A DNA stretch of 64,000 bases from Acidilobaceae archaeon (GTDB taxonomy: Archaea; Thermoproteota; Thermoprotei_A; Sulfolobales; Acidilobaceae). Position numbers and translations under genes: made by a program. Below are positions 1 through 64,000 of this stretch, in pieces. The notes below the pieces were generated by a model, which was not told the DNA's origin, searched no databases, and worked only from the letters and a program-made list of their open reading frames with translations. Where the stretch lies: the NCBI GenBank assembly GCA_027037535.1, contig JALVZQ010000004.1, positions 1 to 64,000 of the forward strand. The letters are read 5' to 3'. Within the stretch, counting starts at the first letter, position 1; the number at the start of each line of letters is the position of its first letter.

Positions 1-18
1 TTTATTATAACATTAGTG

Positions 19-222
19 TCAATACATGCCGAGCTCATCTTCTGCTTCCCTCAGCACCTCCTCAACTCTCTCTTTATCCACTTTTATGGAGCCGAAAACC
101 TCATCAGCAATATCCTTACCTAGTATTTTAACGACGATTATATCCCCGTCTCTTAGCTCTTCAATCATGCCTAGTGGCTTTAAAACTCCTTTCTCATACT
201 TAACGCGTATGACCTTGGACAC
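19..222 (-). CDS. DUF104 (AF2212-like) antitoxin
   Basis: A 67-aa protein starting at GTG. The N-terminal motif SKVIRVKYEKGVLKPL is the signature of the DUF104/AF2212-like antitoxin family, whose members pair with PIN-domain VapC toxins. After the beta-rich N-terminus comes an acidic helical tail (about residues 45-67), as expected for the toxin-binding part. The cognate toxin would lie downstream on the minus strand, beyond the left edge of the window. The GTG is fixed by alignment with the paralogues at 1543 and 5862, which start at the equivalent TTG. Confidence 0.85.
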   Translation of the reverse strand: MSKVIRVKYEKGVLKPLGMIEELRDGDIIVVKILGKDIADEVFGSIKVDKERVEEVLREAEDELGMY

Positions 223-365
223 CTAGATCCCCACTAATATAGCGATGCTCCGGGGCCTCTAAGCTTTTACTCTTGGATGTTGCATTATTATCAATTATGA
301 GTATCATAGCTGATCATAATATGTGAGTGGATGTTGCATCTTATGGTGAAATTATGCAACATAGG
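223..365 (-). repeat. Conserved DUF104-antitoxin leader, copy 1
   Basis: Read on the minus strand, this upstream region shares blocks with the leaders at 1544-1655 and 5725-5861: TATGATACTCA, TTGATAATAATGCAACATC and AAAGCTTAGAGGC, ending in a GGGATC block just before the start codon. The order and spacing of the blocks are kept. It probably carries the promoter, because the AAGGCTTA-like block sits about 40 nt before the start. The same region appears in front of two dead antitoxin genes. Confidence 0.65.
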
Positions 366-426
366 TATTTATTGCTTGGGTCTGCGGAGCCGGAGGCCCC
401 GGGGCTAGGAATCCCGGCGGGCCCGC
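366..426 (-). repeat. GC-rich structured intergenic element, copy 1
   Basis: On the minus strand this reads GCGGG, then CCGGGATTCCTAGCCC, then a GCCTCCGGC hairpin-like block, and ends at GCAATAAATA. The same order is seen at 5655-5716 and, more loosely, at 34694-34778. It lies upstream of the copy 1 antitoxin leader, just as copy 2 lies upstream of the 5862 antitoxin. It could be a non-coding RNA or a mobile-element end; function unknown. Confidence 0.5.
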
Positions 427-427
427 A

Positions 428-844
428 TCATTGCGTCTTTCGACAAAACCTGTTGATTAGCTCGTAAACACGGTCCTCAAGTATTGATGGAAGATGTGGG
501 TCGTTCAGATAGCTCTTAAGATCCTTGCATCGTTGCTCAATCCACTTGTCTAGTTTCCTTTTTGCCGCCTCGAGAAGCTCGATCTCCAGAGCTTTCAGGT
601 GTGCGAGGTAGGTGTTTGGATATGCTCCAATAGTAGTGTTACGTGATAAATCATAGCCCATCCCCTTCAGAATGCAAGCCTCTGCAACCTCATGCAGGAA
701 CAGGAGATCATTATCTAGTATTTCAGTTAAACCTATAGTATCATTCTCATACGTTGGACCTTCAAGTTATGCTAGTAGCTCATCTATATAGATGTTACAT
801 TGCAGGTTATATTGTTTTAGAATCCTTAGCGCATTATTAATCAT
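428..844 (-). pseudogene. Conserved archaeal hypothetical protein, broken by an in-frame TAA
   Basis: Translation on the minus strand from ATG 844 gives about 25 residues (MINNALRILKQYN...), then an in-frame TAA at 767-769, then about 112 further residues in the same frame to the stop at 428. The downstream part keeps coherent coding character, including LLFLHEVAEACILKG and AYPNTYLAHLKALEIELL. That pattern resembles a family of about 140-aa crenarchaeal proteins of unknown function. One nonsense codon separates the two parts. Restarting translation at ATG 661 would give only a 77-aa C-terminal part. Confidence 0.55.
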
Positions 845-896
845 AGACTGCAATATTGAGGCCCTCCATCACCCTTTTGCTGACAATGAAAAACTA

Positions 897-1355
897 TCAT
901 GGAATTACTCTTAGCCATGGTATTCGCTTAAAGTTCTCGTCGAATGTGATGATGGTTCCGATAGCGTAGTGCTTACATGTTAATGCTATTTGTGCATCGT
1001 TTGGTAGGAGTTTGTATTCTCGTAGTAGCTTGAGGTACTCGGTGTGTTCATAGTAGTCGTTTATTATTTCTATGTCTAGGTCTTTCAGGAAAGAATTTAT
1101 TGTGTTTAGCACCTCTTTTGGATATCCTTTCCTTGCGATTAGTTTCCTCAAGCTGTGTCTTCCTTTAATTTCTCCTTTCTGCCTGTAATACTCGTATGTT
1201 GCGACATAGAGGGCTTCGTTGATGGCGATCCCCGAAATTATGAGTTTGTATTCGCTGTAAGCCTCTAGAATTTCTTGGGCTAGACTGCTCTTCTCTGTTT
1301 CGAGGAGTATTGCTAGTATGATGCTCGTATCGATATAGGCCCGGTCTACTGCCAA
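897..1355 (-). CDS. PIN-domain toxin (VapC family)
   Basis: A 152-aa PIN-domain protein, predicted Mg-dependent ribonuclease toxin. The expected acidic residues are visible: D in AYIDTSIIL near residue 9, E in INEALYVA near 47, D in LLPNDAQIA near 119 and D in TFDENFKRIPWL near 138. The TTG start overlaps the last 10 nt of the antitoxin gene 1346-1543, the usual translational coupling of vapBC pairs. All catalytic positions and the C-terminal strand are present, so it is probably active. Confidence 0.9.
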   Translation of the reverse strand: MAVDRAYIDTSIILAILLETEKSSLAQEILEAYSEYKLIISGIAINEALYVATYEYYRQKGEIKGRHSLRKLIARKGYPKEVLNTINSFLKDLDIEIINDYYEHTEYLKLLREYKLLPNDAQIALTCKHYAIGTIITFDENFKRIPWLRVIP

Positions 1356-1543
1356 TGAGCCTCCTCTTCAAGCTCCAACAACTCCTTCATCGAGGATCTC
1401 CCGAGAGCGCTACGATACTTCTTTAGGACTCTTCTGACATCACGCTTTATTGTAATAAGAGCCACTTCACCCTCCTCCAAGTCAAGGGGTTCTAGCGGCT
1501 TAAGCACTCCTTTCTCATATCTAACACGGACTACTTTTGACAA
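1346..1543 (-). CDS. DUF104 (AF2212-like) antitoxin
   Basis: A 65-aa antitoxin with the family signature SKVVRVRYEKGVLKPLEPL and an acidic EGE turn, followed by a basic/helical C-terminus that should occupy the toxin groove. The start is TTG, the same codon position as in the 5862 paralogue. Its 3' end overlaps the PIN toxin 897-1355 by 10 nt, forming a complete toxin-antitoxin operon on the minus strand. Confidence 0.9.
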   Translation of the reverse strand: MSKVVRVRYEKGVLKPLEPLDLEEGEVALITIKRDVRRVLKKYRSALGRSSMKELLELEEEAHWQ

Positions 1544-1655
1544 TCTTGATCCCTATTACGTATAGAGGGGCTTGGAGCCTCTAAGCCTTTACCCCTTTGA
1601 TGTTGTATTATTATCAATTGAGGGTATCATAGCTATGAGTTCTGACACCTAAATT
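1544..1655 (-). repeat. Conserved DUF104-antitoxin leader, copy 2
   Basis: On the minus strand this is nearly identical to the leader at 5725-5861 over the last 45 nt: TAAAGGCTTAGAGGCTCC, then AAGCCCCTCTATACG and AATAGGGATCAAGA before the TTG start. Further up it shares AGCTATGATAC and TTGATAATAAT. The segment TAGAGG...CCTCTA can pair as a small hairpin. Confidence 0.7.
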
Positions 1656-1844
1656 GTCGTTGTAACGAAATTTAACAATGAGGAATACCTAGGAATTTAC
1701 TAAGACCATGGGACTATTAATAAACAGAGCTACTATTCTTAGTAGTCTCCTTATTGAGGAGAGTTGTCTAGGAACGTAGTTGCACGCTGATGGCGTCATA
1801 ACATATATATGTATTGTATGCATTGTATGCATTGGTGTAGTGAC

Positions 1845-2093
1845 TTGCCGGAATATACGAGCATAAGGGTTAGAAAAGACACGAAAAAGCTTCTTGAGAG
1901 AACTCTCATAGAACTTGAAGCCAGGCTTGGGAAAAGGCTAGATTATGATGAACTCCTACGCATACTTGCACGTAGTGTGCGTGCGAGGCCACAGTTGCTG
2001 AAGTTGCTCATAATAAACCCCGTAGAGGAGCATGATTTGGATAAGGCTCAGCGCCTCCTAAGAAGCGAGAGGAGGAGGGATACGCGATTTTGA
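1845..2093 (+). CDS. VapB-like antitoxin, ribbon-helix-helix type
   Basis: An 82-aa protein beginning MPEYTSIRVRKDTKKLLE, the pattern of archaeal VapB antitoxins with an N-terminal DNA-binding strand and helix, followed by a basic/acidic C-terminal tail. An upstream ATG at 1809 lies inside the AT box ACATATATATG (1801-1811), which looks like the TATA element. I therefore prefer the TTG at 1845, about 35-40 nt downstream, giving a near-leaderless transcript. The gene overlaps the PIN toxin at 2090 by 4 nt. Confidence 0.8.
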   Translation: MPEYTSIRVRKDTKKLLERTLIELEARLGKRLDYDELLRILARSVRARPQLLKLLIINPVEEHDLDKAQRLLRSERRRDTRF

Positions 2094-2560
2094 ACCAGTT
2101 GCGTGGCTTTTACGTACTTGATGCCAGCGTCTTAATCGAGATACTGGCTGGAAATAAGTTAACCGTGGGGCTCTTGGACTTAATCGTTGCAGGTGATATA
2201 GAAGCGTATGCCGTAAGGCTTGGCCTTACTGAAGCCCTCTACGTAACATGCAGGCTCTGGGGTTGGGATAAGGCACTACAGAGAATGCAGATCTTAATAG
2301 ACTCCGGTACCATTACAATAATAGAAGATGAGCAAGTGTGGAATTATGCAGCAGAATGTAAGTGCGAAATACCAGTAAGCCTAGGAGACTGCTATACACT
2401 CGCAACAGCAAAGAAATACAATCTAAAACCCCTCTTTCTAAAACCAGAGAAAGAACTAGTGAAAAACCTAGAAAAAATCAAAACATGGCTCGGCAAAGTA
2501 CCCGAATATCTCACTACCTGGAGATCAAGCGATACAGAAAAAGTAAACAACAGGCTATAA
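2090..2560 (+). CDS. PIN-domain toxin (VapC family)
   Basis: A 156-aa PIN protein. D in FYVLDASVLIEI (near residue 11), E in GLTEALYV (near 49) and D in SLGDCYTLATAKKYN (near 103) fit the conserved acidic site. The start TTG overlaps the antitoxin stop (TTGA), with a strong GGAGGAGGG about 10 nt upstream. The C-terminus is longer than usual (LTTWRSSDTEKVNNRL) and lysine-rich. It is the toxin of the 1845-2560 operon. Confidence 0.88.
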   Translation: MNQLRGFYVLDASVLIEILAGNKLTVGLLDLIVAGDIEAYAVRLGLTEALYVTCRLWGWDKALQRMQILIDSGTITIIEDEQVWNYAAECKCEIPVSLGDCYTLATAKKYNLKPLFLKPEKELVKNLEKIKTWLGKVPEYLTTWRSSDTEKVNNRL

Positions 2561-2649
2561 TTACTTCAAATTTGAAAACCTCGACAAGGACTATTCCTTG
2601 ATAGGGTTGTAACAGTATTTTGATTTGAATAGATGCTATCTTATATCGC

Positions 2650-2778
2650 TTAACCTTGACAGCTTTTCTCGGAGTTACTGCAAGATCTGCTCCCTGCCAA
2701 AACCAACTTTACCTTGGGAGCATAGGGTTCGACGCGGTGAAGATAATACACTAGATCATTAGTATCTAGCAGTATCAC
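2650..2778 (-). pseudogene. PIN-domain toxin remnant (N-terminal 42 residues)
   Basis: From GTG 2778 the minus strand reads ILLDTNDLVYYLHRVEPYAP, a typical PIN N-terminus with the first catalytic aspartate, then loses similarity and stops at 2650. A complete VapC would need about 130 residues. It follows an equally damaged DUF104 antitoxin (2775-2882) with the gene overlap still recognisable, so this is a dead toxin-antitoxin module. Confidence 0.6.
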
Positions 2779-2882
2779 TGGGCTTCAGCCTCAAGCATGA
2801 ATTTATCGAGTAACTCCTTGTCTATGGGCTCAAATAGCCTAAGTACTCCTTTCTCATATCTTGCTCTAACAATTTAGGACAA
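2775..2882 (-). pseudogene. DUF104 antitoxin remnant
   Basis: From TTG 2882 the minus strand reads L-S-stop-IVRARYEKGVLRLFEPID, which matches the family N-terminus but has TAA as the third codon. The central EGEEVEI-type segment is missing, and the frame continues to a short acidic tail ending at 2775. The gene is non-functional by nonsense mutation and internal deletion, yet keeps its leader (2883-2995). Confidence 0.65.
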
Positions 2883-2995
2883 GCCAGTTCCTCTGATGGA
2901 ATAGCCTGCGTTCGGCTTTCTAAGCCTTTATCGTTCACCTATATTTCAACTATGCATTATTGTTAACTACGAGATCCTGAATAGATTATCACACG
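2883..2995 (-). repeat. Conserved DUF104-antitoxin leader, copy 3 (degenerate)
   Basis: The minus strand keeps TTAACAATAATGCA and GATAAAGGCTTAGA at the same distance from the dead antitoxin start as in the intact leaders; the rest has diverged. It supports the idea that the leader and gene moved or duplicated together. Confidence 0.45.
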
Positions 2996-3383
2996 CAAGT
3001 ATATGCTTCATTCCTACATGCACTCATGCAACATATAACTGCTAATCACCATAGAGGTACTGACGAATCCACCAACATAAGGAAGCATTACACGAACTGC
3101 CAGTACCGGCACAAGACCAGTAGACGAATTTGTAGCATTAAAGGAGAAAGCCCTTTGGCGACTTGCTGAGCTGACTAGCCATTGCATTATATAACTTGTA
3201 TCTCCATGGTTCCCAGAAAGTCCCTGCCGAGGGGTTTCCATGCCCTCGATTCCTCGTTCCGTAGGCACAAGTCAGCCGGCCACAGAGATAGCCTACTTAG
3301 GATAAATCTATTACTCCCATTTTAAACGGGGAGTTAAGAAATAATAACCTCTATGGGGTATGTTTTTCATTTGAGGAGTCAAC
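2996..3383. other. No convincing gene
   Basis: The minus-strand open frame at 3014-3268 has no recognisable domain, no clear ribosome binding site and biased composition, so I do not call it. A palindrome-like pair ACTCCC...GGGAGT lies at about 3311-3336. Given the decay on its left side, this is probably gene debris. Confidence 0.4.
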
Positions 3384-3512
3384 ATGGAAAGAAACGCTAT
3401 TAGCTCTGTCCTTATTCCATTGATGCTCCTAACGTCATTAATCCTTCGATGCTATGTTCATTTTATCAGTCCAAGGCCTCACTTATACCCCATCGGTGGG
3501 AGCAATGGATAA
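3384..3512 (+). other. Signal-peptide-like short ORF out of frame with the permease
   Basis: ATG 3384 lies 5 nt after GAGGAG, the best ribosome binding site in the area. It encodes MERNAISSVLIPLMLLTSL, a signal-peptide-like stretch, and would stop at 3510-3512. The permease frame (ATG 3454) opens at a TAA about 12 nt before that ATG and lies in the +1 frame. A single-base shift between about 3443 and 3509 would join the two. It may be a frameshift mutation at the true N-terminus, or a separate peptide. Confidence 0.4.
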
Positions 3513-4770
3513 TATCTCCCCTCTCCTAAAGGTTTTTTCCGAACACCTGAGGAATAATAAAGATTTTATTATAAAAGTAATAATTATTTCATCAATAGTG
3601 TTAAGCTATGCCATGCTCAGCTACTACCCTAGGATGGAAATGTACTACCAGTATTTCGCACCGTACACGGATTCCGACGCCGATGTAATAGTGCAGGATG
3701 TTAACACTATTGGTAACCTTATATCGCTATATCACAACTGGCTTGGCGTTAGAGACACCGGGCCTCCTGATACCAGTCTCATCGCTACTCTTACTATCCA
3801 AGAATTAGACAGGACCTTTGGCGTCTCACGCTACGCTTTCGTTTATATTGCTAAGGCTAGTGTTATCTCGGAATCTGGGACACGATCTAACGCATCGCTA
3901 GTTATTGTGGATAAACCGGAGGATCTCGACCTGCTCCTAGTTTATGGTGAGAAACGGGTTCTCACTAGGGGAACTGTGATAGCCCAAGCAATCGCTTCTG
4001 CCGAGTTCTCTAAGCCCGGGCATAATGTCATTATAAGTAATAAAAGTTTTTTAATTGTAGATTCCGCTTTTATCTCGCCTCTACACGGCGCAGATATTTC
4101 TGGGTCACCCACCTACATTATTCTTAAAGACGATCTGCCCGATAATGTTCACTATGGCATAGGAAGCATTGTAGTAGACACTGTAAAGGCCTGCGATCAG
4201 GAGAAAATGCCGGAAATCCTAGTGAGAGTTGTAGTAGACTATCTACGCACTGAAGGAATTAACATAAGTGTTAGCGAGGGAATTAAGCTGGCGAGAGAGC
4301 ACGAGGTTCCCTTAGGCGTGAGCATTGTTTGTAAGGATTACATCATGCAAGAGGATATGAAACTCTATGAGGAAGAATATGGGTTCCGCACCGAATGGGG
4401 GGCAGTGATGCTCGCCGCTCTGGCAGCGTTCATAGCCTACATAGCGAAAGTAGCCTACTCTGACGTGGCTGAGAGGATGAGAGACCTGGTTGCTCTACTC
4501 TACGCCGTGGGTGCTGGGGACGGCCAGGTCGCTTTCATACTAATCCTACAGGCTACAATCTATATACTCCCTGCCCTGCTTGCCGGCATCGTGCTAACGT
4601 ATTTCTATATGGGGCATGCTATGGGGTTCTACTTCCCGTTCACGCTGATGCTCTACTGGTTCTCTCCTATAATTGGAGGCGGTGTGATTCTTGCCATAGC
4701 ACTGTCTGTGATAGTCGGGCTCTATGCAGTAAGAAGGAGGCCTCTCTCTGAGATTCTCTCGGGGGCATGA
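3454..4770 (+). CDS. FtsX/MacB-like ABC transporter permease
   Basis: A 438-aa membrane protein. One membrane segment lies near residues 39-57, then a large outside domain (about 60-305), then three membrane segments near 312-330, 355-380 and 395-425. This is the MacB/FtsX layout. The stretch AERMRDLVALLYAVGA after the second segment is the usual cytoplasmic coupling helix. The 3' end overlaps the ATPase gene by ATGA, so the two form one transporter. The N-terminus is uncertain: the frame may begin at 3454, at ATG 3505, or upstream through a frameshift from 3384. Substrate unknown. Confidence 0.8.
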   Translation: MFILSVQGLTYTPSVGAMDNISPLLKVFSEHLRNNKDFIIKVIIISSIVLSYAMLSYYPRMEMYYQYFAPYTDSDADVIVQDVNTIGNLISLYHNWLGVRDTGPPDTSLIATLTIQELDRTFGVSRYAFVYIAKASVISESGTRSNASLVIVDKPEDLDLLLVYGEKRVLTRGTVIAQAIASAEFSKPGHNVIISNKSFLIVDSAFISPLHGADISGSPTYIILKDDLPDNVHYGIGSIVVDTVKACDQEKMPEILVRVVVDYLRTEGINISVSEGIKLAREHEVPLGVSIVCKDYIMQEDMKLYEEEYGFRTEWGAVMLAALAAFIAYIAKVAYSDVAERMRDLVALLYAVGAGDGQVAFILILQATIYILPALLAGIVLTYFYMGHAMGFYFPFTLMLYWFSPIIGGGVILAIALSVIVGLYAVRRRPLSEILSGA

Positions 4771-5483
4771 GAGACTTGGTGGAGCATGCTGTCATCGTAG
4801 AGAGGGTTGAGAGAACCTATGTTTCGAGGGGCAGGGTAGTCGAGGCTGTAAAGGACGCTACTTTCCGCGTGGCTACCGGGTCCTTTGCCGCCCTGTACGG
4901 CCCAAGCGGCTCTGGGAAGTCGACGATCCTCAACATTATAGCCGGCTTCGATAGGCCAAGTAGGGGGAGAGTCGTGGTTTTTGGAGTCGAGCTGGGCAGT
5001 CTCTCCTGGAGGGGGCTCGTGAGGCTGAGGAGGCAGCTCATAGGATATGCTATGCAGGCCAACCTCGTGCTCCCAAGGTCCACTGCCTACTACAACATAG
5101 CCCTCCCACTGCTCATACGGGGATTAGACGAGAGTGAGATAGATGACAGGGTCCGGAGGGCTGCTAGGGACCTCCGGATAGACCACGTCCTGGATAGGCC
5201 TGCCTACACGCTCAGCGGCGGAGAGCTGAGACGCCTCGTCGTTGCTAGGGCTCTTGTCGTGAGACCAAAGCTGTTGCTGCTCGACGAGCCAACAAGCAAT
5301 CTCGACAGTGAGACGGCAGAGCTCGTATGGGAGACAGTAAAACGGTGGGCGAGGAATGCGGGCTCAACAATAATAGCAGCAACTCATGATACAACGGCAC
5401 AGAAGTACGCAAGTAAGATAATACACGCACGCGACGGCATAATAAGGTCTGACATGCAAGCCCCTCACAATGTGGGGACGTAG
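4767..5483 (+). CDS. ABC transporter ATPase, LolD/MacB type
   Basis: A 238-aa nucleotide-binding subunit. Walker A GPSGSGKST is at about 45-53, the Q-loop is near YAMQAN, the signature is LSGGELRR, Walker B is LLLLDEPTSNLD and the switch histidine is in AATHD. The LDEPTSNLD form and the short length are typical of the LolD/MacB/FtsE group that works with FtsX-type permeases. The ATG overlaps the stop of the permease gene (ATGA), implying one mRNA and stoichiometric synthesis. Confidence 0.93.
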   Translation: MRDLVEHAVIVERVERTYVSRGRVVEAVKDATFRVATGSFAALYGPSGSGKSTILNIIAGFDRPSRGRVVVFGVELGSLSWRGLVRLRRQLIGYAMQANLVLPRSTAYYNIALPLLIRGLDESEIDDRVRRAARDLRIDHVLDRPAYTLSGGELRRLVVARALVVRPKLLLLDEPTSNLDSETAELVWETVKRWARNAGSTIIAATHDTTAQKYASKIIHARDGIIRSDMQAPHNVGT

Positions 5484-5654
5484 ACAGGAAGCTAGAGGGG
5501 CCGCCCTGAGACACTAATATTCAGCCTCTGAAATATATTGCTATTAGACTCGATATACTATATTTGAGGGTCTCGATACCGTTAGTGATTGCTGTATTAG
5601 CTAGCTTGCCGCTTAATTATCGCTTTGATTAATAATTGTTTGGTGGTGTCTAGT

Positions 5655-5716
5655 GGCGGGGACTACCGGAATTTCTAGCCCGCGAGCCTCCGGCTCCTCG
5701 ACTGAGGCAATAAATA
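5655..5716 (+). repeat. GC-rich structured intergenic element, copy 2
   Basis: The order is GGCGGGGACTACCGGAAT, then TCTAGCCC, then GAGCCTCCGGCTC (a perfect 5-bp hairpin with a TCC loop), then GCAATAAATA. The same order is found on the minus strand at 366-426. It precedes the leader and antitoxin at 5725-6083. The 170 nt before it (5484-5654) show nothing I can identify. Confidence 0.5.
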
Positions 5717-5724
5717 GATATATT

Positions 5725-5861
5725 GTACAAGGTGTATGGTGAAATGCAACATACATTCACACATTATGATTAGCTATGATACTCACAGTTGGTAATAGTA
5801 ATATATCTGGGGGTAAAGGCTTAGAGGCTCCAAGCCCCTCTATACGTAATAGGGATCAAGA
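5725..5861 (+). repeat. Conserved DUF104-antitoxin leader, copy 4
   Basis: It contains GGTGAAATGCAACATAC, TTATGATTAGCTATGATAC, GGTAAAGGCTTAGAGGCTCC, AAGCCCCTCTATACG and AATAGGGATCAAGA, ending directly at the TTG start. It is the most complete copy. The AAGGCTTA block about 40 nt before the start is the candidate TATA-like promoter element, and TAGAGG...CCTCTA could fold around the transcript start. Confidence 0.7.
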
Positions 5862-6083
5862 TTGTCCAAGGTAGTAAGGGCGAGATACGAGAAAGGCGTA
5901 CTCAAACCCCTAGAACCCTTAGAGTTTAGAGAAGGGGAAGAAGTGGAGATCATTATCAAGCACAGAATGTTCGAAGAGAAGGATTATCGGGAGCTAGTGG
6001 ATTACCTTGCAAGTTTCCCTAAGGGTAAGGGAGAACTACTGGATATGGTGCAGGAGCTGTATCTTGAGGAGGCTCTTCGTTGA
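5862..6083 (+). CDS. DUF104 (AF2212-like) antitoxin
   Basis: A 73-aa antitoxin, SKVVRARYEKGVLKPLEPL then an EGEEVEIIIK strand and an acidic helical C-terminus. The start is TTG at the same position as the paralogue at 1543. Its last 20 nt overlap the PIN gene at 6064. The protein is longer at the C-terminus than the 1346-1543 paralogue, which should set toxin specificity. Confidence 0.88.
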   Translation: MSKVVRARYEKGVLKPLEPLEFREGEEVEIIIKHRMFEEKDYRELVDYLASFPKGKGELLDMVQELYLEEALR

Positions 6084-6372
6084 CGCCAATATACTTATCC
6101 GTATAATATTCAACAAAGAGTTCGGCCTCCTCGAACATCTAATAGGAACAGAGCCCTACACTTCGACCCACATCCTGGAAGAGGCAGCATATAAGATCAT
6201 AGCTCTCTCCGTAATCGAATCAGAGGGACCTGTGAGCGTCTATAAGGTCAGGAAGCTATTCGAGAAGGGAGTTGCAGAAAGGATCATTATAGCTAGACTG
6301 GCTGCACTCGATATTCATGTTAAGTGGGCTCTCAAGTATGGTGTTAAGAGAGAGATATCGCATAGATCGTGA
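6064..6372 (+). CDS. PIN-domain toxin, apparently C-terminally truncated
   Basis: From TTG 6064 the protein starts MRRLFVDANILIRIIF and carries the first aspartate and the glutamate of ILEEAAYKI. At 102 residues it lacks the usual C-terminal third with the LLPNDA-type and DEDF-type acidic residues, ending KYGVKREISHRS. The sequence after the stop shows no clear continuation in another frame. It is either a short PIN variant or a truncated, inactive toxin kept with its antitoxin. Confidence 0.65.
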   Translation: MRRLFVDANILIRIIFNKEFGLLEHLIGTEPYTSTHILEEAAYKIIALSVIESEGPVSVYKVRKLFEKGVAERIIIARLAALDIHVKWALKYGVKREISHRS

Positions 6373-6531
6373 ATAAGCTTATTGATTATCCATTGAATGT
6401 CAGTCACCACGAGCTGCTTGCGTCGTTCCGAGAGTTAAACCAGTCATCCACGGGTCTCCAGAATGTTATGAAGGAGAGAACTTTTTAGGAGGCGGATTCC
6501 ATTTATGCTCTTTCGTCACTGTCTCTCTGGC

Positions 6532-6849
6532 TTACTCTTTCTTCAGCATCTTGCGCAACTCCTCTATTCTCGCCTCTATGCTCCTTAGCTCTTCGAGTAG
6601 CTCTCTCTTGTATTCCTCTAGGGTTTTGAGCTCATCTTCAGGCTTTACTGGTGCCACAGGATACGGTGGAATTGGAGGAGTTGGCGGTGGCGGTGTTTGA
6701 GGTAACTGGCCTGTCTGGCTGAGGTAGTTCCAATACCAGTACCAGCACCATCCCCTACCGTAGTACCAGCCTGGCCTCTGCCAGGGTGGAAGGTAGCTCC
6801 AGGGGCCTTTGCCAGGCCAGGGCCCCCATCCCCATCTCCACTGTGCCAT
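6532..6849 (-). CDS. Trp/Gly/Pro-rich small protein with coiled-coil tail (DUF5320-like)
   Basis: A 105-aa protein from ATG 6849, chosen because GGTGAT lies 4 nt upstream. Residues 1-45 are extremely rich in W, G, P and Y (WRWGWGPWPGKGPW and YYGRGWCWYWYWNY). A proline linker PPPPTPPIPPYP follows, then a charged coiled coil (EYKRELLEELRSIEARIEEL). This layout is that of small proteins often found next to DUF134 genes, and the upstream neighbour here is DUF134. Function unknown. Confidence 0.75.
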   Translation of the reverse strand: MAQWRWGWGPWPGKGPWSYLPPWQRPGWYYGRGWCWYWYWNYLSQTGQLPQTPPPPTPPIPPYPVAPVKPEDELKTLEEYKRELLEELRSIEARIEELRKMLKKE

Positions 6850-6917
6850 GTCTATCACCATTTATGTGCTATTGCACAAAAATAGTTATAAGCTTATCTA
6901 TAGATTCTATATAGATT

Positions 6918-7283
6918 CTACCCATCGATTCCTTCCCCCGAGAACGGTAGCGTAGGCATAGATCCCGAGATTATGAAGGGCCTTCCAGAGATAAGTGCGC
7001 CCACAAGCTTCCTCCGCCCGGAGTCGAGGAGCCTCCAAAGAGTCCCCCTCGACACTCCCAGCTTCTCAGCCGCTTCATCCTGGGTGAGCCCCTCATAGTA
7101 CACGAGCCAGAGAGCCATAAACTCGTCAGGCGCCAATACTATAGGCTCCTTCTCCATAGGGGGTGCCTCACTTACAGGGAAGGGCACATATACAAGGCCC
7201 CAGCCAGACGGCGGCTCTATAAGTCTTCTCGGTTTAGGAGGTCTCCCTCTACGCCGCCGTCTCCATCTCCTTCCCTCGCGCAT
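6918..7283 (-). CDS. DUF134 / UPF0251 family DNA-binding protein
   Basis: A 121-aa protein with a very basic N-terminus (RRWRRRRRGRPPKPR). A helix-turn-helix at about 65-95 follows (GLTQDEAAEKLGVSRGTLWRLLDSGRRKL), the DUF134 core related to sigma-70 region 4 folds. The RGRPPKPR motif is family-typical. GGTGA sits 5 nt before the ATG. It is probably co-transcribed with the Trp-rich gene 68 nt downstream, which it may regulate. Confidence 0.85.
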   Translation of the reverse strand: MREGRRWRRRRRGRPPKPRRLIEPPSGWGLVYVPFPVSEAPPMEKEPIVLAPDEFMALWLVYYEGLTQDEAAEKLGVSRGTLWRLLDSGRRKLVGALISGRPFIISGSMPTLPFSGEGIDG

Positions 7284-7639
7284 ATTTCACCATCTCAGTA
7301 TTTGACCTATAGTAAATGTATCCTTCTCTATGATGATGCTCGGCCAGGAAATTGATACACGGTTAAGACTATTAATTGTATAAGTTTAAGATGCTGGATA
7401 GCTAGAGTCCAGGTGATTGGGTTTTTAGTGCTTCTGGTAAGGTCTTTGGTCTCGTTTCATTGTGCTGTAGGATGCTATGAGTTAGGTCTTTTCTCTTAAT
7501 CAAGAGAGTTAGCTTTACTGTGAGAATACTCATGGTATTGTTTAGTAGGCGTTGATTGTATAGCTTTGTGGGTTAATACAGGATTATTACGATAAATTTA
7601 AATTTACCAATATAAACTTCTAGTTACTAGGGATATGGA
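7284..7639. other. Intergenic region without a recognised feature
   Basis: About 350 nt between divergent genes. The last 60 nt are AT-rich (ATAAATTTAAATTTACC near 7592-7608) and probably hold the TATA element of the CPBP protease gene. I see no structured RNA or repeat here. Confidence 0.5.
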
Positions 7640-8308
7640 TTGATAATTACTATCTTAAAAGCTATCGGTATATGGGCTGTAATCTTTATACCAGGAGGAA
7701 TTGCGGGAAGTATAGCGTCAAGGATTATTCCAGTGGAGAGAAAGATTCTATCGGGAGTGACGTCACAGTTAATGTTTATAACCATGAGCCTGGTTATCAC
7801 TCTATTTTTCACCGACGGGTTAAGGTTATCTGGCTTACAGTTTTCGTCGTGTTGTGTTATAAGAGCAGTCCTGTATTCCGGGGCATTAGCAATTACTATA
7901 ACGTTAACATTAATAGTTGTTCAAAAAGAGCATAATTATGAGCCACCGTTCCTACCTAGTAGCTTGATTGAGGCAGTTATCGTTGCCTTCCTTCTAGCAC
8001 CTTTCAGTGAGGAGCTCATGTATAGGGGTGTCGTAGAGGGCTACCTATTATCAAATGCCTCTCAGTTCATCGCCATTCTGATTCCAGCAATCCTTTTCTC
8101 CCTAATGCACATTATACCATTCCGCGATGCACCGAAACCCGTCTTTGCCACGCTTTTGATTGGCGCATTCCTACTTGGACTCGTTGCAGGCTACTACAGG
8201 GCTCTGAGCAACTCCATAATCCCAGCCTTCGCATCCCACTCAATCATGAACGTAATAGGCTTCCTTCAATACTACTGGGAAAAGCGAATTTATACGGGTA
8301 AACTTTAA
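7640..8308 (+). CDS. CPBP-family (CAAX-like) intramembrane metalloprotease
   Basis: A 222-aa membrane protein. The three conserved motifs of the Abi/CPBP family are visible: EELMYRG (glutamates plus arginine), a histidine in FSLMHII, and a histidine in FASHSIMN. The motifs lie in predicted membrane helices, consistent with a zinc peptidase acting in the membrane. The TTG start is the first available. It is followed 37 nt later by a small membrane protein and an ArsR-type regulator, likely one operon. CPBP proteins often occur near peptide export or immunity genes, and an ABC-2 exporter lies next door. Confidence 0.88.
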   Translation: MIITILKAIGIWAVIFIPGGIAGSIASRIIPVERKILSGVTSQLMFITMSLVITLFFTDGLRLSGLQFSSCCVIRAVLYSGALAITITLTLIVVQKEHNYEPPFLPSSLIEAVIVAFLLAPFSEELMYRGVVEGYLLSNASQFIAILIPAILFSLMHIIPFRDAPKPVFATLLIGAFLLGLVAGYYRALSNSIIPAFASHSIMNVIGFLQYYWEKRIYTGKL

Positions 8309-8345
8309 ATTACCGGGACAAGACACAAGTGCATGGGGAAGGCTA

Positions 8346-8570
8346 ATGAGTGTAGACGTGCTCGTAAGCGTTCTCTATGTTGTTATACTCTTATTTGCCT
8401 CAGTATTTGCAGTCTACGTATTCAATACTTTATCGCTCAAAGAGAAGCTAAGGTTAAACGAGGAGGAAGTTAAAAAACTAGAGAAAACTATGAAAGAACT
8501 ACATGAAGAAATCAATCAGTTAAAAAAGGAGATAATTGGCCTCAAGAAGGAACTATCAGGAGAGCCCTAA
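8346..8570 (+). CDS. Small membrane-anchored coiled-coil protein
   Basis: A 74-aa protein: one membrane helix at residues 5-28 (VSVLYVVILLFASVFAVYVF), then a continuous charged coiled coil (KLEKTMKELHEEINQLKKEI). No family recognised. It sits between the CPBP protease and an ArsR-type regulator and could be a substrate or scaffold of the protease; that is inference. Confidence 0.7.
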   Translation: MSVDVLVSVLYVVILLFASVFAVYVFNTLSLKEKLRLNEEEVKKLEKTMKELHEEINQLKKEIIGLKKELSGEP

Positions 8571-8592
8571 GGAGGAGTGGGTGCTCAAATAG

Positions 8593-8898
8593 ATGGAAAG
8601 TAGAGAAGATCCCCTTGTTAACTTATCCAAGATACTCTCTATACTTGCACATCCAACCAGACTAAAGATACTAGCATTATGCGCGGTTAAGGAGAGAACA
8701 GCGAGGGAGTTAAGAGAGGAGCTAGGCATCTCCAAACCACTTCTAATAGCCCACCTTAAACAATTAATTAACTACGGCTTCATCGAGTCTAGAGCCGAAA
8801 TAGACGAAGAGAGATTTATTATAAAAAAGTATTATAAAACTAAAAAATTCGAGATAAAAATAAACGATGAAATACTTGCAAGTCTTCTTAGAAAATAG
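8593..8898 (+). CDS. ArsR/HTH_20-type winged-helix regulator
   Basis: A 101-aa DNA-binding protein. LSILAHPTRLKILALCAVKE is the standard N-terminus of ArsR-like regulators, followed by the recognition helix in ELGISKPLLIAHLKQL and a wing (EERFIIKKYYKTKKF). No metal-binding cysteine pair is seen, so another signal is likely. GGAGGAG lies upstream. It is probably the regulator of this operon and possibly of the convergent ABC-2 exporter. Confidence 0.88.
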   Translation: MESREDPLVNLSKILSILAHPTRLKILALCAVKERTARELREELGISKPLLIAHLKQLINYGFIESRAEIDEERFIIKKYYKTKKFEIKINDEILASLLRK

Positions 8899-8939
8899 GC
8901 TAAGTACATGCTCTTGAGTCGGTTAAATAAATTAGATAT

Positions 8940-9698
8940 TCATTCCTCGTACCATTTTATTCCACGAAGCCCGAAAAAGAGGTAAATACTGGTTAGCAAC
9001 ACTAAGAACACTGTGTGTTTTACAATATCATACTGCCCCACGCCAAGAAGACTTCTAGCTGCCAGCGCAGCATGCGTAGTTGGGAGAAATTGGCTCAATA
9101 TCCTTATTGGTGTAGGCATCATCTCTATTGGATAATAAGCTGGCGTAAACATAGCTATGATAAATGAGACTATATTTGTTAATGCATATGTTTGAGGGAG
9201 GCTACTACTTCTTGTACCTATAACTGCACCTATTCCAATCAAGCCTAAACTCGCAATTAATAATAGCGATAAAAGCTGAGGAAATACACGTAGAACCCTG
9301 TCTAATATATTCCATGCTATCCCTCCTGAAAACACCATGATTATTACGTTAATTAAACTCGATATAATAAAGACGGTTGATACCCCCAGTATATAAGCTC
9401 CAGGTGACACTGGGTAGGATGCAATAAGTTCTAGTCTTTTAAGCAATCTATCCTGCCCCAAATTTTGTCCAATACCATTGATAATTGATAGTGATAGGGA
9501 TAGTACTATTACTCCCACAAGCATGTTGGTCGCTGCATCGACAGTTATCATGCCCTTAAAGGCTAATGATATAAGATAGGTAAAGCCTAAGGGTAAAATT
9601 ATGGCTATCACAATATATGGAATAATAGCTGTTCTCAAACTCATAAAATTTATAATTAAAATAATATATGTATCAGTTAATACCTTTTTTACTCTCAT
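8940..9698 (-). CDS. ABC-2 type transporter permease
   Basis: A 252-aa protein with six predicted membrane segments and the ABC-2 pattern: N-terminal helix MSLRTAIIPYIVIAIILP, amphipathic RLELIASYPVSPGAY, and FTPAYYPIEMMPTPIRILSQFLPTTHA before the last segments. I place the start at ATG 9698, inside the 3' end of the ATPase gene (26-nt overlap). It forms an exporter with 9673-10617. Substrate unknown. Confidence 0.85.
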   Translation of the reverse strand: MRVKKVLTDTYIILIINFMSLRTAIIPYIVIAIILPLGFTYLISLAFKGMITVDAATNMLVGVIVLSLSLSIINGIGQNLGQDRLLKRLELIASYPVSPGAYILGVSTVFIISSLINVIIMVFSGGIAWNILDRVLRVFPQLLSLLLIASLGLIGIGAVIGTRSSSLPQTYALTNIVSFIIAMFTPAYYPIEMMPTPIRILSQFLPTTHAALAARSLLGVGQYDIVKHTVFLVLLTSIYLFFGLRGIKWYEE

Positions 9699-10617
9699 TT
9701 TCTGACAACTCCAAGAAGACATCTTCAAGACTAGGCATTCTTAATTCAAATTCAATTCGACGACTAATCAAGAAATCGATTAACTTCTCGACCTCATCGT
9801 CTTCACCGGGCACTATTATATCTATAAACGATCCTGAATATTTACTTATTTTATAGAAACCCTTTATACGATCTAATAATTTTGTTATTTCTTCTCCATA
9901 ATATGCATCTATTCTTATTTTTACGTAATTTCCAACTAATTTTTTAATATCCCTGATCGATCCTAAAGCTACGATACGTCCATTGTTTAAAAACAAAATT
10001 CTATCACTTAGTCTTTCAGCTTCATCCATAAAATGAGTGGCTAGTAGAATAGTTGTACCATCCTTTTTATATTCACGAATAATAGACCATACATGTCTTC
10101 TACCAACAGGATCGAGATGAGTGGTAGGTTCGTCTAAGTAAACTATTTTACTTGAGCCTAAGAATGCTTGAGCTACGATAATTCTCCTCTGTAATCCTTT
10201 AGATAAAGATCCGACATATTGATCTCGATATTTTTTAAGATCAAATTTAGATATTAGCGAATTAGTCTCTTTTCTAGCTTTGTCAGAAGAAAGACCCTTT
10301 AGTCTTCCAAAATAATAAAGATGCTCAAAAACAGTTAGGTGTTCAATAATTGCAGACTCCTGAGGACACAGAGAGATGTATTCTTTTACAGCATTGGGGT
10401 TTCTAATAACGTCGACTCCTGAAACAATTATAGAGCCAGATGTAGGCTTTAACAATCCTGCAAGTTGCTTAATAAGTGTAGTTTTACCGGCACCGTTAGG
10501 GCCAAGAATACTAAAAATCTCGCCTTCTCGGATATTAAAGGAGATATTAACGTTAGCTTTGACGCCATTCTTGTAGATTTTCGTTAAATTTTTAACAGTT
10601 ATTATAAAATTATTCAT
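9673..10617 (-). CDS. ABC-2 type exporter ATPase (DrrA/CcmA-like)
   Basis: A 314-aa ATPase. Walker A GPNGAGKTT is at 39-47, the Q-loop is in CPQES, the signature is the variant LSKGLQRR, Walker B is IVYLDEPTTHLDP and the switch is in LATHFMDEAERL. A C-terminal regulatory domain of about 90 residues follows (to LEDVFLELSENE), as in DrrA-like exporters. GGTGA precedes the ATG by 7 nt. Upstream lies a frameshifted antitoxin, so the operon may have inherited that promoter region. Confidence 0.92.
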   Translation of the reverse strand: MNNFIITVKNLTKIYKNGVKANVNISFNIREGEIFSILGPNGAGKTTLIKQLAGLLKPTSGSIIVSGVDVIRNPNAVKEYISLCPQESAIIEHLTVFEHLYYFGRLKGLSSDKARKETNSLISKFDLKKYRDQYVGSLSKGLQRRIIVAQAFLGSSKIVYLDEPTTHLDPVGRRHVWSIIREYKKDGTTILLATHFMDEAERLSDRILFLNNGRIVALGSIRDIKKLVGNYVKIRIDAYYGEEITKLLDRIKGFYKISKYSGSFIDIIVPGEDDEVEKLIDFLISRRIEFELRMPSLEDVFLELSENESKKGIN

Positions 10618-10620
10618 TAT

Positions 10621-10850
10621 ATTTCACCAACTTCAAACGATACAATCCTAATACCGTTGTCCAACGCTCACGGGCTTCCCTAAGAGTCTCATCGACGTCC
10701 CCCGCTAGCCTCTACGCTTACCTTATCCACTAGCTCCGGGAACTCCTCAGGCAGAACTTGAATCCTAACCTCCTCACCTTCTCGGAACTCTAAAGGCTCC
10801 AAGGACTTAAGCACACCCTTCCCATACCTAACACGGGTATCTTTAGACAA
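10621..10850 (-). pseudogene. DUF104 antitoxin with frameshift
   Basis: From TTG 10850 the minus strand encodes SKDTRVRYGKGVLKSLEPLE, EGEEVRIQVLPEEFPELVDK, then EASGGRR and a stop at 10689. In the other frame, after a run of five G (forward 10700-10704), the expected acidic C-terminus appears (DVDETLREARERW). One inserted G therefore explains the truncation. No toxin gene follows; the ABC-2 operon begins instead. Confidence 0.65.
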
Positions 10851-10960
10851 CCTTTCCCCCTTCATTAATATAACTAATAGGGACTCTAAGCCTCAACGCT
10901 TTGTGTTTAATTCCTGTCAACTATGAGTATATGAGCAAGATAGAATAAATTTATTATCTT
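10851..10960 (-). repeat. Conserved DUF104-antitoxin leader, copy 5 (degenerate)
   Basis: The minus strand retains ATACTCATAGTTGA and TTGAGGCTTAGAG at positions equivalent to the other leaders; the 3' part has changed to GAAGGGGGAAAGG. It precedes the frameshifted antitoxin. The next 100 nt to the gene at 11064 show no further feature. Confidence 0.4.
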
Positions 10961-11063
10961 AAGTTATTAAGATCTTTTAACTGCTAAGCAGGATCATTTA
11001 CTTGGAGAGTCAAGATATGGTGCCTTAAGTTCTCTATGACATAATATTTACGGTGGTTTAGTA

Positions 11064-11825
11064 TTGTGTTCTACACCTATCGATGACTCGGAGTGTTTAA
11101 CTAAATGGCTACGGGGACTAGGCAATCTTGGGATCTTTTGGGCTAAGAAAATTAGAGGGATAGAAGTGATCACACAAAATCCTTTAACTCTCCTTATTGA
11201 GTGGCAGCATTCAAAGAGATCTAAGAGCGCATTTCTCTCCCTATGCCACAGGATTAGCAGAATCTGTTTAGATAGTCTACGAGGCCTTGTAGGGGATAAA
11301 GACACCGATCTTTTCATTATCACTCTTTCAGAGCTAATCCAAGATCTCTATGACAGATGGAGTAAGATCTTCATCTATGATGTCGATGGTCCCTTTCTAG
11401 TGCCGAACCGAGGAGTCTCGGTTGAGATCTATACTCCCGAGCATGTAAGCGATCATATCGCCTCTACTATTGAGACTGTCCAGAGGAGTAGCTGGGGCTT
11501 CTACAAGCCACCTCCCAAAGGAGACTATGTGCTAGTAGCTAAAATATCCGGTGATAAACCAATAGGTTCAGCATACTATAATCCGATTAGTAGTAATATT
11601 GACTACGGTATACATGTCTCTAAACCATACTGGAAGCGTAGAATCGGCACAAGACTACTTGTGGAGACAACTAGGCTAGCCATGAGCTTGGGCCACAGAT
11701 GGATTAGCGTAGTAAGAGTCATGCGAGGAATAAAGCCAACTCTAAGCGATAGGAGAGCGATAGCATTCTACCGAGCAAACAATCCTAAACAAGAACTAAA
11801 CGTTTACAGATTAGCCATTAGATAG
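11064..11825 (+). CDS. GNAT-family N-acetyltransferase with N-terminal extension
   Basis: A 253-aa protein. Residues about 130-250 have the GNAT fold pattern: a strand with IGSAYY, then KRRIGTRLLVETTRLAMSLGH, where RRIGTR is the acetyl-CoA pyrophosphate loop, and SDRRAIAFYRANN as the late helix. The first about 125 residues match nothing I recognise and contain a helical Cys/Arg-rich part. The start codon is uncertain (TTG 11064 used). Substrate unknown. Confidence 0.7.
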   Translation: MCSTPIDDSECLTKWLRGLGNLGIFWAKKIRGIEVITQNPLTLLIEWQHSKRSKSAFLSLCHRISRICLDSLRGLVGDKDTDLFIITLSELIQDLYDRWSKIFIYDVDGPFLVPNRGVSVEIYTPEHVSDHIASTIETVQRSSWGFYKPPPKGDYVLVAKISGDKPIGSAYYNPISSNIDYGIHVSKPYWKRRIGTRLLVETTRLAMSLGHRWISVVRVMRGIKPTLSDRRAIAFYRANNPKQELNVYRLAIR

Positions 11826-12039
11826 AGCCCTAGAAAACATTCTACTTAAAGAAAACCCCCTTGGGTAAGAGCGGGACAAGAACGTCAATAAATTATATCA
11901 TCATGTTTAATTAGGAACTTCTTATTTGTTCCTAGCCTAAGACTATACTAATAATTATATTAGCAAGTTATTGGATTAACTCAAATCTAACACAATGCAA
12001 TCATTAAAACTCCGAATTCTAGTATTAAAGCAAGTTTTC

Positions 12040-12846
12040 TTAGCTCCTTGCCATTATTACGGTTTCTACTAAAGCTAGAAGACCATCGTTAGATTCTATT
12101 AAAACTTCTAGCTCTTTTTCATTTAATGCATTATAAAAGAATTCCTCAATATTTTTATAACATAGATAGGCTGCTGCGACTAATGCCATTTTCTTGTGAG
12201 AGTATCTACTGTCTATTATTTTATTGAATAGTTTAGGGCAGTTTGTTTGTATTTCTCAGATAATCTCTTGATAGGGATAGAGAACATAGTCTTCTATTGC
12301 GTGTTTAGTGATAAAGTCTAAACCCTGTTCTACTCCTTGAACTAATAAAATCAGCCTAACATTTTCAGGTTTTTCCAGTACATATATGCGGTGATGTCTT
12401 CCTTGCCGCTCATTCTTCTTAATCTTCATACATCTACGAGAGTGCAGTGAGTCCTCCAGTGAATCTAATCGCTCCTTGAAGTCTCTATCCTCAGCATCCT
12501 CGGCAACTACCAAATAGTTGATACTAGGAGAAGAGAGTCCTGACTGATATTCAAGAACCTCACAAGTTTTATCTACCACGCTTCTCTCAGTAGGCCAAAT
12601 AATCAAATATACTGCTTTTTCTTCATTGTTGAAAATTACCTTAAGCACTGAAGATCTCTTTATCGGAGATCTATCCCCAATTTGGAAAGCCCGAGCTATC
12701 ACACTGTTTTTCTCTTCCCTATAGTTCGTTTGATCTAAATCAATAATTTCTAGACCTTGGCTTTCAAAAGTTTTCTTCAAGAATACCTTATAAAACGCTC
12801 TATCATCCTTTCCTGGGACTATAATTAATATTAATTTACTCGACAT
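12040..12846 (-). pseudogene. TOPRIM-like (DUF3226/OLD-type) protein interrupted by in-frame TGA
   Basis: From ATG 12846 (GGTGG upstream) 196 codons run to a TGA at 12256-12258. The same frame then continues for 71 more sense codons with good coding character (KLFNKIIDSRYSHKKMALVA, ALNEKELEVLIESNDG) to TAA at 12040. The N-terminal IIVPGKDDRAFYKVFL and the middle VVAEDAEDRDFKERL match the glutamate and DxD pattern of TOPRIM-type OLD/DUF3226 nuclease partners. It lies directly downstream of an AAA ATPase. Either a nonsense mutation removed the C-terminal quarter, or the 196-aa form is what is made. Confidence 0.65.
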
Positions 12847-12871
12847 ACAAGCCACCAAATTTATAGTACAG

Positions 12872-14194
12872 TTATTTTCTAAGATCTAAGCCCAGACTCT
12901 CAATACTCTGTAGACTAACCTTGCCACTCCACTTACCTTTTGCTTTTATAAGGCCATTCTTAGTTAATTCTATTCTCTCAACTAGTGTATTGTCAAGAAT
13001 ATTGTCTTCTTTAGCTTTGTCTAATAATTTCCTTAAAAATTCTATACTTTGAGTAGCTATTACGACTTGGTTTCCACTAGCCACTAGGCGAGTTATGAAA
13101 TCGGCTACCACCGGTAATCCATCTGGGTGAACGAAGGCTTCTGGTGTGTCCAGGAGAAATAGTACTGGAGGCTTAGATATAGCATAGAGGAGGCTTATAA
13201 ATACCGCTACACGTTGGCCATCGCTAAGATTGTAGACTGATATTCTTTTACCCTCGTGTGATTTTACGTGAAGTACTCTTCCGATAAGTTCATAGCCTTC
13301 TATCCACTTAATGTATTTCTTTAAAAGGTTTATTGCTTCTTTCTCGTTAGGTAATCCTTCACGAACTGAAGTGTAGTACAGTCCTTCGAATATACCATAC
13401 CAGTAAATGAATCCGGGATGAAACACCATTACGTTTGGTGCCTCTATTGTTTGAGAATCTTGTTTCTTTATAACGATAGTAGTACTAGGAATTCTCAGAA
13501 GGATTGCCTTCATTATCTTGTCATCTACTAAAGTATATATAAATCTCATTTTAGGAGATAAATAAATAAATCTTTTGATTATATTCGAAGTTTCCAGTAG
13601 GTTAATTATTTCTTCATCCTCTCCACTCTCTATTCTAAGTAGATTAGTTCCTCGTAAATGGTTACTCACTGCCAAGTCAATACGTTTTCCTAAAATATTG
13701 GTTACAATTTCGTTTAGAATACGGTAGTTTATTTTTTTATGTTTATTTGATGTAGAGCCTAATTCTGAGAGTATATCACTGTAAGTGTCAAGATCTCTTT
13801 TTATTTCGTCAAGTATAATAACTGTATTATGATCAATAGAAGACAACATTTCTTCTATGTAATTTCTGGCAAAAAAGAGTAACGGATCCGGCTCTAAAAA
13901 CGTGCTTACTACACTTGTATTATCTAGGAACACGACGCCCGCAAGTGATGAAGGTACCCTCCTTCTTGGACGAAGCGTTGCAGTAAGTGCTAGCCCCAAA
14001 GCACTAGGCAAGGGTTTCAGCATACTTGAGAGTATATAGCCTAAAGACTCAAGTATGGTAGTTTTTCCTGATGCGTTTGGACCGATAAGAACCGTTAACT
14101 TGTCGAGCTCTATGTCGATCTTTAGATAGTCGGTTTTTATTCCGGGAGGTGCGTAAGGGATTACAGCCTTGATTCTCTTTATCGTTTTGGACAC
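12872..14194 (-). CDS. AAA_15/AAA_21 ABC-type ATPase, OLD/PARIS-like
   Basis: A 440-aa ATPase. Walker A GPNASGKTT is at 38-46, the signature-like NLSDGQRVAVF near 335, Walker B VLFLLDTPEAFVHPDG near 360 and the switch ATQSIEFLRKLL near 392. Between the halves lies a long helical/insert region (about 100-310) without zinc hook, as in overcoming-lysogeny-defect and AbiEii/AAA_15 ATPases. The GTG start has GGTGAT 8 nt upstream. The next gene downstream is TOPRIM-like, the usual partner, so this is a candidate two-gene defence or nucleic-acid sensing system. Confidence 0.85.
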   Translation of the reverse strand: MSKTIKRIKAVIPYAPPGIKTDYLKIDIELDKLTVLIGPNASGKTTILESLGYILSSMLKPLPSALGLALTATLRPRRRVPSSLAGVVFLDNTSVVSTFLEPDPLLFFARNYIEEMLSSIDHNTVIILDEIKRDLDTYSDILSELGSTSNKHKKINYRILNEIVTNILGKRIDLAVSNHLRGTNLLRIESGEDEEIINLLETSNIIKRFIYLSPKMRFIYTLVDDKIMKAILLRIPSTTIVIKKQDSQTIEAPNVMVFHPGFIYWYGIFEGLYYTSVREGLPNEKEAINLLKKYIKWIEGYELIGRVLHVKSHEGKRISVYNLSDGQRVAVFISLLYAISKPPVLFLLDTPEAFVHPDGLPVVADFITRLVASGNQVVIATQSIEFLRKLLDKAKEDNILDNTLVERIELTKNGLIKAKGKWSGKVSLQSIESLGLDLRK

Positions 14195-14644
14195 AATATG
14201 GCATCACCCTTTCTTTAGTCTTATAGCTAAGTTACTTTACTCTAATACGTATTTTCTATTTTCAGTAGTCGTTATCGGTTAATTCTAGGCAAGAAGTATA
14301 TATTTATTCCTCATTTGAGTAGAGTAACACAATATAATTAACAATCCTAGGCTGCTATAACTGTATTATCGCAGAATTATCCTTTTGAACTCCACGAAGA
14401 TTCCTAAACGACTATTATCTTAGAGTTCAGACCCTAAGTGTAAAAGAGTAAAGGATTATTGGTAGTAATTAGTTGTGTAAAGAAAATATCTAATTATTTT
14501 AAATAATCTGCTCGTGCACAGGGTCTTTGTGCAAAGGATAGAGGAGGCTCCGAGATACAAGTAAAGAAACTAGTATGTGTTGTGCTCGGACGTATTGCCA
14601 GTGTTCTATGGATATGTATCATGTGGAGGAGCAAGGTTGTCGGG
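14195..14644. other. Intergenic region without a recognised feature
   Basis: About 450 AT-rich nt between the ATPase start and the end of the surface protein gene. Plus-strand frames here continue into the antisense of the surface protein and show no ribosome binding site or domain. Confidence 0.5.
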
Positions 14645-16321
14645 CTATCGTTGGATGCCTAGTTTCGGGATTCCTAGTTTGACCATTATGATTATGACTG
14701 CGACGATAGTAGCTATAACTGTACCAGCTATTAGGGATCTATTACTTGTGTTCGTGCTTGTGGTTGTATTCTGGGAGGACTCGTTTGCTATTGTTATGGT
14801 TAGGGTTGCGGCGTCGTGGAGTCCTGCTTCGTCCTCGACTTGTACTATTATTTCGTGTGTTCCTGGTGAGAGTTGGAGTGTGTATGTGTCTGTTGATGGT
14901 GGTAGGTTTATGGTTTGTTGTCCGTCTATTGTCAGCGTTATTTTTGTTATTTTAGAGGTTCCGTTCTCGACTGTCCACTTTATGGATACTGTTTCGTTTT
15001 CCAGGGTGACTCCTTGTTGTGGTGATAGTATTGTTATTTTTGGAGGAGCTATTGGGGATGCCTTGGAGACTAGTGTTATGTATAGTCCTCCTCCATAGAA
15101 GGGGTATGGTGTAAGCATTTTGACCGTGTAGTTCTCCTCGTATATCTTATATGTTCCCTTAGGATACCATATGTCTAGGTCTCTGTCCCATGCCAGCGGC
15201 ATTAGATCCCTCATGGTTATGCCCATTCTCTGCAGGTCTTCGGGGTTGAGGTGGAAGTATATGTTTAAAACACCGGGGCGTGTAGTGCTATTTGATACTA
15301 TTAGGATTGGTCCCATTATGGTAGTGTAGGGTGGAGAGGTACCGGGATTTCTCGTACTGGTATAGACCCATATCTTCGTGGGTGCAGTTAGCTGAGGCGT
15401 GGTTATTGTGATGTTTGGTTCTCCTATCGATACTGTCATGTCTTGTTTGTCTAATACCTTATAAATGGTGGGTGTGCCTGGATCATCGACATAGAAAACG
15501 GAGACGCTTTTGAAGACAACGTTGATAGGGTCAAAGTCAATCGCGTAGGAAAAGTTATGGGTTCCAGGCTCGAGCTCAGAGGTCTCCACGTGGGGAGCCT
15601 CGTACGTCCCGCTAATCCAGCCTCCTCCATAGCCTCCCCCACTATAACTTAAGAGTTCTCGATTGTCCAGGGAAATCGTGACAGTCCAGTTTAATGTCCC
15701 ATTATAGCTACAGGGGGTATATGTAGACGTTTGATCGCCTAAGTATTCAGGACACGGCCAGTAGTTTACCGGGAAGCCTCCGGCGAAATAGAAGCTTTCT
15801 CCCCATACGTAATGGCTCCCGTTCCTCGGAATAGCTATGATAACTGGGGGGTTTGTGCGATCTGGCCGGTGAAGGAGGAAGTATACTGTAGTTTCACTCC
15901 CATGTGTATCCGCTGCTATGACCGTTATATTTGCAGTTTCAGCTACGTGTCCTAGTATCTCACCGTAGATAGAGAAGATGATGTTTCCCTCGAGGCCGAC
16001 CTGGTAGAGTGTAGTGTTTCCATACTCCATCGGTGTTAAGGGTACCATGTATAGCGGGGGGACACCTACGGAGATGTTGGCTAATCCGTCTGGATCATAA
16101 GCCTTTACCACCACGTCTATAATATCTGTACCCCATACGTCCCAGCATGGATAGATTAGCTTGAGAAGAGGCGGATTATTATCATCATTATTTTCTTCTG
16201 CTTCTACTAGTATAATGCCTGTTTTAGACTTATGGGTATTCGAGGTAAAGGTCATAGGTATTAGAATTGATAAAATTATTAATGATAATAGTATGAAGCT
16301 TGCAGGGAATCTCACGATCAT
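14645..16321 (-). CDS. Anchored, N-glycosylated surface protein (paralogue of 25719-27491)
   Basis: A 558-aa protein from ATG 16321, chosen for AAGGAGGTAG just upstream. A signal peptide at residues 1-28 (FPASFILLSLIILSILIP) and a C-terminal membrane anchor (GTVIATIVAVIIIMVKLG) frame an outside part rich in NxT/NxS sequons. Repeating beta-sandwich character is visible: YDPDGLANISVGVP early and an Ig/cadherin-like module KITILSPQQGVTLENETVSI late, before a Thr/Ser/Asn-rich stalk. The region WDRDLDIWYPKGTYKI is shared with the paralogue. Probably a cell-envelope component; enzymatic motifs are not seen. The 314 nt upstream of it (16322-16635) hold only promoters. Confidence 0.82.
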   Translation of the reverse strand: MIVRFPASFILLSLIILSILIPMTFTSNTHKSKTGIILVEAEENNDDNNPPLLKLIYPCWDVWGTDIIDVVVKAYDPDGLANISVGVPPLYMVPLTPMEYGNTTLYQVGLEGNIIFSIYGEILGHVAETANITVIAADTHGSETTVYFLLHRPDRTNPPVIIAIPRNGSHYVWGESFYFAGGFPVNYWPCPEYLGDQTSTYTPCSYNGTLNWTVTISLDNRELLSYSGGGYGGGWISGTYEAPHVETSELEPGTHNFSYAIDFDPINVVFKSVSVFYVDDPGTPTIYKVLDKQDMTVSIGEPNITITTPQLTAPTKIWVYTSTRNPGTSPPYTTIMGPILIVSNSTTRPGVLNIYFHLNPEDLQRMGITMRDLMPLAWDRDLDIWYPKGTYKIYEENYTVKMLTPYPFYGGGLYITLVSKASPIAPPKITILSPQQGVTLENETVSIKWTVENGTSKITKITLTIDGQQTINLPPSTDTYTLQLSPGTHEIIVQVEDEAGLHDAATLTITIANESSQNTTTSTNTSNRSLIAGTVIATIVAVIIIMVKLGIPKLGIQR

Positions 16322-16635
16322 TCTACCTCCTTCATGGATTCTAATCAAATCATTGATCAAAGGTTAAAGGAATCGAGTCTGATCCACGACGACAAACCTG
16401 GCTAATTATATATTTCAAAGACTCGCTCTAGTGATGGACTAGCAGAAACCTGATAATCTCGAGGACCTTATTGGCTTTTGATTTATAACTCCTAGGCTTG
16501 GCCCAAACAAGATATAAGGTAAATGAGCTATTTATTAGTTATTTCTAACTTTGGTATGCAGTCGAGCACTCTATTATTACAACGTTTTAATTTGGAAGAG
16601 TAGCGGTATACAAATAGTAGGGGTCGACGGTATCT

Positions 16636-17106
16636 ATGAATAAACGAGCTTTCCGGATAGATAAAATTAGAGAGGTAGATTTAGACAGAGTTATTGATAT
16701 CTTACGTAGTTTGCCTGAATGGTTCACTCCTAAAGCAGTAACCGAGGTTAGAATTGCTATTAGACGGTCACCGGGGTTTGTAGTGAGGGTTGGAGATGTT
16801 GTTCGTGGATTTGCCTTGTTAGAGGAGAAAGAGTGTTGTATCGAGATAGCATGGCTTGCAGTGGAGAAGGGTTTCCATGGTAAAGGAATAGGAACCATGC
16901 TTGTCAAAGCTGCGGAGGCCTATGCTTGCAGTAAGGGCAAGCCTGTGCTGACTGTAAAAACTTATGGAGGAATGGATTATGAACCGTACTTGGAGACTCT
17001 GGCCTTCTATAAGAGGAGAGGGTTTAAACAATATGAATTAATAGAAGATTATAGGCCTTTCAGTGGACAACCGGCTATTATACTAGTAAAAAATCTAGAT
17101 TGCTAA
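16636..17106 (+). CDS. GNAT-family N-acetyltransferase
   Basis: A 156-aa single-domain acetyltransferase. The acetyl-CoA binding strand and loop are IAWLAVEKGFHGKGIGTMLV (Q/R-x-x-G-x-G form GKGIGT near residues 78-83), followed by a helix AAEAYACSKG and LAFYKRRGFKQYELIEDYR, the usual final motif. The length matches the RimI-like group. The substrate cannot be told from sequence. It stands alone between two minus-strand genes. Confidence 0.87.
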   Translation: MNKRAFRIDKIREVDLDRVIDILRSLPEWFTPKAVTEVRIAIRRSPGFVVRVGDVVRGFALLEEKECCIEIAWLAVEKGFHGKGIGTMLVKAAEAYACSKGKPVLTVKTYGGMDYEPYLETLAFYKRRGFKQYELIEDYRPFSGQPAIILVKNLDC

Positions 17107-17190
17107 AATATAATTATAATAGTTACGAGAACCTTTATAGATAATAGCAATAGTATACGATTTAAGATTCCAATATTTTTATAAGTGGAT

Positions 17191-18342
17191 TTATTTTAAT
17201 GAGTTTATTAAGTCGTAGACGTCTTGGGAGAATTTTTCGAAGCTGAAACGTTTAGTGCTTTCTGCTATAATTTTTCTATAGGAACAATCTCTATCTAATG
17301 CTTCATATATTGCATTGGCTGCTTCTTCGTAGTTTTGGAATCCGTATCCATATTTACCGTATTCAACTATATCGCTCCACTGTCCACCGTCTTTATAAAC
17401 TACAGGAATGTTGTAGGCTGCCATTGCTTCTACTATGCTTATTCCGAAGTGTTCGTTTTTTCGTGTGCTTAGATATACGCTTGATTGTTTAAGCAAATTT
17501 ATTTTTTCGGAGTCGGTTATATTTGTGAGGAACTTAACATTATCTAAACCAAGCTTTTTCGTTATTTTTATTAATTTTAGATAATAATTACGACTTTTCC
17601 TCGAGTACACGCCTCCAGCCAAGATAAATCTTACATCCGGCATATGTTTCGCAACATATAATGCTGTTTCCAGTTCTTTCTCCGGAGAGAACCTACCGAT
17701 AGATATAACCTGTCTCTCCTTACCAGAACAGGAATTATTCTTCATAGCCTCTTCAATTAAACTAAGATCTATAGGCGGATAAATAATAATTGATGGCATC
17801 CCAAAATGTTTCTGAATTAAACTCTGTGAATACTTAGATAAGGTAACAATCCTACTATGGCTTATCGATTTTTTATATTCCTTAAACATTTTATCCCTTA
17901 TAAACGAGTATGGTTTAATATATAGATTCCATGGAAATCTACGATATTTTCCTATCTCCCTGTCCAAAAATAGTGTAGTGTAAAATATGTATATAATGTC
18001 TCCCGGAAACATTAACATATCTCCATTAGCGTTTATTATCAAATCGTATTCGTCTCTCAATTTCAGTTTGCTTATTCTCCAATTTTTGATTAACAATTTA
18101 TATGCGAAAAACAACGGTAATCTTAGATCTAATTCTCCAAAAAATTTACTTATAACAAATTCATTATCTGGCATAGTGTAGAATGCAGGCGTTATTTTCT
18201 TTATTAGGTCCCAGTTAATTTTCCTAAACGTATACAAATCAACGGTGTAGTGTTTTTTTAAAGTTTTAGCGAATGCCAGTGCAACTCGTTTTCCTCCGCC
18301 TGGAAAATCTATACTCTCTACTATTAACGCAAGTTTCTTCAC
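17191..18342 (-). CDS. GT4-family glycosyltransferase
   Basis: A 383-aa retaining glycosyltransferase from GTG 18342 (GGTGC upstream). The N-terminal Rossmann half has SIDFPGGGKRVALAFAKTL. The nucleotide-sugar half has ISIGRFSPEKELETALYVA near 230, NVKFLTNITDSEKINLLKQS, and the EX7E-type motif NEHFGISIVEAMAAYNIPVV. This is the GT4 pattern. It is divergent from the epimerase gene at 18424 by about 80 nt, and both belong to the surface-glycan locus. The sequence is AT-rich. Confidence 0.9.
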   Translation of the reverse strand: MKKLALIVESIDFPGGGKRVALAFAKTLKKHYTVDLYTFRKINWDLIKKITPAFYTMPDNEFVISKFFGELDLRLPLFFAYKLLIKNWRISKLKLRDEYDLIINANGDMLMFPGDIIYIFYTTLFLDREIGKYRRFPWNLYIKPYSFIRDKMFKEYKKSISHSRIVTLSKYSQSLIQKHFGMPSIIIYPPIDLSLIEEAMKNNSCSGKERQVISIGRFSPEKELETALYVAKHMPDVRFILAGGVYSRKSRNYYLKLIKITKKLGLDNVKFLTNITDSEKINLLKQSSVYLSTRKNEHFGISIVEAMAAYNIPVVYKDGGQWSDIVEYGKYGYGFQNYEEAANAIYEALDRDCSYRKIIAESTKRFSFEKFSQDVYDLINSLK

Positions 18343-18423
18343 AGCAATAGCACCAGGAGTGTTAAACATAATATGAGAAGGTTTTTATTTTATTTTTACA
18401 GTTTGTTCCAGTTGGTGAATGAT

Positions 18424-19659
18424 TTGAGTAAAAGGGTTCTTATCACGGGTATAAGTGGTTTTGTCGGCCCTCTTCTAGCAAAAAAACTGCTATCCCTGGG
18501 CTATGAGGTATATGGTTTCTATAAAAGACGAGCCGATGGGTATGTACCTATAAGATTACGCCTACTAGGTTTGCATAATTCAATAAAATTAATAGAAGGA
18601 GATTTATCAATTATGTCAAGTGTAATTGCATCGCTACGCGAAAGCGAGCCAGACGTCGTGTTTCATCTTGGAGCACAGAGCTTCGTGCCGCGGTCTTTCA
18701 AAGATCCAATAGAGACATATCATGTTAATACTATGGGCACCATATATTTATTAGAAGGAATCAGATTACTGGATCTCGACTCGAAGTTTATATTTGCTGG
18801 ATCTAGTGAAGAGTACGGATTACAGTTTATTGATAAAAGACACTATCAAGCTATGAAAGAAAAATATGGTATAATATATCCAGAACCCGAAAAACTACCA
18901 GAGTTGCCTATAGACGAAAACAATCCTCTCAGGCCTCTCAGCCCATATGCGACGTCTAAAGTTCATGGAGACTTTTCGACAAGAAACTATTATTATTCGT
19001 ATGGTATCAAAGGAATTGTTTCAAGAGCTTTTAACCATGAAGGACCAGGTCGGGGGCCAGAGTTTGTAACATCGGCGATAGTAATCCAAGTACTGGAGCT
19101 TATCTATGGAAAAAGAGACTATCTTAGAATCGGTAACGTTAATGCTTTCAGAGATTGGAGCCACGTAAACGATGTAATAGATGCATACATATTATTGTCG
19201 GAAAAAGGGAACCCTGGAGACGTATATGTGGTGGGTTCTAGGAGGACTAATAGTGTACTATCATTTATTCTATTAACACTGAAAGAGTTTGGTTATATAA
19301 CGGAGAAACTGGAGACTCTGGATGGTTCAATTACTGTTAAGGATCCCATTGAGGAGTGTGGTGAAAAGTTCTTTGGACTTAACTTCTTCAAAACTAAGGT
19401 AGATTGCATGTTGCTTCAGGGCGAATTAGAGTTTGAATTAAAGCATAAAGGAATAAAATTATATACCAGTAAGGGGACAGTAACAGTTAAGTTTGACCCC
19501 TCCAAGTTCAGGCCTTCAGATGTACCAATACTTCTAAGCAATCCGGAAAAGATTATGAGTTTAGGTTGGAGGATAAATCACAGTCTAAGCGATATTATTA
19601 AAGATCAAGTAGCATATTATAGTGATATGGAGCTTAGGAAAAGTATTAAGCCTAAATAA
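18424..19659 (+). CDS. NAD-dependent nucleotide-sugar epimerase/dehydratase (GDP-mannose 4,6-dehydratase-like)
   Basis: A 411-aa extended SDR from TTG 18424, preceded by GGTGAATGA. The NAD motif GISGFVG is at the N-terminus, VFHLGAQSFV follows, the catalytic pair is in SPYATSKVHGDF (YxxxK), and NHEGPGRGPEFVTSAI is characteristic of the GDP-mannose 4,6-dehydratase group. The C-terminus is about 70 residues longer than usual (ELEFELKHKGIKLYTSKGTV), with no domain I recognise. It probably makes a deoxy or epimerised sugar nucleotide for the neighbouring glycosyltransferase. Confidence 0.88.
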   Translation: MSKRVLITGISGFVGPLLAKKLLSLGYEVYGFYKRRADGYVPIRLRLLGLHNSIKLIEGDLSIMSSVIASLRESEPDVVFHLGAQSFVPRSFKDPIETYHVNTMGTIYLLEGIRLLDLDSKFIFAGSSEEYGLQFIDKRHYQAMKEKYGIIYPEPEKLPELPIDENNPLRPLSPYATSKVHGDFSTRNYYYSYGIKGIVSRAFNHEGPGRGPEFVTSAIVIQVLELIYGKRDYLRIGNVNAFRDWSHVNDVIDAYILLSEKGNPGDVYVVGSRRTNSVLSFILLTLKEFGYITEKLETLDGSITVKDPIEECGEKFFGLNFFKTKVDCMLLQGELEFELKHKGIKLYTSKGTVTVKFDPSKFRPSDVPILLSNPEKIMSLGWRINHSLSDIIKDQVAYYSDMELRKSIKPK

Positions 19660-19690
19660 AGTAAAGTAATATTATTAATTTATTATATAT

Positions 19691-20410
19691 CTAGGGATCT
19701 AAGTAATTAGAGATTTCTCTTAATACATCCGTATTCAAGAGATAATGTAGATCTTGTGGAGTGTCAACATCTACCCAGGGTATACCTGTTACATCTATAA
19801 CTTTGAAAATTCTTTTCTTAGCTATACAGTCTTTCCAATCATTGAACGAAAATGGAATTTTCAAACAGTCTCCGAGCGGCAATACGTGTCTTATATAATG
19901 TACTCCTGTATCCACAAAATTATACTCTAATAACTTCTTTCCTATCCTAATTACGTATTTTTCTGAATCTGCTAATATTAGGGTCGCTTCACCCGGATCA
20001 ACGTATATTGGCCTACTATCCCCTGCAATACAAAACGGATCCCGACATTCTCTTAACAGACGTTTAGGAATCATAGGGGGATATATGTGGTCGCCCACAC
20101 TGACTATGTATTCTCCTGGGCCCAAGACTTCTAGAGCATCTACGAGAGTATACCCGTTTCCAGCCCACCACCTCCAGGTCTCTATAATCTCTATATGGGG
20201 TGCATACGGGCAGGACCTGGAAATTGTAGCTATTTCATCAGCTTGTTGTTTTCTTGTCGCAATATATATCTCTCCTACTCCTGCTAGCGATAGGCTTGAG
20301 ATAGGATAACAAATTAAATTCACTCCTTTAATCTTAGTTTCTAGTTTATTTCTCCCGATAGTCTGAATAAGCCTTTCGCTCTTTCCAGCTGCTAGTACTA
20401 TGGCTTTCAA
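19691..20410 (-). CDS. Inositol-1-phosphate cytidylyltransferase-like nucleotidyltransferase
   Basis: A 239-aa enzyme from TTG 20410, five nt after GGTGA, so that the protein starts MKAIVLAAGKSERL, the nucleotidyltransferase P-loop. GNGYTLVDAL, VSVGDHIYPP, YVDPGEATLIL, NFVDTGVHYI and PWVDVDTPQDL match the motifs of the cytidylyltransferase domain of archaeal bifunctional IPCT-DIPPS enzymes. No membrane phosphatidyltransferase domain is fused. It should make a CDP-activated polyol (CDP-inositol is the best guess). The divergent gene at 20564 is a CDP-alcohol-using phosphotransferase, so the two probably work in sequence. Confidence 0.8.
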   Translation of the reverse strand: MKAIVLAAGKSERLIQTIGRNKLETKIKGVNLICYPISSLSLAGVGEIYIATRKQQADEIATISRSCPYAPHIEIIETWRWWAGNGYTLVDALEVLGPGEYIVSVGDHIYPPMIPKRLLRECRDPFCIAGDSRPIYVDPGEATLILADSEKYVIRIGKKLLEYNFVDTGVHYIRHVLPLGDCLKIPFSFNDWKDCIAKKRIFKVIDVTGIPWVDVDTPQDLHYLLNTDVLREISNYLDP

Positions 20411-20563
20411 TTGTTTCACCAGTGCGATCTTTATAATGAGAGATATCTCTAACTCGTCTGAATTATTAAACCATAGCAATTAATAATTTATCTCCATGCC
20501 TGATTGTCCCAAACAGTATATATTAATCGGGTTCTTGACATTATGTTGCCAATGGTGTAGAGG

Positions 20564-21748
20564 ATGAATAAGGTAACAACTAGATTAATACAATCATATT
20601 TTTTATCCGGAATAAATTATTTCGTTCCCAAGAAGGATAACAAAGTTACATTTATTTCACACATTCCGTTTTCAGATAATCCGAGACCAGTTTTCGAGGA
20701 GCTCTACGAGCAGAATTCCTATGAGATATCATATTTATATCACGGAAGTGTTCCAAGCGACTTGATAAAAAAGTTTAAAGAAATGTATCCGGACGTTGGA
20801 GTCTATCAGCTAACAAGTAGAATAGGTATCAAGCATCTACTGAGGAGTAAGGTAATCGTTCATAATGATATGTTACCTTTAAAACCGGTACACTCTCAAA
20901 AAATTGTGAACTTGTGGCATGGAAATCCTGGAAAGAAAACTGGTTACCTTCACCCTATGAATTTTAAAGACCTATATTTGTATTTGGATATGTGGACTTC
21001 ATACTTTGTCGTTTCAAGTATGGTTTCAGCAGGAATATTTTCGCTTCAGTTTAGGCTAGATCCTAGAAAGTATAAGGTGCTTGGCCAACCAAGACTTAGC
21101 AGAATGCTAGAAAACGAGAATCGCGCCAGAGAGATTCTATCAGAGGTATTAGGTCTGAGTGTTGATAACTATGAATATTTAATACTGTATGCACCTACCT
21201 ATAGATATACTTCATATTATAGATTTCCAGATAAACTTGCTTATGTTATTAATAACCTTATAAAAAATAGAGACTTCCTTGATTTCTTAAGAAAAATGAA
21301 CGTGCTATTGATAGTCCAGCCTCATCCCTCGATAAGACTTGATATAAAAGAAGAATTAGATAATATAAAGTTAATAAACCATCATATGTTTACTATCCGA
21401 GGATATATAATGTATGATTCCATGGCGGCATTTGATATTTTAATAACAGATTATTCCAGTATTTTTGAAGACTATATACTGCTTGATAGACCAGTCATTT
21501 TCTATCTGCCGGATAAAGAAGAGTTAGATAGATACACTGGTTTCCTGTTTAATATAGATTCGTTGGATATAGGAGATAAAGCTCATAGCATTTCAGAGTT
21601 GAAGAAAGCGATTTTAACAGCGATTGATAATCCGAAAAAATATTCGTTTAATAGAATGTATTTGAGGAAAATACTATATGAGTTAGATGAGAGACACTCT
21701 ATAAGTAGAGTTACTGCCTTTATAAGAAGTTTACTGAATAATAATTAA
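20564..21748 (+). CDS. CDP-glycerol glycerophosphotransferase family protein (TagF/TagB-like)
   Basis: A 394-aa protein. VNLWHGNPGKKTGY, LYAPTYR, LIVQPHPS and FDILITDYSSIFEDYILLDR are the hallmark motifs of the family (PF04464) that transfers polyol phosphate from CDP-polyols in teichoic acid synthesis. The histidines of WHG and QPHP are the catalytic ones. No signal or membrane segment is present, consistent with a peripheral enzyme. GGTGTAGAGG precedes the ATG. It is divergent from a CTP:polyol-phosphate cytidylyltransferase-like gene by about 150 nt, suggesting an archaeal polyol-phosphate decoration of surface glycans. Confidence 0.87.
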   Translation: MNKVTTRLIQSYFLSGINYFVPKKDNKVTFISHIPFSDNPRPVFEELYEQNSYEISYLYHGSVPSDLIKKFKEMYPDVGVYQLTSRIGIKHLLRSKVIVHNDMLPLKPVHSQKIVNLWHGNPGKKTGYLHPMNFKDLYLYLDMWTSYFVVSSMVSAGIFSLQFRLDPRKYKVLGQPRLSRMLENENRAREILSEVLGLSVDNYEYLILYAPTYRYTSYYRFPDKLAYVINNLIKNRDFLDFLRKMNVLLIVQPHPSIRLDIKEELDNIKLINHHMFTIRGYIMYDSMAAFDILITDYSSIFEDYILLDRPVIFYLPDKEELDRYTGFLFNIDSLDIGDKAHSISELKKAILTAIDNPKKYSFNRMYLRKILYELDERHSISRVTAFIRSLLNNN

Positions 21749-21898
21749 AATCTAGATCCAGCCAAGCAGTAATAATAAAACATAATCAAAATTTTTAATT
21801 ATATTATAAGTTTTCTAAGAGCTTCTAATTCCCTAAAACATAATAAGGAAAACCTCACGCAATATAGAAAAATAAATTTCCTCATAAAGATATCCATA

Positions 21899-22930
21899 TC
21901 ACAACAATAGACATACTACTATGAAACCATAACACAGAAGTAGCATTGCGGGAATTACGTTCTTTCTCATATAAGTGCTCCATTTTTGACCTGCAAGTCT
22001 TAGCCCTATTAGATTAGCGAGGCTACTATATGGATGCATTGTTCCGGCGAGGTTTACTGCTAAGTGTAGTGGTTTCCATGGCGCTCCTAGGAGTGCTATT
22101 GTTGCTGGAACATTGCTTATGATTAAACTAAGAGTATATCCTTCTATGTAGGTAATAGAATAGTTATTGTATATATGAGGAGTGTAATCTATTGTGGTTA
22201 TAATCGCGAATATTCCGATTAACAACGGTATTATTGATAAGTCTTTTGCCGAAATACTATCTCGCGCCATTATTATTGATAGCACTATTAACGGCACTAG
22301 TATAATGGGCCGCCTTGTTAAGCTAGATATAATAGCGGTCACAATAAGGACTGAGCCTAGTACCGCAATCGGCTTAGAGACTTTTAAACTTGCCGGATTG
22401 ACCTGGAGAGGTCTTATCCTCATTGAGTAAAGTGCTATTAGGAGTAGTATTGGTAGATAGATAGGTATCGTAAATGCGAGGTAGCCTAACAAATGTAGGT
22501 TATAGTAATGGGTAATTATAACATCCTGTGGATTGCCGAAAGGCGTTAGAGCCGATCCTATATTAATCGCTGCTAGAACCAGGACAAGAACCTTGGCTTG
22601 ATCATGTTTATCTCTTGATGATACCGATAAGGCTGCCGGAACAGAGACGAATACTGCAGCATCATTTAATACTATACTGGCGAGTAGGCCCGATGACATG
22701 ATTATTACTGGGTATATGTATTTAGGTCCTATTCTACTCTGCAGACTAAACATCATAGAGTGAAGAGCCCCCGAGGACTCTAATAGACTAGATCCTATGA
22801 CTAGTCCTGCTATCACAGTAATACTAGTCCAGTCAATACTGGTTATCCAGCGAGACGCTCTTCGAGGATAAATTATAGCTTCTATTAAGAGCAATATAAC
22901 TACTATTGTTAAAGAAATATCCCATAACAA
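21899..22930 (-). CDS. ArsB/NhaD-type (ion transporter superfamily) permease
   Basis: A membrane protein of about 343 residues with about ten membrane segments. LNDAAVFVSVPAALSV and NIGSALTPFGNPQDVII in the first half are the conserved helix-break motifs of ArsB/NhaD/CitT-like permeases. The second-half copy is NVPATIALLGAPW. An ATG at 22993 would overlap the upstream gene by 50 nt, so I prefer TTG 22930, 13 nt after that gene's stop. At this size it is short for the family (about 400-430), and the substrate (arsenite, sodium or a carboxylate) is open. Confidence 0.8.
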   Translation of the reverse strand: MLWDISLTIVVILLLIEAIIYPRRASRWITSIDWTSITVIAGLVIGSSLLESSGALHSMMFSLQSRIGPKYIYPVIIMSSGLLASIVLNDAAVFVSVPAALSVSSRDKHDQAKVLVLVLAAINIGSALTPFGNPQDVIITHYYNLHLLGYLAFTIPIYLPILLLIALYSMRIRPLQVNPASLKVSKPIAVLGSVLIVTAIISSLTRRPIILVPLIVLSIIMARDSISAKDLSIIPLLIGIFAIITTIDYTPHIYNNYSITYIEGYTLSLIISNVPATIALLGAPWKPLHLAVNLAGTMHPYSSLANLIGLRLAGQKWSTYMRKNVIPAMLLLCYGFIVVCLLL

Positions 22931-22943
22931 TATAGTTTTTACT

Positions 22944-23363
22944 CTATGGACGAGTTGCTTCGCGTAGTCTGCGTTGAAGACCTGGATCTGCAATGAGTCT
23001 TCCTCCGTCGCCAGAGATCTTCAAGTGGAGAATAATCATGTTTCTCCAAGCCACAGGGACTACCCATGCATCCTCCGGTTTCCGATACTCCGCCCCTTTC
23101 AAAACGTAAGCTTCCTCTAGAGCCCTATTTACATTGCGAAGAACTTCTATAGGATTAACATCCGAGGAATACTCCACTGGTCTCCCTTTGGGTGAGGGGG
23201 TCTTAGTATATGGGTCATAGTGGACTACATCGACTGCCAGGCCATCATATGTTATTATCACGTCGATTGGCCCGTGTCTGTGTTTGTTAACTTGGAGAGC
23301 TTGTAGATTTGGTAGAACACGCTCTGCTAGAGTTATCGCTTTTAACGCGTGTTCCCAGTACAT
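22944..23363 (-). CDS. Hypothetical protein
   Basis: A 139-aa soluble protein with balanced composition (ITYDGLAVDVVHYDP, EYSSDVNPIEVLRNVNRAL). No family recognised. It precedes and touches the permease gene, so they are probably co-transcribed. The strong codon bias and lack of low-complexity sequence support a real gene. Confidence 0.65.
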   Translation of the reverse strand: MYWEHALKAITLAERVLPNLQALQVNKHRHGPIDVIITYDGLAVDVVHYDPYTKTPSPKGRPVEYSSDVNPIEVLRNVNRALEEAYVLKGAEYRKPEDAWVVPVAWRNMIILHLKISGDGGRLIADPGLQRRLREATRP

Positions 23364-23745
23364 TCCTATGTCACCTAAATACGACTATATACTGGCCTGC
23401 GGGGTATCTAGTGGTTCATTATTTTTCCCTTCTAAGCGTTAACAGGCCTAGTCTCAGAATATGTATGTTTAGGAGAATTCGCTATGATATATCCTATATA
23501 TCAATTCCTTTTTATAATCGACACTATATCAAAGCCTAGTTTCTTAATAGATCATAGGCGTGTATATTTAGTCGTTTATTCTTTATATGCTATAGATAAT
23601 ATCTGGAAAACAGGAATTGTACTCACTATTGTCACTGCGGAGATCTCTGCTCTGAGGCCGCTATCTCTAATTATATAAGCCGATTGTTATTTAAACATAA
23701 TTTTATTAGCATAGGATTCTTATATACGATGCTGAGGACTCTGAA
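23364..23745. other. Intergenic region; one weak small ORF
   Basis: An open frame at 23484-23678 (+) could encode a 64-residue hydrophobic peptide (YQFLFIIDTIS...), but it has no ribosome binding site and no recognisable family, so I leave it uncalled. The rest shows nothing specific. Confidence 0.4.
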
Positions 23746-24175
23746 ATGAAAAAAAGAAAAGAGTACAAATATAGTATTCCCCAGTCTGAAATGGGCCGAA
23801 AAGCTTTGTAAAAGAGTTAATAAAGACAGGTATCTAAGAGAGATAGGAAAAGGTTTCAATGAAAATATAGCTATCATAGTAAATGTATCGGCGGCGCAAA
23901 AAAGAGCTCTTGTATTTCAAATCAATGACGGAGAATGCATCAATGTGACATATTTGGATAAACTTAACGAAATTCGTAATGACTGGGACTTAGTGTTAGA
24001 AGCTGACATGGATACCTGGATAAAAATACTTAGGCTGGAGACTACTCCAACAAAGGCACTGTTTACTCGTAAACTTAAGATTATTAAAGGTAACAAGCTT
24101 ATGATATTTAGCAGACCATTGGCGCATTACCAAATATTATATATCGCTTCTAAGCTCTATGAAGAGCTCGAATGA
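23746..24175 (+). pseudogene. SCP2-like (sterol carrier protein 2) domain protein with disrupted 5' end
   Basis: The frame 23750-24175 encodes an almost complete SCP2-like domain: FPSLKWAEKLCKRVNKD, ALVFQINDGECINVTYL, VLEADMDTWIKILRLE, PTKALFTRKLKIIKG. No ATG, GTG or TTG in this frame lies upstream of GTG 23945, which is mid-domain. An ATG at 23746 is in the neighbouring frame and is separated only by a run of seven A (23749-23755), so a one-base slip there would restore the gene. It is a paralogue of 56214-56630. Either a recent frameshift or slippage during transcription. Confidence 0.6.
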
Positions 24176-24442
24176 ATATCAGTTAATCTAATTTTATAGA
24201 TTCGATTAAGTCCATCTACTCAAGGCTAAAGGAAAGGCTAGTTATGAAAGTAAATGCTGATTATATGGCTATATTACGATAGAGCTGGTTTTAGCATCGC
24301 TGTTGCATTGATGGTTTGGGTATGATAAACCTTGTCTGATGATTGACGAGAGAATTGTAGTCTGGGATTACTTGACGGAGAGGAAAGACAAAGACTACAC
24401 TTAAAGATCTCGGTTGTTCTTATTTGGAAAGATATTGTACAA
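24176..24442. other. Intergenic region with coding-like debris
   Basis: Short coherent stretches such as SRLKERLVMKVNADYMAIL (about 24215-24280) and MIDERIVVWDYLTERKDKDY (about 24339-24400) occur in different frames, separated by stops. This suggests gene remnants. No functional feature can be supported. Confidence 0.35.
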
Positions 24443-25492
24443 TTATCTTTGCTGAGATTGCTGTATTAGGCTGATGTATTCTTTAGTTATATTGTATAGG
24501 TAGTAGGGATTATCGAATGGCGAGGTTGCATCGTAGTGTGGTTCTATCATTGTTCTTTCATGGTATTCGTTCCATGTTGCTATCGCTATTAGTGAAATGT
24601 TATCGGTGTTGTTAATTATCCAGTTCCATTGTTTTTGGTACCAGTGCATAGTGAGATTAGGATCATAGCCTAGCAGGTTACCTGGTCTGAAGTGTTCGTC
24701 ATCGTATCTAGGTGTTACGGCGACATATTCGTCAGTTCTTATTCGTAGTTGACCGGTTAGATTAATATCGTAGTCTGGCCAATAGTCCCAGTCCTGGTAG
24801 TGGGCATTGTCGATATCGTTTCCCACAATTCTTATTGTGTAAATAGTCGTGTTAGGCTTGTATTTCATACCTATTGGATTGAATGCGATGATTAGAGGAC
24901 GGCTGTCTTGATAAAGGTAGCTATAGTTATATTGGTCAATGTAGTGTGTCTTGATGTATTGTAGTGTTGTGTTCCACCATGTAGAATTGTAGACAGTTAT
25001 GTTTGAGGCTGGATCCTCGTCTCCAAGCCATGGCTCTATCATAATTACGGCCTTAAGATCATACTGTGGGAGTAGCTGGAAGACTCTTTGTGCGACTATG
25101 TCAGTGTAATGTCCCGGTCCCCACCACGATATTATTAAACAATCTATCCCTGCCTTCTTTATCCATTCTAATTGTTGAGTTATTATTTGGGGACTACTTG
25201 AGTTATAATATCCGAGTAACGGCTTATCTATTACATCTGTCCATGGATGGTCGGGGGAACCATACCAGACATAGTAATATGTGCATATAGTTATGTTGCT
25301 GGTCTTAGTAGGTTTAGTAATAGTACTTGTTACTAGTGATGTATTTGTAGAAGTCTGAAGAGGAGGGGGAGGAGATTCGGAGTTATTGTTGTTAGGAGTA
25401 TTATAGTTAAATGACCGTGGTATGAGAATAATGATTGTAGCTAGTATTATTAGTGACAGGGCTAGGAAGGCTTTTTTTAGAGATGTGTTCAT
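24443..25492 (-). CDS. GH99-like (endo-alpha-mannosidase/mannanase family) secreted hydrolase
   Basis: A 349-aa protein: signal/anchor helix at residues 9-25, an Asn/Pro/Ser/Thr-rich stalk to about 68, then a catalytic domain. YYYVWYG, LLGYYNSSSPQII, WIKKAGIDCLIISWWGPG and TWNEYHERTMIEPH are the conserved motifs of the GH99/GH71-like barrel. The glutamates in WNEYHE and TMIEP are the expected active-site residues. It is on the outside of the cell and lies in the surface-glycan locus, so it may trim the cell's own glycan. The ATG is preceded by GAGGT. Confidence 0.83.
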   Translation of the reverse strand: MNTSLKKAFLALSLIILATIIILIPRSFNYNTPNNNNSESPPPPLQTSTNTSLVTSTITKPTKTSNITICTYYYVWYGSPDHPWTDVIDKPLLGYYNSSSPQIITQQLEWIKKAGIDCLIISWWGPGHYTDIVAQRVFQLLPQYDLKAVIMIEPWLGDEDPASNITVYNSTWWNTTLQYIKTHYIDQYNYSYLYQDSRPLIIAFNPIGMKYKPNTTIYTIRIVGNDIDNAHYQDWDYWPDYDINLTGQLRIRTDEYVAVTPRYDDEHFRPGNLLGYDPNLTMHWYQKQWNWIINNTDNISLIAIATWNEYHERTMIEPHYDATSPFDNPYYLYNITKEYISLIQQSQQR

Positions 25493-25718
25493 TTGTCATA
25501 CCTCAAGTTCTTTTGAATCGTGTCACTGTCTCTTCCCATCGTGCATGGTTTAAGGAAAGGTTATTTATTGAGTGTTCGATATGGATTATGTGATTCGTGT
25601 ATAATTTATTAACAATTTACTTTAAGCACAACACCTAATTGGCGAGTACTTATATAAAACTAGTATTAATTGCATTATCATTATTATTTTAATAATATAT
25701 GGTGATTATTTGAGTATG

Positions 25719-27491
25719 TTATCTTGCTCCCAATAATCCAAGCTTAAATATGGCAAACGACGAGATAACAGCTATAGCTAATACGCTTATGGCTATTAGA
25801 GTTTTTAGGTCACCGTTCCCGTTACTGGGCGTCACCTGTTGTTGTCCCTGGCTTGTGCTGGTTACTGTAATGGTTATTGAAGCAGTATTGTAACGGTTGG
25901 CAACGTCTACTGCCTTGACTATTATCTCGTGTGTTCCTGGCTGTAGGTTTAGACTATAGCTTGTAGCAGTAGGTGGGAGATTTACAGTTTGGGTTCCGTC
26001 TATTATTAAGGTTATTTTGGCGATATCGGCTGATCCTTTTTGTATTTTCCATCTCACGGTTATGTTTTCGTTTTCTATTGTAGCTCCCTGTTGCGGATAT
26101 AGTATTGTTACTGTGGGGGGTGTTGTAGGCGTTGTCTTTGATACTAGTGCCACGTATAGGCCTCCGCCTAGATCCGGATGTACTGTGATGGAGGGGTAAG
26201 TGGTCCATAGTGTTACTGTGTAGCTCTCAGGATCTATTCGGTAGAACCCTTTCGGATACCATACGTTCAGATCCCTGTCCCATACGAGGGGTATCAAGTC
26301 TTTCATGTTTAGTCCGAGTTCTTGAAGCTTTTCGGGATCTACGTGGAAGTGTATTCTGAAGCCGCCTGTCCCCTCAGTATTGTTTACGACAAGGAGTATT
26401 GGGCCTATTAATACATAGCCTGGAGGTGAGCTACCCGGGACCTGTACGTTATTATATACCCATAATTTAGTTTTACCGGTGACATGGGATGCTTCGATCG
26501 TAATATTCGGGTCTCTTAGGTCGAGACTATAGTTGAATCTATCTATTATCTTGTATATTGTGGGTGTTCCTGGATCTTCTACGTAGATTATTGAAGTTCC
26601 TATAAGGGCATCATGTATTACATACGTGCTCCCGGGAACAGGCATTTCAATGCTCATCTCGTATGTTAGATTATGCACGCCAGGTTGTAAATCCATAGTG
26701 TTTATCAACGGGAAACTGCTAGGGCTCCAGGGCCAGTCTCTCCCGGGGCTATAGGTCTGACTGCCGGATTCTCTAATTAGTTGATTGTTGTCGAGTGCTA
26801 GTATTATGGTCCAGTTTAGTATTGTCTGGTTTGCCATGTTGAGGAGATCGCATGGAGTAGGAGTACCTGTAACATTATCGGGTACATTGGATAAATCACA
26901 TGGCCAATAATAGTTGGGTATACCTCCTACGAAGCGGAACTCTTCTCCCTTAATATAATGTGCCCCGTTTCTCGGAAAAATAATTATGACGGAGGGATGC
27001 ATGTGATCTGGGCGAGTGACCGTTAAATTAACAGTCGTTTTAGCGCCAAGAGTGTCCTCAGCTATTAGAGTAAGAGTTATACTGTTTACTTGTTCTCCTG
27101 CTCTCTCACTATATATTTCGAAGAATGTGTTGATCCAATAGCCGCCTGTATAGAGTGTCGTATTGTATATGCCACCGGGATAAATAACTGCAAAAGGATC
27201 CAGGGGCTGTAATGGTACCATGAAGACGCCTGGAATACCGAATGACGCGTTTGCTATGCCATCAGGATCGTAAATCTTCACGAATAGGTCGAACATTTCA
27301 TTTATCTCTTCGTTCCAAGTAGGTGCAATTATTTTTACGAGGGGCGGACTATTATTTGCATCGGCTGGCCCTTCTAGATAGAGGCTTTGGTGGTGTACGG
27401 CATCGTCAACTGACAGTATCGGAGTAGTTAAAACTATGCCCATTAGGGGGAATACAATGATAAACATAATAATACTGGTGACAAGCTTCAT
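25719..27491 (-). CDS. Anchored, N-glycosylated surface protein (paralogue of 14645-16321)
   Basis: A 590-aa protein: signal peptide at 1-25 and C-terminal membrane anchor LIAISVLAIAVISSFAIFKL. In between lie the same modules in the same order as the paralogue at 14645: YDPDGIANASFGIPGVFMVP, YYWPC near the middle, YVEDPGTPTIYKI, WDRDLNVWYPKGFYRI and ILYPQQGATIENENITV. The cores align throughout while loops and stalk differ. Many N-glycosylation sequons. GGTGC lies 8 nt before the ATG. Role unknown; probably a cell-envelope pair. Confidence 0.82.
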   Translation of the reverse strand: MKLVTSIIMFIIVFPLMGIVLTTPILSVDDAVHHQSLYLEGPADANNSPPLVKIIAPTWNEEINEMFDLFVKIYDPDGIANASFGIPGVFMVPLQPLDPFAVIYPGGIYNTTLYTGGYWINTFFEIYSERAGEQVNSITLTLIAEDTLGAKTTVNLTVTRPDHMHPSVIIIFPRNGAHYIKGEEFRFVGGIPNYYWPCDLSNVPDNVTGTPTPCDLLNMANQTILNWTIILALDNNQLIRESGSQTYSPGRDWPWSPSSFPLINTMDLQPGVHNLTYEMSIEMPVPGSTYVIHDALIGTSIIYVEDPGTPTIYKIIDRFNYSLDLRDPNITIEASHVTGKTKLWVYNNVQVPGSSPPGYVLIGPILLVVNNTEGTGGFRIHFHVDPEKLQELGLNMKDLIPLVWDRDLNVWYPKGFYRIDPESYTVTLWTTYPSITVHPDLGGGLYVALVSKTTPTTPPTVTILYPQQGATIENENITVRWKIQKGSADIAKITLIIDGTQTVNLPPTATSYSLNLQPGTHEIIVKAVDVANRYNTASITITVTSTSQGQQQVTPSNGNGDLKTLIAISVLAIAVISSFAIFKLGLLGAR

Positions 27492-27837
27492 TTATCTAGC
27501 ACCATAGAAGACTCCAACAGGATCAGAGACTTATGTTAGTTGAGTTTGATCGATAGAATCATACTCTCAATAGAAGCATGATATTCCTGCTTAATATTTT
27601 GGAATTTTTCCATATGTTCTTTCTAAGAAGATTAAGACAATTATCGTAACATGTTTTGTATTTACTATCCTCTACCTGGAAACCTCCTGTGCTGGCTTTA
27701 CTTATTTGAATCACGAACCAATCATTATAAACTTAAAAAGGCTTTGATAAATCCGGCTACGGCCGCTTTTCCAATAGAATGCTTGAAGCTGTTTTTGCTG
27801 AGAGTTTTGAAGCCTATGCTTGAAGAGGCTTGGTAAT
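27492..27837. other. Intergenic region without a recognised feature
   Basis: About 345 nt. Two alternative frames over 27700-27830 look weakly coding (for example LKLFLLRVLKPMLEEAW), which could be debris of the integrated element whose integrase fragment follows. Nothing firm. Confidence 0.35.
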
Positions 27838-28191
27838 ATGGAGACTGACACCGTATTAGAGTGTATCAACTATAAGGCTTCAAAAATGGGCTTCAAAATG
27901 TACATATTTGTTAAAAAGGTCGAATCAAACGGTAAAACGTATCATTATCTCGTAATCGAACAATACGATCCCAGAACAAAACGCAAAAAGGTCTTACTAC
28001 ACCTTAGCCTAAAGAGAATTCTAGAGGCGTTCAAAAATGAAGTGGATGATAAGGCGTTAGCCTCTTGGTGCGGGGGGTGGGATTTGAACCCACGCAGGCC
28101 TACGCCATCGGGTCCTCAGCCCGACCCCTTTGACCAGGCTCGGGCACCCCCGCGTCCAGTCCTGTATAATATAATAGTAGGGTTATTTTAG
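27838..28191 (+). pseudogene. SSV-type integrase N-terminal fragment, int(N), running into the tRNA-Leu att site
   Basis: From ATG 27838, residues 1-77 have the layout of the N-terminus of SSV-type integrases: a basic strand pair (MYIFVKKVESNGKTYHYLVI), KRKKVLLHLSLKRILEAF, then the frame enters the tRNA-Leu gene antisense and reads WCGGWDLNPRRPTPSG. In SSV1 integrase the att site is likewise inside the gene, and its tRNA-derived part reads PPGFEPG. The catalytic half int(C) with the tyrosine is not in this window. The translated tail past about 28070 is the tRNA and not a real protein part. Confidence 0.55.
28069..28153 (-). tRNA. tRNA-Leu (GAG)
   Basis: Minus-strand tRNA of 85 nt with acceptor GCGGGGG/CCCCCGC and discriminator A. 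The anticodon stem TCGGG/CCCGA encloses loop CTGAGGA, so the anticodon is GAG. A long class II variable arm (TGGCGTAGGCC region) and T arm CGTGGGTTCAAATCCCAC complete it. No intron and no encoded CCA. Upstream on the minus strand lie AT boxes (forward 28164-28174 and 28183-28190), either of which could be the TATA element. It is the target of two rearrangements: the int(N) fragment on its 3' side and the duplication starting in its T loop. Confidence 0.95.
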
Positions 28192-28210
28192 GCTTGTGCC
28201 AACCAGAAAG
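28085..28210. repeat. 126-bp direct repeat, left copy
   Basis: Identical base for base to 33036-33161 (constant offset 4,951). It covers the tRNA-Leu from the T loop to its 5' end plus 57 nt of upstream DNA. At the left edge the sequences differ (GTGGGATT against GAGAATA), and at the right edge they diverge after CCAGAAAG. The pair frames the AT-rich island. Confidence 0.95.
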
Positions 28211-28350
28211 TATTATGCTTGCCTAGATATTTGCTAGATGAAGCAAATAGTAATTATCCGCATTTCTATTCTTCACGAACTATGAACGGTGCACCGGCAT
28301 CACAGTAGATAGTATACATAGAACCTCGCATATTTGACGTTGGCTATTGT

Positions 28351-28396
28351 TAATAAATAGTATAATATAATTAAAATTATATTATACTATTTATTA
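28351..28396. repeat. Perfect 22-bp inverted repeat with 2-nt spacer
   Basis: The left arm TAATAAATAGTATAATATAATT cannot be written whole here; in parts it is TAATAAATAGT followed by ATAATATAATT. AA is the spacer, and the right arm 28375-28396 is its exact complement. It lies about 120 nt after the last gene of the island's minus-strand operon and close to the left repeat. It could act as a cruciform, transcription terminator or replication/recombination site. The rest of 28211-28513 shows nothing else. Confidence 0.85.
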
Positions 28397-28513
28397 TTTT
28401 TAACTCACATTAACTAGCAATATAGGAAAATTACTGTATCTGGAATGTAAGTTTAAAATATAGGTTCGTTCTATAAAAAGAGTTATAAATAATTTTTATT
28501 TTTTATTTAAATG

Positions 28514-29218
28514 CTATTCGTTTACTGTTCTTTTCACTAGTTTACCGGCCCTTAGTTCGATAATAGCTTCACTTAGTTCTAATAATTTAGTGTCGTGCGT
28601 TGCTATAATTATAATACGCTTTCCATTGTTTAGTTCCTTAATGAGTTCTCTAACAATGTTGGTACTCTCCCAATCTAGGTTCGAGGTTGGCTCGTCAAAT
28701 AATATGAGGGATGATGACAGTGCTTTAATGTATGTTCTTATAAAATTTACTTTTTTCTTTTCTCCGCCACTTAGTTCGCTTGGTAGTTTATTTTTCAAAT
28801 TATATATATTTAATTTTTCCATTAGCCTGTTCACAGTTTCATCAGATATATTAATAAACTTTCTAAATAATAAAATATTATCTAGTACATTTAAATAATC
28901 AATAAAAATATCTTCCTGCAACATATAAGCAATTGCCTCACGCCTAATACCTGCCCTTACCCGCTCGTCTAAACTATACAGACTTATAGTCTCATTTAAT
29001 AAGACTCTTCCCTGAGAAGGTACTCGTATCCCCGCTAATACATCAAGCAACGTTGTTTTACCAGCTCCATTTGGTCCAATCAATACATAAATTCCAGGTT
29101 TAAACTCTAGGTTAATGGAGTCTAGAACCCTTATATTTCTCGGATATACCACAGCAAGATTTTCAACTCTAACATGTTTAATAAACGTAATAGGTGAACC
29201 AGAGCTTTTCGTCCTCAT
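28514..29218 (-). CDS. ABC transporter ATPase of the island
   Basis: A 234-aa ATPase. Walker A GPNGAGKTT is at about 48-56, the Q-loop is YMLQED, the signature LSGGEKKK, Walker B SLILFDEPTSNLD and the switch IATHD. The FDEPTSNLD form fits the MacB/LolD and bacteriocin-export groups that partner FtsX-like permeases. The ATG overlaps the permease stop (ATGA), so the two subunits are translationally coupled. AT-rich codon use sets it apart from the chromosomal genes to its right. Confidence 0.93.
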   Translation of the reverse strand: MRTKSSGSPITFIKHVRVENLAVVYPRNIRVLDSINLEFKPGIYVLIGPNGAGKTTLLDVLAGIRVPSQGRVLLNETISLYSLDERVRAGIRREAIAYMLQEDIFIDYLNVLDNILLFRKFINISDETVNRLMEKLNIYNLKNKLPSELSGGEKKKVNFIRTYIKALSSSLILFDEPTSNLDWESTNIVRELIKELNNGKRIIIIATHDTKLLELSEAIIELRAGKLVKRTVNE

Positions 29219-31818
29219 TCTACCTCACCCATATATTCTCTTATAAACTTAGATATGTTCCGTAAATGGTAAACTAGGATACTTGACGTCATTATTAGTA
29301 ATGATGCTATTACCAATAACAGATAGATATTTAATTCCGAAGAAAGAAACCTTGGTAGTGCGTTTTTAATATATAGGATCAAGGCTACTATAATAAATAG
29401 TAGTCCGAGAACATATGAAATTAGTTCTTCCTTAATGAGACTCCTGGAGTCATAGCCTTGAGAAATTAACAGTTTAATTTTACCCTTGATAATAGACTCT
29501 AACTCATGCTTATACAAATATATTGCAATGATCATTGTAATACCACTAAAAACAACGAGTGGTAGTACCAATGATCCCAGACTAACATATAGTATAGACT
29601 GTATATTCTTTTCAAGTAGCTTACAATCAACGTAGTAGCTTCCATGTAACAATAATGGATATTTCTCCAAGATTTTATTTATAGTATTTGAATTATTCAT
29701 AATAATACCTAATTTTCCCGTTATCAGATATTTCTCAGATATGTTTAATTTTGTAAATTTACTCCATCTTACTACGAGAGCGTCACTAGAATAGTCCAAT
29801 CTTGCCATATATACAAGTATAGGATACTCATGAGGATTTTCATCGAAAAACCATAAGGGAAATCCCCTATCTACAATCTTCAGGTTGTTTATTTTGAAAT
29901 GAATAGGTTCTGTCGGAACAATTACATCAGAATAGTCGAGCCATACTTCTAATTCTGAAGTATTATTAAACGCTGAATATATTTTATCCCTATATCGTGA
30001 AGATGTGGATACAAATAGTACCCAGTCATAATTCTTATATCCGAGCTTATCTAGTAAATCGTCAGAAACTATAATAAGTGGTAGCTTTACCGAGGCTTTT
30101 TTAACAGTGATATTCATTCCTGGACTAGGATTTGAGATATATTCATTAGAATCAACATATGTTATAAAGTTCACATTGTTTACTCTTTTAACTAGGAAAT
30201 ATGTTACAAAATACCATTCATTTAAATCCATCTTTTTGAGATAATTAGTCAAGTTATATATGGACTCAGAGGTACTGGGTGAAAATATTATTCCCTGTTG
30301 GCAAACATTTAAGGGGACGTATTCAGATACTAATTCTTGTTTACCAAATGTTAGTGCGTATGATCCAATAACTGGAGATATTATTGAGAAGAATATTATC
30401 AATACTAGTAATGCTGTTCCCTGGTAGCCGGTAATTTTCGACATTTTATAAAGTATATTGTTAAGTGTTTTTGACCTAAGAATTAAGAATAAAACTATGG
30501 AGTATAATATTCCGTACAAGTATCCGTTAACAATTATTTCTCCTATAAAGGAAGCTGCAATACTTTTGATAATAATTATCTGTATTATTAAGATGATTAT
30601 TACTAGATATTTTGTTTTTAAATTGTATTTATTATACCTTCCACGTAATTTTTTATTTAATTCAAAGTCTATTCCTACGATATACATGCTTATTATAGAT
30701 CCAAGAAGAATTGATTGCACGTTAAATATATTTTTAAAGTCCGGATCTAATATTGGTGATACCTTGTTAGAAATATATATTGTTATTATCATAATAATTA
30801 ATGAAATTATTGTCATGATATGTAATTTATCGAATAACTTTGTAATATCATACCCATAACTAGCAAATAACTTGTAGATCTTCTGCTTCCTTGGTACATA
30901 CGTCTTGCTGAATATCATAAATACATACATTAAAACAAATAAAGTCATAACAATAAGAATTACTTCTACATATATAAGCATGAATTCACTGTTTTCTAAA
31001 TTAGCTTTGAGCGAAGTTGTCACGAGATCTACAACAACATAATTCACGTTATAAGACCTGAGTTGTCTAATTAATTCATTTTTGAAACCCTCTATAATGT
31101 TTACGCTTGAAGGTATGTTATTTGTTTCTTTGTTAAATGCGTACATTATTATAGTCACTGCAGGACTAGTACTATTTCCTTTATTATAATAATATCTAGT
31201 TAAAAATTCGTCAACATGTGCACCTATATAAAGATAGGTATTCTGAGCTATTCCAAGCGCTCTGACGGCACTATATATGGTACTTGTATATTTATTATCA
31301 TAATTCTCTATAATAATAACAGATAAGTTCTTATAGCCTAGAACTAATGATAAATTACCATGAGTATACCTAATATTAGTTAAATTGTCACTAACATTGG
31401 ATTCTAGCTTTATCAAACAATCTGTAGCATTACATATAGATCCTAGGTTGAAGCTAGATGTGGTAAAGATCAGGGATTTTGAAGGTACTAGTACTATAAC
31501 GGACTCGTTATCTAAAACTCCGTGAAATCCATATATTAATCCATTCTTTATGTAAAAATCTAATAGATGATCATTAGCATACTGGTTCGATAATTCTATT
31601 ATACTATTCAATATTCTTAAGTCATCAGTTTTGTTCAAGGAATCAGTATATCCTATAATCAAGTGAGGCTTGTCTAATGAGAGGATTCTATCATATTCCT
31701 TGTTTAATTGATAACTAAAATAAATACTTTCAAAAACGAAAATAATTGAGAACAATAAACCAATCACTAGATATAGGAATATTCCTGAAAAAAAGATTTT
31801 ATAGGACTTTGGTGACAT
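29215..31818 (-). CDS. Large two-unit FtsX-like permease (bacteriocin-associated type layout)
   Basis: About 867 aa from ATG 31818, chosen because GGTGGTGGAG lies directly upstream; ATG 31839 would add MRKRWWR. One membrane helix is at the N-terminus, then an outside domain of about 250 residues. A block of about six membrane helices follows, then a second outside domain (about 495-755) and three C-terminal helices including a VLPLVVFSGITMIIAIY-like segment. This double unit resembles large permeases found with bacteriocin exporters. No catalytic motif is visible. Operon order: secreted protein, this permease, ATPase. Confidence 0.78.
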   Translation of the reverse strand: MSPKSYKIFFSGIFLYLVIGLLFSIIFVFESIYFSYQLNKEYDRILSLDKPHLIIGYTDSLNKTDDLRILNSIIELSNQYANDHLLDFYIKNGLIYGFHGVLDNESVIVLVPSKSLIFTTSSFNLGSICNATDCLIKLESNVSDNLTNIRYTHGNLSLVLGYKNLSVIIIENYDNKYTSTIYSAVRALGIAQNTYLYIGAHVDEFLTRYYYNKGNSTSPAVTIIMYAFNKETNNIPSSVNIIEGFKNELIRQLRSYNVNYVVVDLVTTSLKANLENSEFMLIYVEVILIVMTLFVLMYVFMIFSKTYVPRKQKIYKLFASYGYDITKLFDKLHIMTIISLIIMIITIYISNKVSPILDPDFKNIFNVQSILLGSIISMYIVGIDFELNKKLRGRYNKYNLKTKYLVIIILIIQIIIIKSIAASFIGEIIVNGYLYGILYSIVLFLILRSKTLNNILYKMSKITGYQGTALLVLIIFFSIISPVIGSYALTFGKQELVSEYVPLNVCQQGIIFSPSTSESIYNLTNYLKKMDLNEWYFVTYFLVKRVNNVNFITYVDSNEYISNPSPGMNITVKKASVKLPLIIVSDDLLDKLGYKNYDWVLFVSTSSRYRDKIYSAFNNTSELEVWLDYSDVIVPTEPIHFKINNLKIVDRGFPLWFFDENPHEYPILVYMARLDYSSDALVVRWSKFTKLNISEKYLITGKLGIIMNNSNTINKILEKYPLLLHGSYYVDCKLLEKNIQSILYVSLGSLVLPLVVFSGITMIIAIYLYKHELESIIKGKIKLLISQGYDSRSLIKEELISYVLGLLFIIVALILYIKNALPRFLSSELNIYLLLVIASLLIMTSSILVYHLRNISKFIREYMGEVE

Positions 31819-31865
31819 TCTCCACCACCTTTTTCTCATGAGTCGTTAACAGCATATCCTTAATT

Positions 31866-32732
31866 TTACGGTTGGTTGCTTACAATGTCGATATATGTGT
31901 CATATCCTTCCCAGTTCCACCAGGTTCCCGAGCCGGAGCCAGTAGTTCCATCACCGAGTATATATGGTGTAGTCACATACCATATATTACCCTCTGGATC
32001 GTAGTATTGGGCAGTGATTTTAATGTGATATTGTGGAAGATAATAGCGGTTATTGTATAAGTAGTTACTATATATAGTTGGTTGTAATGACGCCACACAC
32101 CACCAAGGATTGTCTAACTCCCATCCCCATGTAGATTGATAATTTACCTCTGCTTTTCCAAGCCATAGTACACCATTAGATATATATTTATTTATGCTTG
32201 TAGATGCAGACGATACGTCAGATAGAGTAACACTGACACCGACATTAACATATTGACCACCGACATTAACACCAAACGACAGATCTACGGGCGATCCGCT
32301 CGCACTACTGTCAACATACCATCCCTGGGTCCCGAATTTACTTATATCGCTACTCTGCATATTGCGATGGCTCCATTTAAAGCCTATATATATAGTGTTT
32401 TTACCACAATCGCCGCACCATACACTGGATGATCTAACATACCATTGATAGCTACTTCCTTGCTTCCATACATAAGCTGCTACTGGCGGCTGTGCCACAT
32501 AACTATCCAATTTATTAGGGTTGTATAATAAATATGCAAGTGTAGCTGCTGAGTGAGTCATCTCAACACCATGATCTTTAGGCCATAGATCATACCATTC
32601 AATAGCAGTCGATAGTCCAGGATTTACAGAATAATAGTTCTGGTGATAGAATGCATAGGTAATCATCGGTAAATACACAATGATTATTCCTAGGGCTATT
32701 ATGTATGGTAGTAATTTGATTATTCTTACCAC
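31866..32732 (-). CDS. Secreted aromatic-rich protein, first gene of the island operon
   Basis: A 288-aa protein starting GTG, with GGGGTGA 5 nt upstream. Residues 1-27 form a signal peptide (LLPYIIALGIIIVYLPMITY, then AFYHQNYY). The mature part is very rich in Y, W, S and G, with a CGDCG motif and a lone WWC that may form disulphides, and beta-rich SFGVNVGGQYVNVGVSVTL. No family recognised. Located 27 nt before the permease gene and exported by Sec, it could be a secreted toxin, surface ligand or transporter-associated binding protein. I prefer a secreted effector, but this is inference. Confidence 0.7.
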   Translation of the reverse strand: MVRIIKLLPYIIALGIIIVYLPMITYAFYHQNYYSVNPGLSTAIEWYDLWPKDHGVEMTHSAATLAYLLYNPNKLDSYVAQPPVAAYVWKQGSSYQWYVRSSSVWCGDCGKNTIYIGFKWSHRNMQSSDISKFGTQGWYVDSSASGSPVDLSFGVNVGGQYVNVGVSVTLSDVSSASTSINKYISNGVLWLGKAEVNYQSTWGWELDNPWWCVASLQPTIYSNYLYNNRYYLPQYHIKITAQYYDPEGNIWYVTTPYILGDGTTGSGSGTWWNWEGYDTYIDIVSNQP

Positions 32733-32761
32733 GATCTCACCCCTTTGTTTCTATCGTTTAT

Positions 32762-32789
32762 TTTATAAACAAGCAAACTTGTTTATAAA
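32762..32789. promoter_or_regulatory. Operator-like palindrome at the island operon promoter
   Basis: TTTATAAACAAG and CTTGTTTATAAA form a perfect 12-bp inverted repeat with spacer CAAA. The TTTATAAA half closest to the gene sits about 30 nt before the GTG start of the secreted protein, the right distance for a TATA box with a near-leaderless transcript. Binding of a dimer here would block the promoter. Confidence 0.65.
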
Positions 32790-32799
32790 TCTTTTGCTC

Positions 32800-32821
32800 T
32801 TTTAAAATATATATTTTAAAA
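32800..32821. repeat. Perfect 22-bp AT palindrome upstream of the island operon
   Basis: TTTTAAAATAT followed by its own complement ATATTTTAAAA, without spacer. It lies 10 nt beyond the operator-like palindrome, possibly a second regulator site. The remaining 32822-33035 is very AT-rich and shows no gene. Confidence 0.7.
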
Positions 32822-33035
32822 CATATTTTCTTGGAGATTCTGGTCGAAATAATAATATGAACTATTAGATATTCAAATATCTAAATAAAAATATTAAATT
32901 AATTCTCCATTTATTATCAATTGTTTTTGATAACAATAATTGTAATCCGTCCTAACGATGCTGTTATTAAATTTCTTCTATGTTAATCTAAAAAATAGTA
33001 AGAACTAGTAGTAAGTTAATGAGACCGAGAGAATA

Positions 33036-33104
33036 TGAACCCACGCAGGCCTACGCCATCGGGTCCTCAGCCCGACCCCTTTGACCAGGCTCGGGCACCC
33101 CCGC
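33036..33104 (-). pseudogene. Truncated tRNA-Leu (GAG), 3' end missing
   Basis: The 5' 69 nt of the tRNA-Leu at 28069-28153 are repeated perfectly, from the acceptor 5' strand through the anticodon and variable arm to the T loop. The rest of the T arm and the 3' acceptor strand are replaced by unrelated sequence (minus strand TTCATATTCTCTCGG). It cannot fold at the acceptor, so it is not functional, though its promoter region is intact and a transcript may be made. Confidence 0.9.
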
Positions 33105-33161
33105 GTCCAGTCCTGTATAATATAATAGTAGGGTTATTTTAGGCTTGTGCCAACCAGAAAG
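33036..33161. repeat. 126-bp direct repeat, right copy
   Basis: Identical to 28085-28210. After its right end the sequence goes directly to the ribosome binding site and ATG of the gene at 33179, so this copy probably sits in the original chromosomal context on the right side. Confidence 0.95.
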
Positions 33162-33178
33162 CATAATGGTGCTTGGAG

Positions 33179-33559
33179 ATGTCAGGGTTTGAGAAGGCGG
33201 TTCATGTCAGGGTTTCTAGTCTTGGTGATCTTGTTCGTCTAGCGTCAACACTAGCTAGTCGTATGATTGTGATGCCTGTGTATAGGGTTTTTAGAGATGG
33301 TAGGACAGTGTATTTTCTCCAGATGATGTATAAGGACTATTACAAGTACTATGGTCTCCCCATAGTGTATTATTATGTCGAGGAGGATGCCTCGAAGAGC
33401 GCAGAGGAGGCAAAGTATATTCTTGCGAAGAGCGATGAGACTGGGGAGAAGATAGAGATCTCTAGGAAGACTAGGCCTGGATGGCTTGCTATACCCTTGG
33501 TGAACCTGGAGGAGGTTCCCAGCTATCTGGACGAGGAGGTATTACTGGGCAGGAGCTAA
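33179..33559 (+). CDS. Conserved archaeal hypothetical protein
   Basis: A 126-aa soluble protein (FEKAVHVRVSSLGDLVRLAS, VYRVFRDGRTVYFLQMMYKD, YYYVEEDASKSAEEAKYIL). No domain recognised; the alternating strands look like an alpha/beta fold. ATG 33179 has GGTG 8 nt upstream. It is divergent from the right-hand tRNA promoter copy. Confidence 0.75.
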   Translation: MSGFEKAVHVRVSSLGDLVRLASTLASRMIVMPVYRVFRDGRTVYFLQMMYKDYYKYYGLPIVYYYVEEDASKSAEEAKYILAKSDETGEKIEISRKTRPGWLAIPLVNLEEVPSYLDEEVLLGRS

Positions 33560-33630
33560 ACACCTATGAGTAATACTCATTGATATAATATATAGACAAA
33601 TGTGACAGCCTTTTCCCTTATATAGTTGGC

Positions 33631-33945
33631 CTAAGCATCCTCAGCTACGGCCTCGCCCTCGACATGTGATCCCAGTGCTTCCAGTGACTGTATTGCCTGA
33701 TAGAGCTGGTCAGCTATACTTGATCTCTCAGAGGCTTTCCGCAGTATAACGCCTGCATCGGTCACCTGGTATATCTTATACGTACCTTTCTTGTAGAGTG
33801 GAGCGATAAGCCCTAGCTCTTCCAGACACTGAAACGCGGCTAGTACCTTGTAGCGTGGTGCTCCTAGGTGGGAGACTGCGTCTCCTGGTGATAGTGGTCC
33901 TTCCTTCTCTAGGAGTTCTAGTATCATATAGGCTAGTCCTCTCAT
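33631..33945 (-). CDS. Winged-helix DNA-binding protein
   Basis: A 104-aa protein with MILELLEKEGPLSPGDAVSH as helices 1-2, LGAPRYKVLAAFQCLEELGL as recognition helix and YKKGTYKIYQVTDAGVIL as the wing, a PadR/MarR-like winged helix. A short helical C-terminus (LYQAIQSLEALG) may dimerise. It is convergent with the 33179 gene. Target unknown. Confidence 0.82.
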   Translation of the reverse strand: MRGLAYMILELLEKEGPLSPGDAVSHLGAPRYKVLAAFQCLEELGLIAPLYKKGTYKIYQVTDAGVILRKASERSSIADQLYQAIQSLEALGSHVEGEAVAEDA

Positions 33946-34120
33946 CGACTATGCACCCATTAAGATCGTTATGAGCCTTATCCTTGTTATAAAAGAGAGA
34001 GGAGTGTATTACCAATAGTATTACTCCCAGCGTAGGGATACGATCCTAGAATAGCCATTGTTTTTTCAAAACATGTTTTTTCCTGTAACTCCATTAAACC
34101 CATCGCGGGTGTAGGGGCTA

Positions 34121-34627
34121 GTGAAATATCCTAAGCATGGACTAGGAATAATAGTGCGGAGCCGATGCATAATCGTCAACGAAGAAAACAAGGTACTAGT
34201 ACAGAGAGAAAAGAACGGAGTCTATAGTATCCCTGGGGGAAGAGTAGAGTTCCTCGAGAGCATACCATACACCGTGATAAGGGAAATGAGAGAAGAAGCA
34301 GGTATCGAAGTCATACCAGAGAGATTAGTATACGTTGTAGAGACGCTAAACGAGAGAAAGGGAAAGCCGAGACACGAGCTCCTATTCTACTTCAAGTGTC
34401 AGCATCTCAGCGGAGAGCCCAGGAGAGAATTCAAGAATATGATGTTTCAATGGGTGGATCCCCTGGAGGTGAAAGATAACTTCTGGCCCTCAGGACTAGC
34501 AGAGAAGCTGGCCGAAGACCTACCAGACTTTAAGCACAGCTACTTCCTAGTCTATGTCGATGAGAAACTCAAATTCATAAACACGTTCACGGATCCAATC
34601 CTATTCAAGTATCTCGGAAGCCACTAG
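34121..34627 (+). CDS. Nudix hydrolase
   Basis: A 168-aa protein. The Nudix box GGRVEFLESIPYTVIREMRE followed by EAGIEV (residues about 44-69) matches G-x5-E-x7-REUxEExGU. VQREKNGVYSIP before it is the usual strand. The substrate could be a nucleoside diphosphate derivative or ADP-ribose; not decidable. The start is GTG. Confidence 0.9.
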   Translation: MKYPKHGLGIIVRSRCIIVNEENKVLVQREKNGVYSIPGGRVEFLESIPYTVIREMREEAGIEVIPERLVYVVETLNERKGKPRHELLFYFKCQHLSGEPRREFKNMMFQWVDPLEVKDNFWPSGLAEKLAEDLPDFKHSYFLVYVDEKLKFINTFTDPILFKYLGSH

Positions 34628-34693
34628 ACAAGCATCTAGTCTTTACTCCTATCCCTTTATTCTTATTATAGAGTATGAGCGGTCCCCATGAGC

Positions 34694-34778
34694 TTGTTCA
34701 GCATCAAGCCCTATCGGCCCCTCCAAGGGGCCGATACGGCTAAGTTCCCGGATTCCCGGTCATCCCGCCAATGAACAA
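34694..34778. ncRNA. Candidate structured RNA; GC-rich element, copy 3
   Basis: TTGTTCA (34694-34700) pairs with TGAACAA (34772-34778). Inside, TATCGGCCCCT and AGGGGCCGATA (34712-34736) make an 11-bp stem with a CCA loop. On the minus strand the order GGCGGGATGACCGGGAAT, then TTAGCC, then the hairpin resembles the elements at 366-426 and 5655-5716. The rest of 34628-34993 holds nothing else. It could be a small RNA or a transcription terminator; direction uncertain. Confidence 0.4.
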
Positions 34779-34993
34779 TAAAAGAAATACCGTGACTAAT
34801 ATAGGATCCGCGAACAAAGTATCGTGTTACGACATTGTCTAGGGGAGAGTCAATGTTACTCTACACTAGTTAGCAATGATATCGTCATAGTATATGTCTC
34901 CTATATCATTCTCTTGTTAAACCCGAGCCAGTATAATAATACATGATATCCGCGATACTAGGAATATTACAATGACAGGACTTAGGTGATAGC

Positions 34994-35653
34994 TTGGTAC
35001 ACAGCAAATACATAGATAAAGAACTACTATACTGGGCCAAGAGAAAGATAAACATTGACATGTTATTAGATTCTCTAAGACGGCATGTGATAGCATGCAC
35101 CATCTGCAGACTTAAATGTATTGATCCTCCAGCAGTAACCACCGGTATGCTATATGACCTAGGATATTCCCAGTACGATGTAAGAGTTTTCTGGTCAAGG
35201 CTTCCAAGAGGAGAATACGGGTTCACTATTTACCAGTTGAAAGAAGGCGAGATAAGAATACTCTTCGAGCATAATGTGGGGAAAGTCCAAGAATACTACT
35301 GCGACGATGTACGGATTCCAGTAGACGATTATGACGCGGAGAAGAGACCGACTATTTACACCCCCAATAGCCATAGGCTATTCGTTAGATTCCATGGAAA
35401 TCTAGGAGGCAACCTAATCAGAGTAAACGTGGTTAGAATAGCTAAAATAGTAGAATCATACGAGCCTGGTCTTCCCGAAGAACTATTGGATGTTATAAGG
35501 CAAGTCTATTGGGGAAAGCGACCAAAGGAGGATCTAGCTCGTCTCATAGTGAGTGAGCTCTCTAGATGGAGGAATATAGTTAGCCTCCTGTTTCCTCACT
35601 TGCCTAAAGACGATGCTGGATATGTGGAAAGAATGCCCATTCTAAGAAGGTAA
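34994..35653 (+). CDS. Hypothetical protein
   Basis: A 219-aa soluble protein from TTG 34994, 3 nt after GGTGAT. The N-terminal part contains two cysteine pairs in ACTICRLKCID that might bind metal. The centre is beta-rich (GEYGFTIYQLKEGEIRILFE, HRLFVRFHGNLGGNLIRV) and the C-terminus helical. No family recognised. It stands alone. Confidence 0.7.
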   Translation: MVHSKYIDKELLYWAKRKINIDMLLDSLRRHVIACTICRLKCIDPPAVTTGMLYDLGYSQYDVRVFWSRLPRGEYGFTIYQLKEGEIRILFEHNVGKVQEYYCDDVRIPVDDYDAEKRPTIYTPNSHRLFVRFHGNLGGNLIRVNVVRIAKIVESYEPGLPEELLDVIRQVYWGKRPKEDLARLIVSELSRWRNIVSLLFPHLPKDDAGYVERMPILRR

Positions 35654-35781
35654 ATAGGTAAAACCTTGTTGATGTAACTATAGTATTTTTATCTACATGT
35701 AGTAGTTTACTTTATAGCACCGTAATCTACAACTAGCTGTATCTCTTCTATAATAAATTACCTTCAACACGGTGGTGCTCC

Positions 35782-37278
35782 TTGACGAAACACACACAAG
35801 AAAACAAAGAGGGGAAAGGAGATGTTGGAAGGCTGCTGGCAGGTATAAGACTCCTCTTCAATAATCCCATAACACGCTCATACTTGAAAGCTTCTACAAG
35901 ACGAGTTATCTGTCGTTATAAGGAAAACGGTGATAGAGAGGCCACGGTCATCTACCATGCTCTAAGTAAGCTTGCTGGAGAACAAGTCTATAGTTGTCCT
36001 GTGACCGCACGATTCCTGGGAGCTCTTATAACTAGCACTATTAAGATGGGTGTCAAGCTTCTAGGCGGCAACATCGAGTCGGCTAGTAAGGCACTAGAGG
36101 ATCCCGCGGTTAGAAGGGGAATATCCCTTGTAATAGAGAGCCTGGCCAAATACGGTGTAACAGTCCCACAAAGTCTCTCAGCGCCATTCCTTATAGTATG
36201 GAACTTCACGAACATGTGTAACCTAAGATGTATACACTGTTATCAGCGTGCCGATAAACCAGGCCCCGACGAGCTATCTCTAGAAGAGAAGCTAATGGTA
36301 GTTGACCAGCTGGACAAGGCAGGGGTAGCGGCAGTAGCACTGAGTGGAGGAGAGCCTACGATTCATCCCCACTTTCTCCGCATAGTAGATGAGCTGAATA
36401 ATCGTGGAATATATGTGGCTGTTGCAACCAACGGTACCCGTTTCGCCGACAAAGAATATCTTATGAAAGCTAAACGGCATGGCCTACGATACGTAGAGGT
36501 AAGCGTTGACAGTCCTAGACCAAGCGAACATGACAAGTTCAGGGGAGTACCTGGGGCCTGGAACAAGGCAATAAGAGCCCTAGAGAATGCTGTAGATATA
36601 GGCATAAGCAATGGAATGGCGACAACGATAACCAAGCTTAACAAAGACCAGATACCCGAGATACTCGACCTAGCCGAGGAAATAGGTGTGCAGAGAGTAA
36701 TCTTCTTCAATTTCGTACCCACAGGCAGAGGAGAAGACTATGCATGGCTCGACCTGACTCCAGAGGAAAGAGAAGAAGTCCTAAGAACACTATACAACGA
36801 GATGAAGAATAGGAAAATAGAAATCATAAGCACTGCTCCACAATACGCTAGAGTAGTACTCCAACTGAGTAGCGGTAGAGAAGTGGCACCGACACACTTC
36901 TATGTAGGAAACAACAGGATAATGAAGAGCCTAGCAGAATTCATCGGAGGATGCGGAGCCGGAAGAATATACGCAGCTATCCAGCCAAACGGAGATGTTA
37001 CACCATGCGTATTCCTACCCATAAAGGTCGGTAACCTGAGAGAAACTACCTTCAACGAGATCTGGTGGAACAGTCCTCTATTAAATGCACTCAGAAACAG
37101 GGATAACCTCAAAGGATACTGTGCCAAGTGCCCGTATAGGAATATATGTGGCGGCTGTAGGGCGAGGGCGTACGCATACTACAGAGACCCGTTCGCACCC
37201 GACATAGGGTGTATACTTAACAAGGATGCATGGGATAAGCTTCCAAAAAAGAAAATACGCCTAGTCCAGCACCACTAG
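35782..37278 (+). CDS. Radical SAM/SPASM-domain enzyme
   Basis: A 498-aa enzyme. The radical SAM cluster motif C-x3-C-x2-C is C146/C150/C153 (TNMCNLRCIHCYQ), followed by ALSGGEPTIHPHFLRIVDEL. The C-terminal SPASM region CGAGRIYAAIQPNGDVTPCV and YCAKCPYRNICGGCRARAY supplies cysteines for auxiliary clusters. A helical N-terminal extension of about 130 residues is unusual. The fold fits the AhbC/D, NirJ and peptide-modifying groups. No precursor peptide or tetrapyrrole gene lies nearby, so the reaction is open. Confidence 0.9.
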   Translation: MTKHTQENKEGKGDVGRLLAGIRLLFNNPITRSYLKASTRRVICRYKENGDREATVIYHALSKLAGEQVYSCPVTARFLGALITSTIKMGVKLLGGNIESASKALEDPAVRRGISLVIESLAKYGVTVPQSLSAPFLIVWNFTNMCNLRCIHCYQRADKPGPDELSLEEKLMVVDQLDKAGVAAVALSGGEPTIHPHFLRIVDELNNRGIYVAVATNGTRFADKEYLMKAKRHGLRYVEVSVDSPRPSEHDKFRGVPGAWNKAIRALENAVDIGISNGMATTITKLNKDQIPEILDLAEEIGVQRVIFFNFVPTGRGEDYAWLDLTPEEREEVLRTLYNEMKNRKIEIISTAPQYARVVLQLSSGREVAPTHFYVGNNRIMKSLAEFIGGCGAGRIYAAIQPNGDVTPCVFLPIKVGNLRETTFNEIWWNSPLLNALRNRDNLKGYCAKCPYRNICGGCRARAYAYYRDPFAPDIGCILNKDAWDKLPKKKIRLVQHH

Positions 37279-37294
37279 CTCAGATATTCTAAGT

Positions 37295-38629
37295 CTAGAG
37301 ACGGGTGTCCTTTAGCGAGAATGGTATTGCAAGTACAAGGAGTATCTGTGTGATAGTCAATAGTAGAGAATAATAGACATAGACCAGTGGATCCACTGTA
37401 TTAACAGAGAGAGTGTTAAGTAGAGACGCTACTGTTTCATTAGGTTGCTGTATGTGGACTTTGGCCCAGAAACTAATAGGGTAGAGTAGTGGCCAGAGCC
37501 CAGCTATCAGGCCCGTTACGGTTGCAAGTGTTTTCACTACTTTACTCCTTGCCGCGAACATTATTATTGATGCGAATGCAACGGTCGGAACTAAGTATTG
37601 GTGATTTACTCTCCAGTAGGTCGCCGTATATACTATGTAGGAGGCCAGAACCGGTACAAGGGGATCCCTTGTTCTCCAGACAGCATAAAGGACGAGTAGA
37701 TACAATGGCATAAACAGGACTGGCCAAAGCCTTAGGATATATGAGGTATCTATGCCCACATAATTCCATGCATAGAACGCTATTGAAAATATACCGTTAA
37801 AACTGTATACTACCGGTACACTGTAGCTCGGAGACGACACGCTTTTCGCTGCTCTCATTAAGAAGGAAAGCGATTCGGGCTCCGCGAATATATATGGAGA
37901 GAATGCAACGGCCAATGGTAGAAATACAAGATACAATGCCGTTAAGAGCTTATTGAAGCCGTATGATCGATAATGATATAGTAACATTGCTAATACAGCA
38001 TATACCAGTAGTGGCTTAATGGCCAGGCTAACGCCCATGAGTATCCATCCAGCCCACTTCCTACGATTGTAGAGGTAGACATAGACTCCGGCTAAGAAGA
38101 AGGCTAAAGGAATCTGATCGAACATGCCATAGATGCTCGAGATATATATGACCATTGGGTTAAGATAGTACAAGGTCATCGCAAGGAGTCCCTTTCTCCT
38201 GCTACTAGTATACTTTTCTACTATCATATAGATGAGCACAGCCGAGACTATGTCGAAGAAAATATAGATTGTTTTAACAGCTATTATCCAGTCAGGAGGA
38301 GCATAAACATTGTATGATCCGTCCACTACAGTTCTTTCAACTGGTGAAGGAGCAAAGAGTCGGAGGACTCCAAGTATAATAATGAATAATGGTCCGTAGA
38401 CGTAGGGCCATGGATACGCCCATCCTAGCTCTTTCCAGGCAGTGGCATCACAATAAGCATAGAAGTGAAAGTGGTATTCTAAGAATGTATCGGCAAATCC
38501 AGCAAACTGTGGGATATCGCTACCACTAGTATAGGGTGCAACTATGATTCGTGGAATCAGTCCTAGGAGGACGAGTATTATGAGCCAGAGTCGACGGCTA
38601 TCTAGTAGTGTTTTCATTGTATTTCTCAA
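37295..38629 (-). CDS. GT-C type membrane glycosyltransferase (GT87/mannosyltransferase-like)
   Basis: A 444-aa protein with about eleven membrane segments. The first outside loop has the acidic TSGSDIPQFAGFADTFLEYH region, and YPWPYVYGPLFIIILG is typical of polyprenyl-phosphate-sugar-dependent GT-C enzymes. KTIYIFFDIVSAVLIYMIVE and YYLNPMVIYISSIYG are further family-like stretches. The start is TTG with GGTGCC 6 nt upstream. It probably transfers a sugar from a lipid carrier on the outside face. Confidence 0.8.
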   Translation of the reverse strand: MRNTMKTLLDSRRLWLIILVLLGLIPRIIVAPYTSGSDIPQFAGFADTFLEYHFHFYAYCDATAWKELGWAYPWPYVYGPLFIIILGVLRLFAPSPVERTVVDGSYNVYAPPDWIIAVKTIYIFFDIVSAVLIYMIVEKYTSSRRKGLLAMTLYYLNPMVIYISSIYGMFDQIPLAFFLAGVYVYLYNRRKWAGWILMGVSLAIKPLLVYAVLAMLLYHYRSYGFNKLLTALYLVFLPLAVAFSPYIFAEPESLSFLMRAAKSVSSPSYSVPVVYSFNGIFSIAFYAWNYVGIDTSYILRLWPVLFMPLYLLVLYAVWRTRDPLVPVLASYIVYTATYWRVNHQYLVPTVAFASIIMFAARSKVVKTLATVTGLIAGLWPLLYPISFWAKVHIQQPNETVASLLNTLSVNTVDPLVYVYYSLLLTITQILLVLAIPFSLKDTRL

Positions 38630-38793
38630 TCTATTGGCACCTGCATCCCCAGGATATTAACCTAGTTATATTATAGCATTGTATAGAGATCCCCGTATAT
38701 TGTAGTGGTCTTGACTCATAAAATCATTAGGTCAGACTATTGATTTTTACAATCAACCGTAACCTGGTATCATTGGTGTTTGGAGGAGGCTGG

Positions 38794-38868
38794 TGGGGCC
38801 GCGGGGATTTGAACCCCGGACCACGAGGGCCCAAGCCTCGCATCCTAGCCAGGCTAGACGACGGCCCC
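38794..38868 (-). tRNA. tRNA-Pro (TGG)
   Basis: Minus-strand tRNA of 75 nt with acceptor GGGGCCG/CGGCCCC and discriminator A. The anticodon stem CGAGG/CCTCG has loop CTTGGGC, so the anticodon is TGG. T arm CCGGGGTTCAAATCCCCG. No intron, CCA not encoded. Confidence 0.96.
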
Positions 38869-38960
38869 TCATGTATCCATAGATGTTTTCTCCTCGGTGA
38901 GGGTTTTAAATCATATGGCGTTGCTCAGTATTTCTCCATATAATACCTGTACTGAACCGT

Positions 38961-40049
38961 ATGAATATATGGGTGTCTGCTTCATTGGAGTGCGAATACG
39001 ATATTGTTCTCAACAGGCCTGTCGGAGAAGATCTTCTCGAATACCTTGAGGGATTCAAGGTTTATGTACCTGATAGACCCGTGTCGAGCGAAGAACTCTG
39101 GGACATTGTTTCAAGATCCCGCGTTTATATTAATTGGTTCAGCCACGTAGACAAGAAACTCCTAGAGAAGAAGGGATGCCTAAAGCTAATAATTGCACGG
39201 AGCACAGGCTACGACTACATTGATGTGGAGAACGCAGAGAAAGAAAATGTATGCATAGCTAATCAGCCTGAACTCATAAACGAGGCAGTAGCAGAATTCG
39301 CCGTCGGAGGAATTCTCGCCGCAGCAAGAATGATAGTACACGGACACCTATACATGCCTAAGTGGGGGGAGAAAGGATGGCCAACTCATCTAAGGGGCCT
39401 CATAATAAGGGGTAGAAGCGTAGGACTTCTAGGAGCAGGAAGAATAGGACAGAGCATAGCTTACAAACTAGCAGGACTAGGCGCAGGCCCCTTTTACTAT
39501 TATAGCAGATCAAGGAAACCAGGCCTAGAGGCAGCGCTGGGAGCAAGATTCTTGAGCCTCGAAGACCTATTCAAGCATTCAAGCATCCTAGTTAATAGCT
39601 TACCGCTCACTAGGATAACCAAGGGGCTAGTCACGAAGGAGCTACTATTGAAGCTACCATATAACGCGATATACGTTAACATAGGTAGGGGACAGACAGA
39701 AGAACCCATGGCCATAGCCGAGGCAGCTAGGGAGAGGCCCGATCTCTACTTTGTACTCGACGTCCATCCAGCAGAGCCATTGCCTTCAGGCGATCCAAGA
39801 TATGAGTTGCTGGATAACCCACATGTAATCATGACACCGCACTTCGCCGGATACTCCGATGAATCATACCTAGGAACAACAATACTCAGCTTCCTCCAAG
39901 CAAAAGACTACCTGGTGAAAGGATGTGTCTGGAACCCTGTTAACAAGGCCTGCAGGATGTGCTCCAGCCAAAGCATAGGCCTGGACGAGGCACTGAGCAT
40001 TGTCAGGCGCCAGCTAGCGCTGAGAGAAATAATGGATCTACTACCATAA
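38961..40049 (+). CDS. D-isomer-specific 2-hydroxyacid dehydrogenase
   Basis: A 362-aa oxidoreductase. The N-terminal substrate domain has LKLIIARSTGYDYIDVENAE. The NAD domain has SVGLLGAGRIGQSIAYKLAG (GxGxxG). YVNIGRGQTEEP and MTPHFAGYS carry the expected catalytic glutamate/histidine surroundings. The last about 45 residues, Cys-containing (NPVNKACRMCSSQS), extend beyond the usual end. Probable 2-keto acid reductase; it may act with the enolase-superfamily enzyme downstream. Confidence 0.88.
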   Translation: MNIWVSASLECEYDIVLNRPVGEDLLEYLEGFKVYVPDRPVSSEELWDIVSRSRVYINWFSHVDKKLLEKKGCLKLIIARSTGYDYIDVENAEKENVCIANQPELINEAVAEFAVGGILAAARMIVHGHLYMPKWGEKGWPTHLRGLIIRGRSVGLLGAGRIGQSIAYKLAGLGAGPFYYYSRSRKPGLEAALGARFLSLEDLFKHSSILVNSLPLTRITKGLVTKELLLKLPYNAIYVNIGRGQTEEPMAIAEAARERPDLYFVLDVHPAEPLPSGDPRYELLDNPHVIMTPHFAGYSDESYLGTTILSFLQAKDYLVKGCVWNPVNKACRMCSSQSIGLDEALSIVRRQLALREIMDLLP

Positions 40050-40163
40050 CATATAGCATGGGCCGATGACGAATACTCCCCAGAAGGATCCCCTAGCATG
40101 CGAGATGAACGTGATTCCTTTAACCGAGGCCTCAATCCTTATCATTAGCGGAGGAGTCCAGGG

Positions 40164-41282
40164 ATGAAGATAACACAACTAGAACTATACCATGTGGCCA
40201 TGGAGCTCAAAGGGGACTTCGAGACAAGCTTTGGAAAAACAAGGATAAGGCACGGGATCCTTGTACGCCTCGTCGATAATGAAGGATACGAGGGATGGGG
40301 AGAAATAGTAAGTGGGGACGGACCATGGTATAGTTATGAGACCATAGGTACAGCCTGGCATATTGTGAGAGACTACCTGGTAAAGTTCCTAGTCGGAGAA
40401 ATATCGCCTGCTGAGTTCCAGAAACGTTCTGCTCGTATAAGAGGCCATAACATGGCAAAGGCAGGAATAGATGAGGCACTATGGGATCTATACGCTAGAC
40501 GCATGGGAAAACCATTATACGAAGTCATAGGCGGCGAGCCTAGACCCGTAAAAGTAGGGGTAAGCATTGGCATAAAGAGAAGTATAGACGAACTCCTTTC
40601 AGTAATAGCCAAGAGACTCGAAGAAGGATACGAGCGGATCAAACTCAAAATAAAGCCAGGCACCGATATCCGAATAGTCGAAGCCATCAGGAGAGAATAC
40701 CCCGACATACTCCTACAAGTAGACGCAAACGCCGCATACAGTCTCCAAGACCTCGAAACCTTGAGATCACTAGACAAATACGATCTACTCATGATAGAAC
40801 AACCCCTGCACTACGATGACTTGCTAGACCACTCCATACTCAAAACCAAGATAAAGACACCGCTCTGCCTAGACGAAAGCATCAAATCACCAAGACACGC
40901 TAGATACGCTCTGCAACTAGAAAGCACAGACATCATAAACATAAAGCCAGGCCGGGTCGGAGGAATAACACTAAGCCTCGAGATCCACGACTTATGGAGC
41001 CAAAAAGCAGGGAGACCAGTATGGATAGGAGGAATGCTCGAGACAGGAGTAGGAAGAGCAATTCTAGTAGCCCTAGGAACCCTACCCGGAGTAAGATACC
41101 ACAGCGACATAAGCGCAAGCGACCGGTACTATGAGGAGGACATCATAACCGAGCCATGGACTCTACATAAAGGATCAGTAATAATACCACGCGACAAGCC
41201 AGGAATAGGAGTAGAAGTAGACATGGACAAGCTAGAAAAATACACCTTAAGAAAAGAAACCATCGACATAGAGAATCCTTGA
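40164..41282 (+). CDS. Enolase-superfamily enzyme (MLE/racemase subgroup)
   Basis: A 372-aa protein of the muconate-lactonising subgroup. KLKIK (160-164) supplies the base lysines, metal ligands are D187 (QVDANA), E212 (IEQPL) and D237 (LDES), and K261 (INIKPGRVGG) is the second base. The capping domain is at 1-125. These positions fit N-acylamino acid racemase, o-succinylbenzoate synthase or dipeptide epimerase; no menaquinone genes lie nearby. GGAGGAG precedes the ATG. Confidence 0.87.
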   Translation: MKITQLELYHVAMELKGDFETSFGKTRIRHGILVRLVDNEGYEGWGEIVSGDGPWYSYETIGTAWHIVRDYLVKFLVGEISPAEFQKRSARIRGHNMAKAGIDEALWDLYARRMGKPLYEVIGGEPRPVKVGVSIGIKRSIDELLSVIAKRLEEGYERIKLKIKPGTDIRIVEAIRREYPDILLQVDANAAYSLQDLETLRSLDKYDLLMIEQPLHYDDLLDHSILKTKIKTPLCLDESIKSPRHARYALQLESTDIINIKPGRVGGITLSLEIHDLWSQKAGRPVWIGGMLETGVGRAILVALGTLPGVRYHSDISASDRYYEEDIITEPWTLHKGSVIIPRDKPGIGVEVDMDKLEKYTLRKETIDIENP

Positions 41283-41336
41283 TCTCGGCGTCACCGACCG
41301 CGGGAAAGACTCTGAACCCATTATGGTGTATACACT

Positions 41337-42182
41337 ATGAACAGCGCACTCTATACAATAAACCGAGATAGACTTTCACAGGTTTCTGCACTGCTAGTTG
41401 CCTCTAATATAAGGGATCTGGTAAAAAGGCTTGAGGACGAGGATCCCCAATACCTAAGTGTAAGGGATCTAGTTAGAAAGAGGGGAGCCAGTGAGAGTAG
41501 CGTACTTGCAGTGCTTAATGCACTCGTCAGCTATAAACTGGCGATGAGGGGAGAGGATTGGTGGCGTTGCTGGAGCAGGTATCACATGGATCTTCCCTTG
41601 AGGAGGGATATAGGTGCTCTTGTTGACGACGAGGTTAGATTTCTTGAAGAGTGTAGGGGAGCCGTGTTCCAGAGAGCTGCCAAGATAAAGAGGCTATACA
41701 AGGTTAAATCTAAGGGATTTCCTGTACTCGATAGGTTGTATGAGTCTCCTCTTAGTATATTTGACTCGGCAGGATGGCTTATTGATGGATTAGCCCGTGC
41801 TTTATCCTCTAAGCCCTACGCTAAGACTATCGTTTTTGCTGCCAAGATGGCATATTATGTTGCTAGAACTGTTGATAGGGAAAGGATGGCTCCGTGGGAT
41901 GCTATGATTCCCGTAGATCTTAGAGTGGCCTGTTTTCTCTATAGTACTGGTATAATTGAGGCATCAAGTTACCGGGACATAATGAGGGATCCCCGGAGAG
42001 CACAGGAAGCGATATTGGATCTCGCTAAACAGATTGGTGTGCCTCCACTTAACCTTGACTCGTTGTTCTGGAGGACAGGATGGATTCCCCGCGATCTACC
42101 CAGGGAATCTTGGGATAGGGAACTAGCTGTGATAACCGGGACGAGGTTTCCTTCTAGATTGTTTGTTAGACCTTGTACTTAG
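41337..42182 (+). CDS. AGOG-like 8-oxoguanine DNA glycosylase
   Basis: A 281-aa protein. AKTIVFAAKMAYYVAR with K170, and AMIPVDLRVACFLYSTG with D194, resemble the catalytic lysine and aspartate regions of archaeal AGOG (N-glycosylase/DNA lyase). NLDSLFWRTG near the C-terminus is also AGOG-like. It is about 35 residues longer than typical, with a winged-helix-like N-terminus (VRKRGASESSVLAVLNALVS). Probable base-excision repair of oxidised guanine; moderate confidence in the family. Confidence 0.62.
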   Translation: MNSALYTINRDRLSQVSALLVASNIRDLVKRLEDEDPQYLSVRDLVRKRGASESSVLAVLNALVSYKLAMRGEDWWRCWSRYHMDLPLRRDIGALVDDEVRFLEECRGAVFQRAAKIKRLYKVKSKGFPVLDRLYESPLSIFDSAGWLIDGLARALSSKPYAKTIVFAAKMAYYVARTVDRERMAPWDAMIPVDLRVACFLYSTGIIEASSYRDIMRDPRRAQEAILDLAKQIGVPPLNLDSLFWRTGWIPRDLPRESWDRELAVITGTRFPSRLFVRPCT

Positions 42183-42859
42183 CTGGTGAATGTGTTCTTA
42201 TAGAGTTTCTTAGATGCCGAGATTATCTTGTATGCTTTCTCCGCATCTTCCGGGGATACGACGATTACTGTGTCTGTGTGGACACTCATTAATTGTTCTA
42301 TGTTTATTCCAGCGTTTGCTAGGATTGTTGTTATGTATGAGATGAATCCTTGCGTGTGTATTATTTCCCGGGGACTGATTATAATTAGTAGGGTTCTTTC
42401 CCGTGATGTATTTACTGGTTCTATGGGTATAGATTTGAGGATCTCGTCCGCATGTTCTTCTCCTATTGTGAGCGTGATAGTAGTTACCCCCTGGAATAAG
42501 AGAAGTATCCTTGATGATCCTGCAAGTTTTCTTACCTTATCGGCAATGTATCCCAGTGCGGTTACAGGATAAGTTATGACTGCCACGTCGGCTCTGAGCT
42601 CAAGGCTTGACTGGGAGAGTAATTCTGCTGGTTTATGGAGAGCTGACTCCTTGTTTTCTAGCACTTGTTTTAGCCGTGATAGGGCTGTCTTCACAGCTTG
42701 TGGCGATACATTTAGGTTTTCTTTTTCTAGTGTTGTAGCTATCCATTCAGCTGTCTTTGAGAGGTTTAGGAGGCCCTGGCTCAGCATTGTTTGCAGGCAG
42801 GGGTTTGATCTTATAATCGTCTCTGTTAGTTTTGATACTGTTATCTTTTTTTGTGTCAT
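42179..42859 (-). CDS. ACT-domain regulatory protein
   Basis: A 226-aa protein from ATG 42859 (GGTGAT 4 nt upstream). The N-terminal part is a helical DNA-binding-like region (NLSKTAEWIATTLEKENLNV, QAVKTALSRLKQVLE). The C-terminal half holds ACT-like units (ISPREIIHTQGFISYITTIL, INIEQLMSVHTDTVIVVSPE). ACT domains bind amino acids. It is divergent from argG-argH by about 135 nt, so it may sense arginine or a related amino acid and control that operon. Confidence 0.75.
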   Translation of the reverse strand: MTQKKITVSKLTETIIRSNPCLQTMLSQGLLNLSKTAEWIATTLEKENLNVSPQAVKTALSRLKQVLENKESALHKPAELLSQSSLELRADVAVITYPVTALGYIADKVRKLAGSSRILLLFQGVTTITLTIGEEHADEILKSIPIEPVNTSRERTLLIIISPREIIHTQGFISYITTILANAGINIEQLMSVHTDTVIVVSPEDAEKAYKIISASKKLYKNTFTS

Positions 42860-42996
42860 ATGTATCACCATGAAACATATTGCTTGAGATCTAATTCATC
42901 TTGTTATATTTATGTCATTGTTCTTTTATTTGTGTAACGTTCTCCCTGCTATTATTAGGTCTCATATTAATCGCTATGGCCACGTGGTGAAATATT

Positions 42997-44220
42997 ATGA
43001 GGATAGTTATTGCTTATTCGGGTGGACTCGACACCAGTGCTATTCTAGCCTTACTCGTGTCTGAGGGACATGAGGTCATAACTGTAACGGTTGACGTGGG
43101 ACAAGAGGATGATTTGAAAGGTGCAGAGGAGAGAGCTTATCATCTTGGCGCTTCTAAGCATATACATATTGATGCCGTAGAGGAGTTCGCCAAAGATTAT
43201 ATTTCGTGGGCAATAAAGGCAAATGCATTATACGAGGAACAGTATCCTCTTGGCACTGCTCTTGCACGGCCGCTCATAGCGTTGAAAGTAGCTGAGATCG
43301 CGTTAAAGTATGGAGCAGACGCCGTAGCCCATGGATGTACAGGTAAGGGGAACGACCAGGTGAGATTCGATGCTATGCTGAAATACTATTTGGGAGAGAG
43401 TATTGGAATCATTGCACCGGTGAGAGAACTAGGACTTACGAGGGAGAAAAGCCTCCAGATCCTTAAGGAAGCAGGCCTCAGCCTCGAGACGCCCCACAAA
43501 AAATATAGTATTGACGAGAACCTCTGGTCAAGGAGCATTGAGGGCGGAGAACTAGACGATCTAGGAGTAGAGCCGCCGGAAGAGGTATATGCATGGACAG
43601 TAAGCCCGGAAAAGGCTCCTGATGAGCCCTTATATCTCGAGATAGGTTTTGATATGGGAATCCCCTACATGGTGAACGGGGTCGAGATGCCGCTCCACGG
43701 GCTAGTAAAATACCTTAACGAGCTCGTTGGAGCCCATGGATATGGGAGAATAGACCATGTAGAGAACAGAGTTGTAGGCCTAAAGTCAAGGGAGATCTAT
43801 GAGGCTCCAGCCGCTCTCGCATTGATATACGCACACAAGGATCTCGAAAAAACAGTATATACTCCAAAGGAGTATAGGTTCAAGCAACTAGTCGATAGAG
43901 AATGGACCGATCTCGTATACCAGGGCCTTTGGATGGAGCCACTGAAAACGCATCTCGAATCCTACATAGACTCCTCGAACAAATACGTCTCCGGGACAGT
44001 AACGCTCAAGGTATACAAGGGATCAATCCAGATAGCATCAAGAAAACCCGAATACACGAGCTACAGCACGGAACTAATAGACTATAACAAGGGCTGGTAC
44101 CCGAGCGCCGAGGAGGCAACAGGCTTCATCAAGATCTACACAATGCACAGCCTCTATACCGCCTGGAGCAGAAAACAAACCAAGAAAACTCCCCTCGAGG
44201 AGAAGGTGCACGCCAGTTGA
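42997..44220 (+). CDS. argG: Argininosuccinate synthase
   Basis: A 407-aa enzyme joining citrulline and aspartate with ATP. The PP-loop AYSGGLDTSAIL is at residues 5-16, GCTGKGNDQVRFD is near 120, and DENLWSRSIEGGELDD and PEEVYAWT are family signatures. GTGGTGA lies before the ATG. The 3' end overlaps argH by 4 nt (TTGA). Confidence 0.97.
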   Translation: MRIVIAYSGGLDTSAILALLVSEGHEVITVTVDVGQEDDLKGAEERAYHLGASKHIHIDAVEEFAKDYISWAIKANALYEEQYPLGTALARPLIALKVAEIALKYGADAVAHGCTGKGNDQVRFDAMLKYYLGESIGIIAPVRELGLTREKSLQILKEAGLSLETPHKKYSIDENLWSRSIEGGELDDLGVEPPEEVYAWTVSPEKAPDEPLYLEIGFDMGIPYMVNGVEMPLHGLVKYLNELVGAHGYGRIDHVENRVVGLKSREIYEAPAALALIYAHKDLEKTVYTPKEYRFKQLVDREWTDLVYQGLWMEPLKTHLESYIDSSNKYVSGTVTLKVYKGSIQIASRKPEYTSYSTELIDYNKGWYPSAEEATGFIKIYTMHSLYTAWSRKQTKKTPLEEKVHAS

Positions 44221-45452
44221 AATACCGGCGCCTAACAGGAATACAGGGAGTCGAGAATGATCCGACCTATACATATGCATCGAGTCTAGCCCATGATCAC
44301 TACATTAAACAATACGTTATAACAGTATTGAGAAACCACGTAATCCATCTAGCAGAGCAACAGATCATATCGGAAGAAATAAAGAAGCAAGTAATAGAAG
44401 CCCTTGAAGACCTAGAAGACGAGCCATTACCCCAGGAAGGTTACGAGGACGTATTCGAATGGATCGAGGACATGCTCGAGAAAAAGACGTATGGGAAAAG
44501 TAAGTGGATATGGATAGGGAGGAGCAGGAACGACCATATCTCGGCCGCGCTAAGACTATATACAAGGGACAAGCTAAGACAAGCCATATCCCTAATCCAA
44601 GAAACAATCAAAATCCTAGATGATCTACAAGGTAAATACAAAGGAGTACTCATACCATTATTCACGCACCGAGTCCCAAGCCAAATAGGTACAGTCGACT
44701 GCCTCTTGCAGGCCTGGAAAACAATATACGAGACGTTTCAAAGAATACTAGAAAACTCCTATACAGTAGTAAACAGGGGTCCACTTGGGGCAGGAGCGGG
44801 CGCAGGAACACTAGCAAACCTCGACCCCGAGAATCTCAACAAGAGCCTAGGATTCAAAGAAACTCTAACCTCCTCGATTTACGCTTCCGGCTCACGGCTC
44901 GATCTAGCGGTTGCAGTCGACTCTGCTAGTCTAGTCCTAGTAGAGCTTACTAGGATAGCGACTGACCTGATAACATATCAGTCGCCGCCATACAAGATAA
45001 TGATCCTTCCAGACTCGCATATAGCAACTAGCAGTATAATGCCTCATAAACGGAACCCTGTGACGCTCGAAGCACTACTAGGAAAAGCCTCAAGAACAAT
45101 AGGATGTAGCATGGCCTTTAAGACGACTATGATGAGGCTACCGAGTGGATATAGCCTTGATCTACAAGAGGCCAATCCCTGCCTCTACGAGACAATAGAA
45201 ATACTGACTGCGTCTCTAGAAATTATAAAGGATCTCTTATACACGCTAAGCATAGATGTTGAGCAGGCAGAGAAAATAGCATTATCTAGTAAGGCTTGGA
45301 GCGCTGAGCTCGCTGAGAAAATAGCTCTCGAACAGGGCATTCCATTGAGAGAATCCTATAGGAGAACTCTAGAGGTTCTCGACGAGGTAAAAGACCCCAG
45401 AGAATTATTGAGAATGAGAAAAACGGGATGTGTTCTAGATAGGAAGAGTTAG
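44217..45452 (+). CDS. argH: Argininosuccinate lyase
   Basis: A 411-aa member of the fumarase/aspartase superfamily that releases arginine and fumarate. IGRSRNDHISAALRLYTRD, PLGAGAGAGT and the flexible loop TSSIMPHKRNPVTLEALLGK are diagnostic. TTG start within the argG stop (TTGA). The last step of arginine synthesis is thus encoded here with argG; the rest of the pathway is not in the window. Confidence 0.96.
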   Translation: MKYRRLTGIQGVENDPTYTYASSLAHDHYIKQYVITVLRNHVIHLAEQQIISEEIKKQVIEALEDLEDEPLPQEGYEDVFEWIEDMLEKKTYGKSKWIWIGRSRNDHISAALRLYTRDKLRQAISLIQETIKILDDLQGKYKGVLIPLFTHRVPSQIGTVDCLLQAWKTIYETFQRILENSYTVVNRGPLGAGAGAGTLANLDPENLNKSLGFKETLTSSIYASGSRLDLAVAVDSASLVLVELTRIATDLITYQSPPYKIMILPDSHIATSSIMPHKRNPVTLEALLGKASRTIGCSMAFKTTMMRLPSGYSLDLQEANPCLYETIEILTASLEIIKDLLYTLSIDVEQAEKIALSSKAWSAELAEKIALEQGIPLRESYRRTLEVLDEVKDPRELLRMRKTGCVLDRKS

Positions 45453-47329
45453 GATCCATGTTGCGGATCCCATACATATACCAGGTATTCCATCATTGTG
45501 GGACTATTTGATTCGTTGAATAGTGTGGGATCCAGATATTCTAGTGGCATGGCGTTCTTTACTAGTAAGATTGATTCTGTCTTGTAGAAGTTTCCTATAA
45601 ACAAGTTTAACGTATATGGGCTCTTGTTCATTGACGCGTATGCTAGTGCTAGTGTTTGTGGGGCTAGCGTCGATATGTTGAATAGGGTATTGTTGCCGAT
45701 TCCCAGTAGATGGGATATATAGCTGTTATACACGTATGATGCTATAATCGGCGTGTCGTGTATGTTTCCGTCTTCTCCTGGCGGTATAATGTAGTTCTTG
45801 TTGTAGTATCCTGGAATAGTGTTATTGTAGATAACGTATGCATCCTTTATTATTCCCTCAGTAGATTGAGGCAAGTACAGGTTTGTGAGATTTTTGAAGA
45901 GAACATCTATTTTCTTAGCCATATCAGTATAGTCTTCGAATGGGTTGAATGTGATGCATTTCATCCCCGTGTAATCATAGGCGATAGCATATATTGGGGT
46001 GTAAAGGAAGACAGGAGTGATAACATAGTATGTACTATTCTCGAGGACGATTGAGTCCGCCACGTAGTAGACAAGGATACCGTCATAATAGTAGATAACT
46101 TTTCCAGGAGCGAAGATATATCCTTGCTCGATGCCCGTGGGGTAGTCTCCTGGGGATACTGCGACGGTCGTAGTCCATGTGGTATTAACCGTATATGAGT
46201 AGAGGCCTAAGACATTGTGTCCAAGGAAGGAGTAAAATGTTACTGCGTCCCTGCCAGGCGAGGATACTATTGTGATAGAGGCCTGTGTCCATGTGGGTGG
46301 GGCCCCGTTACCGTTATAAAATGCTGAGATCCCAACGATAGGCATGTAGTCTATGGTTTGAATCACTGTTCCGTAATCGTAGGGATCCTTCCAGTCCACA
46401 CTAATGTCGGGGTATTTTTTCTTCAAGGATTCTATCATTGTGTTTAGGAAGTAGTCCATGCTATAGATGCCAGGAGGAATACCGATAGAGTCTATAGCGT
46501 TTTCGATCGCCCTTGTTAGAGAGCAGTAGTCTGAGTCATATACTTTTCCGTATGAGAAATTGTAGACGAATTCTGTCCATAGTTTCTTTATTATAATATC
46601 TCTACTTGGTAGGACAGCAACGTTTGTTTCAATGCGCTCGTACCAGTCTGCTGGAGGATTATCACTCATGTTTATGAGATCAGGGTACATTAGCCTGAAG
46701 CCTACAGGTCCTGGGCACTCGCCTGGTTTAGGAATGTAACCTATATCCATTAGTGTTGTCTTTGACGGTTGTAGTCTTGGAGCAATAGTTTCTAGGTCTG
46801 GTTTAAAGTATGTGCATTCTCCTAGATTGTCAGCGTCTATATATATTGTGCCGAGATAAAGTAATCTGAGAGGATTCTCGGAGGCTAGCTCGCTTGCCTT
46901 GAGGGGATCGCCTGTTACCTCTCTATAATAATCGTATGTGGTATAAGTGTAGGATTTTATGCATGTCTCTCCATTGTCATTGTATCCGTAAACTATAATG
47001 GTGAGTGAAGCATAGGCGTTTTCTCCAATTGACCGGTATAGGTCGAGCTCTTTCTTCATCAGGGTCTGGTTTACATGGATCCTAAACTCGAGGACGAGTT
47101 CTTGGCCTTTCACCATTTTACCGGTGGCTATGGAGTATCCGCCGGGATACTTTAGGTAGGCCTCCACATATGCCAAGTCCGCGTCTACCGCATCTTTAGA
47201 AAATACTATTCTCAATGTAGACGAATGATTGAGGGTCTGTGAGGGCATGTAGACTAAAAATGAAGCTACAAGTATACCAATGATAAACACTAGTATGAGT
47301 GTTTTTCTAGAAACATGTATTTTGGGCAT
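45449..47329 (-). CDS. Large secreted/anchored protein of unknown function
   Basis: A 626-aa protein with an N-terminal membrane helix at residues 10-28 (TLILVFIIGILVASFLVY) and no C-terminal anchor. The outside part is beta-rich with many Tyr and N-glycosylation sequons. Segments such as PPTWTQASITIVSSPGRDAV and YYYDGILVYYVADSIVLENS suggest a ligand-binding or structural surface protein. No family recognised. Its stop overlaps that of argH on the other strand. Confidence 0.72.
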   Translation of the reverse strand: MPKIHVSRKTLILVFIIGILVASFLVYMPSQTLNHSSTLRIVFSKDAVDADLAYVEAYLKYPGGYSIATGKMVKGQELVLEFRIHVNQTLMKKELDLYRSIGENAYASLTIIVYGYNDNGETCIKSYTYTTYDYYREVTGDPLKASELASENPLRLLYLGTIYIDADNLGECTYFKPDLETIAPRLQPSKTTLMDIGYIPKPGECPGPVGFRLMYPDLINMSDNPPADWYERIETNVAVLPSRDIIIKKLWTEFVYNFSYGKVYDSDYCSLTRAIENAIDSIGIPPGIYSMDYFLNTMIESLKKKYPDISVDWKDPYDYGTVIQTIDYMPIVGISAFYNGNGAPPTWTQASITIVSSPGRDAVTFYSFLGHNVLGLYSYTVNTTWTTTVAVSPGDYPTGIEQGYIFAPGKVIYYYDGILVYYVADSIVLENSTYYVITPVFLYTPIYAIAYDYTGMKCITFNPFEDYTDMAKKIDVLFKNLTNLYLPQSTEGIIKDAYVIYNNTIPGYYNKNYIIPPGEDGNIHDTPIIASYVYNSYISHLLGIGNNTLFNISTLAPQTLALAYASMNKSPYTLNLFIGNFYKTESILLVKNAMPLEYLDPTLFNESNSPTMMEYLVYVWDPQHGS

Positions 47330-47437
47330 CTATAGTCCCAATTTTTATAAGTGTATCTTAGTTATTTAAATGGAATGAAGAGCAATAAGGTTATTTCCTT
47401 CAGGGAATATAATTATTTAATTACCGGGGACTAGGTC

Positions 47438-47887
47438 TTGGCCCAAGTCGGAAAATACTTATTCCTTATCGGACTAGTGCTTGTTGTTGTATTCTTTGCT
47501 TCTGCTCCTAAAAGCCCGGTCTATAGCTGGATTCCCAGCGAGTACAGTAACCTATTGGGATCCATAGGCTTGGCTTCTGGATTACTGGCCTTGGCACTGA
47601 TTGTTACGGGTTATGTCTTGTATCAGTTTGAGACTAAGCCTAGGCCCGTGGCCTATTATAATATCGGGTTCTTCGCGACCCTCCTCTCATGGATGGCAAT
47701 ATCAAATCTTATAAAAGAGTTCTTCTTCAGTTCCTACGGCTTACTAGGCATGTTGATATCGCTTATTGTTGCTTCGCCGGTAATAGTGATATCCTATTTC
47801 CTCATGCTTAAGCCACTACAGAAGAAGGCGAAGAGGACCTATGCATTTGTCATTATCAAATCGGGAAGCAGTGAAGAGAAGAGATAG
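47438..47887 (+). CDS. Small four-helix membrane protein
   Basis: A 149-aa protein with membrane helices near residues 7-24, 40-63, 70-90 and 100-122, and a basic C-terminal tail (KPLQKKAKRTYAFVIIKSGS). No family recognised. TTG start. It is convergent with the MFS gene. Confidence 0.68.
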   Translation: MAQVGKYLFLIGLVLVVVFFASAPKSPVYSWIPSEYSNLLGSIGLASGLLALALIVTGYVLYQFETKPRPVAYYNIGFFATLLSWMAISNLIKEFFFSSYGLLGMLISLIVASPVIVISYFLMLKPLQKKAKRTYAFVIIKSGSSEEKR

Positions 47888-47899
47888 TGGGTCCTTGGA

Positions 47900-49054
47900 C
47901 TATTTCAGGGCCTTGTAGAGTAATAGGAGGAGGCCTAGTAGCTCTATAACCTGTAGTGTGAGGAGGCTATGGCCTAAGGCATCATATAGTATGCTCCATT
48001 GTAGTCCTGAGACAAGCATGCCTACTGCACTAGCAAATCCTAATACCGCGAATCCTTGTGCTCTAGACCCTATAGGCGTGTATTTTGCTATGCCCGCCCG
48101 GCCTATGCTCTCGTAGAGCCCCATGAATATTCCCCAGGCTAACGCGTATGGTAGGGGCGATTGTGGGATAAACAGGAATAGTAGTCCTGCCGCGAACGCC
48201 CCTAAAACGAGTATAGTTAGGCTCTGGAAGGGATACTTGTCGAATAGCGCGCCGAAAACTATTGCTGAGAATGCATCCACAAGCATAGCCATGCTATATA
48301 GTGCTCCTATGCTTGCAATAGACGCTCCCCAAACGCTATAATAATAGGATCCCAGTATCCAGTGAGGAGCTAGTATGAAGCTTAACCCTATAGCAGAAGC
48401 AAGCATTATAGTAGCTCTGGGAGCCCCTGTGGCCAAAAACGGCTTGGCCTCTGCCTCGGCCTCCCTGATGCTAGGATATAACAAGTAGGCTCCAAGCAAG
48501 AGTATCAGTGCTATACCCGCAGGTATAGCTGTTACCAGGAAGCCCCATCTTATACCATGTATAGTCGCGGCCCAAGCCACGAGTAAAGGGCCAGCCACAG
48601 CCCCTACCTGGTCTAAGACCTCGTGTATTCCATAGACCTTTCCTACACCTATGCCTTCAGCAACCTCTCCAAGGACTATGTCGCGGGCAGGAGCCCTCAG
48701 ACCCTTGCCTATTCTCTCGAGAACAAGAAGGATGAATGCTGTATCCCAGTAGCCTGCGAACGCGAGTAAGGGTATAGCAATGAGATTAATGATGTAGCCG
48801 ATGAATACTAGCGACCAGTAGAAAAGGCTACTGCGATACTTAGACAATAAGCTTCCCGAGACTCCCCTGACCAGGTATCCTAGGAAGTCTCCGAGACTGA
48901 CGCCTCCAGCGACTAGAGCCGTGCCGCCCAATAGTTCCAGGTAGGGTCCAGATATGCTTCTGCCTCCTTCATAGGTCATATCGGCGAATAACGATACGAA
49001 TGATAATAGGAGGAAGACAAATAGTGGTCTTCCGGGCCTCAATTCCTTGAGCAC
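47900..49054 (-). CDS. MFS transporter
   Basis: A 384-aa protein with about eleven to twelve membrane segments. RIGKGLRAPARDIVLGEVAE after the fourth helix is close to the RxGRALRTPARDALLADS-like motif of a group of archaeal/bacterial MFS carriers, and GRAGIAKYTPIGSRAQGF is the second-half repeat. The N-terminus could start at GTG 49054 or TTG a few codons later. Substrate unknown. Confidence 0.85.
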   Translation of the reverse strand: MLKELRPGRPLFVFLLLSFVSLFADMTYEGGRSISGPYLELLGGTALVAGGVSLGDFLGYLVRGVSGSLLSKYRSSLFYWSLVFIGYIINLIAIPLLAFAGYWDTAFILLVLERIGKGLRAPARDIVLGEVAEGIGVGKVYGIHEVLDQVGAVAGPLLVAWAATIHGIRWGFLVTAIPAGIALILLLGAYLLYPSIREAEAEAKPFLATGAPRATIMLASAIGLSFILAPHWILGSYYYSVWGASIASIGALYSMAMLVDAFSAIVFGALFDKYPFQSLTILVLGAFAAGLLFLFIPQSPLPYALAWGIFMGLYESIGRAGIAKYTPIGSRAQGFAVLGFASAVGMLVSGLQWSILYDALGHSLLTLQVIELLGLLLLLYKALK

Positions 49055-49146
49055 CAGGTCATGCCTCTGTATTGTCTTCGTATTATTAGGCTACAGTATA
49101 CGGGTACAAGTATTGTTTTATAATGATAGAAATTAATGCTTTGGCA

Positions 49147-50361
49147 TCAGGAATTTTTGCTTATTATAAGTTCTCCTTTCGCCATTTTGACTAGATCTGT
49201 TATATCTAGTACTTGGAGCCATGTTTCTCGAGGTAATATTGTTTTGTCCGGTAGTATGAGGAGTTTTGTTTCTGCTGGTAGTTTGGCGAGTTTCTCTTCT
49301 ATTTCTCGTAGTTTTTGCCTGGTTATGTCTGATGTCCATTTGACTTCTGCGATCAGTTTGAGTTGTTTGAACTTTGTGAGTGCTATATCTGTCTCTGGTT
49401 GTAGTATCTTGACTGGTCGCAGACCTAGGGTTTCCATGAATAATTTTTCTATAAATGTCTCTATTAGATGTGGGACGATTTGTTTTATGACGCTTGTCTT
49501 GAATTGTGGTGGTAAGGGGGTGTCGCTTATAGAGTAGCGTGCTTCAAGGTAATAGAGAGTATATGTTAGGGGAGATTTATGCCTGTAGATGCCGCGTTTT
49601 GTCCTCCATATTGGTATTTTTTCGAGGAGGCCTATCTTAGTCATTATAGCTAGGTATTTGGTTATCATTCCTGTTTCGGGTTTTTTGATTAGTCCTTTTG
49701 AGTAGAGCCAGTTGGTTATCTCGGTTAGTCGTGTTTTTCCTGCGGCGATTGCTTCTAGTATTCCTAGGTATCTGTTTGTGATTGTGAGGTCTTCTTCCAT
49801 TAGTATGTCTCCTACGAGGCCCTTCACCATCTCGGGACCGCTGATGGCTATGTCGTGTAGGGTCCATCCTATGAGGATTGGTTCCTGGTAGTATACGAGG
49901 AGCTCTATTGTTTCCTTATCCAACTTTTTCCATTTATGGGATAGGAGGTCTTTTGGTGATATTAGGTCTACCTTGTATTGTTTGAATAGTCCTTGTAGTG
50001 GAGCGTCTTTGCCTGTAACGTGTTTTTTGTAGTAGTGTAGTGTTGATGTTATGAGTACTAGTTGGTCGGTACAGGTTCCTGCATGGATTGCATCGAATAG
50101 TTTGGGATTGGCTCGGTGGAACTCGTCTAGTATGATGTGTTCTTCTACGCGGCAGAGTCGGGTAAATGAACTTGTGTCTAGTTCTATGTCATCTTCTGGA
50201 TTGTATATTGTTCCTCCTTTTCTAACAATGTAGTAGTTGTAGTTTGGTAGTGTTTGTCTTGCTGTAAATGTTTTTCCTGTTTTTCTTCTCCCGTATAGGA
50301 GTCTTCTTCCATTTGTTCTGAGGAAGTTTTCTAGTTCTGGTCTTCTGATTATGATACTCAT
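49147..50361 (-). CDS. Archaeal AAA ATPase with C-terminal DUF234-like nuclease domain
   Basis: A 404-aa protein. Walker A LYGRRKTGKTFTA is at about 22-34, Walker B is in EEHIILDEFHRANP, followed by sensor TSTLHYYKK. A winged-helix part sits near 210-260. The C-terminal ETDIALTKFKQLKLIAEVKW has the D...ExK pattern of the DUF234 PD-(D/E)xK nuclease fold. Such ATPases are common in mobile and stress-linked archaeal loci. Start ATG lies inside an inverted repeat, with three direct repeats upstream, suggesting autoregulation. Confidence 0.85.
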   Translation of the reverse strand: MSIIIRRPELENFLRTNGRRLLYGRRKTGKTFTARQTLPNYNYYIVRKGGTIYNPEDDIELDTSSFTRLCRVEEHIILDEFHRANPKLFDAIHAGTCTDQLVLITSTLHYYKKHVTGKDAPLQGLFKQYKVDLISPKDLLSHKWKKLDKETIELLVYYQEPILIGWTLHDIAISGPEMVKGLVGDILMEEDLTITNRYLGILEAIAAGKTRLTEITNWLYSKGLIKKPETGMITKYLAIMTKIGLLEKIPIWRTKRGIYRHKSPLTYTLYYLEARYSISDTPLPPQFKTSVIKQIVPHLIETFIEKLFMETLGLRPVKILQPETDIALTKFKQLKLIAEVKWTSDITRQKLREIEEKLAKLPAETKLLILPDKTILPRETWLQVLDITDLVKMAKGELIISKNS

Positions 50362-50396
50362 AGTATCATACCAGTAGTATCATATTTCTAGTATCA
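50351..50396 (-). promoter_or_regulatory. Repeat operator over the ATPase start codon
   Basis: On the minus strand TGATACTA occurs three times with an exact 14-nt period (forward 50361-50368, 50375-50382, 50389-50396). The copy nearest the gene forms TATGATACT-ATG-AGTATCATA, a 9-bp inverted repeat centred on the start codon. This arrangement suits cooperative repressor binding at a leaderless promoter. Spacing and repeats are seen directly; function is inferred. Confidence 0.65.
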
Positions 50397-50458
50397 CTTA
50401 TATCCATTATTACTTGACAGAAACAACGCAATTAAGAGGTTTTAGTTTATAGTCTGCA

Positions 50459-51442
50459 ATGCCACATCGTTATACAATGGCGTGTTCTACTGGGTGGTCA
50501 CGGGTGCGTGATCGTATTAGAAGCGCTGTATTGTATGGTTGGAGACAGCCTTTCCGGATCGAGGAGTTTGAGGTCGAAGTCCCCGAGGGCTGGGTTCCTG
50601 TCGAGGTTAAAGCTGTAGGTATATGCGGACGAGACCTTGTAGTGTGGAAGGGAGGATTCCCTAATCTCAAGCCTCCACTTGTACTGGGCCATGAGGTATT
50701 CGGATACTATGAGGGTAAACCTGTAACGGTTTATCCTGCGGTGCCGAATCCAGTATGTAAGGATTGTCCTCCTGTCATTCTTGGAGAGAATCTTCCAGGC
50801 GGATATGCTGAGCGTGTGTATGTTCCACGAGAGAACATTATTCCGTTGCCAGACGATGAGTTCGAGAAATATGCGGCTGCGACATGTGGAGTCGCTACAA
50901 TGATGCATGCGGCGAGCGTTGCAGGAGTTAAGCCGGGCGAGAGGGTTCTTGTGACCGGTGCGAGTGGGGGTGTTGGAATACATGGAGCACAGTATCTCCA
51001 GCTCTTGGGAGCGAAGGTTCTCGCGTATACGAGGAGCGAGGAGAAGGCTCGTGTGTTAGAGGATCTCGGGATAGAGGTTGTTAGGAGCCTAGACTTCTAT
51101 CGTGAAAAAGGAAGAGTGGACGTTGTAATGGAGATCGTCGGAGCTCCTACGCTCAACGAGAGCATGAGAAGCCTGAGGTTCCGGGGTAGGCTTGTACTGA
51201 TCGGTAATATTACTGGAGAGCCACTTATGATAAAGAGGCCTGCATTGTTCGTGATGAGGGAACTGATGTTTAGTGGGACTGCCGCGTTTACCTATGACGA
51301 GTGGCTTGCCGCTATCAAGGTTATAGGTAAGGGTGCTATCAGGCCGTTCTATAAGGTCTTTAGATTGGAGGAGATTAATGAGGCTTATAGGGAGGCTATG
51401 GAGGGTAGTAGGGTCGGTCGTGTAGTACTGCTTGTAGGGTAG
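50459..51442 (+). CDS. Medium-chain (zinc-type) alcohol dehydrogenase family protein
   Basis: A 327-aa protein. VEVKAVGICGRDLVVWKGGF, LVLGHEVFGYYEG and PGGYAERVYVPRENIIPLPD form the catalytic GroES-like domain; VLVTGASGGVGIHGAQYLQL is the NAD(P) motif. The C-GRD and GHE metal ligands are present. The structural-zinc loop is short (CKDC only), so it probably has only the catalytic zinc. The exact start is uncertain: ATG 50459 gives a long N-terminus, and typical proteins start near SAVLYGWRQPF. It is followed 8 nt later by an SDR gene, likely an operon. Confidence 0.85.
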   Translation: MPHRYTMACSTGWSRVRDRIRSAVLYGWRQPFRIEEFEVEVPEGWVPVEVKAVGICGRDLVVWKGGFPNLKPPLVLGHEVFGYYEGKPVTVYPAVPNPVCKDCPPVILGENLPGGYAERVYVPRENIIPLPDDEFEKYAAATCGVATMMHAASVAGVKPGERVLVTGASGGVGIHGAQYLQLLGAKVLAYTRSEEKARVLEDLGIEVVRSLDFYREKGRVDVVMEIVGAPTLNESMRSLRFRGRLVLIGNITGEPLMIKRPALFVMRELMFSGTAAFTYDEWLAAIKVIGKGAIRPFYKVFRLEEINEAYREAMEGSRVGRVVLLVG

Positions 51443-51449
51443 TGTTGGG

Positions 51450-52265
51450 GTGTGGTTTGTGGAGGACTGTGTTAACCGGGGGGTTAACGCCCTCGTTACT
51501 GGGGCTAGTAAAGGAATAGGACAAGCAATTGCCATAAGGCTAGCCAAGTCCTGTGCGAGGGTAGCCGTAAACTATAGACGCGACCAGGAGGGTGCGAAGG
51601 AAACCCTCAGAAAGATCGAGGAGCTTGGCGGGGAAGGAATACTAGCACAGGGAGATGTCTCGGATCCGGCACAAGTATCTAGGATGGTTGAAGAAGTACA
51701 TAAGGGCCTCGGCAAGATACAGATACTTGTAAGCAACGCTGGGGTGGGATACGCTGTTCCCTTCAAGGATCTCAGCGTTGAGCTATTTGATAAACAGATA
51801 GCGGTTAATCTCCGCGGCGCATTCCTTGTCTCACGCGCGTTCCTTGATGATATGATGAGTAGTGGATGGGGACGGATAGTCTTCGTTTCGAGCATAGCGG
51901 GTATAACGGGGGCGGAATATCTCTCTGCTTATAGTGCTGCTAAGGCTGGCCTTATGGGGCTTGCTAAGAGTATGGCTTTGGAGCTTGGAGAGTATAATAT
52001 TACTGTTAATGTTGTGGCTCCTGGTTTTGTTGGGACAAGGCTCGGCTACTCGTATTTCAAGTATCTTGGGGAGAAGCTTGGTGTTGATCTCTTGGATCTC
52101 TATCTGAGGGATCGTACGCTGCTTGGTAGGCTTAGTACTGTTGATGAGGTTGCTGAGGCTGTGTTGCTTGTTGCTAGGCGTGATGTTGGAAGTATTACTG
52201 GTGAGGTTATTGTGGTTGATTCTGGTACTGTTATTAGTAGTGGTAGGCTTCCGAGGATGGGATAG
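51450..52265 (+). CDS. Short-chain dehydrogenase/reductase, FabG-like
   Basis: A 271-aa SDR. TGASKGIGQAIAIRLAKSCA is the NAD(P) loop, LVSNAGVGYA the NNAG-like strand, and catalytic S-Y-K are in FVSSIAGITGAEYLSAYSAAKAGL. VVAPGFVGTRLG follows. It uses NAD(P)H to reduce or oxidise a keto/hydroxy group; substrate unknown. The C-terminus (SGRLPRMG) is slightly long. The first few codons are uncertain (GTG 51450 or GTG 51459). Confidence 0.87.
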   Translation: MWFVEDCVNRGVNALVTGASKGIGQAIAIRLAKSCARVAVNYRRDQEGAKETLRKIEELGGEGILAQGDVSDPAQVSRMVEEVHKGLGKIQILVSNAGVGYAVPFKDLSVELFDKQIAVNLRGAFLVSRAFLDDMMSSGWGRIVFVSSIAGITGAEYLSAYSAAKAGLMGLAKSMALELGEYNITVNVVAPGFVGTRLGYSYFKYLGEKLGVDLLDLYLRDRTLLGRLSTVDEVAEAVLLVARRDVGSITGEVIVVDSGTVISSGRLPRMG

Positions 52266-52406
52266 GAGAAATTGTTTCTAGATGGATATTGTTTCTTGTT
52301 TTCAATAATAATATAAATAGATAATATAAAAACACGCCATACATTAACACCGTTAAATGGAGGAGGAAAGCAGACAACCATTGAATACAGGGAGGACGAA
52401 CAAGAC

Positions 52407-54566
52407 ATGATGAGACACCACGTACAGAAACAGGTCAAAGAACAACTAGGAGAAAACTGTGATAAGACGATAGCATTATTAGGTGCACCCAACACGGGGA
52501 AATCCACCCTATTCACGGTTCTCACTAAGAAAACAGTAACAATAGCGAATTGGCCTGGAGTCACAGTAGACATTGAAGTAGGAAAAGTAAGAGTCGAGGA
52601 TAAAACACTCTGCATAATAGATTTGCCGGGAACCTACGGCCTAATACCTACAAGCCCCGAGGAAACGATCGCCCGCCAAATACTAATCCAGGAAAGACCC
52701 GACCTCATAGCAGTCGTCCTCGACCTAAGTCAACCAGAGGCAAGTCTCGGACTCGTAGTGCAAGCTATAGAAGCTTTCCCCGGGAAAATAATTGTAGTAG
52801 GAACAAAGGCGAACTTAGCGCATGCCATGGGATACCATGTAGACACAGAAGCGCTTGGCCACATTCTCAAGGTCAAGGTAGTCAAGACAAGTGCACTAGA
52901 AAACATCGGTATAGAATCCCTCCGCGAAGAACTCCTACAGGAGAAGGGAGGAGGCAGAGTAAGAATAGACTACGGCATACTAGAGGCAACCATCTCTAGA
53001 CTCGAGGAAGACCCTGAAATAGTGGCCGCGGCGGAGAAGCTAGGATATTCTCCCAGATGGATCGCGGTTCAATCACTCTACGGTGATATAAGCCTATTAA
53101 ATGAGCTTGCAAGACTCGGATACACTAGTCTAGTAGAAAGACTAGAAGAAACAAAAACAGATCTAGAGAAGAGACTAGGAATCAGCCTCGACATAGTCAT
53201 AACCGAGCACCGCATATCCTACATAGAGAAAGTGGCAAAACAAGTAATAGTACGCCGGAAACCAGCCAGCACAAGATGGCAACAAATAGCAGACCTATTC
53301 ATGCACCCAGTAATAGGAGTATTCCTAAGCTTCCTAGGCCTACTCGCAACATTCACCATAGTCTTCGCGGTAAACACAGGGTTCCCACTAAACATCATAT
53401 TTGGAAAACTAGGATTCGAACACGCAGCCACAATAATAGAAGAATACAGTATATCAAGCCTACTCGACGGCTTCTTCTCATGGCTAGCCAACACGATCTC
53501 CCAAACAATAGGAGGCCCCCTGGGCAGCCTCATAGGAGACGGAATAATAGGCGGAGTAGGATTCGTAGTGAGCTTCCTACCCCTAATAGCAATGATCTAT
53601 TTCTCAATAGCAATACTCGAGGACTCAGGCCTCGCGGCGAGAATGGCCGTCAGTTTCCACCCACTATTCAAGAAGTTCGGGTTAAGCGGGAGAAGCGTCT
53701 TTCCACTAGTCATGGGGCTAGGATGCAATGTTCCAGCCGTGCTGGCAACAAAGGCCCTAAACGAAGAAGAACGCTTCCGAGCTGCTTTCGCTGTGCCCTT
53801 CATCCCATGCCAGGCAAGAATAGTCGTAATAGCCGCGTTCACAATAACCCTAGTACAAGGAGTACTCCACCAGACGCTTGCCATAAGCATAGTATTCGTT
53901 GAGGCGTTTGTTGCCGCTATAGTTACAAGCCTAATAGCCAGCAGAATAGTACAGCCTAGGCTCTACAAGGATCTTATCCCAGATTACCAGCCAGAGCCAG
54001 AAATACTCATGGAAATACCCCCCGTTCATAGCCCCCACTGGAAAGTTATATGGTGGACTGTAAGAGACAACACCCTGCACTTCCTAAGGAAGGCTGGAAC
54101 AGTGATATTCCTCCTAGCTATCGCCACTTGGGCAATGCTTAACCTTGGGCCCAGCGGTTACGTGACTAGCATAGATGATAGCTTCGGAGCAATAATAGGC
54201 AACTATGCTGGAATGGTCACTCATCTTATCGGCGTAGAGAAAGGAACCGACAGGATACTAGGAATAGCACTTGTAGACGGACTGATAGCCAAGGAAGGAG
54301 TACTTACAGCAATAGCCGTGAGCCTAGGAGGAGAATCACAGAGCATACATAGCGCTATACAAGGACTGGGTCTAACAACCGCACAGAGCATAGCGTATCT
54401 TGTAATGATAAGCCTCTACTTCCCCTGCATAGCTACGCTAGCAGCAATGATAGGTATCGTTAAGTCTAAGAAGCTAGTAGCAGCATATGCCGTGTACTCG
54501 ATCCTCCTAGCAATATTATTCTCTGCCCTAACATACAAGCTGCTACTACTAGTAGGAATACGATAA
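52407..54566 (+). CDS. feoB: Ferrous iron transport protein B
   Basis: A 719-aa Fe(II) transporter. The G domain has G1 GAPNTGKST at 26-34, G3 DLPGTYGL and G4-like GTKAN, then a GDI helical region. The membrane part holds two Gate motifs: GLGCNVPAVLATKALNEEER and the second half LVMISLYFPCIATLAAMIG. GGGAGG precedes the ATG. FeoA is not fused or adjacent; a FeoA-domain gene lies at 57206. A small Cys-rich gene follows 13 nt downstream. Confidence 0.97.
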   Translation: MMRHHVQKQVKEQLGENCDKTIALLGAPNTGKSTLFTVLTKKTVTIANWPGVTVDIEVGKVRVEDKTLCIIDLPGTYGLIPTSPEETIARQILIQERPDLIAVVLDLSQPEASLGLVVQAIEAFPGKIIVVGTKANLAHAMGYHVDTEALGHILKVKVVKTSALENIGIESLREELLQEKGGGRVRIDYGILEATISRLEEDPEIVAAAEKLGYSPRWIAVQSLYGDISLLNELARLGYTSLVERLEETKTDLEKRLGISLDIVITEHRISYIEKVAKQVIVRRKPASTRWQQIADLFMHPVIGVFLSFLGLLATFTIVFAVNTGFPLNIIFGKLGFEHAATIIEEYSISSLLDGFFSWLANTISQTIGGPLGSLIGDGIIGGVGFVVSFLPLIAMIYFSIAILEDSGLAARMAVSFHPLFKKFGLSGRSVFPLVMGLGCNVPAVLATKALNEEERFRAAFAVPFIPCQARIVVIAAFTITLVQGVLHQTLAISIVFVEAFVAAIVTSLIASRIVQPRLYKDLIPDYQPEPEILMEIPPVHSPHWKVIWWTVRDNTLHFLRKAGTVIFLLAIATWAMLNLGPSGYVTSIDDSFGAIIGNYAGMVTHLIGVEKGTDRILGIALVDGLIAKEGVLTAIAVSLGGESQSIHSAIQGLGLTTAQSIAYLVMISLYFPCIATLAAMIGIVKSKKLVAAYAVYSILLAILFSALTYKLLLLVGIR

Positions 54567-54579
54567 GAGGCCGATAACA

Positions 54580-54801
54580 ATGAGCGAGATAAGACTAATA
54601 CTGAGACGAATTAGGGAAGGAGAAGATCCTGTAGACGTACTGGAAAGCATAAAGGATCCGGAAAAGAGGCGACTATATACTTATCTCCTAGCGTCACAAG
54701 GAAAATATCGACTAGTAAAACCTAGGATAGGATGTGACTGCTCCGTGTGTCCTTTTAGAAGGTATTGTACCCTGTCCTTTGTTCCCGGAAAAGGCTCCTA
54801 G
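54580..54801 (+). CDS. Small Cys-rich protein following FeoB (FeoC-like position)
   Basis: A 73-aa protein. A helical N-terminus (IRLILRRIREGEDPVDVLES) is followed by GCDCSVCPFRRYCTLSF, four cysteines in C-x-C-x2-C-x5-C spacing that could hold an Fe-S cluster. The position and cysteines recall FeoC, but there is no clear winged helix. Co-transcribed with feoB. Confidence 0.72.
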   Translation: MSEIRLILRRIREGEDPVDVLESIKDPEKRRLYTYLLASQGKYRLVKPRIGCDCSVCPFRRYCTLSFVPGKGS

Positions 54802-54918
54802 ACCTACACCATCCCACGGTTAAAGTTATCTAAAACGTATAGTTTGCCGCATTGGCAATAAATAAACGCTTGGACCATCAAATCTTACTACTCGATTATA
54901 GTGTGAGGTGTCGTCCTC

Positions 54919-56085
54919 ATGCCAGAGATAGTGCTTCCTCGAAGGATCATATTTGGAGAAGACGCGGGAGAAGGAGTCGTAGGATTGCTTGGTACTCTAG
55001 GTGCTAGGAAAGTACTGGTGGTAACCGACGAGGTGATTAGTAGACTAGAAAAGTACACGCAGCTGATAAGCTCTTTGAAGAATGCAGGTATAGAGGTTGT
55101 CGAGTATAGGAGCGTTCCGCCTGAGCCTCCTGTCGAGATAGGAGAAGAAATCGCACAGTCTGCAGGAGACCACGTGGACGTTATCTTGGCCGTAGGAGGT
55201 GGTAGCGTTATAGACGCTGCGAAGGCTGCATTGGTTAAACTGCATAGACCCGATGTAGAGATACGGGACGTGGCTCCTTTCAATATTCTAGGCATAGAGC
55301 TCTCCCGCCCTATACTTGTAGCAGTACCTACCACTGCTGGCACTGGTAGTGATGCAAGTTATGGTATCGTCTTAACCGTCCAGGAAGGAGACCGACACTA
55401 TAAGATGGCTGTAGGTAGCCTCGAGGTCGTCCCCTATTCCTCGGTACTTGATCCTGGGTTCCCTGCAACCGCTCCACACAGGATTAAGGTTGGCGCAGCC
55501 ATAGACATCCTTAGCCATGCCCTAGAGGCATTATCAAGTAATAATAGTAACGTTTTCAGTGATGCTCTCGCGGAGAAAGCTGCTATAATAGTATTCACGG
55601 ATCTAAAGAAGGCCCTGGAGGGAGACGATGAAGCTCTATCGAGGCTCCATCTCGCCGCCACAATGGCGGGTATAGCCTTCACAAATAGTGGCTTGGGACT
55701 GGCTCATGCGATAGCACACTCGCTAGGCGGAGAACTAGGCATACATCACGGAACAATGGTCGGTATTGTGTTACCCCGTGTCGTCGAGTTGAACATGGAG
55801 GACCCTGTTGTCGCCGGGAAACTTGAGAGATTAAAGACTATCCTGGAGAAAGCTTACGGACTACCAGTTAAGGATAGTATTGTAGGACATATTATTGAAC
55901 TTTACAAGAGAGTCGGGCAGCCCACGGGCATAAAGGAACTAGGAGTAACTAGGGATATGTACAATGATATTGTGATGAAAATGAAGGACGAAGTATTCCA
56001 CGATCCCGAGATTGCATACGCCCCCATTATCCCGGATCCTGAGAGACTAGAGAAGATACTCTTGGACATCTACGAGCCACGCTAA
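54919..56085 (+). CDS. Iron-containing alcohol dehydrogenase
   Basis: A 388-aa group III alcohol dehydrogenase. GGGSVIDAAKAALVK is the dinucleotide loop; VPTTAGTGSDASYGIVLT follows. Metal ligands fit D and H in KVGAAIDILSHALEALSS and histidines in GLAHAIAHSLGGELGIHHG. No other dehydrogenase subunit nearby. Substrate unknown. Confidence 0.92.
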   Translation: MPEIVLPRRIIFGEDAGEGVVGLLGTLGARKVLVVTDEVISRLEKYTQLISSLKNAGIEVVEYRSVPPEPPVEIGEEIAQSAGDHVDVILAVGGGSVIDAAKAALVKLHRPDVEIRDVAPFNILGIELSRPILVAVPTTAGTGSDASYGIVLTVQEGDRHYKMAVGSLEVVPYSSVLDPGFPATAPHRIKVGAAIDILSHALEALSSNNSNVFSDALAEKAAIIVFTDLKKALEGDDEALSRLHLAATMAGIAFTNSGLGLAHAIAHSLGGELGIHHGTMVGIVLPRVVELNMEDPVVAGKLERLKTILEKAYGLPVKDSIVGHIIELYKRVGQPTGIKELGVTRDMYNDIVMKMKDEVFHDPEIAYAPIIPDPERLEKILLDIYEPR

Positions 56086-56213
56086 TGCTCTCTAAGCCCA
56101 GTTTTTGCATTTACGTCTACGTCTATAAACGATAAATAATGACTTCAGCGAATCTAATAAGTGACTAGACATATTTCTATGCGATATATCGCTACTCAGA
56201 GGGAGAAGAAGCG

Positions 56214-56630
56214 ATGCCTAAGTTCCCTAGCCCAGAGTGGGCTGAGAAATACTGCGAAGCTTTAAACAGCAATGAGAAATACGAGAAGGCTGGAAAAGGA
56301 TGGGTCTGGCCAATACTCTTTCTCGTGGAGGATCTCCCCGACGACTTGAAGGCCCAGTATCCAGGTAAGCCAGGCTTCATCCTCTATCTCGAGAATGGTA
56401 AATGCAAGAAGGTCGAATGGTACGACGATGCGAGCAGCGCTGATGCCCCCTATGTTTTGTCTGCTAAGTATAAGGATTGGCTGAACATAATAGAGGGCAA
56501 ACTGAATCCTCTCACAGCTATTGTACGTAGGAAGCTAAAACTAGTTAAGGGCGACTATGGTACAGTTATGAGATATCCTATAGCGGCGCTGGAAATGGTG
56601 AGGTCTGCACAGCAGGTTCCTAGAGACTAG
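56214..56630 (+). CDS. SCP2-like (sterol carrier protein 2 fold) protein
   Basis: A 138-aa protein. FPSPEWAEKYCEALNSNEKY at the N-terminus, GFILYLENGKCKKVEWYDD in the sheet and LNPLTAIVRRKLKLVKGDYG at the end match archaeal SCP2-like lipid-carrier proteins. GGGAGAAG precedes the ATG. The paralogue at 23746-24175 has a broken 5' end. Its ligand is unknown. Confidence 0.85.
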   Translation: MPKFPSPEWAEKYCEALNSNEKYEKAGKGWVWPILFLVEDLPDDLKAQYPGKPGFILYLENGKCKKVEWYDDASSADAPYVLSAKYKDWLNIIEGKLNPLTAIVRRKLKLVKGDYGTVMRYPIAALEMVRSAQQVPRD

Positions 56631-57069
56631 GACTTAGCTCTATTTCTCCTCTTTTCTGTAGTACTCCGAGCGCCATCCATGCGACCACTAGTATTAAGAA
56701 TGCTATGCTGAGGCTTAGAACCATTTTCCAATCTAGGTGCCTGACCTCTACAGCGATTATTTCTCTTAGTATTGCTAGAACTGCTGCTTCGATTACTATT
56801 CTTATAGGTAGAACCCTCCTGGATATCGCTGTGAACAAAGTTCTGAGTATATCTATTGATAGTATTAGTAGCAGAATAAGGTCGAGGACCTCCAATATAT
56901 CGTTTTTTGTCGGAAGACTAAAACCCTTCTCTGTCTCCAATACTAATAGAAGAACCTTGACAGATGACAATACAATCATTAATGCCAATATAGCTCCAAG
57001 TATAAGCTCTAATGCTTCAATCGTCGCCCGCATTGCTTTGCCCAGTGAATGGAGTTCTTCACTACCCAT
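56620..57069 (-). CDS. PsiE-family membrane protein
   Basis: A 149-aa protein with four membrane helices (LELILGAILALMIVLSSVKV, ILEVLDLILLLILSIDILR, IRIVIEAAVLAILREIIAVE, LSLSIAFLILVVAWMALGVL). The second and third match the phosphate-starvation-inducible PsiE family. Function unknown; often stress linked. Its end overlaps the SCP2 gene by 11 nt. Confidence 0.8.
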   Translation of the reverse strand: MGSEELHSLGKAMRATIEALELILGAILALMIVLSSVKVLLLVLETEKGFSLPTKNDILEVLDLILLLILSIDILRTLFTAISRRVLPIRIVIEAAVLAILREIIAVEVRHLDWKMVLSLSIAFLILVVAWMALGVLQKRGEIELSPSL

Positions 57070-57205
57070 AGCTTATTTCCTCCTTATAGCCCCGATACTT
57101 CTAATACCCTTATTTCGATTCTCTATGTAGAAAGTATTTCTAATAATATGTGCCTAGTATTAATATTTGTCGTGTTACACATATGGAATATGATGGGGAT
57201 AAGAA

Positions 57206-57631
57206 TTGTATTGGCGTTCCAACTCTTACTATGCCAACTGGTTCGGATGGGGTCGTGGCAGAGGAAGAAAAGGATGGGGTAGAGGCGGCACTATCGGCCC
57301 TGCTCCTCCACAAGTAATTCCATATCAGCCTCCCCAGGGAACAATATCATTGGAACGAGTACCTAGCGGTGCAAAAGTCAAGATAGTCGCCATACTAGCC
57401 GGGTACGGTGCGTCAAGCAGAGCCTATCAGATGGGTCTAGCTCCAGGTACAATAGTAGAAGTCGTAGAGAACAATCTATTATATCCATGGACACCAATAA
57501 TCGTCAACGTCCATGGACTACAAGTAGCCATCGGACGAGGCCTTGCATCAAGAATATTCGTTGAAATATTGGAACAACCAACGGTCCAGCCTAGTAGTGG
57601 ATCCTCTCAGCAAAGCACCCAAAATCAATGA
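57206..57631 (+). CDS. FeoA-domain protein with Gly/Trp/Arg-rich N-terminus
   Basis: A 141-aa protein. Residues 1-25 are W/G/R/K-rich (WFGWGRGRGRKGWGRGG), then a proline-rich linker, then a FeoA/SH3-like domain (SGAKVKIVAILAGYGASSRA, YQMGLAPGTIVEVVENN, VNVHGLQVAIGRGLASRIFV). The C-terminus is Ser/Gln-rich. FeoA domains bind the FeoB G domain, so it may be the missing partner of feoB 2.6 kb upstream. The TTG start follows GGGGAT. Confidence 0.85.
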   Translation: MYWRSNSYYANWFGWGRGRGRKGWGRGGTIGPAPPQVIPYQPPQGTISLERVPSGAKVKIVAILAGYGASSRAYQMGLAPGTIVEVVENNLLYPWTPIIVNVHGLQVAIGRGLASRIFVEILEQPTVQPSSGSSQQSTQNQ

Positions 57632-57673
57632 AGCCAATAGCCATATCTAATCAATTAATTCTCGATTCATAAA

Positions 57674-57700
57674 GATCCCCCGGGCTTCTGTCCCCGGATC
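57674..57700. terminator. GC-rich hairpin between convergent genes
   Basis: GATCC (57674-57678) pairs with GGATC (57696-57700), with GGG/CCC pairing inside around a CTTCTGT loop. It lies between the 3' ends of the FeoA-domain gene and the SPOUT-like gene. No T run follows on the plus strand, so termination is a guess. Confidence 0.4.
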
Positions 57701-57722
57701 TCGTTCTCAGCTTAGGAATATA

Positions 57723-58256
57723 CTAAGGATTCTCTGAAGTCATAATATTATCGAGGTAGATGTTTACTATTGCCCCGGTTACACCCGGAGAATACGGGGC
57801 ACCGAGCACTCCCTTATCTACCATACTATGACTAGCATCAATATATTCTACAAGTATAGGCCCGTTCTCCGCCAGGATCTCCTCTAGCCTAGACTTGGTT
57901 ACCCAGCTCTCCTCAGAATGATATATTACAATTATCACACCTTTATTCATTATTCTAAGATACTCGATAGTTTTATGCTCATAGTCTAGTATTGCTCCGA
58001 GCCCTCGGTGCTTTCCTCGTAGAACTGCGCGTATCCAGCCAGTCCTCGTCTCGTAGTCTGGGCGGAGTTGTCTTAGCCTGTCGCCCGGTGCTAGGAGAGT
58101 ACAGCACCTTAGCTTTACTATTGAGAGGGTGTCTCTCCTTATACCGTGACTTAGTAAGAGAGTATTAGCTATGAATTCTGAGGCCTCATCTAGGCTCCTT
58201 GGCTCGGGGAGATAATGTATACGCTTGTACTTGTCTATATCTAGATTCTGGAGCAT
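57723..58256 (-). CDS. TrmY-like SPOUT methyltransferase (tentative)
   Basis: A 177-aa protein. SEFIANTLLLSHGIRRDTLS and RLRQLRPDYETRTGWIRAVL resemble the first half of the archaeal TrmY/DUF358 family, which methylates pseudouridine 54 of tRNA. The second half (MNKGVIIVIYHSEESWV, GPILVEYIDASHSMVDKGVL) does not clearly show the SAM knot loop, so the assignment is tentative. It starts 8 nt after srp54 and is likely in the same operon. Confidence 0.55.
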   Translation of the reverse strand: MLQNLDIDKYKRIHYLPEPRSLDEASEFIANTLLLSHGIRRDTLSIVKLRCCTLLAPGDRLRQLRPDYETRTGWIRAVLRGKHRGLGAILDYEHKTIEYLRIMNKGVIIVIYHSEESWVTKSRLEEILAENGPILVEYIDASHSMVDKGVLGAPYSPGVTGAIVNIYLDNIMTSENP

Positions 58257-58263
58257 TATTGTA

Positions 58264-59592
58264 TCACTTTATGCCTAGTTTCCTTAGGAGTCTTCTGTCT
58301 CGTTTGAATCGTTTCATCATGGTCCGGAGATTCTTATAGTATGTGAGGAGCTCCTTTACGTCCTCGGTGGAGGTACCGCTTCCGAGAGCTATTCTCCTCA
58401 TACGTCGCCGATTGATTATTTCTGGCCTGTCTAGTTCTTCATAAGTCATGCTCTCAATTATCGCTAGCCAGCGATCTATTTTTTCCTCTCCGAGCCTAGC
58501 CGCTTCATCGCCTAGCTGGGCTGCAAGGCCTAGACCTGGTATCATTTGGAGTATCTTGCTCAGAGGGCCCATTTTCCTCATGCTTTTCAGCTGCCGATAA
58601 ATGATTCTCATGTTTATCTTTCCTTTTAGAATATCCTCGGCTGTCTCTTCGAGCTGTTTTGCCTCTTCCAGTCCTTGTAGTTTTTCTAGTAGCGTTTCTA
58701 GGTCGCCCATGCCTAGGATTCTTGCCACGAAGCGCCGTGGCCTGAATACTTCTAGCTCGTCTAGCTTCTCTCCTGTACCGATGAACTTTATCTGAGCCCC
58801 GGTCGCTGCCACAGCTGAGAGCGCTCCTCCTCCCCTAGCAGTTCCGTCTAGCTTAGTGACTATTAGTGAGCCCACTGGGCTCGCCTCGTGGAATCTCTTT
58901 GCGAGATCGTATGCTTTCTGGCCTATAGCCGCGTCTATTACGAGGATGACCTCGTCTGGCTTTATCTCATTGCTTATCTGCTTCATTTCTTCTAGAAGGC
59001 TTTGCTCTTCTCCGTAGCCGTGTCGGCCCGCTGTGTCCACGATTATTATCTCGGCTCCTCTCTCCTTGAGGAAGCGTACGCCGTTCTTCGCGATTTTTAC
59101 CGCGTCTTTCTCACCGGGCTCTCCATAGAATAGGGCTCCTGCTTTCTCGGCGAGCATCTTTAACTGTTCGTAGGCTCCTGGCCTGTGGGTGTCTGCTGCT
59201 ACTAGTCCTACTTTGTATCCTTTCCTTATATAGAATCTTGCTAGTTTCCCGGCGGTTGTTGTTTTACCGCTTCCCTGTACTCCCATTAGAAGGATTACCC
59301 ATGGCGTCTTTTTGGGCTCGACATCGGGTACCTTGTCTCCTCCGAATAGCTCTGAGAGTTCTTCGTATACTATTTTTATCATCCATTCTCTACGGCTGGC
59401 TCCCGGAGGAGGCTGTTCTTTTAGTGCTCTTTCCTTTATTCTCTTGGTTAACTGGAAGACTAGCCTTACGTTTACGTCTGCCTTTATGAGTTCTCGTTGG
59501 AGATCCTTGATGAATTCCTCAACTGCCTTCTGGTATGTTCCTCCCCCCTTGAGGAACTTGGCGACTGCTTTTCTTACTCCGTCGAGCACCAA
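58264..59592 (-). CDS. srp54: Signal recognition particle GTPase SRP54
   Basis: A 442-aa protein with the N domain (1-95), G domain (G1 GVQGSGKTTTAGKLARF, DTAGRHGYGEE, TKLDGTARGGGA) and Met-rich M domain (about 300-430; KINMRIIYRQLKSMRKMGPL, RRMRRIALGSGTS is the SRP RNA-binding motif). It binds signal sequences and 7S RNA and targets ribosomes to the membrane. Full length. Confidence 0.97.
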   Translation of the reverse strand: MVLDGVRKAVAKFLKGGGTYQKAVEEFIKDLQRELIKADVNVRLVFQLTKRIKERALKEQPPPGASRREWMIKIVYEELSELFGGDKVPDVEPKKTPWVILLMGVQGSGKTTTAGKLARFYIRKGYKVGLVAADTHRPGAYEQLKMLAEKAGALFYGEPGEKDAVKIAKNGVRFLKERGAEIIIVDTAGRHGYGEEQSLLEEMKQISNEIKPDEVILVIDAAIGQKAYDLAKRFHEASPVGSLIVTKLDGTARGGGALSAVAATGAQIKFIGTGEKLDELEVFRPRRFVARILGMGDLETLLEKLQGLEEAKQLEETAEDILKGKINMRIIYRQLKSMRKMGPLSKILQMIPGLGLAAQLGDEAARLGEEKIDRWLAIIESMTYEELDRPEIINRRRMRRIALGSGTSTEDVKELLTYYKNLRTMMKRFKRDRRLLRKLGIK

Positions 59593-59724
59593 TCTCTTAA
59601 TGCACCGTTCATATCATGGCTATCGGGAGAAAATTAAGCTATGGCCTCCTACGGCTACGCGAGTCCTATTGTTTGAGTTTTATATACGGGGACCGTGTGC
59701 ATATCCCTGCTAGGTATAGGAGCA

Positions 59725-61167
59725 GTGTCACGCAGAGTATTGCTGGTGCTAGGAATCGCCTTATTACTGGTACCATTGGCGCTTGGGACCGGATCTATTA
59801 GTGAGTCCAATGAGCCAGTGGACCTCTATAACATTACCTATAAGCCCGTACCGCAGGGCCTAGAGTATTATCCATTGGTGGTATTTGGAGATAATAGGCC
59901 GAGCTGGACGCACTATGTCGAGTATCCAGAGGCTTTCTACAAGATAGTCGATGACATGTACACGATTAATCCAATCGCAGTAATAGGTACAGGAGACCAC
60001 GTAGGCGAGGGACGAACCACAAAGTACCAGGAGCTCTACCGTCTACTAGCTAATCTATCGAATGTTTGGCCTGTTCCTGGAAACCACGATCTGAAATGGC
60101 CGGGCAGCATGAATACCTGGCACAGCATGGTGGGCCCCGATAACTATGTTGTGAACAGGATACCTAACTGGAGCATAATATTCGTTAATCCTCTATCTTA
60201 TAATGTAACAGTATTCAACGAGACCCTACACATGCTCTTCCAACAAGCGATCCATCCCAACAGGATCCTCGTAATCCACTACCCAATATATCCATGGGTA
60301 GACCACAACATCAATTACCTAACTGACGGCGTAGAAAAACAAGAAATACTCCTAAACCTGATCAACCAGTACAATGTCTCACTTGTACTCCAAGGCCACT
60401 GGCATGGATACGCGGAGAAAAAAGTCAACAATACACTATATGTAATAGTCGGGGCATCAGGAGCACCACTCTACAGTGCCCCAACAGACACCGACGCAGA
60501 TCTAATAGCGACACAACTCTACGGATACGCCACCCTACTACTCTACCATAACGGGACCTACAAGCTAGCACCAATATACGTTAACCACGGAGAACTAATA
60601 GTCTACGATATAAACGATACAACAAAGATCATAGTCAACACTAGATACACAATGACACGCCAGCCAGCTACAATACCAGTACAATTAGAAGCAACAATAG
60701 AGAATCAGACAATTAATATCATAGGACTCGTCGAAAGCGGAGGACCACAGGCAGTGATTCTCCAAAACCTAGAAGGAGAAAACCTAACCATACTGGTCAC
60801 ACCAGGCTTCCACAACATAGAAGCCTACATCACAGGACAAGACACAGGACTCTCCCTCTCAATCCTTCCATTATCAAACGAAACCGCCCAGATACTATTA
60901 GAGCAATACCAGGAGCAACAAAACCAGACAACCAGCACGATAACTACAACGACCCAGGCCCTAGAAGAAACAATGCGAGAAACCACATCTCAAATAACAG
61001 CACTAGAAGCGGGAAGCCAAGAAGAAACAACCACTACAACCCAATACCTGGAAGAGTCCGCTACGGCAAGCCAAGAGACAAGATCGCTACTAACCTCAAC
61101 GGAGACAATAATAGCAGCCGCAATAGTACTTGCTGTAATCGCATTCAAACTCATACTTTCAAAGTAA
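59725..61167 (+). CDS. Surface-anchored calcineurin-like metallophosphoesterase
   Basis: A 480-aa protein from GTG 59725 (AGGAG upstream). Signal peptide RVLLVLGIALLLVPLALG. Metal-site motifs VVFGDNRPS, GTGDHVGEG, VPGNHDLKWPG, VIHYPIYPW and LQGHWHGYAEK give the full metallophosphatase set. From about residue 390 a Thr/Gln/Glu-rich stalk (TSTITTTTQALEETM) leads to a C-terminal anchor (TIIAAAIVLAVIAFKLIL). Outside enzyme, likely phosphatase or nucleotidase. Confidence 0.9.
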   Translation: MSRRVLLVLGIALLLVPLALGTGSISESNEPVDLYNITYKPVPQGLEYYPLVVFGDNRPSWTHYVEYPEAFYKIVDDMYTINPIAVIGTGDHVGEGRTTKYQELYRLLANLSNVWPVPGNHDLKWPGSMNTWHSMVGPDNYVVNRIPNWSIIFVNPLSYNVTVFNETLHMLFQQAIHPNRILVIHYPIYPWVDHNINYLTDGVEKQEILLNLINQYNVSLVLQGHWHGYAEKKVNNTLYVIVGASGAPLYSAPTDTDADLIATQLYGYATLLLYHNGTYKLAPIYVNHGELIVYDINDTTKIIVNTRYTMTRQPATIPVQLEATIENQTINIIGLVESGGPQAVILQNLEGENLTILVTPGFHNIEAYITGQDTGLSLSILPLSNETAQILLEQYQEQQNQTTSTITTTTQALEETMRETTSQITALEAGSQEETTTTTQYLEESATASQETRSLLTSTETIIAAAIVLAVIAFKLILSK

Positions 61168-61364
61168 CCAACACCCCCTACTCCAGCCAGGGACCACGTA
61201 TCCCTTCATCCTTTTCTTAACAAACCATATACTAAGCTAGGAGACGTCTCCACCACATAATCTCAGTGATCAGAGAATAGAGCCAAGCTATAAACACCCT
61301 ATCACATAATTCCTCTATGGATGGCTCTCGATCCCTGCACCTAGTAAATTGGAGGTAGACATCC

Positions 61365-62114
61365 TTGGAGAAGACACTTGTAGTAACCGGAGGAAGCCGG
61401 GGGATAGGTCGAGCCATAGTATATAGATTCGCCCGGGAAGGATACAATATCATACTAACCTACAGATCAAACCGCGAAACCGCGCAACAAGTAGCAGAAA
61501 AAGCACAAGAGCTCGGAGCAAGACAAGCTATAGCCATACAACTAGACGTAGGCGATCCCAAGAGCGTGGAGATGTTTGCTAGACAAGTCTCAGAACACTT
61601 CGACTACCTGAACGTTCTTGTAAACAATGCAGGCATACTACAGACACACGGCATAATAGAGACCAGCCTCGAGGAATGGGAGACCACCCTACGAGTAAAC
61701 CTCACAGGAGTCTTCCATGTAACCAAGACTCTGCTCCCACTACTAATCCGGGCGCCCTGGGCATCAATAGTGAACCTAGCAAGCATCGCTGGCGTAACCG
61801 GCAACGTTGTAGCAGGCATAGCCTATTCCGCGAGCAAGGCCGGAGTCGTTGGATTCACTAAGAGGCTTGCCACAGAACTCGCCAAGTACGGGATAAGGGT
61901 GAACGCCGTTGCTCCAAGCTTCGTTGAGACAGACATGGTACGAGAATACCTAGACACCCCGGAGAAACGTGAGAAGGTAAAAAGACTCCATCCACTAGGA
62001 ATAATTATATCACCGGAGGATGTCGCGGAGGCGGTCTACTTCCTCGCCGACCCAGGGCTCTCCCGTGCAATAACAGGCCACGTACTACATGTTAATGCAG
62101 GAAGATACACCTAG
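61365..62114 (+). CDS. Short-chain dehydrogenase/reductase, FabG-like
   Basis: A 249-aa classical SDR. TGGSRGIGRAIVYRFAREGY is the NAD(P) loop, VLVNNAGILQTHG the NNAG motif, and catalytic S, Y, K are in LASIAGVTGNVVAGIAYSAS followed by K. AVAPSFVETDMVREYL follows. Its nearest window paralogue is 51450-52265. Substrate unknown. The stop overlaps that of the convergent pfpI-like gene. Confidence 0.9.
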   Translation: MEKTLVVTGGSRGIGRAIVYRFAREGYNIILTYRSNRETAQQVAEKAQELGARQAIAIQLDVGDPKSVEMFARQVSEHFDYLNVLVNNAGILQTHGIIETSLEEWETTLRVNLTGVFHVTKTLLPLLIRAPWASIVNLASIAGVTGNVVAGIAYSASKAGVVGFTKRLATELAKYGIRVNAVAPSFVETDMVREYLDTPEKREKVKRLHPLGIIISPEDVAEAVYFLADPGLSRAITGHVLHVNAGRYT

Positions 62115-62680
62115 AGACAGCCCCTCTCCAACAACTCCAAGAACAAGGGCATCCCCTCGTGAATAGTCGTCGTATGCCTCACCGTCACAATACAGCCATC
62201 CCTCTCAGCACCACTACCAGTATACAGTGCTCCCGCATTCCTGAGATCATCGCCTATTCCAGGATGACCGGTCACACGCCTACCCTTCAACACGCCAACA
62301 CTAGCCAACACCAATGGGCCATGGCATAAGGCGAGAACAGGCTTATACAATGAGAGGTGCCTCTCTACCAATAAGCGGGCATACTTGTTTACACGTACAC
62401 GTTCAGGGCTCCGCCCACCAGGAATAACAATACCATCCCACTCCCTGCTTAGAGCATCCTCGTAACCTATATCGGGCACCACCTCAAGCCCACGCTTACC
62501 CATAATTACACGGCGCTCCCGCACCAAGCTCCCAGTCTCTGGATCAAGCACTAAGCGATCACTAAACACCTTACTAGAAGCTACAACCACGCGATGACCC
62601 TCTTCAAGTAACCTATAGCGGGCATAATAATACTCCAAGTCATCAAACCCATCCTCCAACAAGAACAGTATCCTCGCCAC
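62111..62680 (-). CDS. DJ-1/PfpI family protein
   Basis: A 189-aa protein from GTG 62680, preceded by GGGGGTT, so it starts MARILFLLEDGFDDLEYYYA. The nucleophile elbow is VLALCHGPLVLASVG, followed by GRRVTGHPGIGDDLRNAGAL. The family acts as intracellular peptidase or protein/methylglyoxal deglycase. Confidence 0.9.
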   Translation of the reverse strand: MARILFLLEDGFDDLEYYYARYRLLEEGHRVVVASSKVFSDRLVLDPETGSLVRERRVIMGKRGLEVVPDIGYEDALSREWDGIVIPGGRSPERVRVNKYARLLVERHLSLYKPVLALCHGPLVLASVGVLKGRRVTGHPGIGDDLRNAGALYTGSGAERDGCIVTVRHTTTIHEGMPLFLELLERGCL

Positions 62681-62734
62681 GGCCAACCCCCATAATATAC
62701 AAGATAGATAATAGAGCACAAAAAACATAACCAC

Positions 62735-62858
62735 ACAATGAAAACCCTTAATACTCCCAAAACAACAATTACACCCCGGCAGATGGGGCCCGGAACGAGC
62801 CCCCTAGACATGGGGCAATGAACTAGTACCCTGGCAGCCCAACGCGATTGGGCACAAT
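62735..62858. other. GC-rich region upstream of tRNA-His
   Basis: After an AT box (CCTTAATAC near 62747) come about 85 GC-rich nt with local hairpins, for example GCCCAA/TTGGGC at 62837-62853 immediately before the tRNA. The tRNA may be transcribed with a structured 5' leader or a small RNA. No box C/D pair found. Confidence 0.35.
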
Positions 62859-62937
62859 GGCCCGGGTAGCTCAGCCTGGTTAGAGCGCCGGACTGTGGAT
62901 CCGGAGGCCCCGGGTTCAAATCCCGGCCCGGGCCCCA
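62859..62937 (+). tRNA. tRNA-His (GTG)
   Basis: Includes G-1 at 62859, the identity base for histidine tRNA, acceptor GCCCGGG/CCCGGGC, discriminator C and encoded CCA at 62935-62937. The anticodon stem CCGGA/TCCGG has loop CTGTGGA, so the anticodon is GTG. T arm CCGGGTTCAAATCCCGG. No intron. Confidence 0.96.
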
Positions 62938-63034
62938 CAAACCATCCTCAAACACCACAAAACCATCAAAATCAACCACATTCTAGACCATCACAACTAC
63001 CACAAACTCAACCACAGTCTCAATCTGTTATACG

Positions 63035-63074
63035 GTTGTTATACGCCACTGAGAGAATTGAAACGTATAACAAC
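63035..63074. repeat. Inverted repeat, 11 bp arms
   Basis: GTTGTTATACG and CGTATAACAAC with an 18-nt loop containing CACTGAGAGAATTGAAA. It ends one nt before ATG 63075. The loop resembles crenarchaeal CRISPR repeat ends but occurs once. Could be an operator or a recombination site at the boundary after the tRNA. Confidence 0.5.
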
Positions 63075-63401
63075 ATGTTTACAGCCAGAGACCCAGCTGA
63101 AAACGACGCTGAGGAGACTCCCACCCATATTTTTGACATGGGGGCTGTGACAGAGTTGAGGCCTTTCCTAAGCGAAATAAGCCAAGAAGACAGGCGTAAG
63201 CTCCTAACAATCCTCCTAGAGGCTAAGTCCTTTGACTTGGTAAGGTTAGAAATGAGTCTGGATTTAACTTTGATTTTCTTCTCCAATATCCATGTCAGAT
63301 GGATTCTGGCTCTCCTTACTTATGTTCGTTTCATTGTTACAATGCTGCTCTCTAGGACAATAATAGGGGCATGTCGTATATATCATTGTAAGTGCAGTTA
63401 G
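63075..63401 (+). CDS. Small ORF, probably truncated gene
   Basis: The first about 60 residues (DPAENDAEETPTHIFDMGAV, LRPFLSEISQEDRRKLLTIL, AKSFDLVRLEM) look like a real soluble protein. From about 63264 the frame is only the antisense of the membrane protein 63264-63740 and the base composition turns AT-rich. I think an insertion or deletion cut the gene at about 63250. No family recognised. Confidence 0.45.
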   Translation: MFTARDPAENDAEETPTHIFDMGAVTELRPFLSEISQEDRRKLLTILLEAKSFDLVRLEMSLDLTLIFFSNIHVRWILALLTYVRFIVTMLLSRTIIGACRIYHCKCS

Positions 63402-63740
63402 AAGTAATCCTAATACAACGATCGCAAACATATCGACATTTGATCCAGCATTATTAATCACAATAGTTACATTGGTTGTATTTGGTACGATTTCAATAGT
63501 TGTATTCGATAAAGGTACATCTTTCCTTGTAATTATTGCCGAAAATAATAAAACTATAGACGAAAGTAGTAATCCACTTAATGAGATTATTATTGCCATC
63601 GGTGTATTTGGATAATTACAGAAGTGTTTGCACAAAAGATTTCGGCCCCTTTCTGGGTCTGAATACCGGAAAATAACATATAATGCTCCGCTTGTGAATA
63701 ATATAATAATGATTGGTATCATTTTTTGTAGAATATTCAT
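63264..63740 (-). CDS. Hypothetical membrane protein
   Basis: A 158-aa protein with three membrane helices (residues 8-24, 48-68, 103-124), an outside NxT-rich loop (PLSNTTIEIVPNTTNVTIVI) and a Cys/His-rich tail (TTCPYYCPREQHC). AT-rich. No family recognised. Confidence 0.6.
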   Translation of the reverse strand: MNILQKMIPIIIILFTSGALYVIFRYSDPERGRNLLCKHFCNYPNTPMAIIISLSGLLLSSIVLLFSAIITRKDVPLSNTTIEIVPNTTNVTIVINNAGSNVDMFAIVVLGLLLTALTMIYTTCPYYCPREQHCNNETNISKESQNPSDMDIGEENQS

Positions 63741-63876
63741 ATATTATTCACCCGTATTTATTTTCAAAGTATAGGTTAGGATATGTAATCTATATAAAAT
63801 GATAAGCTCTTCTCCATATGTTTTGATAGTATTTTTATTGCGAGGGAAACCTAGATTTTAGAGTGGTAGTGGGTGA

Positions 63877-64000
63877 TTGTACAGTAGAAAGCATAATAAA
63901 GGGAGAGGTCGTAAAAGAAAAGATGATTTTACGTGGTGGCAACATAGAATAGAAATTCTTAAAGGTCATAGAGATTCTGTCCCTAGCGTCGAGGAAATAT
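63877..64000 (+). CDS. Start of a gene cut by the right edge
   Basis: TTG 63877 directly follows GGTGA. The frame is open to the window end (41 codons): MYSRKHNKGRGRKRKDDF, then TWWQHRIEILKGHRDSVPSV. The basic start and Trp pair suggest a soluble, nucleic-acid-associated protein. Too short to classify. Confidence 0.5.
   Translation, partial: MYSRKHNKGRGRKRKDDFTWWQHRIEILKGHRDSVPSVEEI

What the first reader, a model, noticed from the sequence alone, without database searches (positions are those of the whole stretch)
12040..14194. OLD/PARIS-like ATPase plus TOPRIM pair with an in-frame TGA in the effector
An AAA_15-type ATPase followed 25 nt later by a TOPRIM-like protein is the plan of OLD, Gabija-like and PARIS defence modules, whose effectors are toxic when triggered. 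Here a TGA divides the effector frame at 73% of its length, and the rest stays open and coding for 71 codons. A recent loss of a costly defence gene, or a shortened but still active effector, are both interesting.
Basis: partly seen in the sequence, partly recalled or inferred. Interest (0 to 1): 0.75.

Follow-up and report, generated by a model that had tools for sequence, protein, structure and literature searches.

The report
Archaeal OLD-like pair, broken effector
A heat-loving archaeon carries a two-gene module related to known anti-virus systems (an ATPase plus a nuclease-like partner), and the partner gene has been cut short by a recent stop codon that none of its seven sequenced relatives has, so here the module is probably dead.

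Summary
A 440-aa AAA_21/AAA_15 ATPase (12872-14194, -) is followed after 25 nt by a 268-codon frame that a TGA (12256-12258) splits at codon 197. Seven homologues from hydrothermal-vent archaea run through that position without a stop, to a shared C-terminal domain with an invariant HKK motif. No homologue ends at the TGA, and no tRNA-Sec reaches threshold in this genome. The tail still shows family conservation, so the loss looks recent; a base-call error cannot be excluded. Three other loci of the family are also damaged.

"TOPRIM" is supported only as a distant relationship. Pfam, PADLOC and Foldseek find no TOPRIM. Profile comparison (97%) and gene order link the effector to a sister set of archaeal ATPase + DUF3226 pairs, which keep EGxxD and usually DxD. 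The family of this window has VPGxxDR, with the catalytic Glu replaced by Pro, and DxE, in all eight members.

Best reading: an OLD/PARIS-like two-gene module, a probable accessory defence system, inactivated here by loss of its C-terminal helical domain. "Shortened but active" is unlikely. I found no paper naming DUF3226. New variant of a known kind, moderate interest; the conserved departure from the TOPRIM catalytic motif is more notable than the TGA.

The parts
12872..14194 (-). ABC/OLD-type ATPase, 440 aa, apparently intact
   Evidence: AAA_21 1.9e-16, AAA_15 1.5e-14; AriA 8.6e-18; AlphaFold pLDDT 85, Foldseek hits Rad50, SMC, PtuA, AriA, GajA; all invariant family residues kept
14060..14083 (-). 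Walker A GPNASGKT (residues 38-45)
   Evidence: alignment A3
13139..13156 (-). Walker B LLDTPE (residues 347-352); catalytic acidic position is Thr in all seven family members
   Evidence: alignment A3; sister ATPases have EDPE/EEPE
12256..12846 (-). effector gene as it stands: 196 codons plus TGA
   Evidence: homologues
12811..12819 (-). VPG (residues 10-12), the first TOPRIM motif with Pro in place of the catalytic Glu; D15 lies four residues on
   Evidence: V10, P11, G12, D15 invariant in A2; sister family has CEGxxD; PH0156 VEGKTD aligned to VPGRDD, weak E 0.27
12490..12498 (-). DAE (D117, E119), counterpart of the TOPRIM DxD
   Evidence: invariant in A2; aligned to DADE of DUF3226 proteins by hhalign
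12289..12306 (-). KHAIED (residues 181-186), start of the helical domain; counterpart of KHxLEDH in DUF3226 proteins
12256..12258 (-). in-frame TGA (codon 197), inside predicted helix 186-202
   Evidence: the homologues have K/S/G, never a stop or Cys, in this column
12043..12255 (-). untranslated remainder of the effector frame, 71 codons, five predicted helices
   Evidence: aligned with all seven homologues; secondary structure
12190..12198 (-). HKK (residues 217-219), invariant, lost with the TGA; candidate equivalent of the catalytic lysine of BpOLD (K562)
   Evidence: invariant in A2; analogy to PMC6755086 is inference

Best explanation
This is a two-gene, OLD/PARIS-like ATPase + effector module of Thermoproteota whose effector has recently been inactivated in this genome by a nonsense codon. 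In the intact relatives the ATPase most likely assembles as an ABC-type sensor, holds the effector, and lets it act on nucleic acid when triggered by an invading element. Here the product stops inside the first helix of the C-terminal helical domain, loses the invariant HKK and Cys, and should be unstable or inactive, leaving an orphan ATPase. Shown: the TGA, the conserved continuation, intact homologues, the ATPase class, distant kinship to DUF3226 TOPRIM proteins, patchy and often broken distribution. Inferred: defence role, nucleic-acid cleavage, inactivity of the 196-aa form, recency.
For: Seven homologues with no stop at this position: six full length and one cut only by a contig end, 29-38% identical over the frame. 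The stop column holds K, S or G in them. Tail keeps 12 of 17 well-conserved columns, against 39 of 48 in the body, and has no further stop or frameshift. No tRNA-Sec above threshold; the best look-alikes are ordinary tRNAs, chiefly tRNA-Ser/Leu. TGA ends 11 of 47 window genes, so it is an ordinary stop here. Effector profile matches the sister ATPase+DUF3226 pairs: hhalign 97.4%, E 1.5e-11, against 0.1% for an unrelated control; all five sister proteins hit DUF3226, some also OLD-like_TOPRIM or Toprim. Accessory distribution: 11 of 214 genomes of the order gave any hit, several of them scraps or sister genes; window 3000-14745 has no DNA match to a comparable locus in the four congeners, only short repeats, while 14746-17112 is 91% identical in G003. 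Intact relatives lie beside a pAgo-like gene and a type II methyltransferase-like gene (L048) or beside further OLD-like ATPases (L047). Further broken loci: G117 (ATPase frameshift, effector cut at about 38 aa), G070 (ATPase split, 23 aa of effector left), G142 (remnant with TGA and TAG).
Against: No TOPRIM in Pfam, PADLOC or PDB/BFVD fold searches for the effector itself. Tail identity is only mildly reduced, so decay is not proven. No sibling genome shows the locus intact or empty: the G003 contig ends at window 14746. No viral contig carries the module. The one characterised archaeal OLD ATPase, Cran1, is not a defence protein (PMC12796447). Most intact loci other than L047 and L048 sit among ordinary genes.
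Confidence: 0.62

Rival explanations
1. The TGA is a base-call or assembly error and the effector is intact, 268 aa.
For: The tail shows no second lesion and retains the conserved residues; no reads were available.
Against: Genome is 99.94% complete in 8 contigs. In the neighbouring 571-aa gene, gaps against the congener G003 are in threes. A single substitution to TGA is not the typical indel error. Three other loci of the family are broken as well.
Confidence: 0.17
2. The shortened 196-aa effector is still active, or serves as a regulator or dominant partner of the ATPase.
For: Residues 1-196 keep the putative active-site positions D15, D117, E119, E185 and D186 and the family invariants of the body; the ATPase is intact.
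Against: No homologue ends there. The cut falls inside helix 186-202 and removes five further helices with HKK and C229. Deletion of the helical domain impairs BpOLD (PMC6755086).
Confidence: 0.08
3. The TGA is decoded (selenocysteine, suppressor tRNA or programmed read-through) and full-length protein is made.
For: The frame is open and conserved beyond the stop.
Against: No tRNA-Sec above cut-off; the eight best candidates are ordinary tRNAs. No Cys in this column in relatives. TGA is an ordinary stop here. A full survey of tRNA anticodons was not possible.
Confidence: 0.04
4. The pair is not a defence system but a housekeeping or chromosome-related OLD-type module, as Cran1 is in Saccharolobus.
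For: The only studied archaeal OLD ATPase, Cran1, acts in the cell cycle and not in antiviral defence (PMC12796447).
Against: Cran1 is a single-chain, conserved, non-deletable gene with all active-site residues; this pair is rare, patchy, often broken and in places beside pAgo, methyltransferase and other OLD-like genes.
Confidence: 0.15

Closest known systems
Archaeal ATPase + DUF3226 (PF11536) two-gene pairs, e.g. G074 (L041), G066 (L080), G119 (L082), G468 (L083), G204 (L086)
   Same: Same order and strand, ATPase then small partner; homologous ATPases; partner aligned over the DxD-like and KHxxED motifs
   Different: Sister partners keep the TOPRIM Glu (EGxxD) and usually DAD, and most ATPases keep an acidic Walker B residue; the family of this window has VPGxxDR, DAE, DTPE and a C-terminal HKK helical domain
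PARIS (AriA + AriB; Class 4 OLD)
   Same: ATPase and TOPRIM-related protein in two adjacent genes; AriA is the best PADLOC and PDB profile match of the ATPase
   Different: No match of the effector to AriB or a DUF4435 model; the AriB catalytic Glu (E26) position is Pro here
OLD nucleases Class 1/2 (OLD, GajA) and Cran1 (Class 5)
   Same: ABC ATPase with a TOPRIM-type partner domain followed by a helical region
   Different: Two separate chains; no GajB helicase; Glu and second Asp of the metal-A site not conserved

Membership tests
OLD family (any class) | ABC/OLD-type ATPase with Walker A, signature and Walker B | tested here: met
   AAA_21/AAA_15/AriA hits and fold; Walker A and LSDG present; Walker B is DTPE, without the usual second acidic residue
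OLD family (any class) | TOPRIM domain with invariant Glu and DxD | tested here: not met
   Glu is Pro and DxD is DxE in all eight members; no TOPRIM model or fold hit
DUF3226 / OLD-like TOPRIM superfamily (distant kinship) | Profile similarity and same genomic partner | tested here: met
   hhalign 97.4%, E 1.5e-11; control 0.1%; Pfam itself does not call DUF3226 on the effector
PARIS (Class 4) | AriA-like ATPase gene next to AriB | tested here: not met
   ATPase resembles AriA; partner has no PADLOC AriB or Pfam DUF4435 hit
Gabija (Class 2) | GajB UvrD-like helicase next to the ATPase-TOPRIM gene | tested here: not met
   Neighbours are an acetyltransferase-like gene, an ABC-2 transporter and a 571-aa secreted-type protein
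Retron (Class 3) | Reverse transcriptase and ncRNA beside the ATPase-TOPRIM gene | tested here: inconclusive
   No RT among the neighbouring genes scanned; no Rfam search for a retron ncRNA was run
Any anti-virus defence system | Protection against, or toxicity triggered by, a virus | not testable with these tools
   needs experiment

The most novel reading that the evidence does not exclude
The intact members are a rare archaeal class of two-chain OLD-like systems that works without the canonical TOPRIM metal-A glutamate and DxD. They would use either a rebuilt active site (for example D15, D36/D38, D117/E119, E185/D186 and the HKK of the C-terminal domain) or a non-catalytic effector, with an ATPase that also lacks the usual second acidic Walker B residue.
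Probability: 0.4. Interest if true: 0.6.

Novelty: new variant of a known kind. Interest (0 to 1): 0.38.

Why it matters
It defines a small archaeal family, with no Pfam, PADLOC or NCBIfam name for its effector, that extends the two-gene OLD/PARIS plan to hyperthermophiles and has replaced the residues usually taken to define TOPRIM catalysis. It also adds a case of repeated loss of such modules, as expected of a costly accessory gene. If an intact pair proves active, the TOPRIM active-site rules need widening.

Tried and rejected
IMG/VR scans with the ATPase and with the effector alignment found no relative. Foldseek of the effector model against PDB and BFVD gave only weak hits, mostly glyoxalase-like and Ras-like (query TM-scores 0.14-0.23; 0.11-0.33), so TOPRIM was not confirmed by fold. 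Selenocysteine decoding: no tRNA-Sec above cut-off. Empty-site test in congeners failed because the G003 contig ends at window 14746. Window-specific decay of the tail: tail/body identity ratio 0.80 is the lowest of eight, but L049 and L051 are at 0.84-0.85, so this is not a clear signal. The H-loop Gln (TQS) was first taken as a loss of catalysis; dropped, because a sister pair also has TQS (L086). The weak AAA_15 hits elsewhere in the genome (C5) belong to a different ATPase + 194-aa partner pair. No paper held mentions DUF3226.

Full report
1. The observation. On the minus strand, 12872-14194 encodes a 440-aa ATPase. An ATG 25 nt after its stop opens a frame of 196 codons, TGA at 12256-12258, then 71 open codons to TAA at 12040-12042. 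The open tail has a chance of about 0.002 by base composition, and the other five frames are closed many times.

2. Is the TGA a natural end? No. ATPase and effector searches over the order and phylum, and a scan of 84,980 genome species, found the same two-gene unit in other Thermoproteota, all metagenome-assembled genomes: L044 (G097), L047 (G184), L048 (G153), L051 (G123), L049 and L050 (another family of the phylum), and L046 (G176, N-terminus cut by a contig end). All effectors run past the TGA position to a common C-terminus with invariant H217-K218-K219, C229, L249 and L256. The stop column holds K, S or G in them. That these genomes are from vents rests on my reading of the record titles.

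3. Recent loss, error or recoding? The tail of this genome keeps 12 of 17 well-conserved columns, against 39 of 48 in the body; its tail/body identity ratio (0.80) is the lowest of eight but close to L049 and L051 (0.84, 0.85). So the tail has hardly decayed: the stop is recent, or false. Selenocysteine is unlikely: no tRNA-Sec above cut-off, best candidates are ordinary tRNAs, chiefly Ser and Leu; TGA ends 11 of 47 window genes. Against error: gaps between this genome and its congener G003 in the neighbouring coding gene are in multiples of three. Without reads this stays open; I put error at about 17%.

4. Other damaged loci. G117: frameshift in the ATPase and effector replaced after about 38 aa. 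G070 (a one-contig genome): ATPase in two frames with a stretch missing, 23 aa of the effector left. G142: effector remnant with a TGA and a TAG. C-terminal scraps in G153 contig 112 and, weakly, G138. Six complete pairs plus one contig-cut effector stand against four damaged loci including this one. A costly, dispensable module would look like this, but the numbers are small and several are metagenome bins.

5. What the parts are. The ATPase is clear: AAA_21, AAA_15, AriA, fold hits to Rad50, SMC, PtuA, AriA and GajA, best PDB profile hit AriA. The effector matches no family by itself, and its confident model (pLDDT 89) finds no TOPRIM in PDB. The link comes from a sister group: ATPase + DUF3226-like pairs in G074, G066, G119, G468, G137, G112 and G204. 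All five of the sister partners scanned hit DUF3226, two OLD-like_TOPRIM and one Toprim. Profile-profile comparison of the two effector sets gives 97.4%, E 1.5e-11, aligning DAED with DADE and QGxE..KHAIED with VNGx..KHxLEDH; the control gives 0.1%. hhalign does not align the first motif; PH0156 (2p62) aligns VEGKTD to VPGRDD at a weak E of 0.27.

6. The unusual point. In BpOLD the metal-A ligands are E400, D455 and D457; E404, T506 and E508 serve metal B; K562 of the helical domain assists; and deletion of the helical domain impairs cleavage and nicking (PMC6755086). By position (inference) E400 corresponds to P11, E404 to D15, D455/D457 to D117/E119, E508 to E185 or D186, and K562 perhaps to the HKK. 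So the Glu is gone and the second Asp is Glu in all eight members. Single E400A had no discernible effect in BpOLD, so loss of the Glu does not prove loss of activity. The ATPase has DTPE where the sisters have EDPE or EEPE.

7. Setting. Window 3000-14745 has no DNA match at E 1e-5 to a comparable locus in four congeneric genomes (only a short repeat matches, in G001), whereas 14746-17112 and 21727-22527 are about 90% identical in G003: the module lies in a strain-variable stretch, near PIN-type toxin genes. G003 is 86% complete, so absence there is not proof. The intact pair of L048 is adjacent to a pAgo-like gene and near a type II methyltransferase-like gene, and that of L047 lies among further OLD-like ATPases; the other intact loci are in ordinary surroundings.

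8. Mechanism. By analogy with PARIS and Class 2 OLD: ATPase as sensor and holder, effector as the nucleic-acid-acting part. Only the architecture is shown. The truncated form most likely does nothing. Cran1, the one studied archaeal OLD protein, is not a defence protein (PMC12796447), so the defence role stays an inference.

9. Verdict. Confirmed observation; interpretation partly supported; new variant of a known kind; moderate interest.

Noticed in passing
window 171-424, 1465-1635, 2831-2881, 5646-5946, 10660-10893: Repeated stretches, also on contigs C2 and C3 of this genome, that look by eye like VapB/DUF104-type antitoxin genes or their relics; two PIN-domain genes lie at 897-1355 and 2090-2560.
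   Followed up: partly
window 17113-21726: Segment with glycosyltransferase and nucleotide-sugar genes that is absent from congener G003, whose contig C145 joins window 17112 directly to 21727.
   Followed up: partly
L067:3938-5750 (G000 contig C5 about 15938-17750): A second, different OLD-like ATPase followed by a 194-aa partner without family match in the same genome.
   Followed up: no
L048:3699-6509: 936-aa pAgo-like gene next to an intact module, with a type II methyltransferase-like gene beyond it.
   Followed up: no
L047:3403-4887 and 10965-12755: Two more OLD-like ATPases, each next to a small unassigned gene, within about 5 kb of an intact module.
   Followed up: no
L018:772-2552: A sister pair in G129 with a broken ATPase (74 and 198 aa pieces) and a partner with NG in place of EG.
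   Followed up: partly
window 14645-16360 and 25719-27491: Two related secreted-type proteins of 571 and 590 aa; the first has only a sub-threshold Glucodextran_B match.
   Followed up: no

Follow-up and report, generated by a model that had tools for sequence, protein, structure and literature searches.

The window analyzed here, i.e., the whole stretch of 64,000 nucleotides, belongs to an archaeal genome (G000) of 1.65 Mb in 8 contigs, with a listed completeness of 99.94%. Four genes at 17191-21748 follow one another on alternating strands, and encode a GT4 glycosyltransferase (-), an SDR (+), an IPCT (-) and a TagF-like transferase (+) (Table 1). In line with the initial annotation, which had described an IPCT-like enzyme divergent from a TagF-like homologue, both open reading frames were found at the given positions, 84 bp apart as listed. 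This gap would widen to about 144 bp with an IPCT start at the GTG codon at 20419, which is in frame and immediately precedes the first conserved motif; this is probably the true start (giving about 242 aa), because it agrees with the inspection of the sequence by eye and the profile match begins at 20413. A TATA-like element, TATATATTAAT, was located by eye at 20517-20527, upstream of the TagF-like gene, and is taken as a candidate only.

Table 1. Features of the IPCT/TagF-like locus, in window positions.
Feature	Position	Strand	Evidence
GT4 glycosyltransferase	17191..18369	-	Pfam/NCBIfam matches
GDP-mannose 4,6-dehydratase-like SDR with inserts	18373..19659	+	Pfam/NCBIfam matches
IPCT (CTP:L-myo-inositol-1-phosphate cytidylyltransferase)	19691..20479	-	Pfam/NCBIfam/PDB matches, signature columns, tree
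Divergent intergenic region	20480..20563	.	Between IPCT and TagF-like gene
TagF/TarF-type CDP-polyol phosphotransferase (PF04464), 394 aa, H119 and H254 conserved	20564..21748	+	Pfam, alignment, tree, predicted fold

With regard to the neighboring genes, the SDR is convergent with IPCT (31 bp between them) and is more exactly a GDP-mannose-4,6-dehydratase-like enzyme than the ‘epimerase’ initially named; its role is probably nucleotide-sugar supply. A search of the 59 other relatives gave no match to it at E 1e-30. For the GT4, matches at E 1e-20 were present in 20 of these 59 genomes, with about 27-39% identity (35% for the best full-length match), and in none of the other four genomes of the genus. 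The GC content of the four genes was 0.33-0.39 versus 0.42 for the window. Together they resemble a glycan cluster peculiar to the species, one that has taken in an IPCT whose ancestry lies in the family. A GH99-like gene had also been counted among the surrounding glycan genes; its product is a real protein of this type (42.9 bits; Pfam cut-off 33), but with a distance of 2.7 kb, a CitMHS ion-transporter gene in between and nothing in support, its membership of the pathway was rejected, and the gene probably lies outside it. Within the window, we identified neither an acceptor nor a flippase or oligosaccharyltransferase. On either side of the glycan genes, 14645-16360 and 25719-27491 encode long secreted-looking proteins of 571 and 590 aa that resemble paralogues by eye, the 571-aa one with weak Ig-like domain matches.

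Identity and genomic partners of the cytidylyltransferase

The IPCT protein matched Pfam NTP_transf_3 with 38.2 bits (cut-off 27), and its best NCBIfam match was the bifunctional IPCT/DIPPS model NF041135 (84.3 bits; DIPPS, di-inositol-phosphate synthase). The cut-off of that model, 580 bits, is tailored to the fused two-domain enzyme of Thermococcales, and neither this protein nor any of the 60 relatives comes up to it. The top three PDB sequences were 4jd0, 2xme and 4mnd, two of which carry an IPCT label, and 4jd0 is described in passages of PMC12275187 as the Thermotoga maritima IPCT. The family profile gave these entries 172, 160 and 158 bits, respectively, followed by RmlA with 64 and LicC (1jyk) with 58. 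NCBIfam, PDB, profile and tree all placed the sequence nearer to IPCTs than to RmlA, LicC or GlmU. In particular, an IQ-TREE analysis of 44 sequences grouped it in a four-row starred clade (bootstrap 100 / SH-aLRT 99), nested in a starred set of 11 rows, with the IPCTs of G001, from the same genus, and of G006 and G022, from the same family, in all of which the IPCT gene adjoins DIPPS.

Furthermore, 25 columns, chosen without the window's IPCT, show ≥90% conservation in 27 DIPPS-adjacent IPCTs. The protein retains 24 of them and departs only at N54, where P is expected. Of the same 25 columns, 13-16 are kept by four COG1213-type enzymes that adjoin TagF at other loci and by the RmlA-like enzyme of G000 itself. 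The catalytic and signature residues (R, K, D; DH; EAT; DxG) are present, with R36, K45 and D130 among the columns invariant in all 27 sequences. Passages of PMC12275187 likewise call an R, a K and a D critical in the T. maritima enzyme, a parallel that implies no residue-by-residue correspondence. Taken together, tree, signature residues and profile scores led us to reject a hexose-1-phosphate nucleotidyltransferase and to uphold the initial assignment: that the product of 19691-20479 is an IPCT, presumably acting on CTP and inositol-1-phosphate, is well supported by its sequence.

CDP-inositol is known as an intermediate of the thermolyte di-inositol phosphate (DIP), as described in passages of PMC8397731 and PMC12275187. 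The window's IPCT shares its family and conserved residues with the DIP-pathway enzymes of A. fulgidus (2xme) and T. maritima (4jd0) and with the IPCT/DIPPS fusion 4mnd, and its clade with the DIP-linked IPCTs of the same archaeal family; it differs from them in that its neighbor is a PF04464 transferase and its genome is devoid of DIPPS. Among 59 IPCT-like loci taken from the phylum, 57 were informative (L174 and L184 end at a contig edge), and a CDP-alcohol phosphotransferase, called at ≥52 bits with the DIPPS profile, was fused, adjacent or within about 1 kb in 55 of these 57. This locus count is not exhaustive, since seven or more other matches with scores in that range lie outside it (G331, G222, G173, G312, G379:C157, G234 and G104). 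In the two loci with no such partner in view, L197 and L204, the surroundings were as follows: at L197:465-2538 (G303), an inositol-1-phosphate-synthase-like gene, recognized by eye, directly precedes the IPCT-type gene, with no DIPPS in 7.5 kb, and at L204:5501-6238 (G124, a single-contig genome) the IPCT-like gene has no CDP-alcohol phosphotransferase within 5 kb.

In G000, the profile search gave a best DIPPS match of 29 bits, compared with 294-316 bits in the sister genomes G001, G006 and G022, and DIPPS was absent whether fused, adjacent or elsewhere. The 29-bit match scores as archaetidylserine/archaetidylinositol-phosphate synthase-like, and the sole CDP-OH_P protein of G000 is of the lipid type; similarly weak matches were observed in G004 (31 bits) and G012 (28 bits). 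An inositol-1-phosphate synthase is present outside the window (G000:C8:170226-170558), as in 56 of the 60 relatives, G000 included. As for other suppliers of CDP-polyols, no IspD/TarI match was found in G000 and no TagD-type cytidylyltransferase was recognized, and of its three CTP_transf_like matches we read two as NMNAT-like and the third as a RibL-like protein that has an additional N-terminal domain. Therefore, IPCT is the only recognized CDP-polyol maker in this genome.

The TagF-like transferase and its archaeal relatives

The TagF-like protein matched PF04464 with 159.5 bits (cut-off 22.1), and scored 46, 40 and 26 bits against the NCBIfam models of TarF, TarB and TarL, below their cut-offs of 550, 500 and 1000 bits. 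Its AlphaFold model (mean pLDDT 91) matches TagF (3l7j) at TM 0.77, and also TarL. Every position invariant across 152 homologues is present, including both invariant histidines, H119, which aligns with H444 of TagF, and H254. Two departures were observed: the aspartate of the PRND loop, found in 144 of 152 homologues and thus not family-defining (eight lack it), is S179 here, and the proline found at position 336 in 143 of 151 homologues is an isoleucine. Judged from the alignment, these could reflect either a new substrate or lost activity. In comparison with the wall teichoic acid transferases TagF, TarF and TarL (3l7j, 8va1), the protein has in common with them PF04464, the predicted fold, both histidines and the TDYSS motif, whereas it is archaeal, has serine for the PRND aspartate and comes from a genome with no recognized TagD or TarI.

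Only one of the 60 relatives has PF04464; across the phylum it was found in 17 of 398 genomes, a count that includes G000. In a scan of 84,980 species genomes, which reads one motif only and could miss nearer kin, the closest among the matches listed was a protein from a Thermococcus MAG with 42% identity, followed by one with 30%; a scan with the single TagF-like protein as query returned no relative. In a quick tree, the protein clustered with 11 Thermococcales sequences (SH-aLRT 96).

Within the Thermococcales, PF04464 was detected in 18 of 94 genomes, and 16 of these loci were informative, L246 and L248 being cut at contig edges. An IspD/TarI-type cytidylyltransferase accompanied TagF in 14 of the 16, with a spacing of 1.1 kb in L239 and of at most about 12 bp, or an overlap, in the others; of the remaining two, L250 carries a COG1213-type enzyme and L251 none. 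L235 and L249 encode fusions of the IspD domain with an SDR, which resemble TarI-TarJ fusions. A Polysacc_synt flippase was present in six of the TagF loci (L235, L239, L241, L242, L245 and L249). TagF-TarI-GT2 modules were found in L092 (48-2803), L239-L245 and L247, and suggest a CDP-ribitol-like pathway in archaeal glycan loci. The product of L241:11596-13896, next to one such Thermococcus module, appeared STT3-like by eye and had no Pfam match, and we do not claim it as an oligosaccharyltransferase. The members of these modules (L092, L239-L247) are the nearest TagF kin, with 42-43% identity, and are likewise accompanied by an enzyme that makes a CDP-alcohol; the difference is that the partner is of the IspD/TarI type there and an IPCT in the window.

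COG1213-type enzymes were found beside or near TagF in L100, L124, L156, L161 and L250. Those adjoining a PF04464 gene (L124 from Halostella, L156, L161, L250) follow the same plan, with an enzyme of the NTP_transf fold alongside, but they fall into a clade of their own (98/88), and the IPCT signature is missing from the four that were tested. L250 (G512), which with 103 bits was a candidate second IPCT-TagF pair, was discarded on these grounds, as were L124, L156, L161 and L100, which belong to the same clade; the contig of L250, with nagA/nagB-like, GntR-like and sugar-ABC genes by reading, looks bacterial. In the haloarchaeon Halostella pelagica (L124:7205-9116), the COG1213-type nucleotidyltransferase gene lies 4 bp upstream of the PF04464 gene. 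On plasmid pDMC1 of Solidesulfovibrio magneticus (L061:6358-7787), a PF04464 gene overlaps an NTP_transf_3 fragment of 68 aa, and a Tn3-family transposase comes next.

Interpretation of the IPCT-TagF pair

The enzyme families, their conserved residues, the absence of DIPPS and TarI and the different ancestries of the partners are observed at the sequence level, and the two proteins are apparently maker and user of CDP-inositol, with two ancestries. We favor, with a probability of roughly 0.55, the explanation that CDP-inositol made by IPCT serves the TagF-like enzyme in the transfer of inositol phosphate to a lipid-linked or surface glycan. The myo-inositol-1-phosphate synthase of G000 would provide inositol-1-phosphate, IPCT would convert it with CTP into CDP-inositol, and the TagF-like enzyme would place inositol phosphate on a hydroxyl of the glycan, releasing CMP; the neighboring GT4 and GDP-mannose-dehydratase-like SDR would help to build that glycan. 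CDP-inositol is somewhat favored as the donor, a glycan would be the acceptor, and both genes may be co-regulated through their common upstream region. More tentatively, and with rather less confidence, inositol-1-phosphate may be placed on a glycan or glycolipid of the cell surface, possibly in the form of a short poly-inositol-phosphate, in an archaeal teichoic-acid-like system with inositol replacing glycerol or ribitol. The supply and use of a CDP-polyol proposed in the initial annotation gains from the Thermococcales kin, which adjoin another CDP-alcohol-making enzyme, and from the lack of DIPPS in G000; its ‘surface glycan’ would follow from the nearby glycan genes and from the flippase genes of the Thermococcales TagF loci.

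In evolutionary terms, the IPCT of the DIP pathway would have been retained and DIPPS either lost or not kept at all; its place as CDP-polyol user would have gone to a TagF-like enzyme such as those paired with TarI in Thermococcales. IPCT and TagF derive from different lineages, so the joint transfer of a ready-made pair is not a simple explanation, and either chance or selection for the pair united them. Co-occurrence in relatives, whose lack the initial annotation had named as a refutation of its proposal, was not found: PF04464 is confined to one of the 60 genomes, and the IPCTs of the relatives pair with DIPPS. We read this as an old enzyme recruited to a new partner in one species; with a single instance, co-occurrence does not separate recruitment from coincidence. 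Several observations speak against the favored explanation, namely that the IPCT-TagF pair was seen in G000 only, that the genes are divergent and do not form an operon, with alternating strands throughout the four genes, that the polyol of the closest TagF kin, whose partner is of the TarI type, appears to be linear and not a ring, that neither acceptor, flippase nor oligosaccharyltransferase came to light in the window, and that S179, I336 and the substrate variety of COG1213 enzymes have to be accommodated.

Coincidental neighborhood is a somewhat doubtful alternative. IPCT would then be a leftover of DIP synthesis, or serve it via an unrecognized synthase, and the TagF-like enzyme would take as its donor CDP-glycerol, CDP-ribitol or a sugar nucleotide produced elsewhere. 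The patchiness of the DIP genes in the genus (G001 has IPCT and DIPPS, G002-G004 neither), the divergent orientation, the TarI-type partners of the close TagF kin and the RibL-like protein of unproven role are consistent with it. However, IPCT has not decayed, as judged from its 24 conserved columns, G000 has neither DIPPS at profile level nor TarI, and a new gene would land beside one given gene of about 1,700 around once in a thousand times, by our estimate. A replacement of DIPPS by the TagF-like enzyme, which would join CDP-inositol to inositol-1-phosphate or inositol so that DIP is still made as a compatible solute, would fit an IPCT from the DIP clade, an inositol-1-phosphate synthase in G000 and DIPPS as the sole missing step; it is nevertheless quite improbable, given that the solved PF04464 relatives (TagF, TarL, Cps3D) are wall or capsule polymer enzymes, that glycan genes adjoin and that the close Thermococcales kin sit with GT2 and flippase genes. 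Finally, passages of PMC12275187 describe COG1213 enzymes differing in substrate (phosphocholine, phosphoglutamine, phosphoglycerate), and such enzymes occur near TagF, but a shift of the window's IPCT to another phospho-alcohol (glycerate, choline-like or glutamine-like), transferred by the TagF-like enzyme, is very improbable in view of their separate clade and of the signature that it keeps and the four tested lack.

In the open-licence literature, where absence means little, we found no report of a PF04464 enzyme using CDP-inositol or of an archaeal glycan bearing inositol phosphate, and no relevant match for archaeal teichoic acid/CDP-glycerol, Thermococcus ribitol/teichoic or Thermococcus N-glycan. 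If a PF04464 transferase does use CDP-inositol, this would be a second role for that intermediate, inositol phosphate would join archaeal glycan chemistry, and an archaeon would have rewired a compatible-solute enzyme into its surface chemistry. The TarI-TagF modules of the Thermococcales would provide a wider archaeal setting for teichoic-type enzymes, in a group with genetic tools.

Follow-up and report, generated by a model that had tools for sequence, protein, structure and literature searches.

Integration at the 5' half of a tRNA-Leu gene has a precedent in Thermococcus nautili, where the integrases of pTN3 use that half of the gene, as stated in passages of a review of archaeal tyrosine recombinases (PMC8371274) and of PMC5495485. 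A supplementary legend of the latter gives an attachment site (att) of 41 bp, with the tRNA parted from its own promoter, and according to the abstract of the same paper, Int-pTN3 still carries out homologous-recombination-like reactions with segments down to 104 bp in length.

The locus described here belongs to an Acidilobaceae genome of eight contigs (1.65 Mb), and the window, which is the whole stretch of DNA that was analysed, is the first 64 kb of the 71-kb contig C4. As in the pTN3 case, to the extent that these passages describe it, the target is a tRNA-Leu gene, its 5' half is duplicated as a direct repeat, and an intact tRNA is restored, here at one end of the island. The features of the locus are as follows.

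27853 to 28068, plus strand: int(N), the N-terminal fragment of a split SSV-type integrase (78% amino acid identity to the int(N) on contig C8)
28066 to 28153, minus strand: intact tRNA-Leu(GAG), the sole GAG isoacceptor found in the genome (ARAGORN; Rfam 57.3 bits)
28085 to 28210, no strand given: left copy of the 126-bp repeat (direct-repeat comparison)
28154 to 28210, minus strand: left promoter segment of the repeat, 57 nt, with a TATA-like stretch picked out by eye (identical to 33105 to 33161)
28514 to 29218, minus strand: ABC ATPase, 234 aa (PF00005, E 7.2e-23; best NCBIfam model TIGR03608, L_ocin_972_ABC)
29215 to 31839, minus strand: large ABC permease, 874 aa (role taken from its hydrophobic helices and the adjoining ATPase)
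31866 to 32732, minus strand: 288-aa protein with an N-terminal hydrophobic helix (a homologue, 33-34% identical, lies directly before the permease homologue in genome G139)
33016 to 33035, minus strand: perhaps the decayed remainder of the right tRNA's 3' end (9 of 20 positions match and 6 of 20 are transitions)
33036 to 33161, no strand given: right copy of the 126-bp repeat, made of a dead tRNA-Leu 5' part (33036 to 33104) and promoter (33105 to 33161) (repeat identity; 20.2 bits)
33179 to 33559, plus strand: conserved gene on the right flank, a marker of the native site (its frame is open from 33173; present in 40 of 48 genomes of the family)

The two copies of the repeat are 100% identical over 126 nt, and they are the sole direct repeat in the 64-kb window with a perfect stretch of at least 25 nt. 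When extended to 136 bases (28082-28217 and 33033-33168) the copies are 98% identical, at a spacing of 4951. Each holds tRNA positions 1-69, from the 5' end to the T loop, plus the 57 nt upstream. The insert between them has a GC content of about 0.28-0.37, compared with 0.41-0.48 on its right side and about 0.38-0.44 on its left. A first-pass annotation of the sequence had already described the identity of the copies, the extent of the copied part, the completeness of the left tRNA and the AT-richness of the insert, and each of these descriptions is confirmed. Its further statement that the right tRNA lacks its 3' end stands in part: the copy scores 20.2 bits against a cut-off of 29, but judged from the letters at 33016-33035 it may have decayed instead of having been cut at the T loop. 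The resemblance of those 20 nt to the tRNA 3' end is weak evidence, given that about 2% of the 20-mers of the island, taken as a null, match equally well. If the signal holds, a complete right tRNA was once present, such that a circle or donor with a full tRNA would suffice and a 5'-side integrase would be unneeded. A longer decayed duplication past the repeat finds no support in local alignment of 80 nt on each side, for which 22% and 82% of null scores are as high. Five tRNA-Leu genes were found in the genome, one for each anticodon, and the GAG gene occurs at 28066-28153 only. Between the ATPase gene and the left repeat, a perfect 22-bp inverted repeat with a 2-nt loop (28351-28396) is possibly a transcription terminator.

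The right-flank gene was used to find the orthologous site in relatives. It gave 40 matches, 30 of which were taken as loci and 28 checked for tRNA-Leu, with the window's own genome and a sister metagenome-assembled genome (MAG, G003) set aside. At 14 of these 28 loci a divergent tRNA-Leu gene lies 58-185 bp from the right-flank gene with no island, which is the empty orthologous site that is looked for in general at genomic islands in tRNA genes; the other 14 have no tRNA-Leu gene inside about 1.5 kb. In the window, 74 bp separate the ATG of the right-flank gene from the dead right copy, and therefore it is the right copy that marks the native position. The insertion that had been proposed from the sequence is thus borne out, given the empty sites, the presence of the cassette elsewhere in two relatives (G002 and G063) and a three-gene version in a third genome (G139).

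Although the locus shares its target with pTN3, it differs in several respects. The att of pTN3 is 41 bp without the promoter, according to the legend cited above, whereas here 126 bp are duplicated together with the host promoter; the 57 nt upstream belong to the repeat, so that the tRNA is not parted from its native promoter. No split integrase, as an int(N)/int(C) pair, was seen at the ends of the island among ORFs of at least 60 aa inspected by eye or by tblastn with SSV-type queries, and the cargo is only 5 kb. Because the promoter is duplicated and no integrase part was found, the island is not classed as pTN3-type.

Site-specific integration from the 5' side, by an integrase that acted in trans or has since been lost, is an unlikely but not negligible account of the repeat. 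The passages on pTN3 provide a precedent for a site in the tRNA-Leu 5' half, the island is placed 5' of the intact tRNA, and the repeat spans the T loop through the promoter region, which would keep the tRNA expressed. In addition, a late exchange of the island would account for perfect identity free of any homogenisation. This account is opposed by the 41-bp att of pTN3 and its tRNA parted from its own promoter, by the lack of an integrase remnant in the island (ORFs by eye and SSV-type tblastn queries), and by the form of the shortened tRNA-Leu fragments found elsewhere. All three such fragments in the window's own genome are 3'-type, as are seven in seven relatives, in which the fragment of G003 is the only 5'-type one; two more tRNA-Leu matches in those seven relatives miss just 10-11 nt of the 5' end. 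If the 5'-side route were site-specific, the range of archaeal attachment sites would be wider than pTN3. It is doubtful that, in a fuller form of this idea, an integrase-less 5-kb island uses the tRNA-Leu 5' part and promoter as its att, is moved in trans by SSV-type or other integrases, keeps a single-copy tRNA expressed from its own promoter and delivers a cassette for a secreted protein and an ABC exporter.

The first-pass annotation had also reported that the insert carries no integrase. This is correct between the two copies, where no integrase was seen by eye among ORFs of at least 60 aa and where tblastn with SSV-type int(N) and int(C) matches only the tRNA-encoded part of the right copy, but the int(N) that abuts the left tRNA had been overlooked. 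This fragment is external to the island, directly 3' of the left tRNA, and its open frame (27820-28191) continues into tRNA-Leu(GAG); the 78% identity to the int(N) of a split element on C8 is taken over 27853-28161, with the tRNA-encoded part included. The int(C) partner on C8 matches structures of the SSV1-type integrase (3uxu, 3vcf and 4dks) as well as PF16795. Split SSV-type elements with int(C) are present at tRNA-Leu(TAA) on C8 and at tRNA-Leu(CAA) on C7, with distances of 10.4 kb and 11.8 kb, respectively, from att fragment to tRNA, and a relic is found at tRNA-Leu(CAG) on C3. The tRNA-Leu genes of this genome are therefore a busy integration hotspot, but the repeat of the island is of another type. 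The locus resembles the SSV-type elements in having int(N) at the 3' end of tRNA-Leu(GAG), with two relatives elsewhere that have int(N), int(C) and an att fragment. In the SSV-type elements, however, it is the tRNA 3' part that is duplicated (corresponding to positions 28066 to about 28122-28127 of the window) and int is present, whereas the repeat of the island is the 5' part with the promoter and the island holds no integrase. The island as an SSV-type element in itself was rejected, since the repeated part of the tRNA is positions 1-69, the int(N) fragment is not within the island and there is no int(C) on C4. As a separate observation, the C7 and C8 elements (28400-40310 and 224927-235444; loci L097 and L096) have int(C) fragments that are 96% identical and int(N) fragments that are only about 51% identical, and would represent mosaic integrases at two different tRNA-Leu genes.

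An SSV-type element could still have brought or rearranged the island, if tRNA, promoter and cargo left together in an aberrant excision and the tRNA and promoter became duplicated when the element re-integrated at that gene. The int(N) at 27853-28068, the split elements and relic at the TAA, CAA and CAG genes, and the int(N) on the tRNA's other side at the empty orthologous sites of two relatives (G016 and G061, with 64% and 40% identity) are in its favour. We regard this as distinctly unlikely, given that searches found neither an int(C) on C4 nor an unpaired one anywhere in the genome, that no int(N) lies beside the right copy, and that homologues of the cassette elsewhere have no flanking SSV-type integrase among the ORFs seen. 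A gene for an Xer-like recombinase lies about 3.8 kb from the permease in G002; this gene looks chromosomal, because the window genome has a similar one at its own tRNA-Leu(TAA) locus, which is without the cassette.

The age of the structure can be addressed with G003, a MAG whose contig has a stated coverage of 3.1 and begins inside the permease. The permease (92% amino acid identity for the part on that contig) and the right-flank gene (96%) are at the same place in G003. The interval between them has lost most of the gene for the 288-aa protein but keeps a tRNA 5' part and promoter in decayed form. The left junction was not found in G003, nor was a GAG or TAG tRNA-Leu among the stretches examined. 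Given that the right-hand order is the same and that the copy has decayed, the structure is either older than the species split or was passed between species. A fresh insertion, as might be read from the perfect identity, was rejected in view of the same arrangement with its decayed copy. The first-pass annotation had offered an unusual integrase acting in trans at a 5'-side site as one possible route; a reading of the perfect repeat as the mark of fresh or exotic integration on that side finds no support, given the decayed copy in G003 and the printed pTN3 precedent for use of the 5' half.

Divergence between the window genome (G000) and G003 is uneven along the locus. There are 43 differences in 1138 positions (3.8%) at 30642-31779 and 46 in 197 (23%) at 31780-31978, then 20 in 88 (23%) at 33073-33161, 2 in 17 at 33162-33178 and 17 in 381 (4.5%) at 33179-33559; the intergenic DNA to the right has 101 in 882 (11.5%). 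The pooled high-divergence stretches (66/285) differ more than the intergenic DNA (101/882; Fisher p 2.5e-6) and more than the flank genes do at four-fold sites (102/677; p 0.004), with p-values that are optimistic because the alignment had been seen before the boundary at 31780 was set by eye. The right copy alone (20/88) exceeds the intergenic DNA (p 0.006) and does not clearly exceed the four-fold sites (p 0.09). Divergence at four-fold sites in the permease (4 of 96 sites, from the only part that G003 holds) is lower than in the flank genes (102/677; p 0.002). The locus is therefore a mosaic: the permease part was probably swapped between lineages after the species split, and the DNA between about 31780 and the outer end of the repeat seems to have had a separate past in one genome of the pair, in a comparison that has no outgroup to tell the overwritten lineage from the other.

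At a neutral divergence of 0.088-0.15, a right copy that drifted from the time of the split should have gathered about 5.5-9.5 changes of its own over the 126 nt, yet it shows none against the left copy (Poisson P(0) of 4e-3 to 8e-5). Later homogenisation would be a better reading of the perfect repeat than fresh insertion. If instead the whole island was exchanged late between species, as the permease divergence of about 4% would allow, then the expectation falls to about 2.4-2.6 changes per 126 nt (P(0) 0.07-0.09), such that the absence of changes would be unremarkable and homogenisation would not be required. Identity above the prediction for neutral decay since the split, together with a tRNA part that is multi-copy, could also be read as an assembly artefact, with the right copy overwritten by the left or chimeric with it. 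This is very improbable, because the separately assembled G003 shows the same succession of island, tRNA remnant, promoter remnant and gene; for the left junction there is a single assembly.

We tentatively favour, at a probability of somewhat under one half (about 0.47), a mobile ABC-transporter cassette that was inserted by recombination at the tRNA-Leu(GAG) hotspot, not freshly, and whose flanks were later homogenised. In a first step, the cassette with a copy of the tRNA-Leu and its promoter, carried on a circle or on donor chromosomal DNA, would have recombined with the chromosome. The crossover would lie inside the shared tRNA and promoter sequence, through homologous recombination or through an integrase with relaxed specificity, and would leave a copy of the tRNA and promoter on either side of the cassette. 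In a second step the right copy would decay, as in G003; in the genome of the window, recombination or gene conversion with the left copy probably overwrote it at a later time. Such overwriting would explain both the 126 identical bases and the steps in divergence at about 31780 and near 33161. At the orthologous loci (L031-L058) the anticodon beside the right-flank gene is GAG in 7, TAG in 4 and CAG in 3 of the 14 cases; this variety suggests exchange or switching among tRNA-Leu genes, and the mix is consistent with recombination among tRNA-Leu loci.

Of the three routes suggested in the first-pass annotation, homologous recombination with a circle therefore remains the best candidate, and an assembly artefact is unlikely at the right junction in view of G003. 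Recombinational entry is countered by the end of the repeat at the T loop, unless the weak decay signal at 33016-33035 is real. A passage of PMC5495485 places reported homologous recombination in Thermococcus kodakarensis at 500 bp or more, which is longer than 126 bp, so an integrase with relaxed specificity may have helped. No circle or donor was found in viral contigs, which were searched with few patterns and limited reach, or in phages or plasmids. The permease has no relative by patterns in the viral contigs or by tblastn in phages or plasmids, the 288-aa protein has no relative in the viral contigs, and neither island junction has an exact match there.

The duplication might also have arisen locally, by tandem duplication of the tRNA, promoter and cassette, or by break repair with template switching, followed by deletion and with no mobile circle. 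This requires only the one locus, and in G002, too, the operon is found on the 3' side of a tRNA-Leu gene and is oriented as it is here with respect to the right tRNA copy. A local origin would, however, take two or more illegitimate events, and no second copy of the operon stands beside the left tRNA, which makes it quite improbable. With recombinational insertion of a mobile cassette as the preferred reading, the structure is unusual in form and probably does not reflect a new mechanism. The same reading suggests that, in Acidilobaceae, stretches of near 100 bp at tRNA genes offer recombination a handle, and that the perfection of a repeat is no proof of a recent insertion. On any of these readings, tRNA-Leu genes are used from both sides in a single archaeal genome, by SSV-type elements at the 3' side and by insertion of cargo with a duplicated promoter at the 5' side.

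The three genes of the insert, all on one strand, encode the 288-aa protein, the 874-aa permease and the 234-aa ABC ATPase. Loci of the lactococcin-972 type have a secreted protein, a large permease and an ATPase in a single operon, and a system of that type is defined by matches to models for the bacteriocin, the immunity protein and the exporter. The cassette has the same organisation, and TIGR03608 is the best NCBIfam model for its ATPase as well as for that of G139. The ATPases of the window and of G139 score 133.1 and 121 bits, though, below the cut-off of 254.85, and neither the permease nor the 288-aa protein matches a Pfam or NCBIfam family at E 0.1. With the ATPase alone matching, and below the cut-off, the cassette is not assigned to the lactococcin-972 type. 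In PADLOC the ATPase matched the ATPase parts of many systems, with mad3 as the best, and nothing was returned for the permease or the 288-aa protein. Predicted structures of the 288-aa protein and the permease have mean pLDDT values of 36.1 and 35.8, too poor for a fold search.

The 288-aa protein is probably secreted and, by analogy, could possibly be a substrate or effector of the transporter, in which case the cassette would probably export the 288-aa protein or protect against it. Homologues of the permease occur in 5 of the 229 genomes of the class, the window's own included, and the 288-aa protein in 2 of 229. The three genes have the same order in G139, which belongs to another family of the order, with no tRNA in the 19.5 kb examined. 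In G002 the cassette lies 3' of tRNA-Leu(TAA), and in G063 a remnant of the permease lies beside a VapBC-like pair. The cassette is thus a rare but conserved module, in which a permease and a secreted partner are without a family-model match here.

Several other genes near these loci were noted. At its left end (897-1543) the window contains a VapBC-like pair, which has a relative with 70-78% amino acid identity directly beside the permease remnant of G063 (locus L067, 399-1045); the cassette and the VapBC-like pair may travel in one gene pool. More ABC ATPase/permease-like pairs were seen by eye near the cassette in G002 (L065, 13396-14945) and in G139 (L113, 5248-6945 and 15384-16914), and a small protein nearby in G139 looks, also by eye, like a second secreted relative. 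To the left of the island in the window, two similar secreted-looking proteins of 590 and 571 aa by ORF are encoded at 25719-27491 and 14645-16360; the first has an Ig-like Pfam match, and its likeness to the second was judged by eye from the translations.
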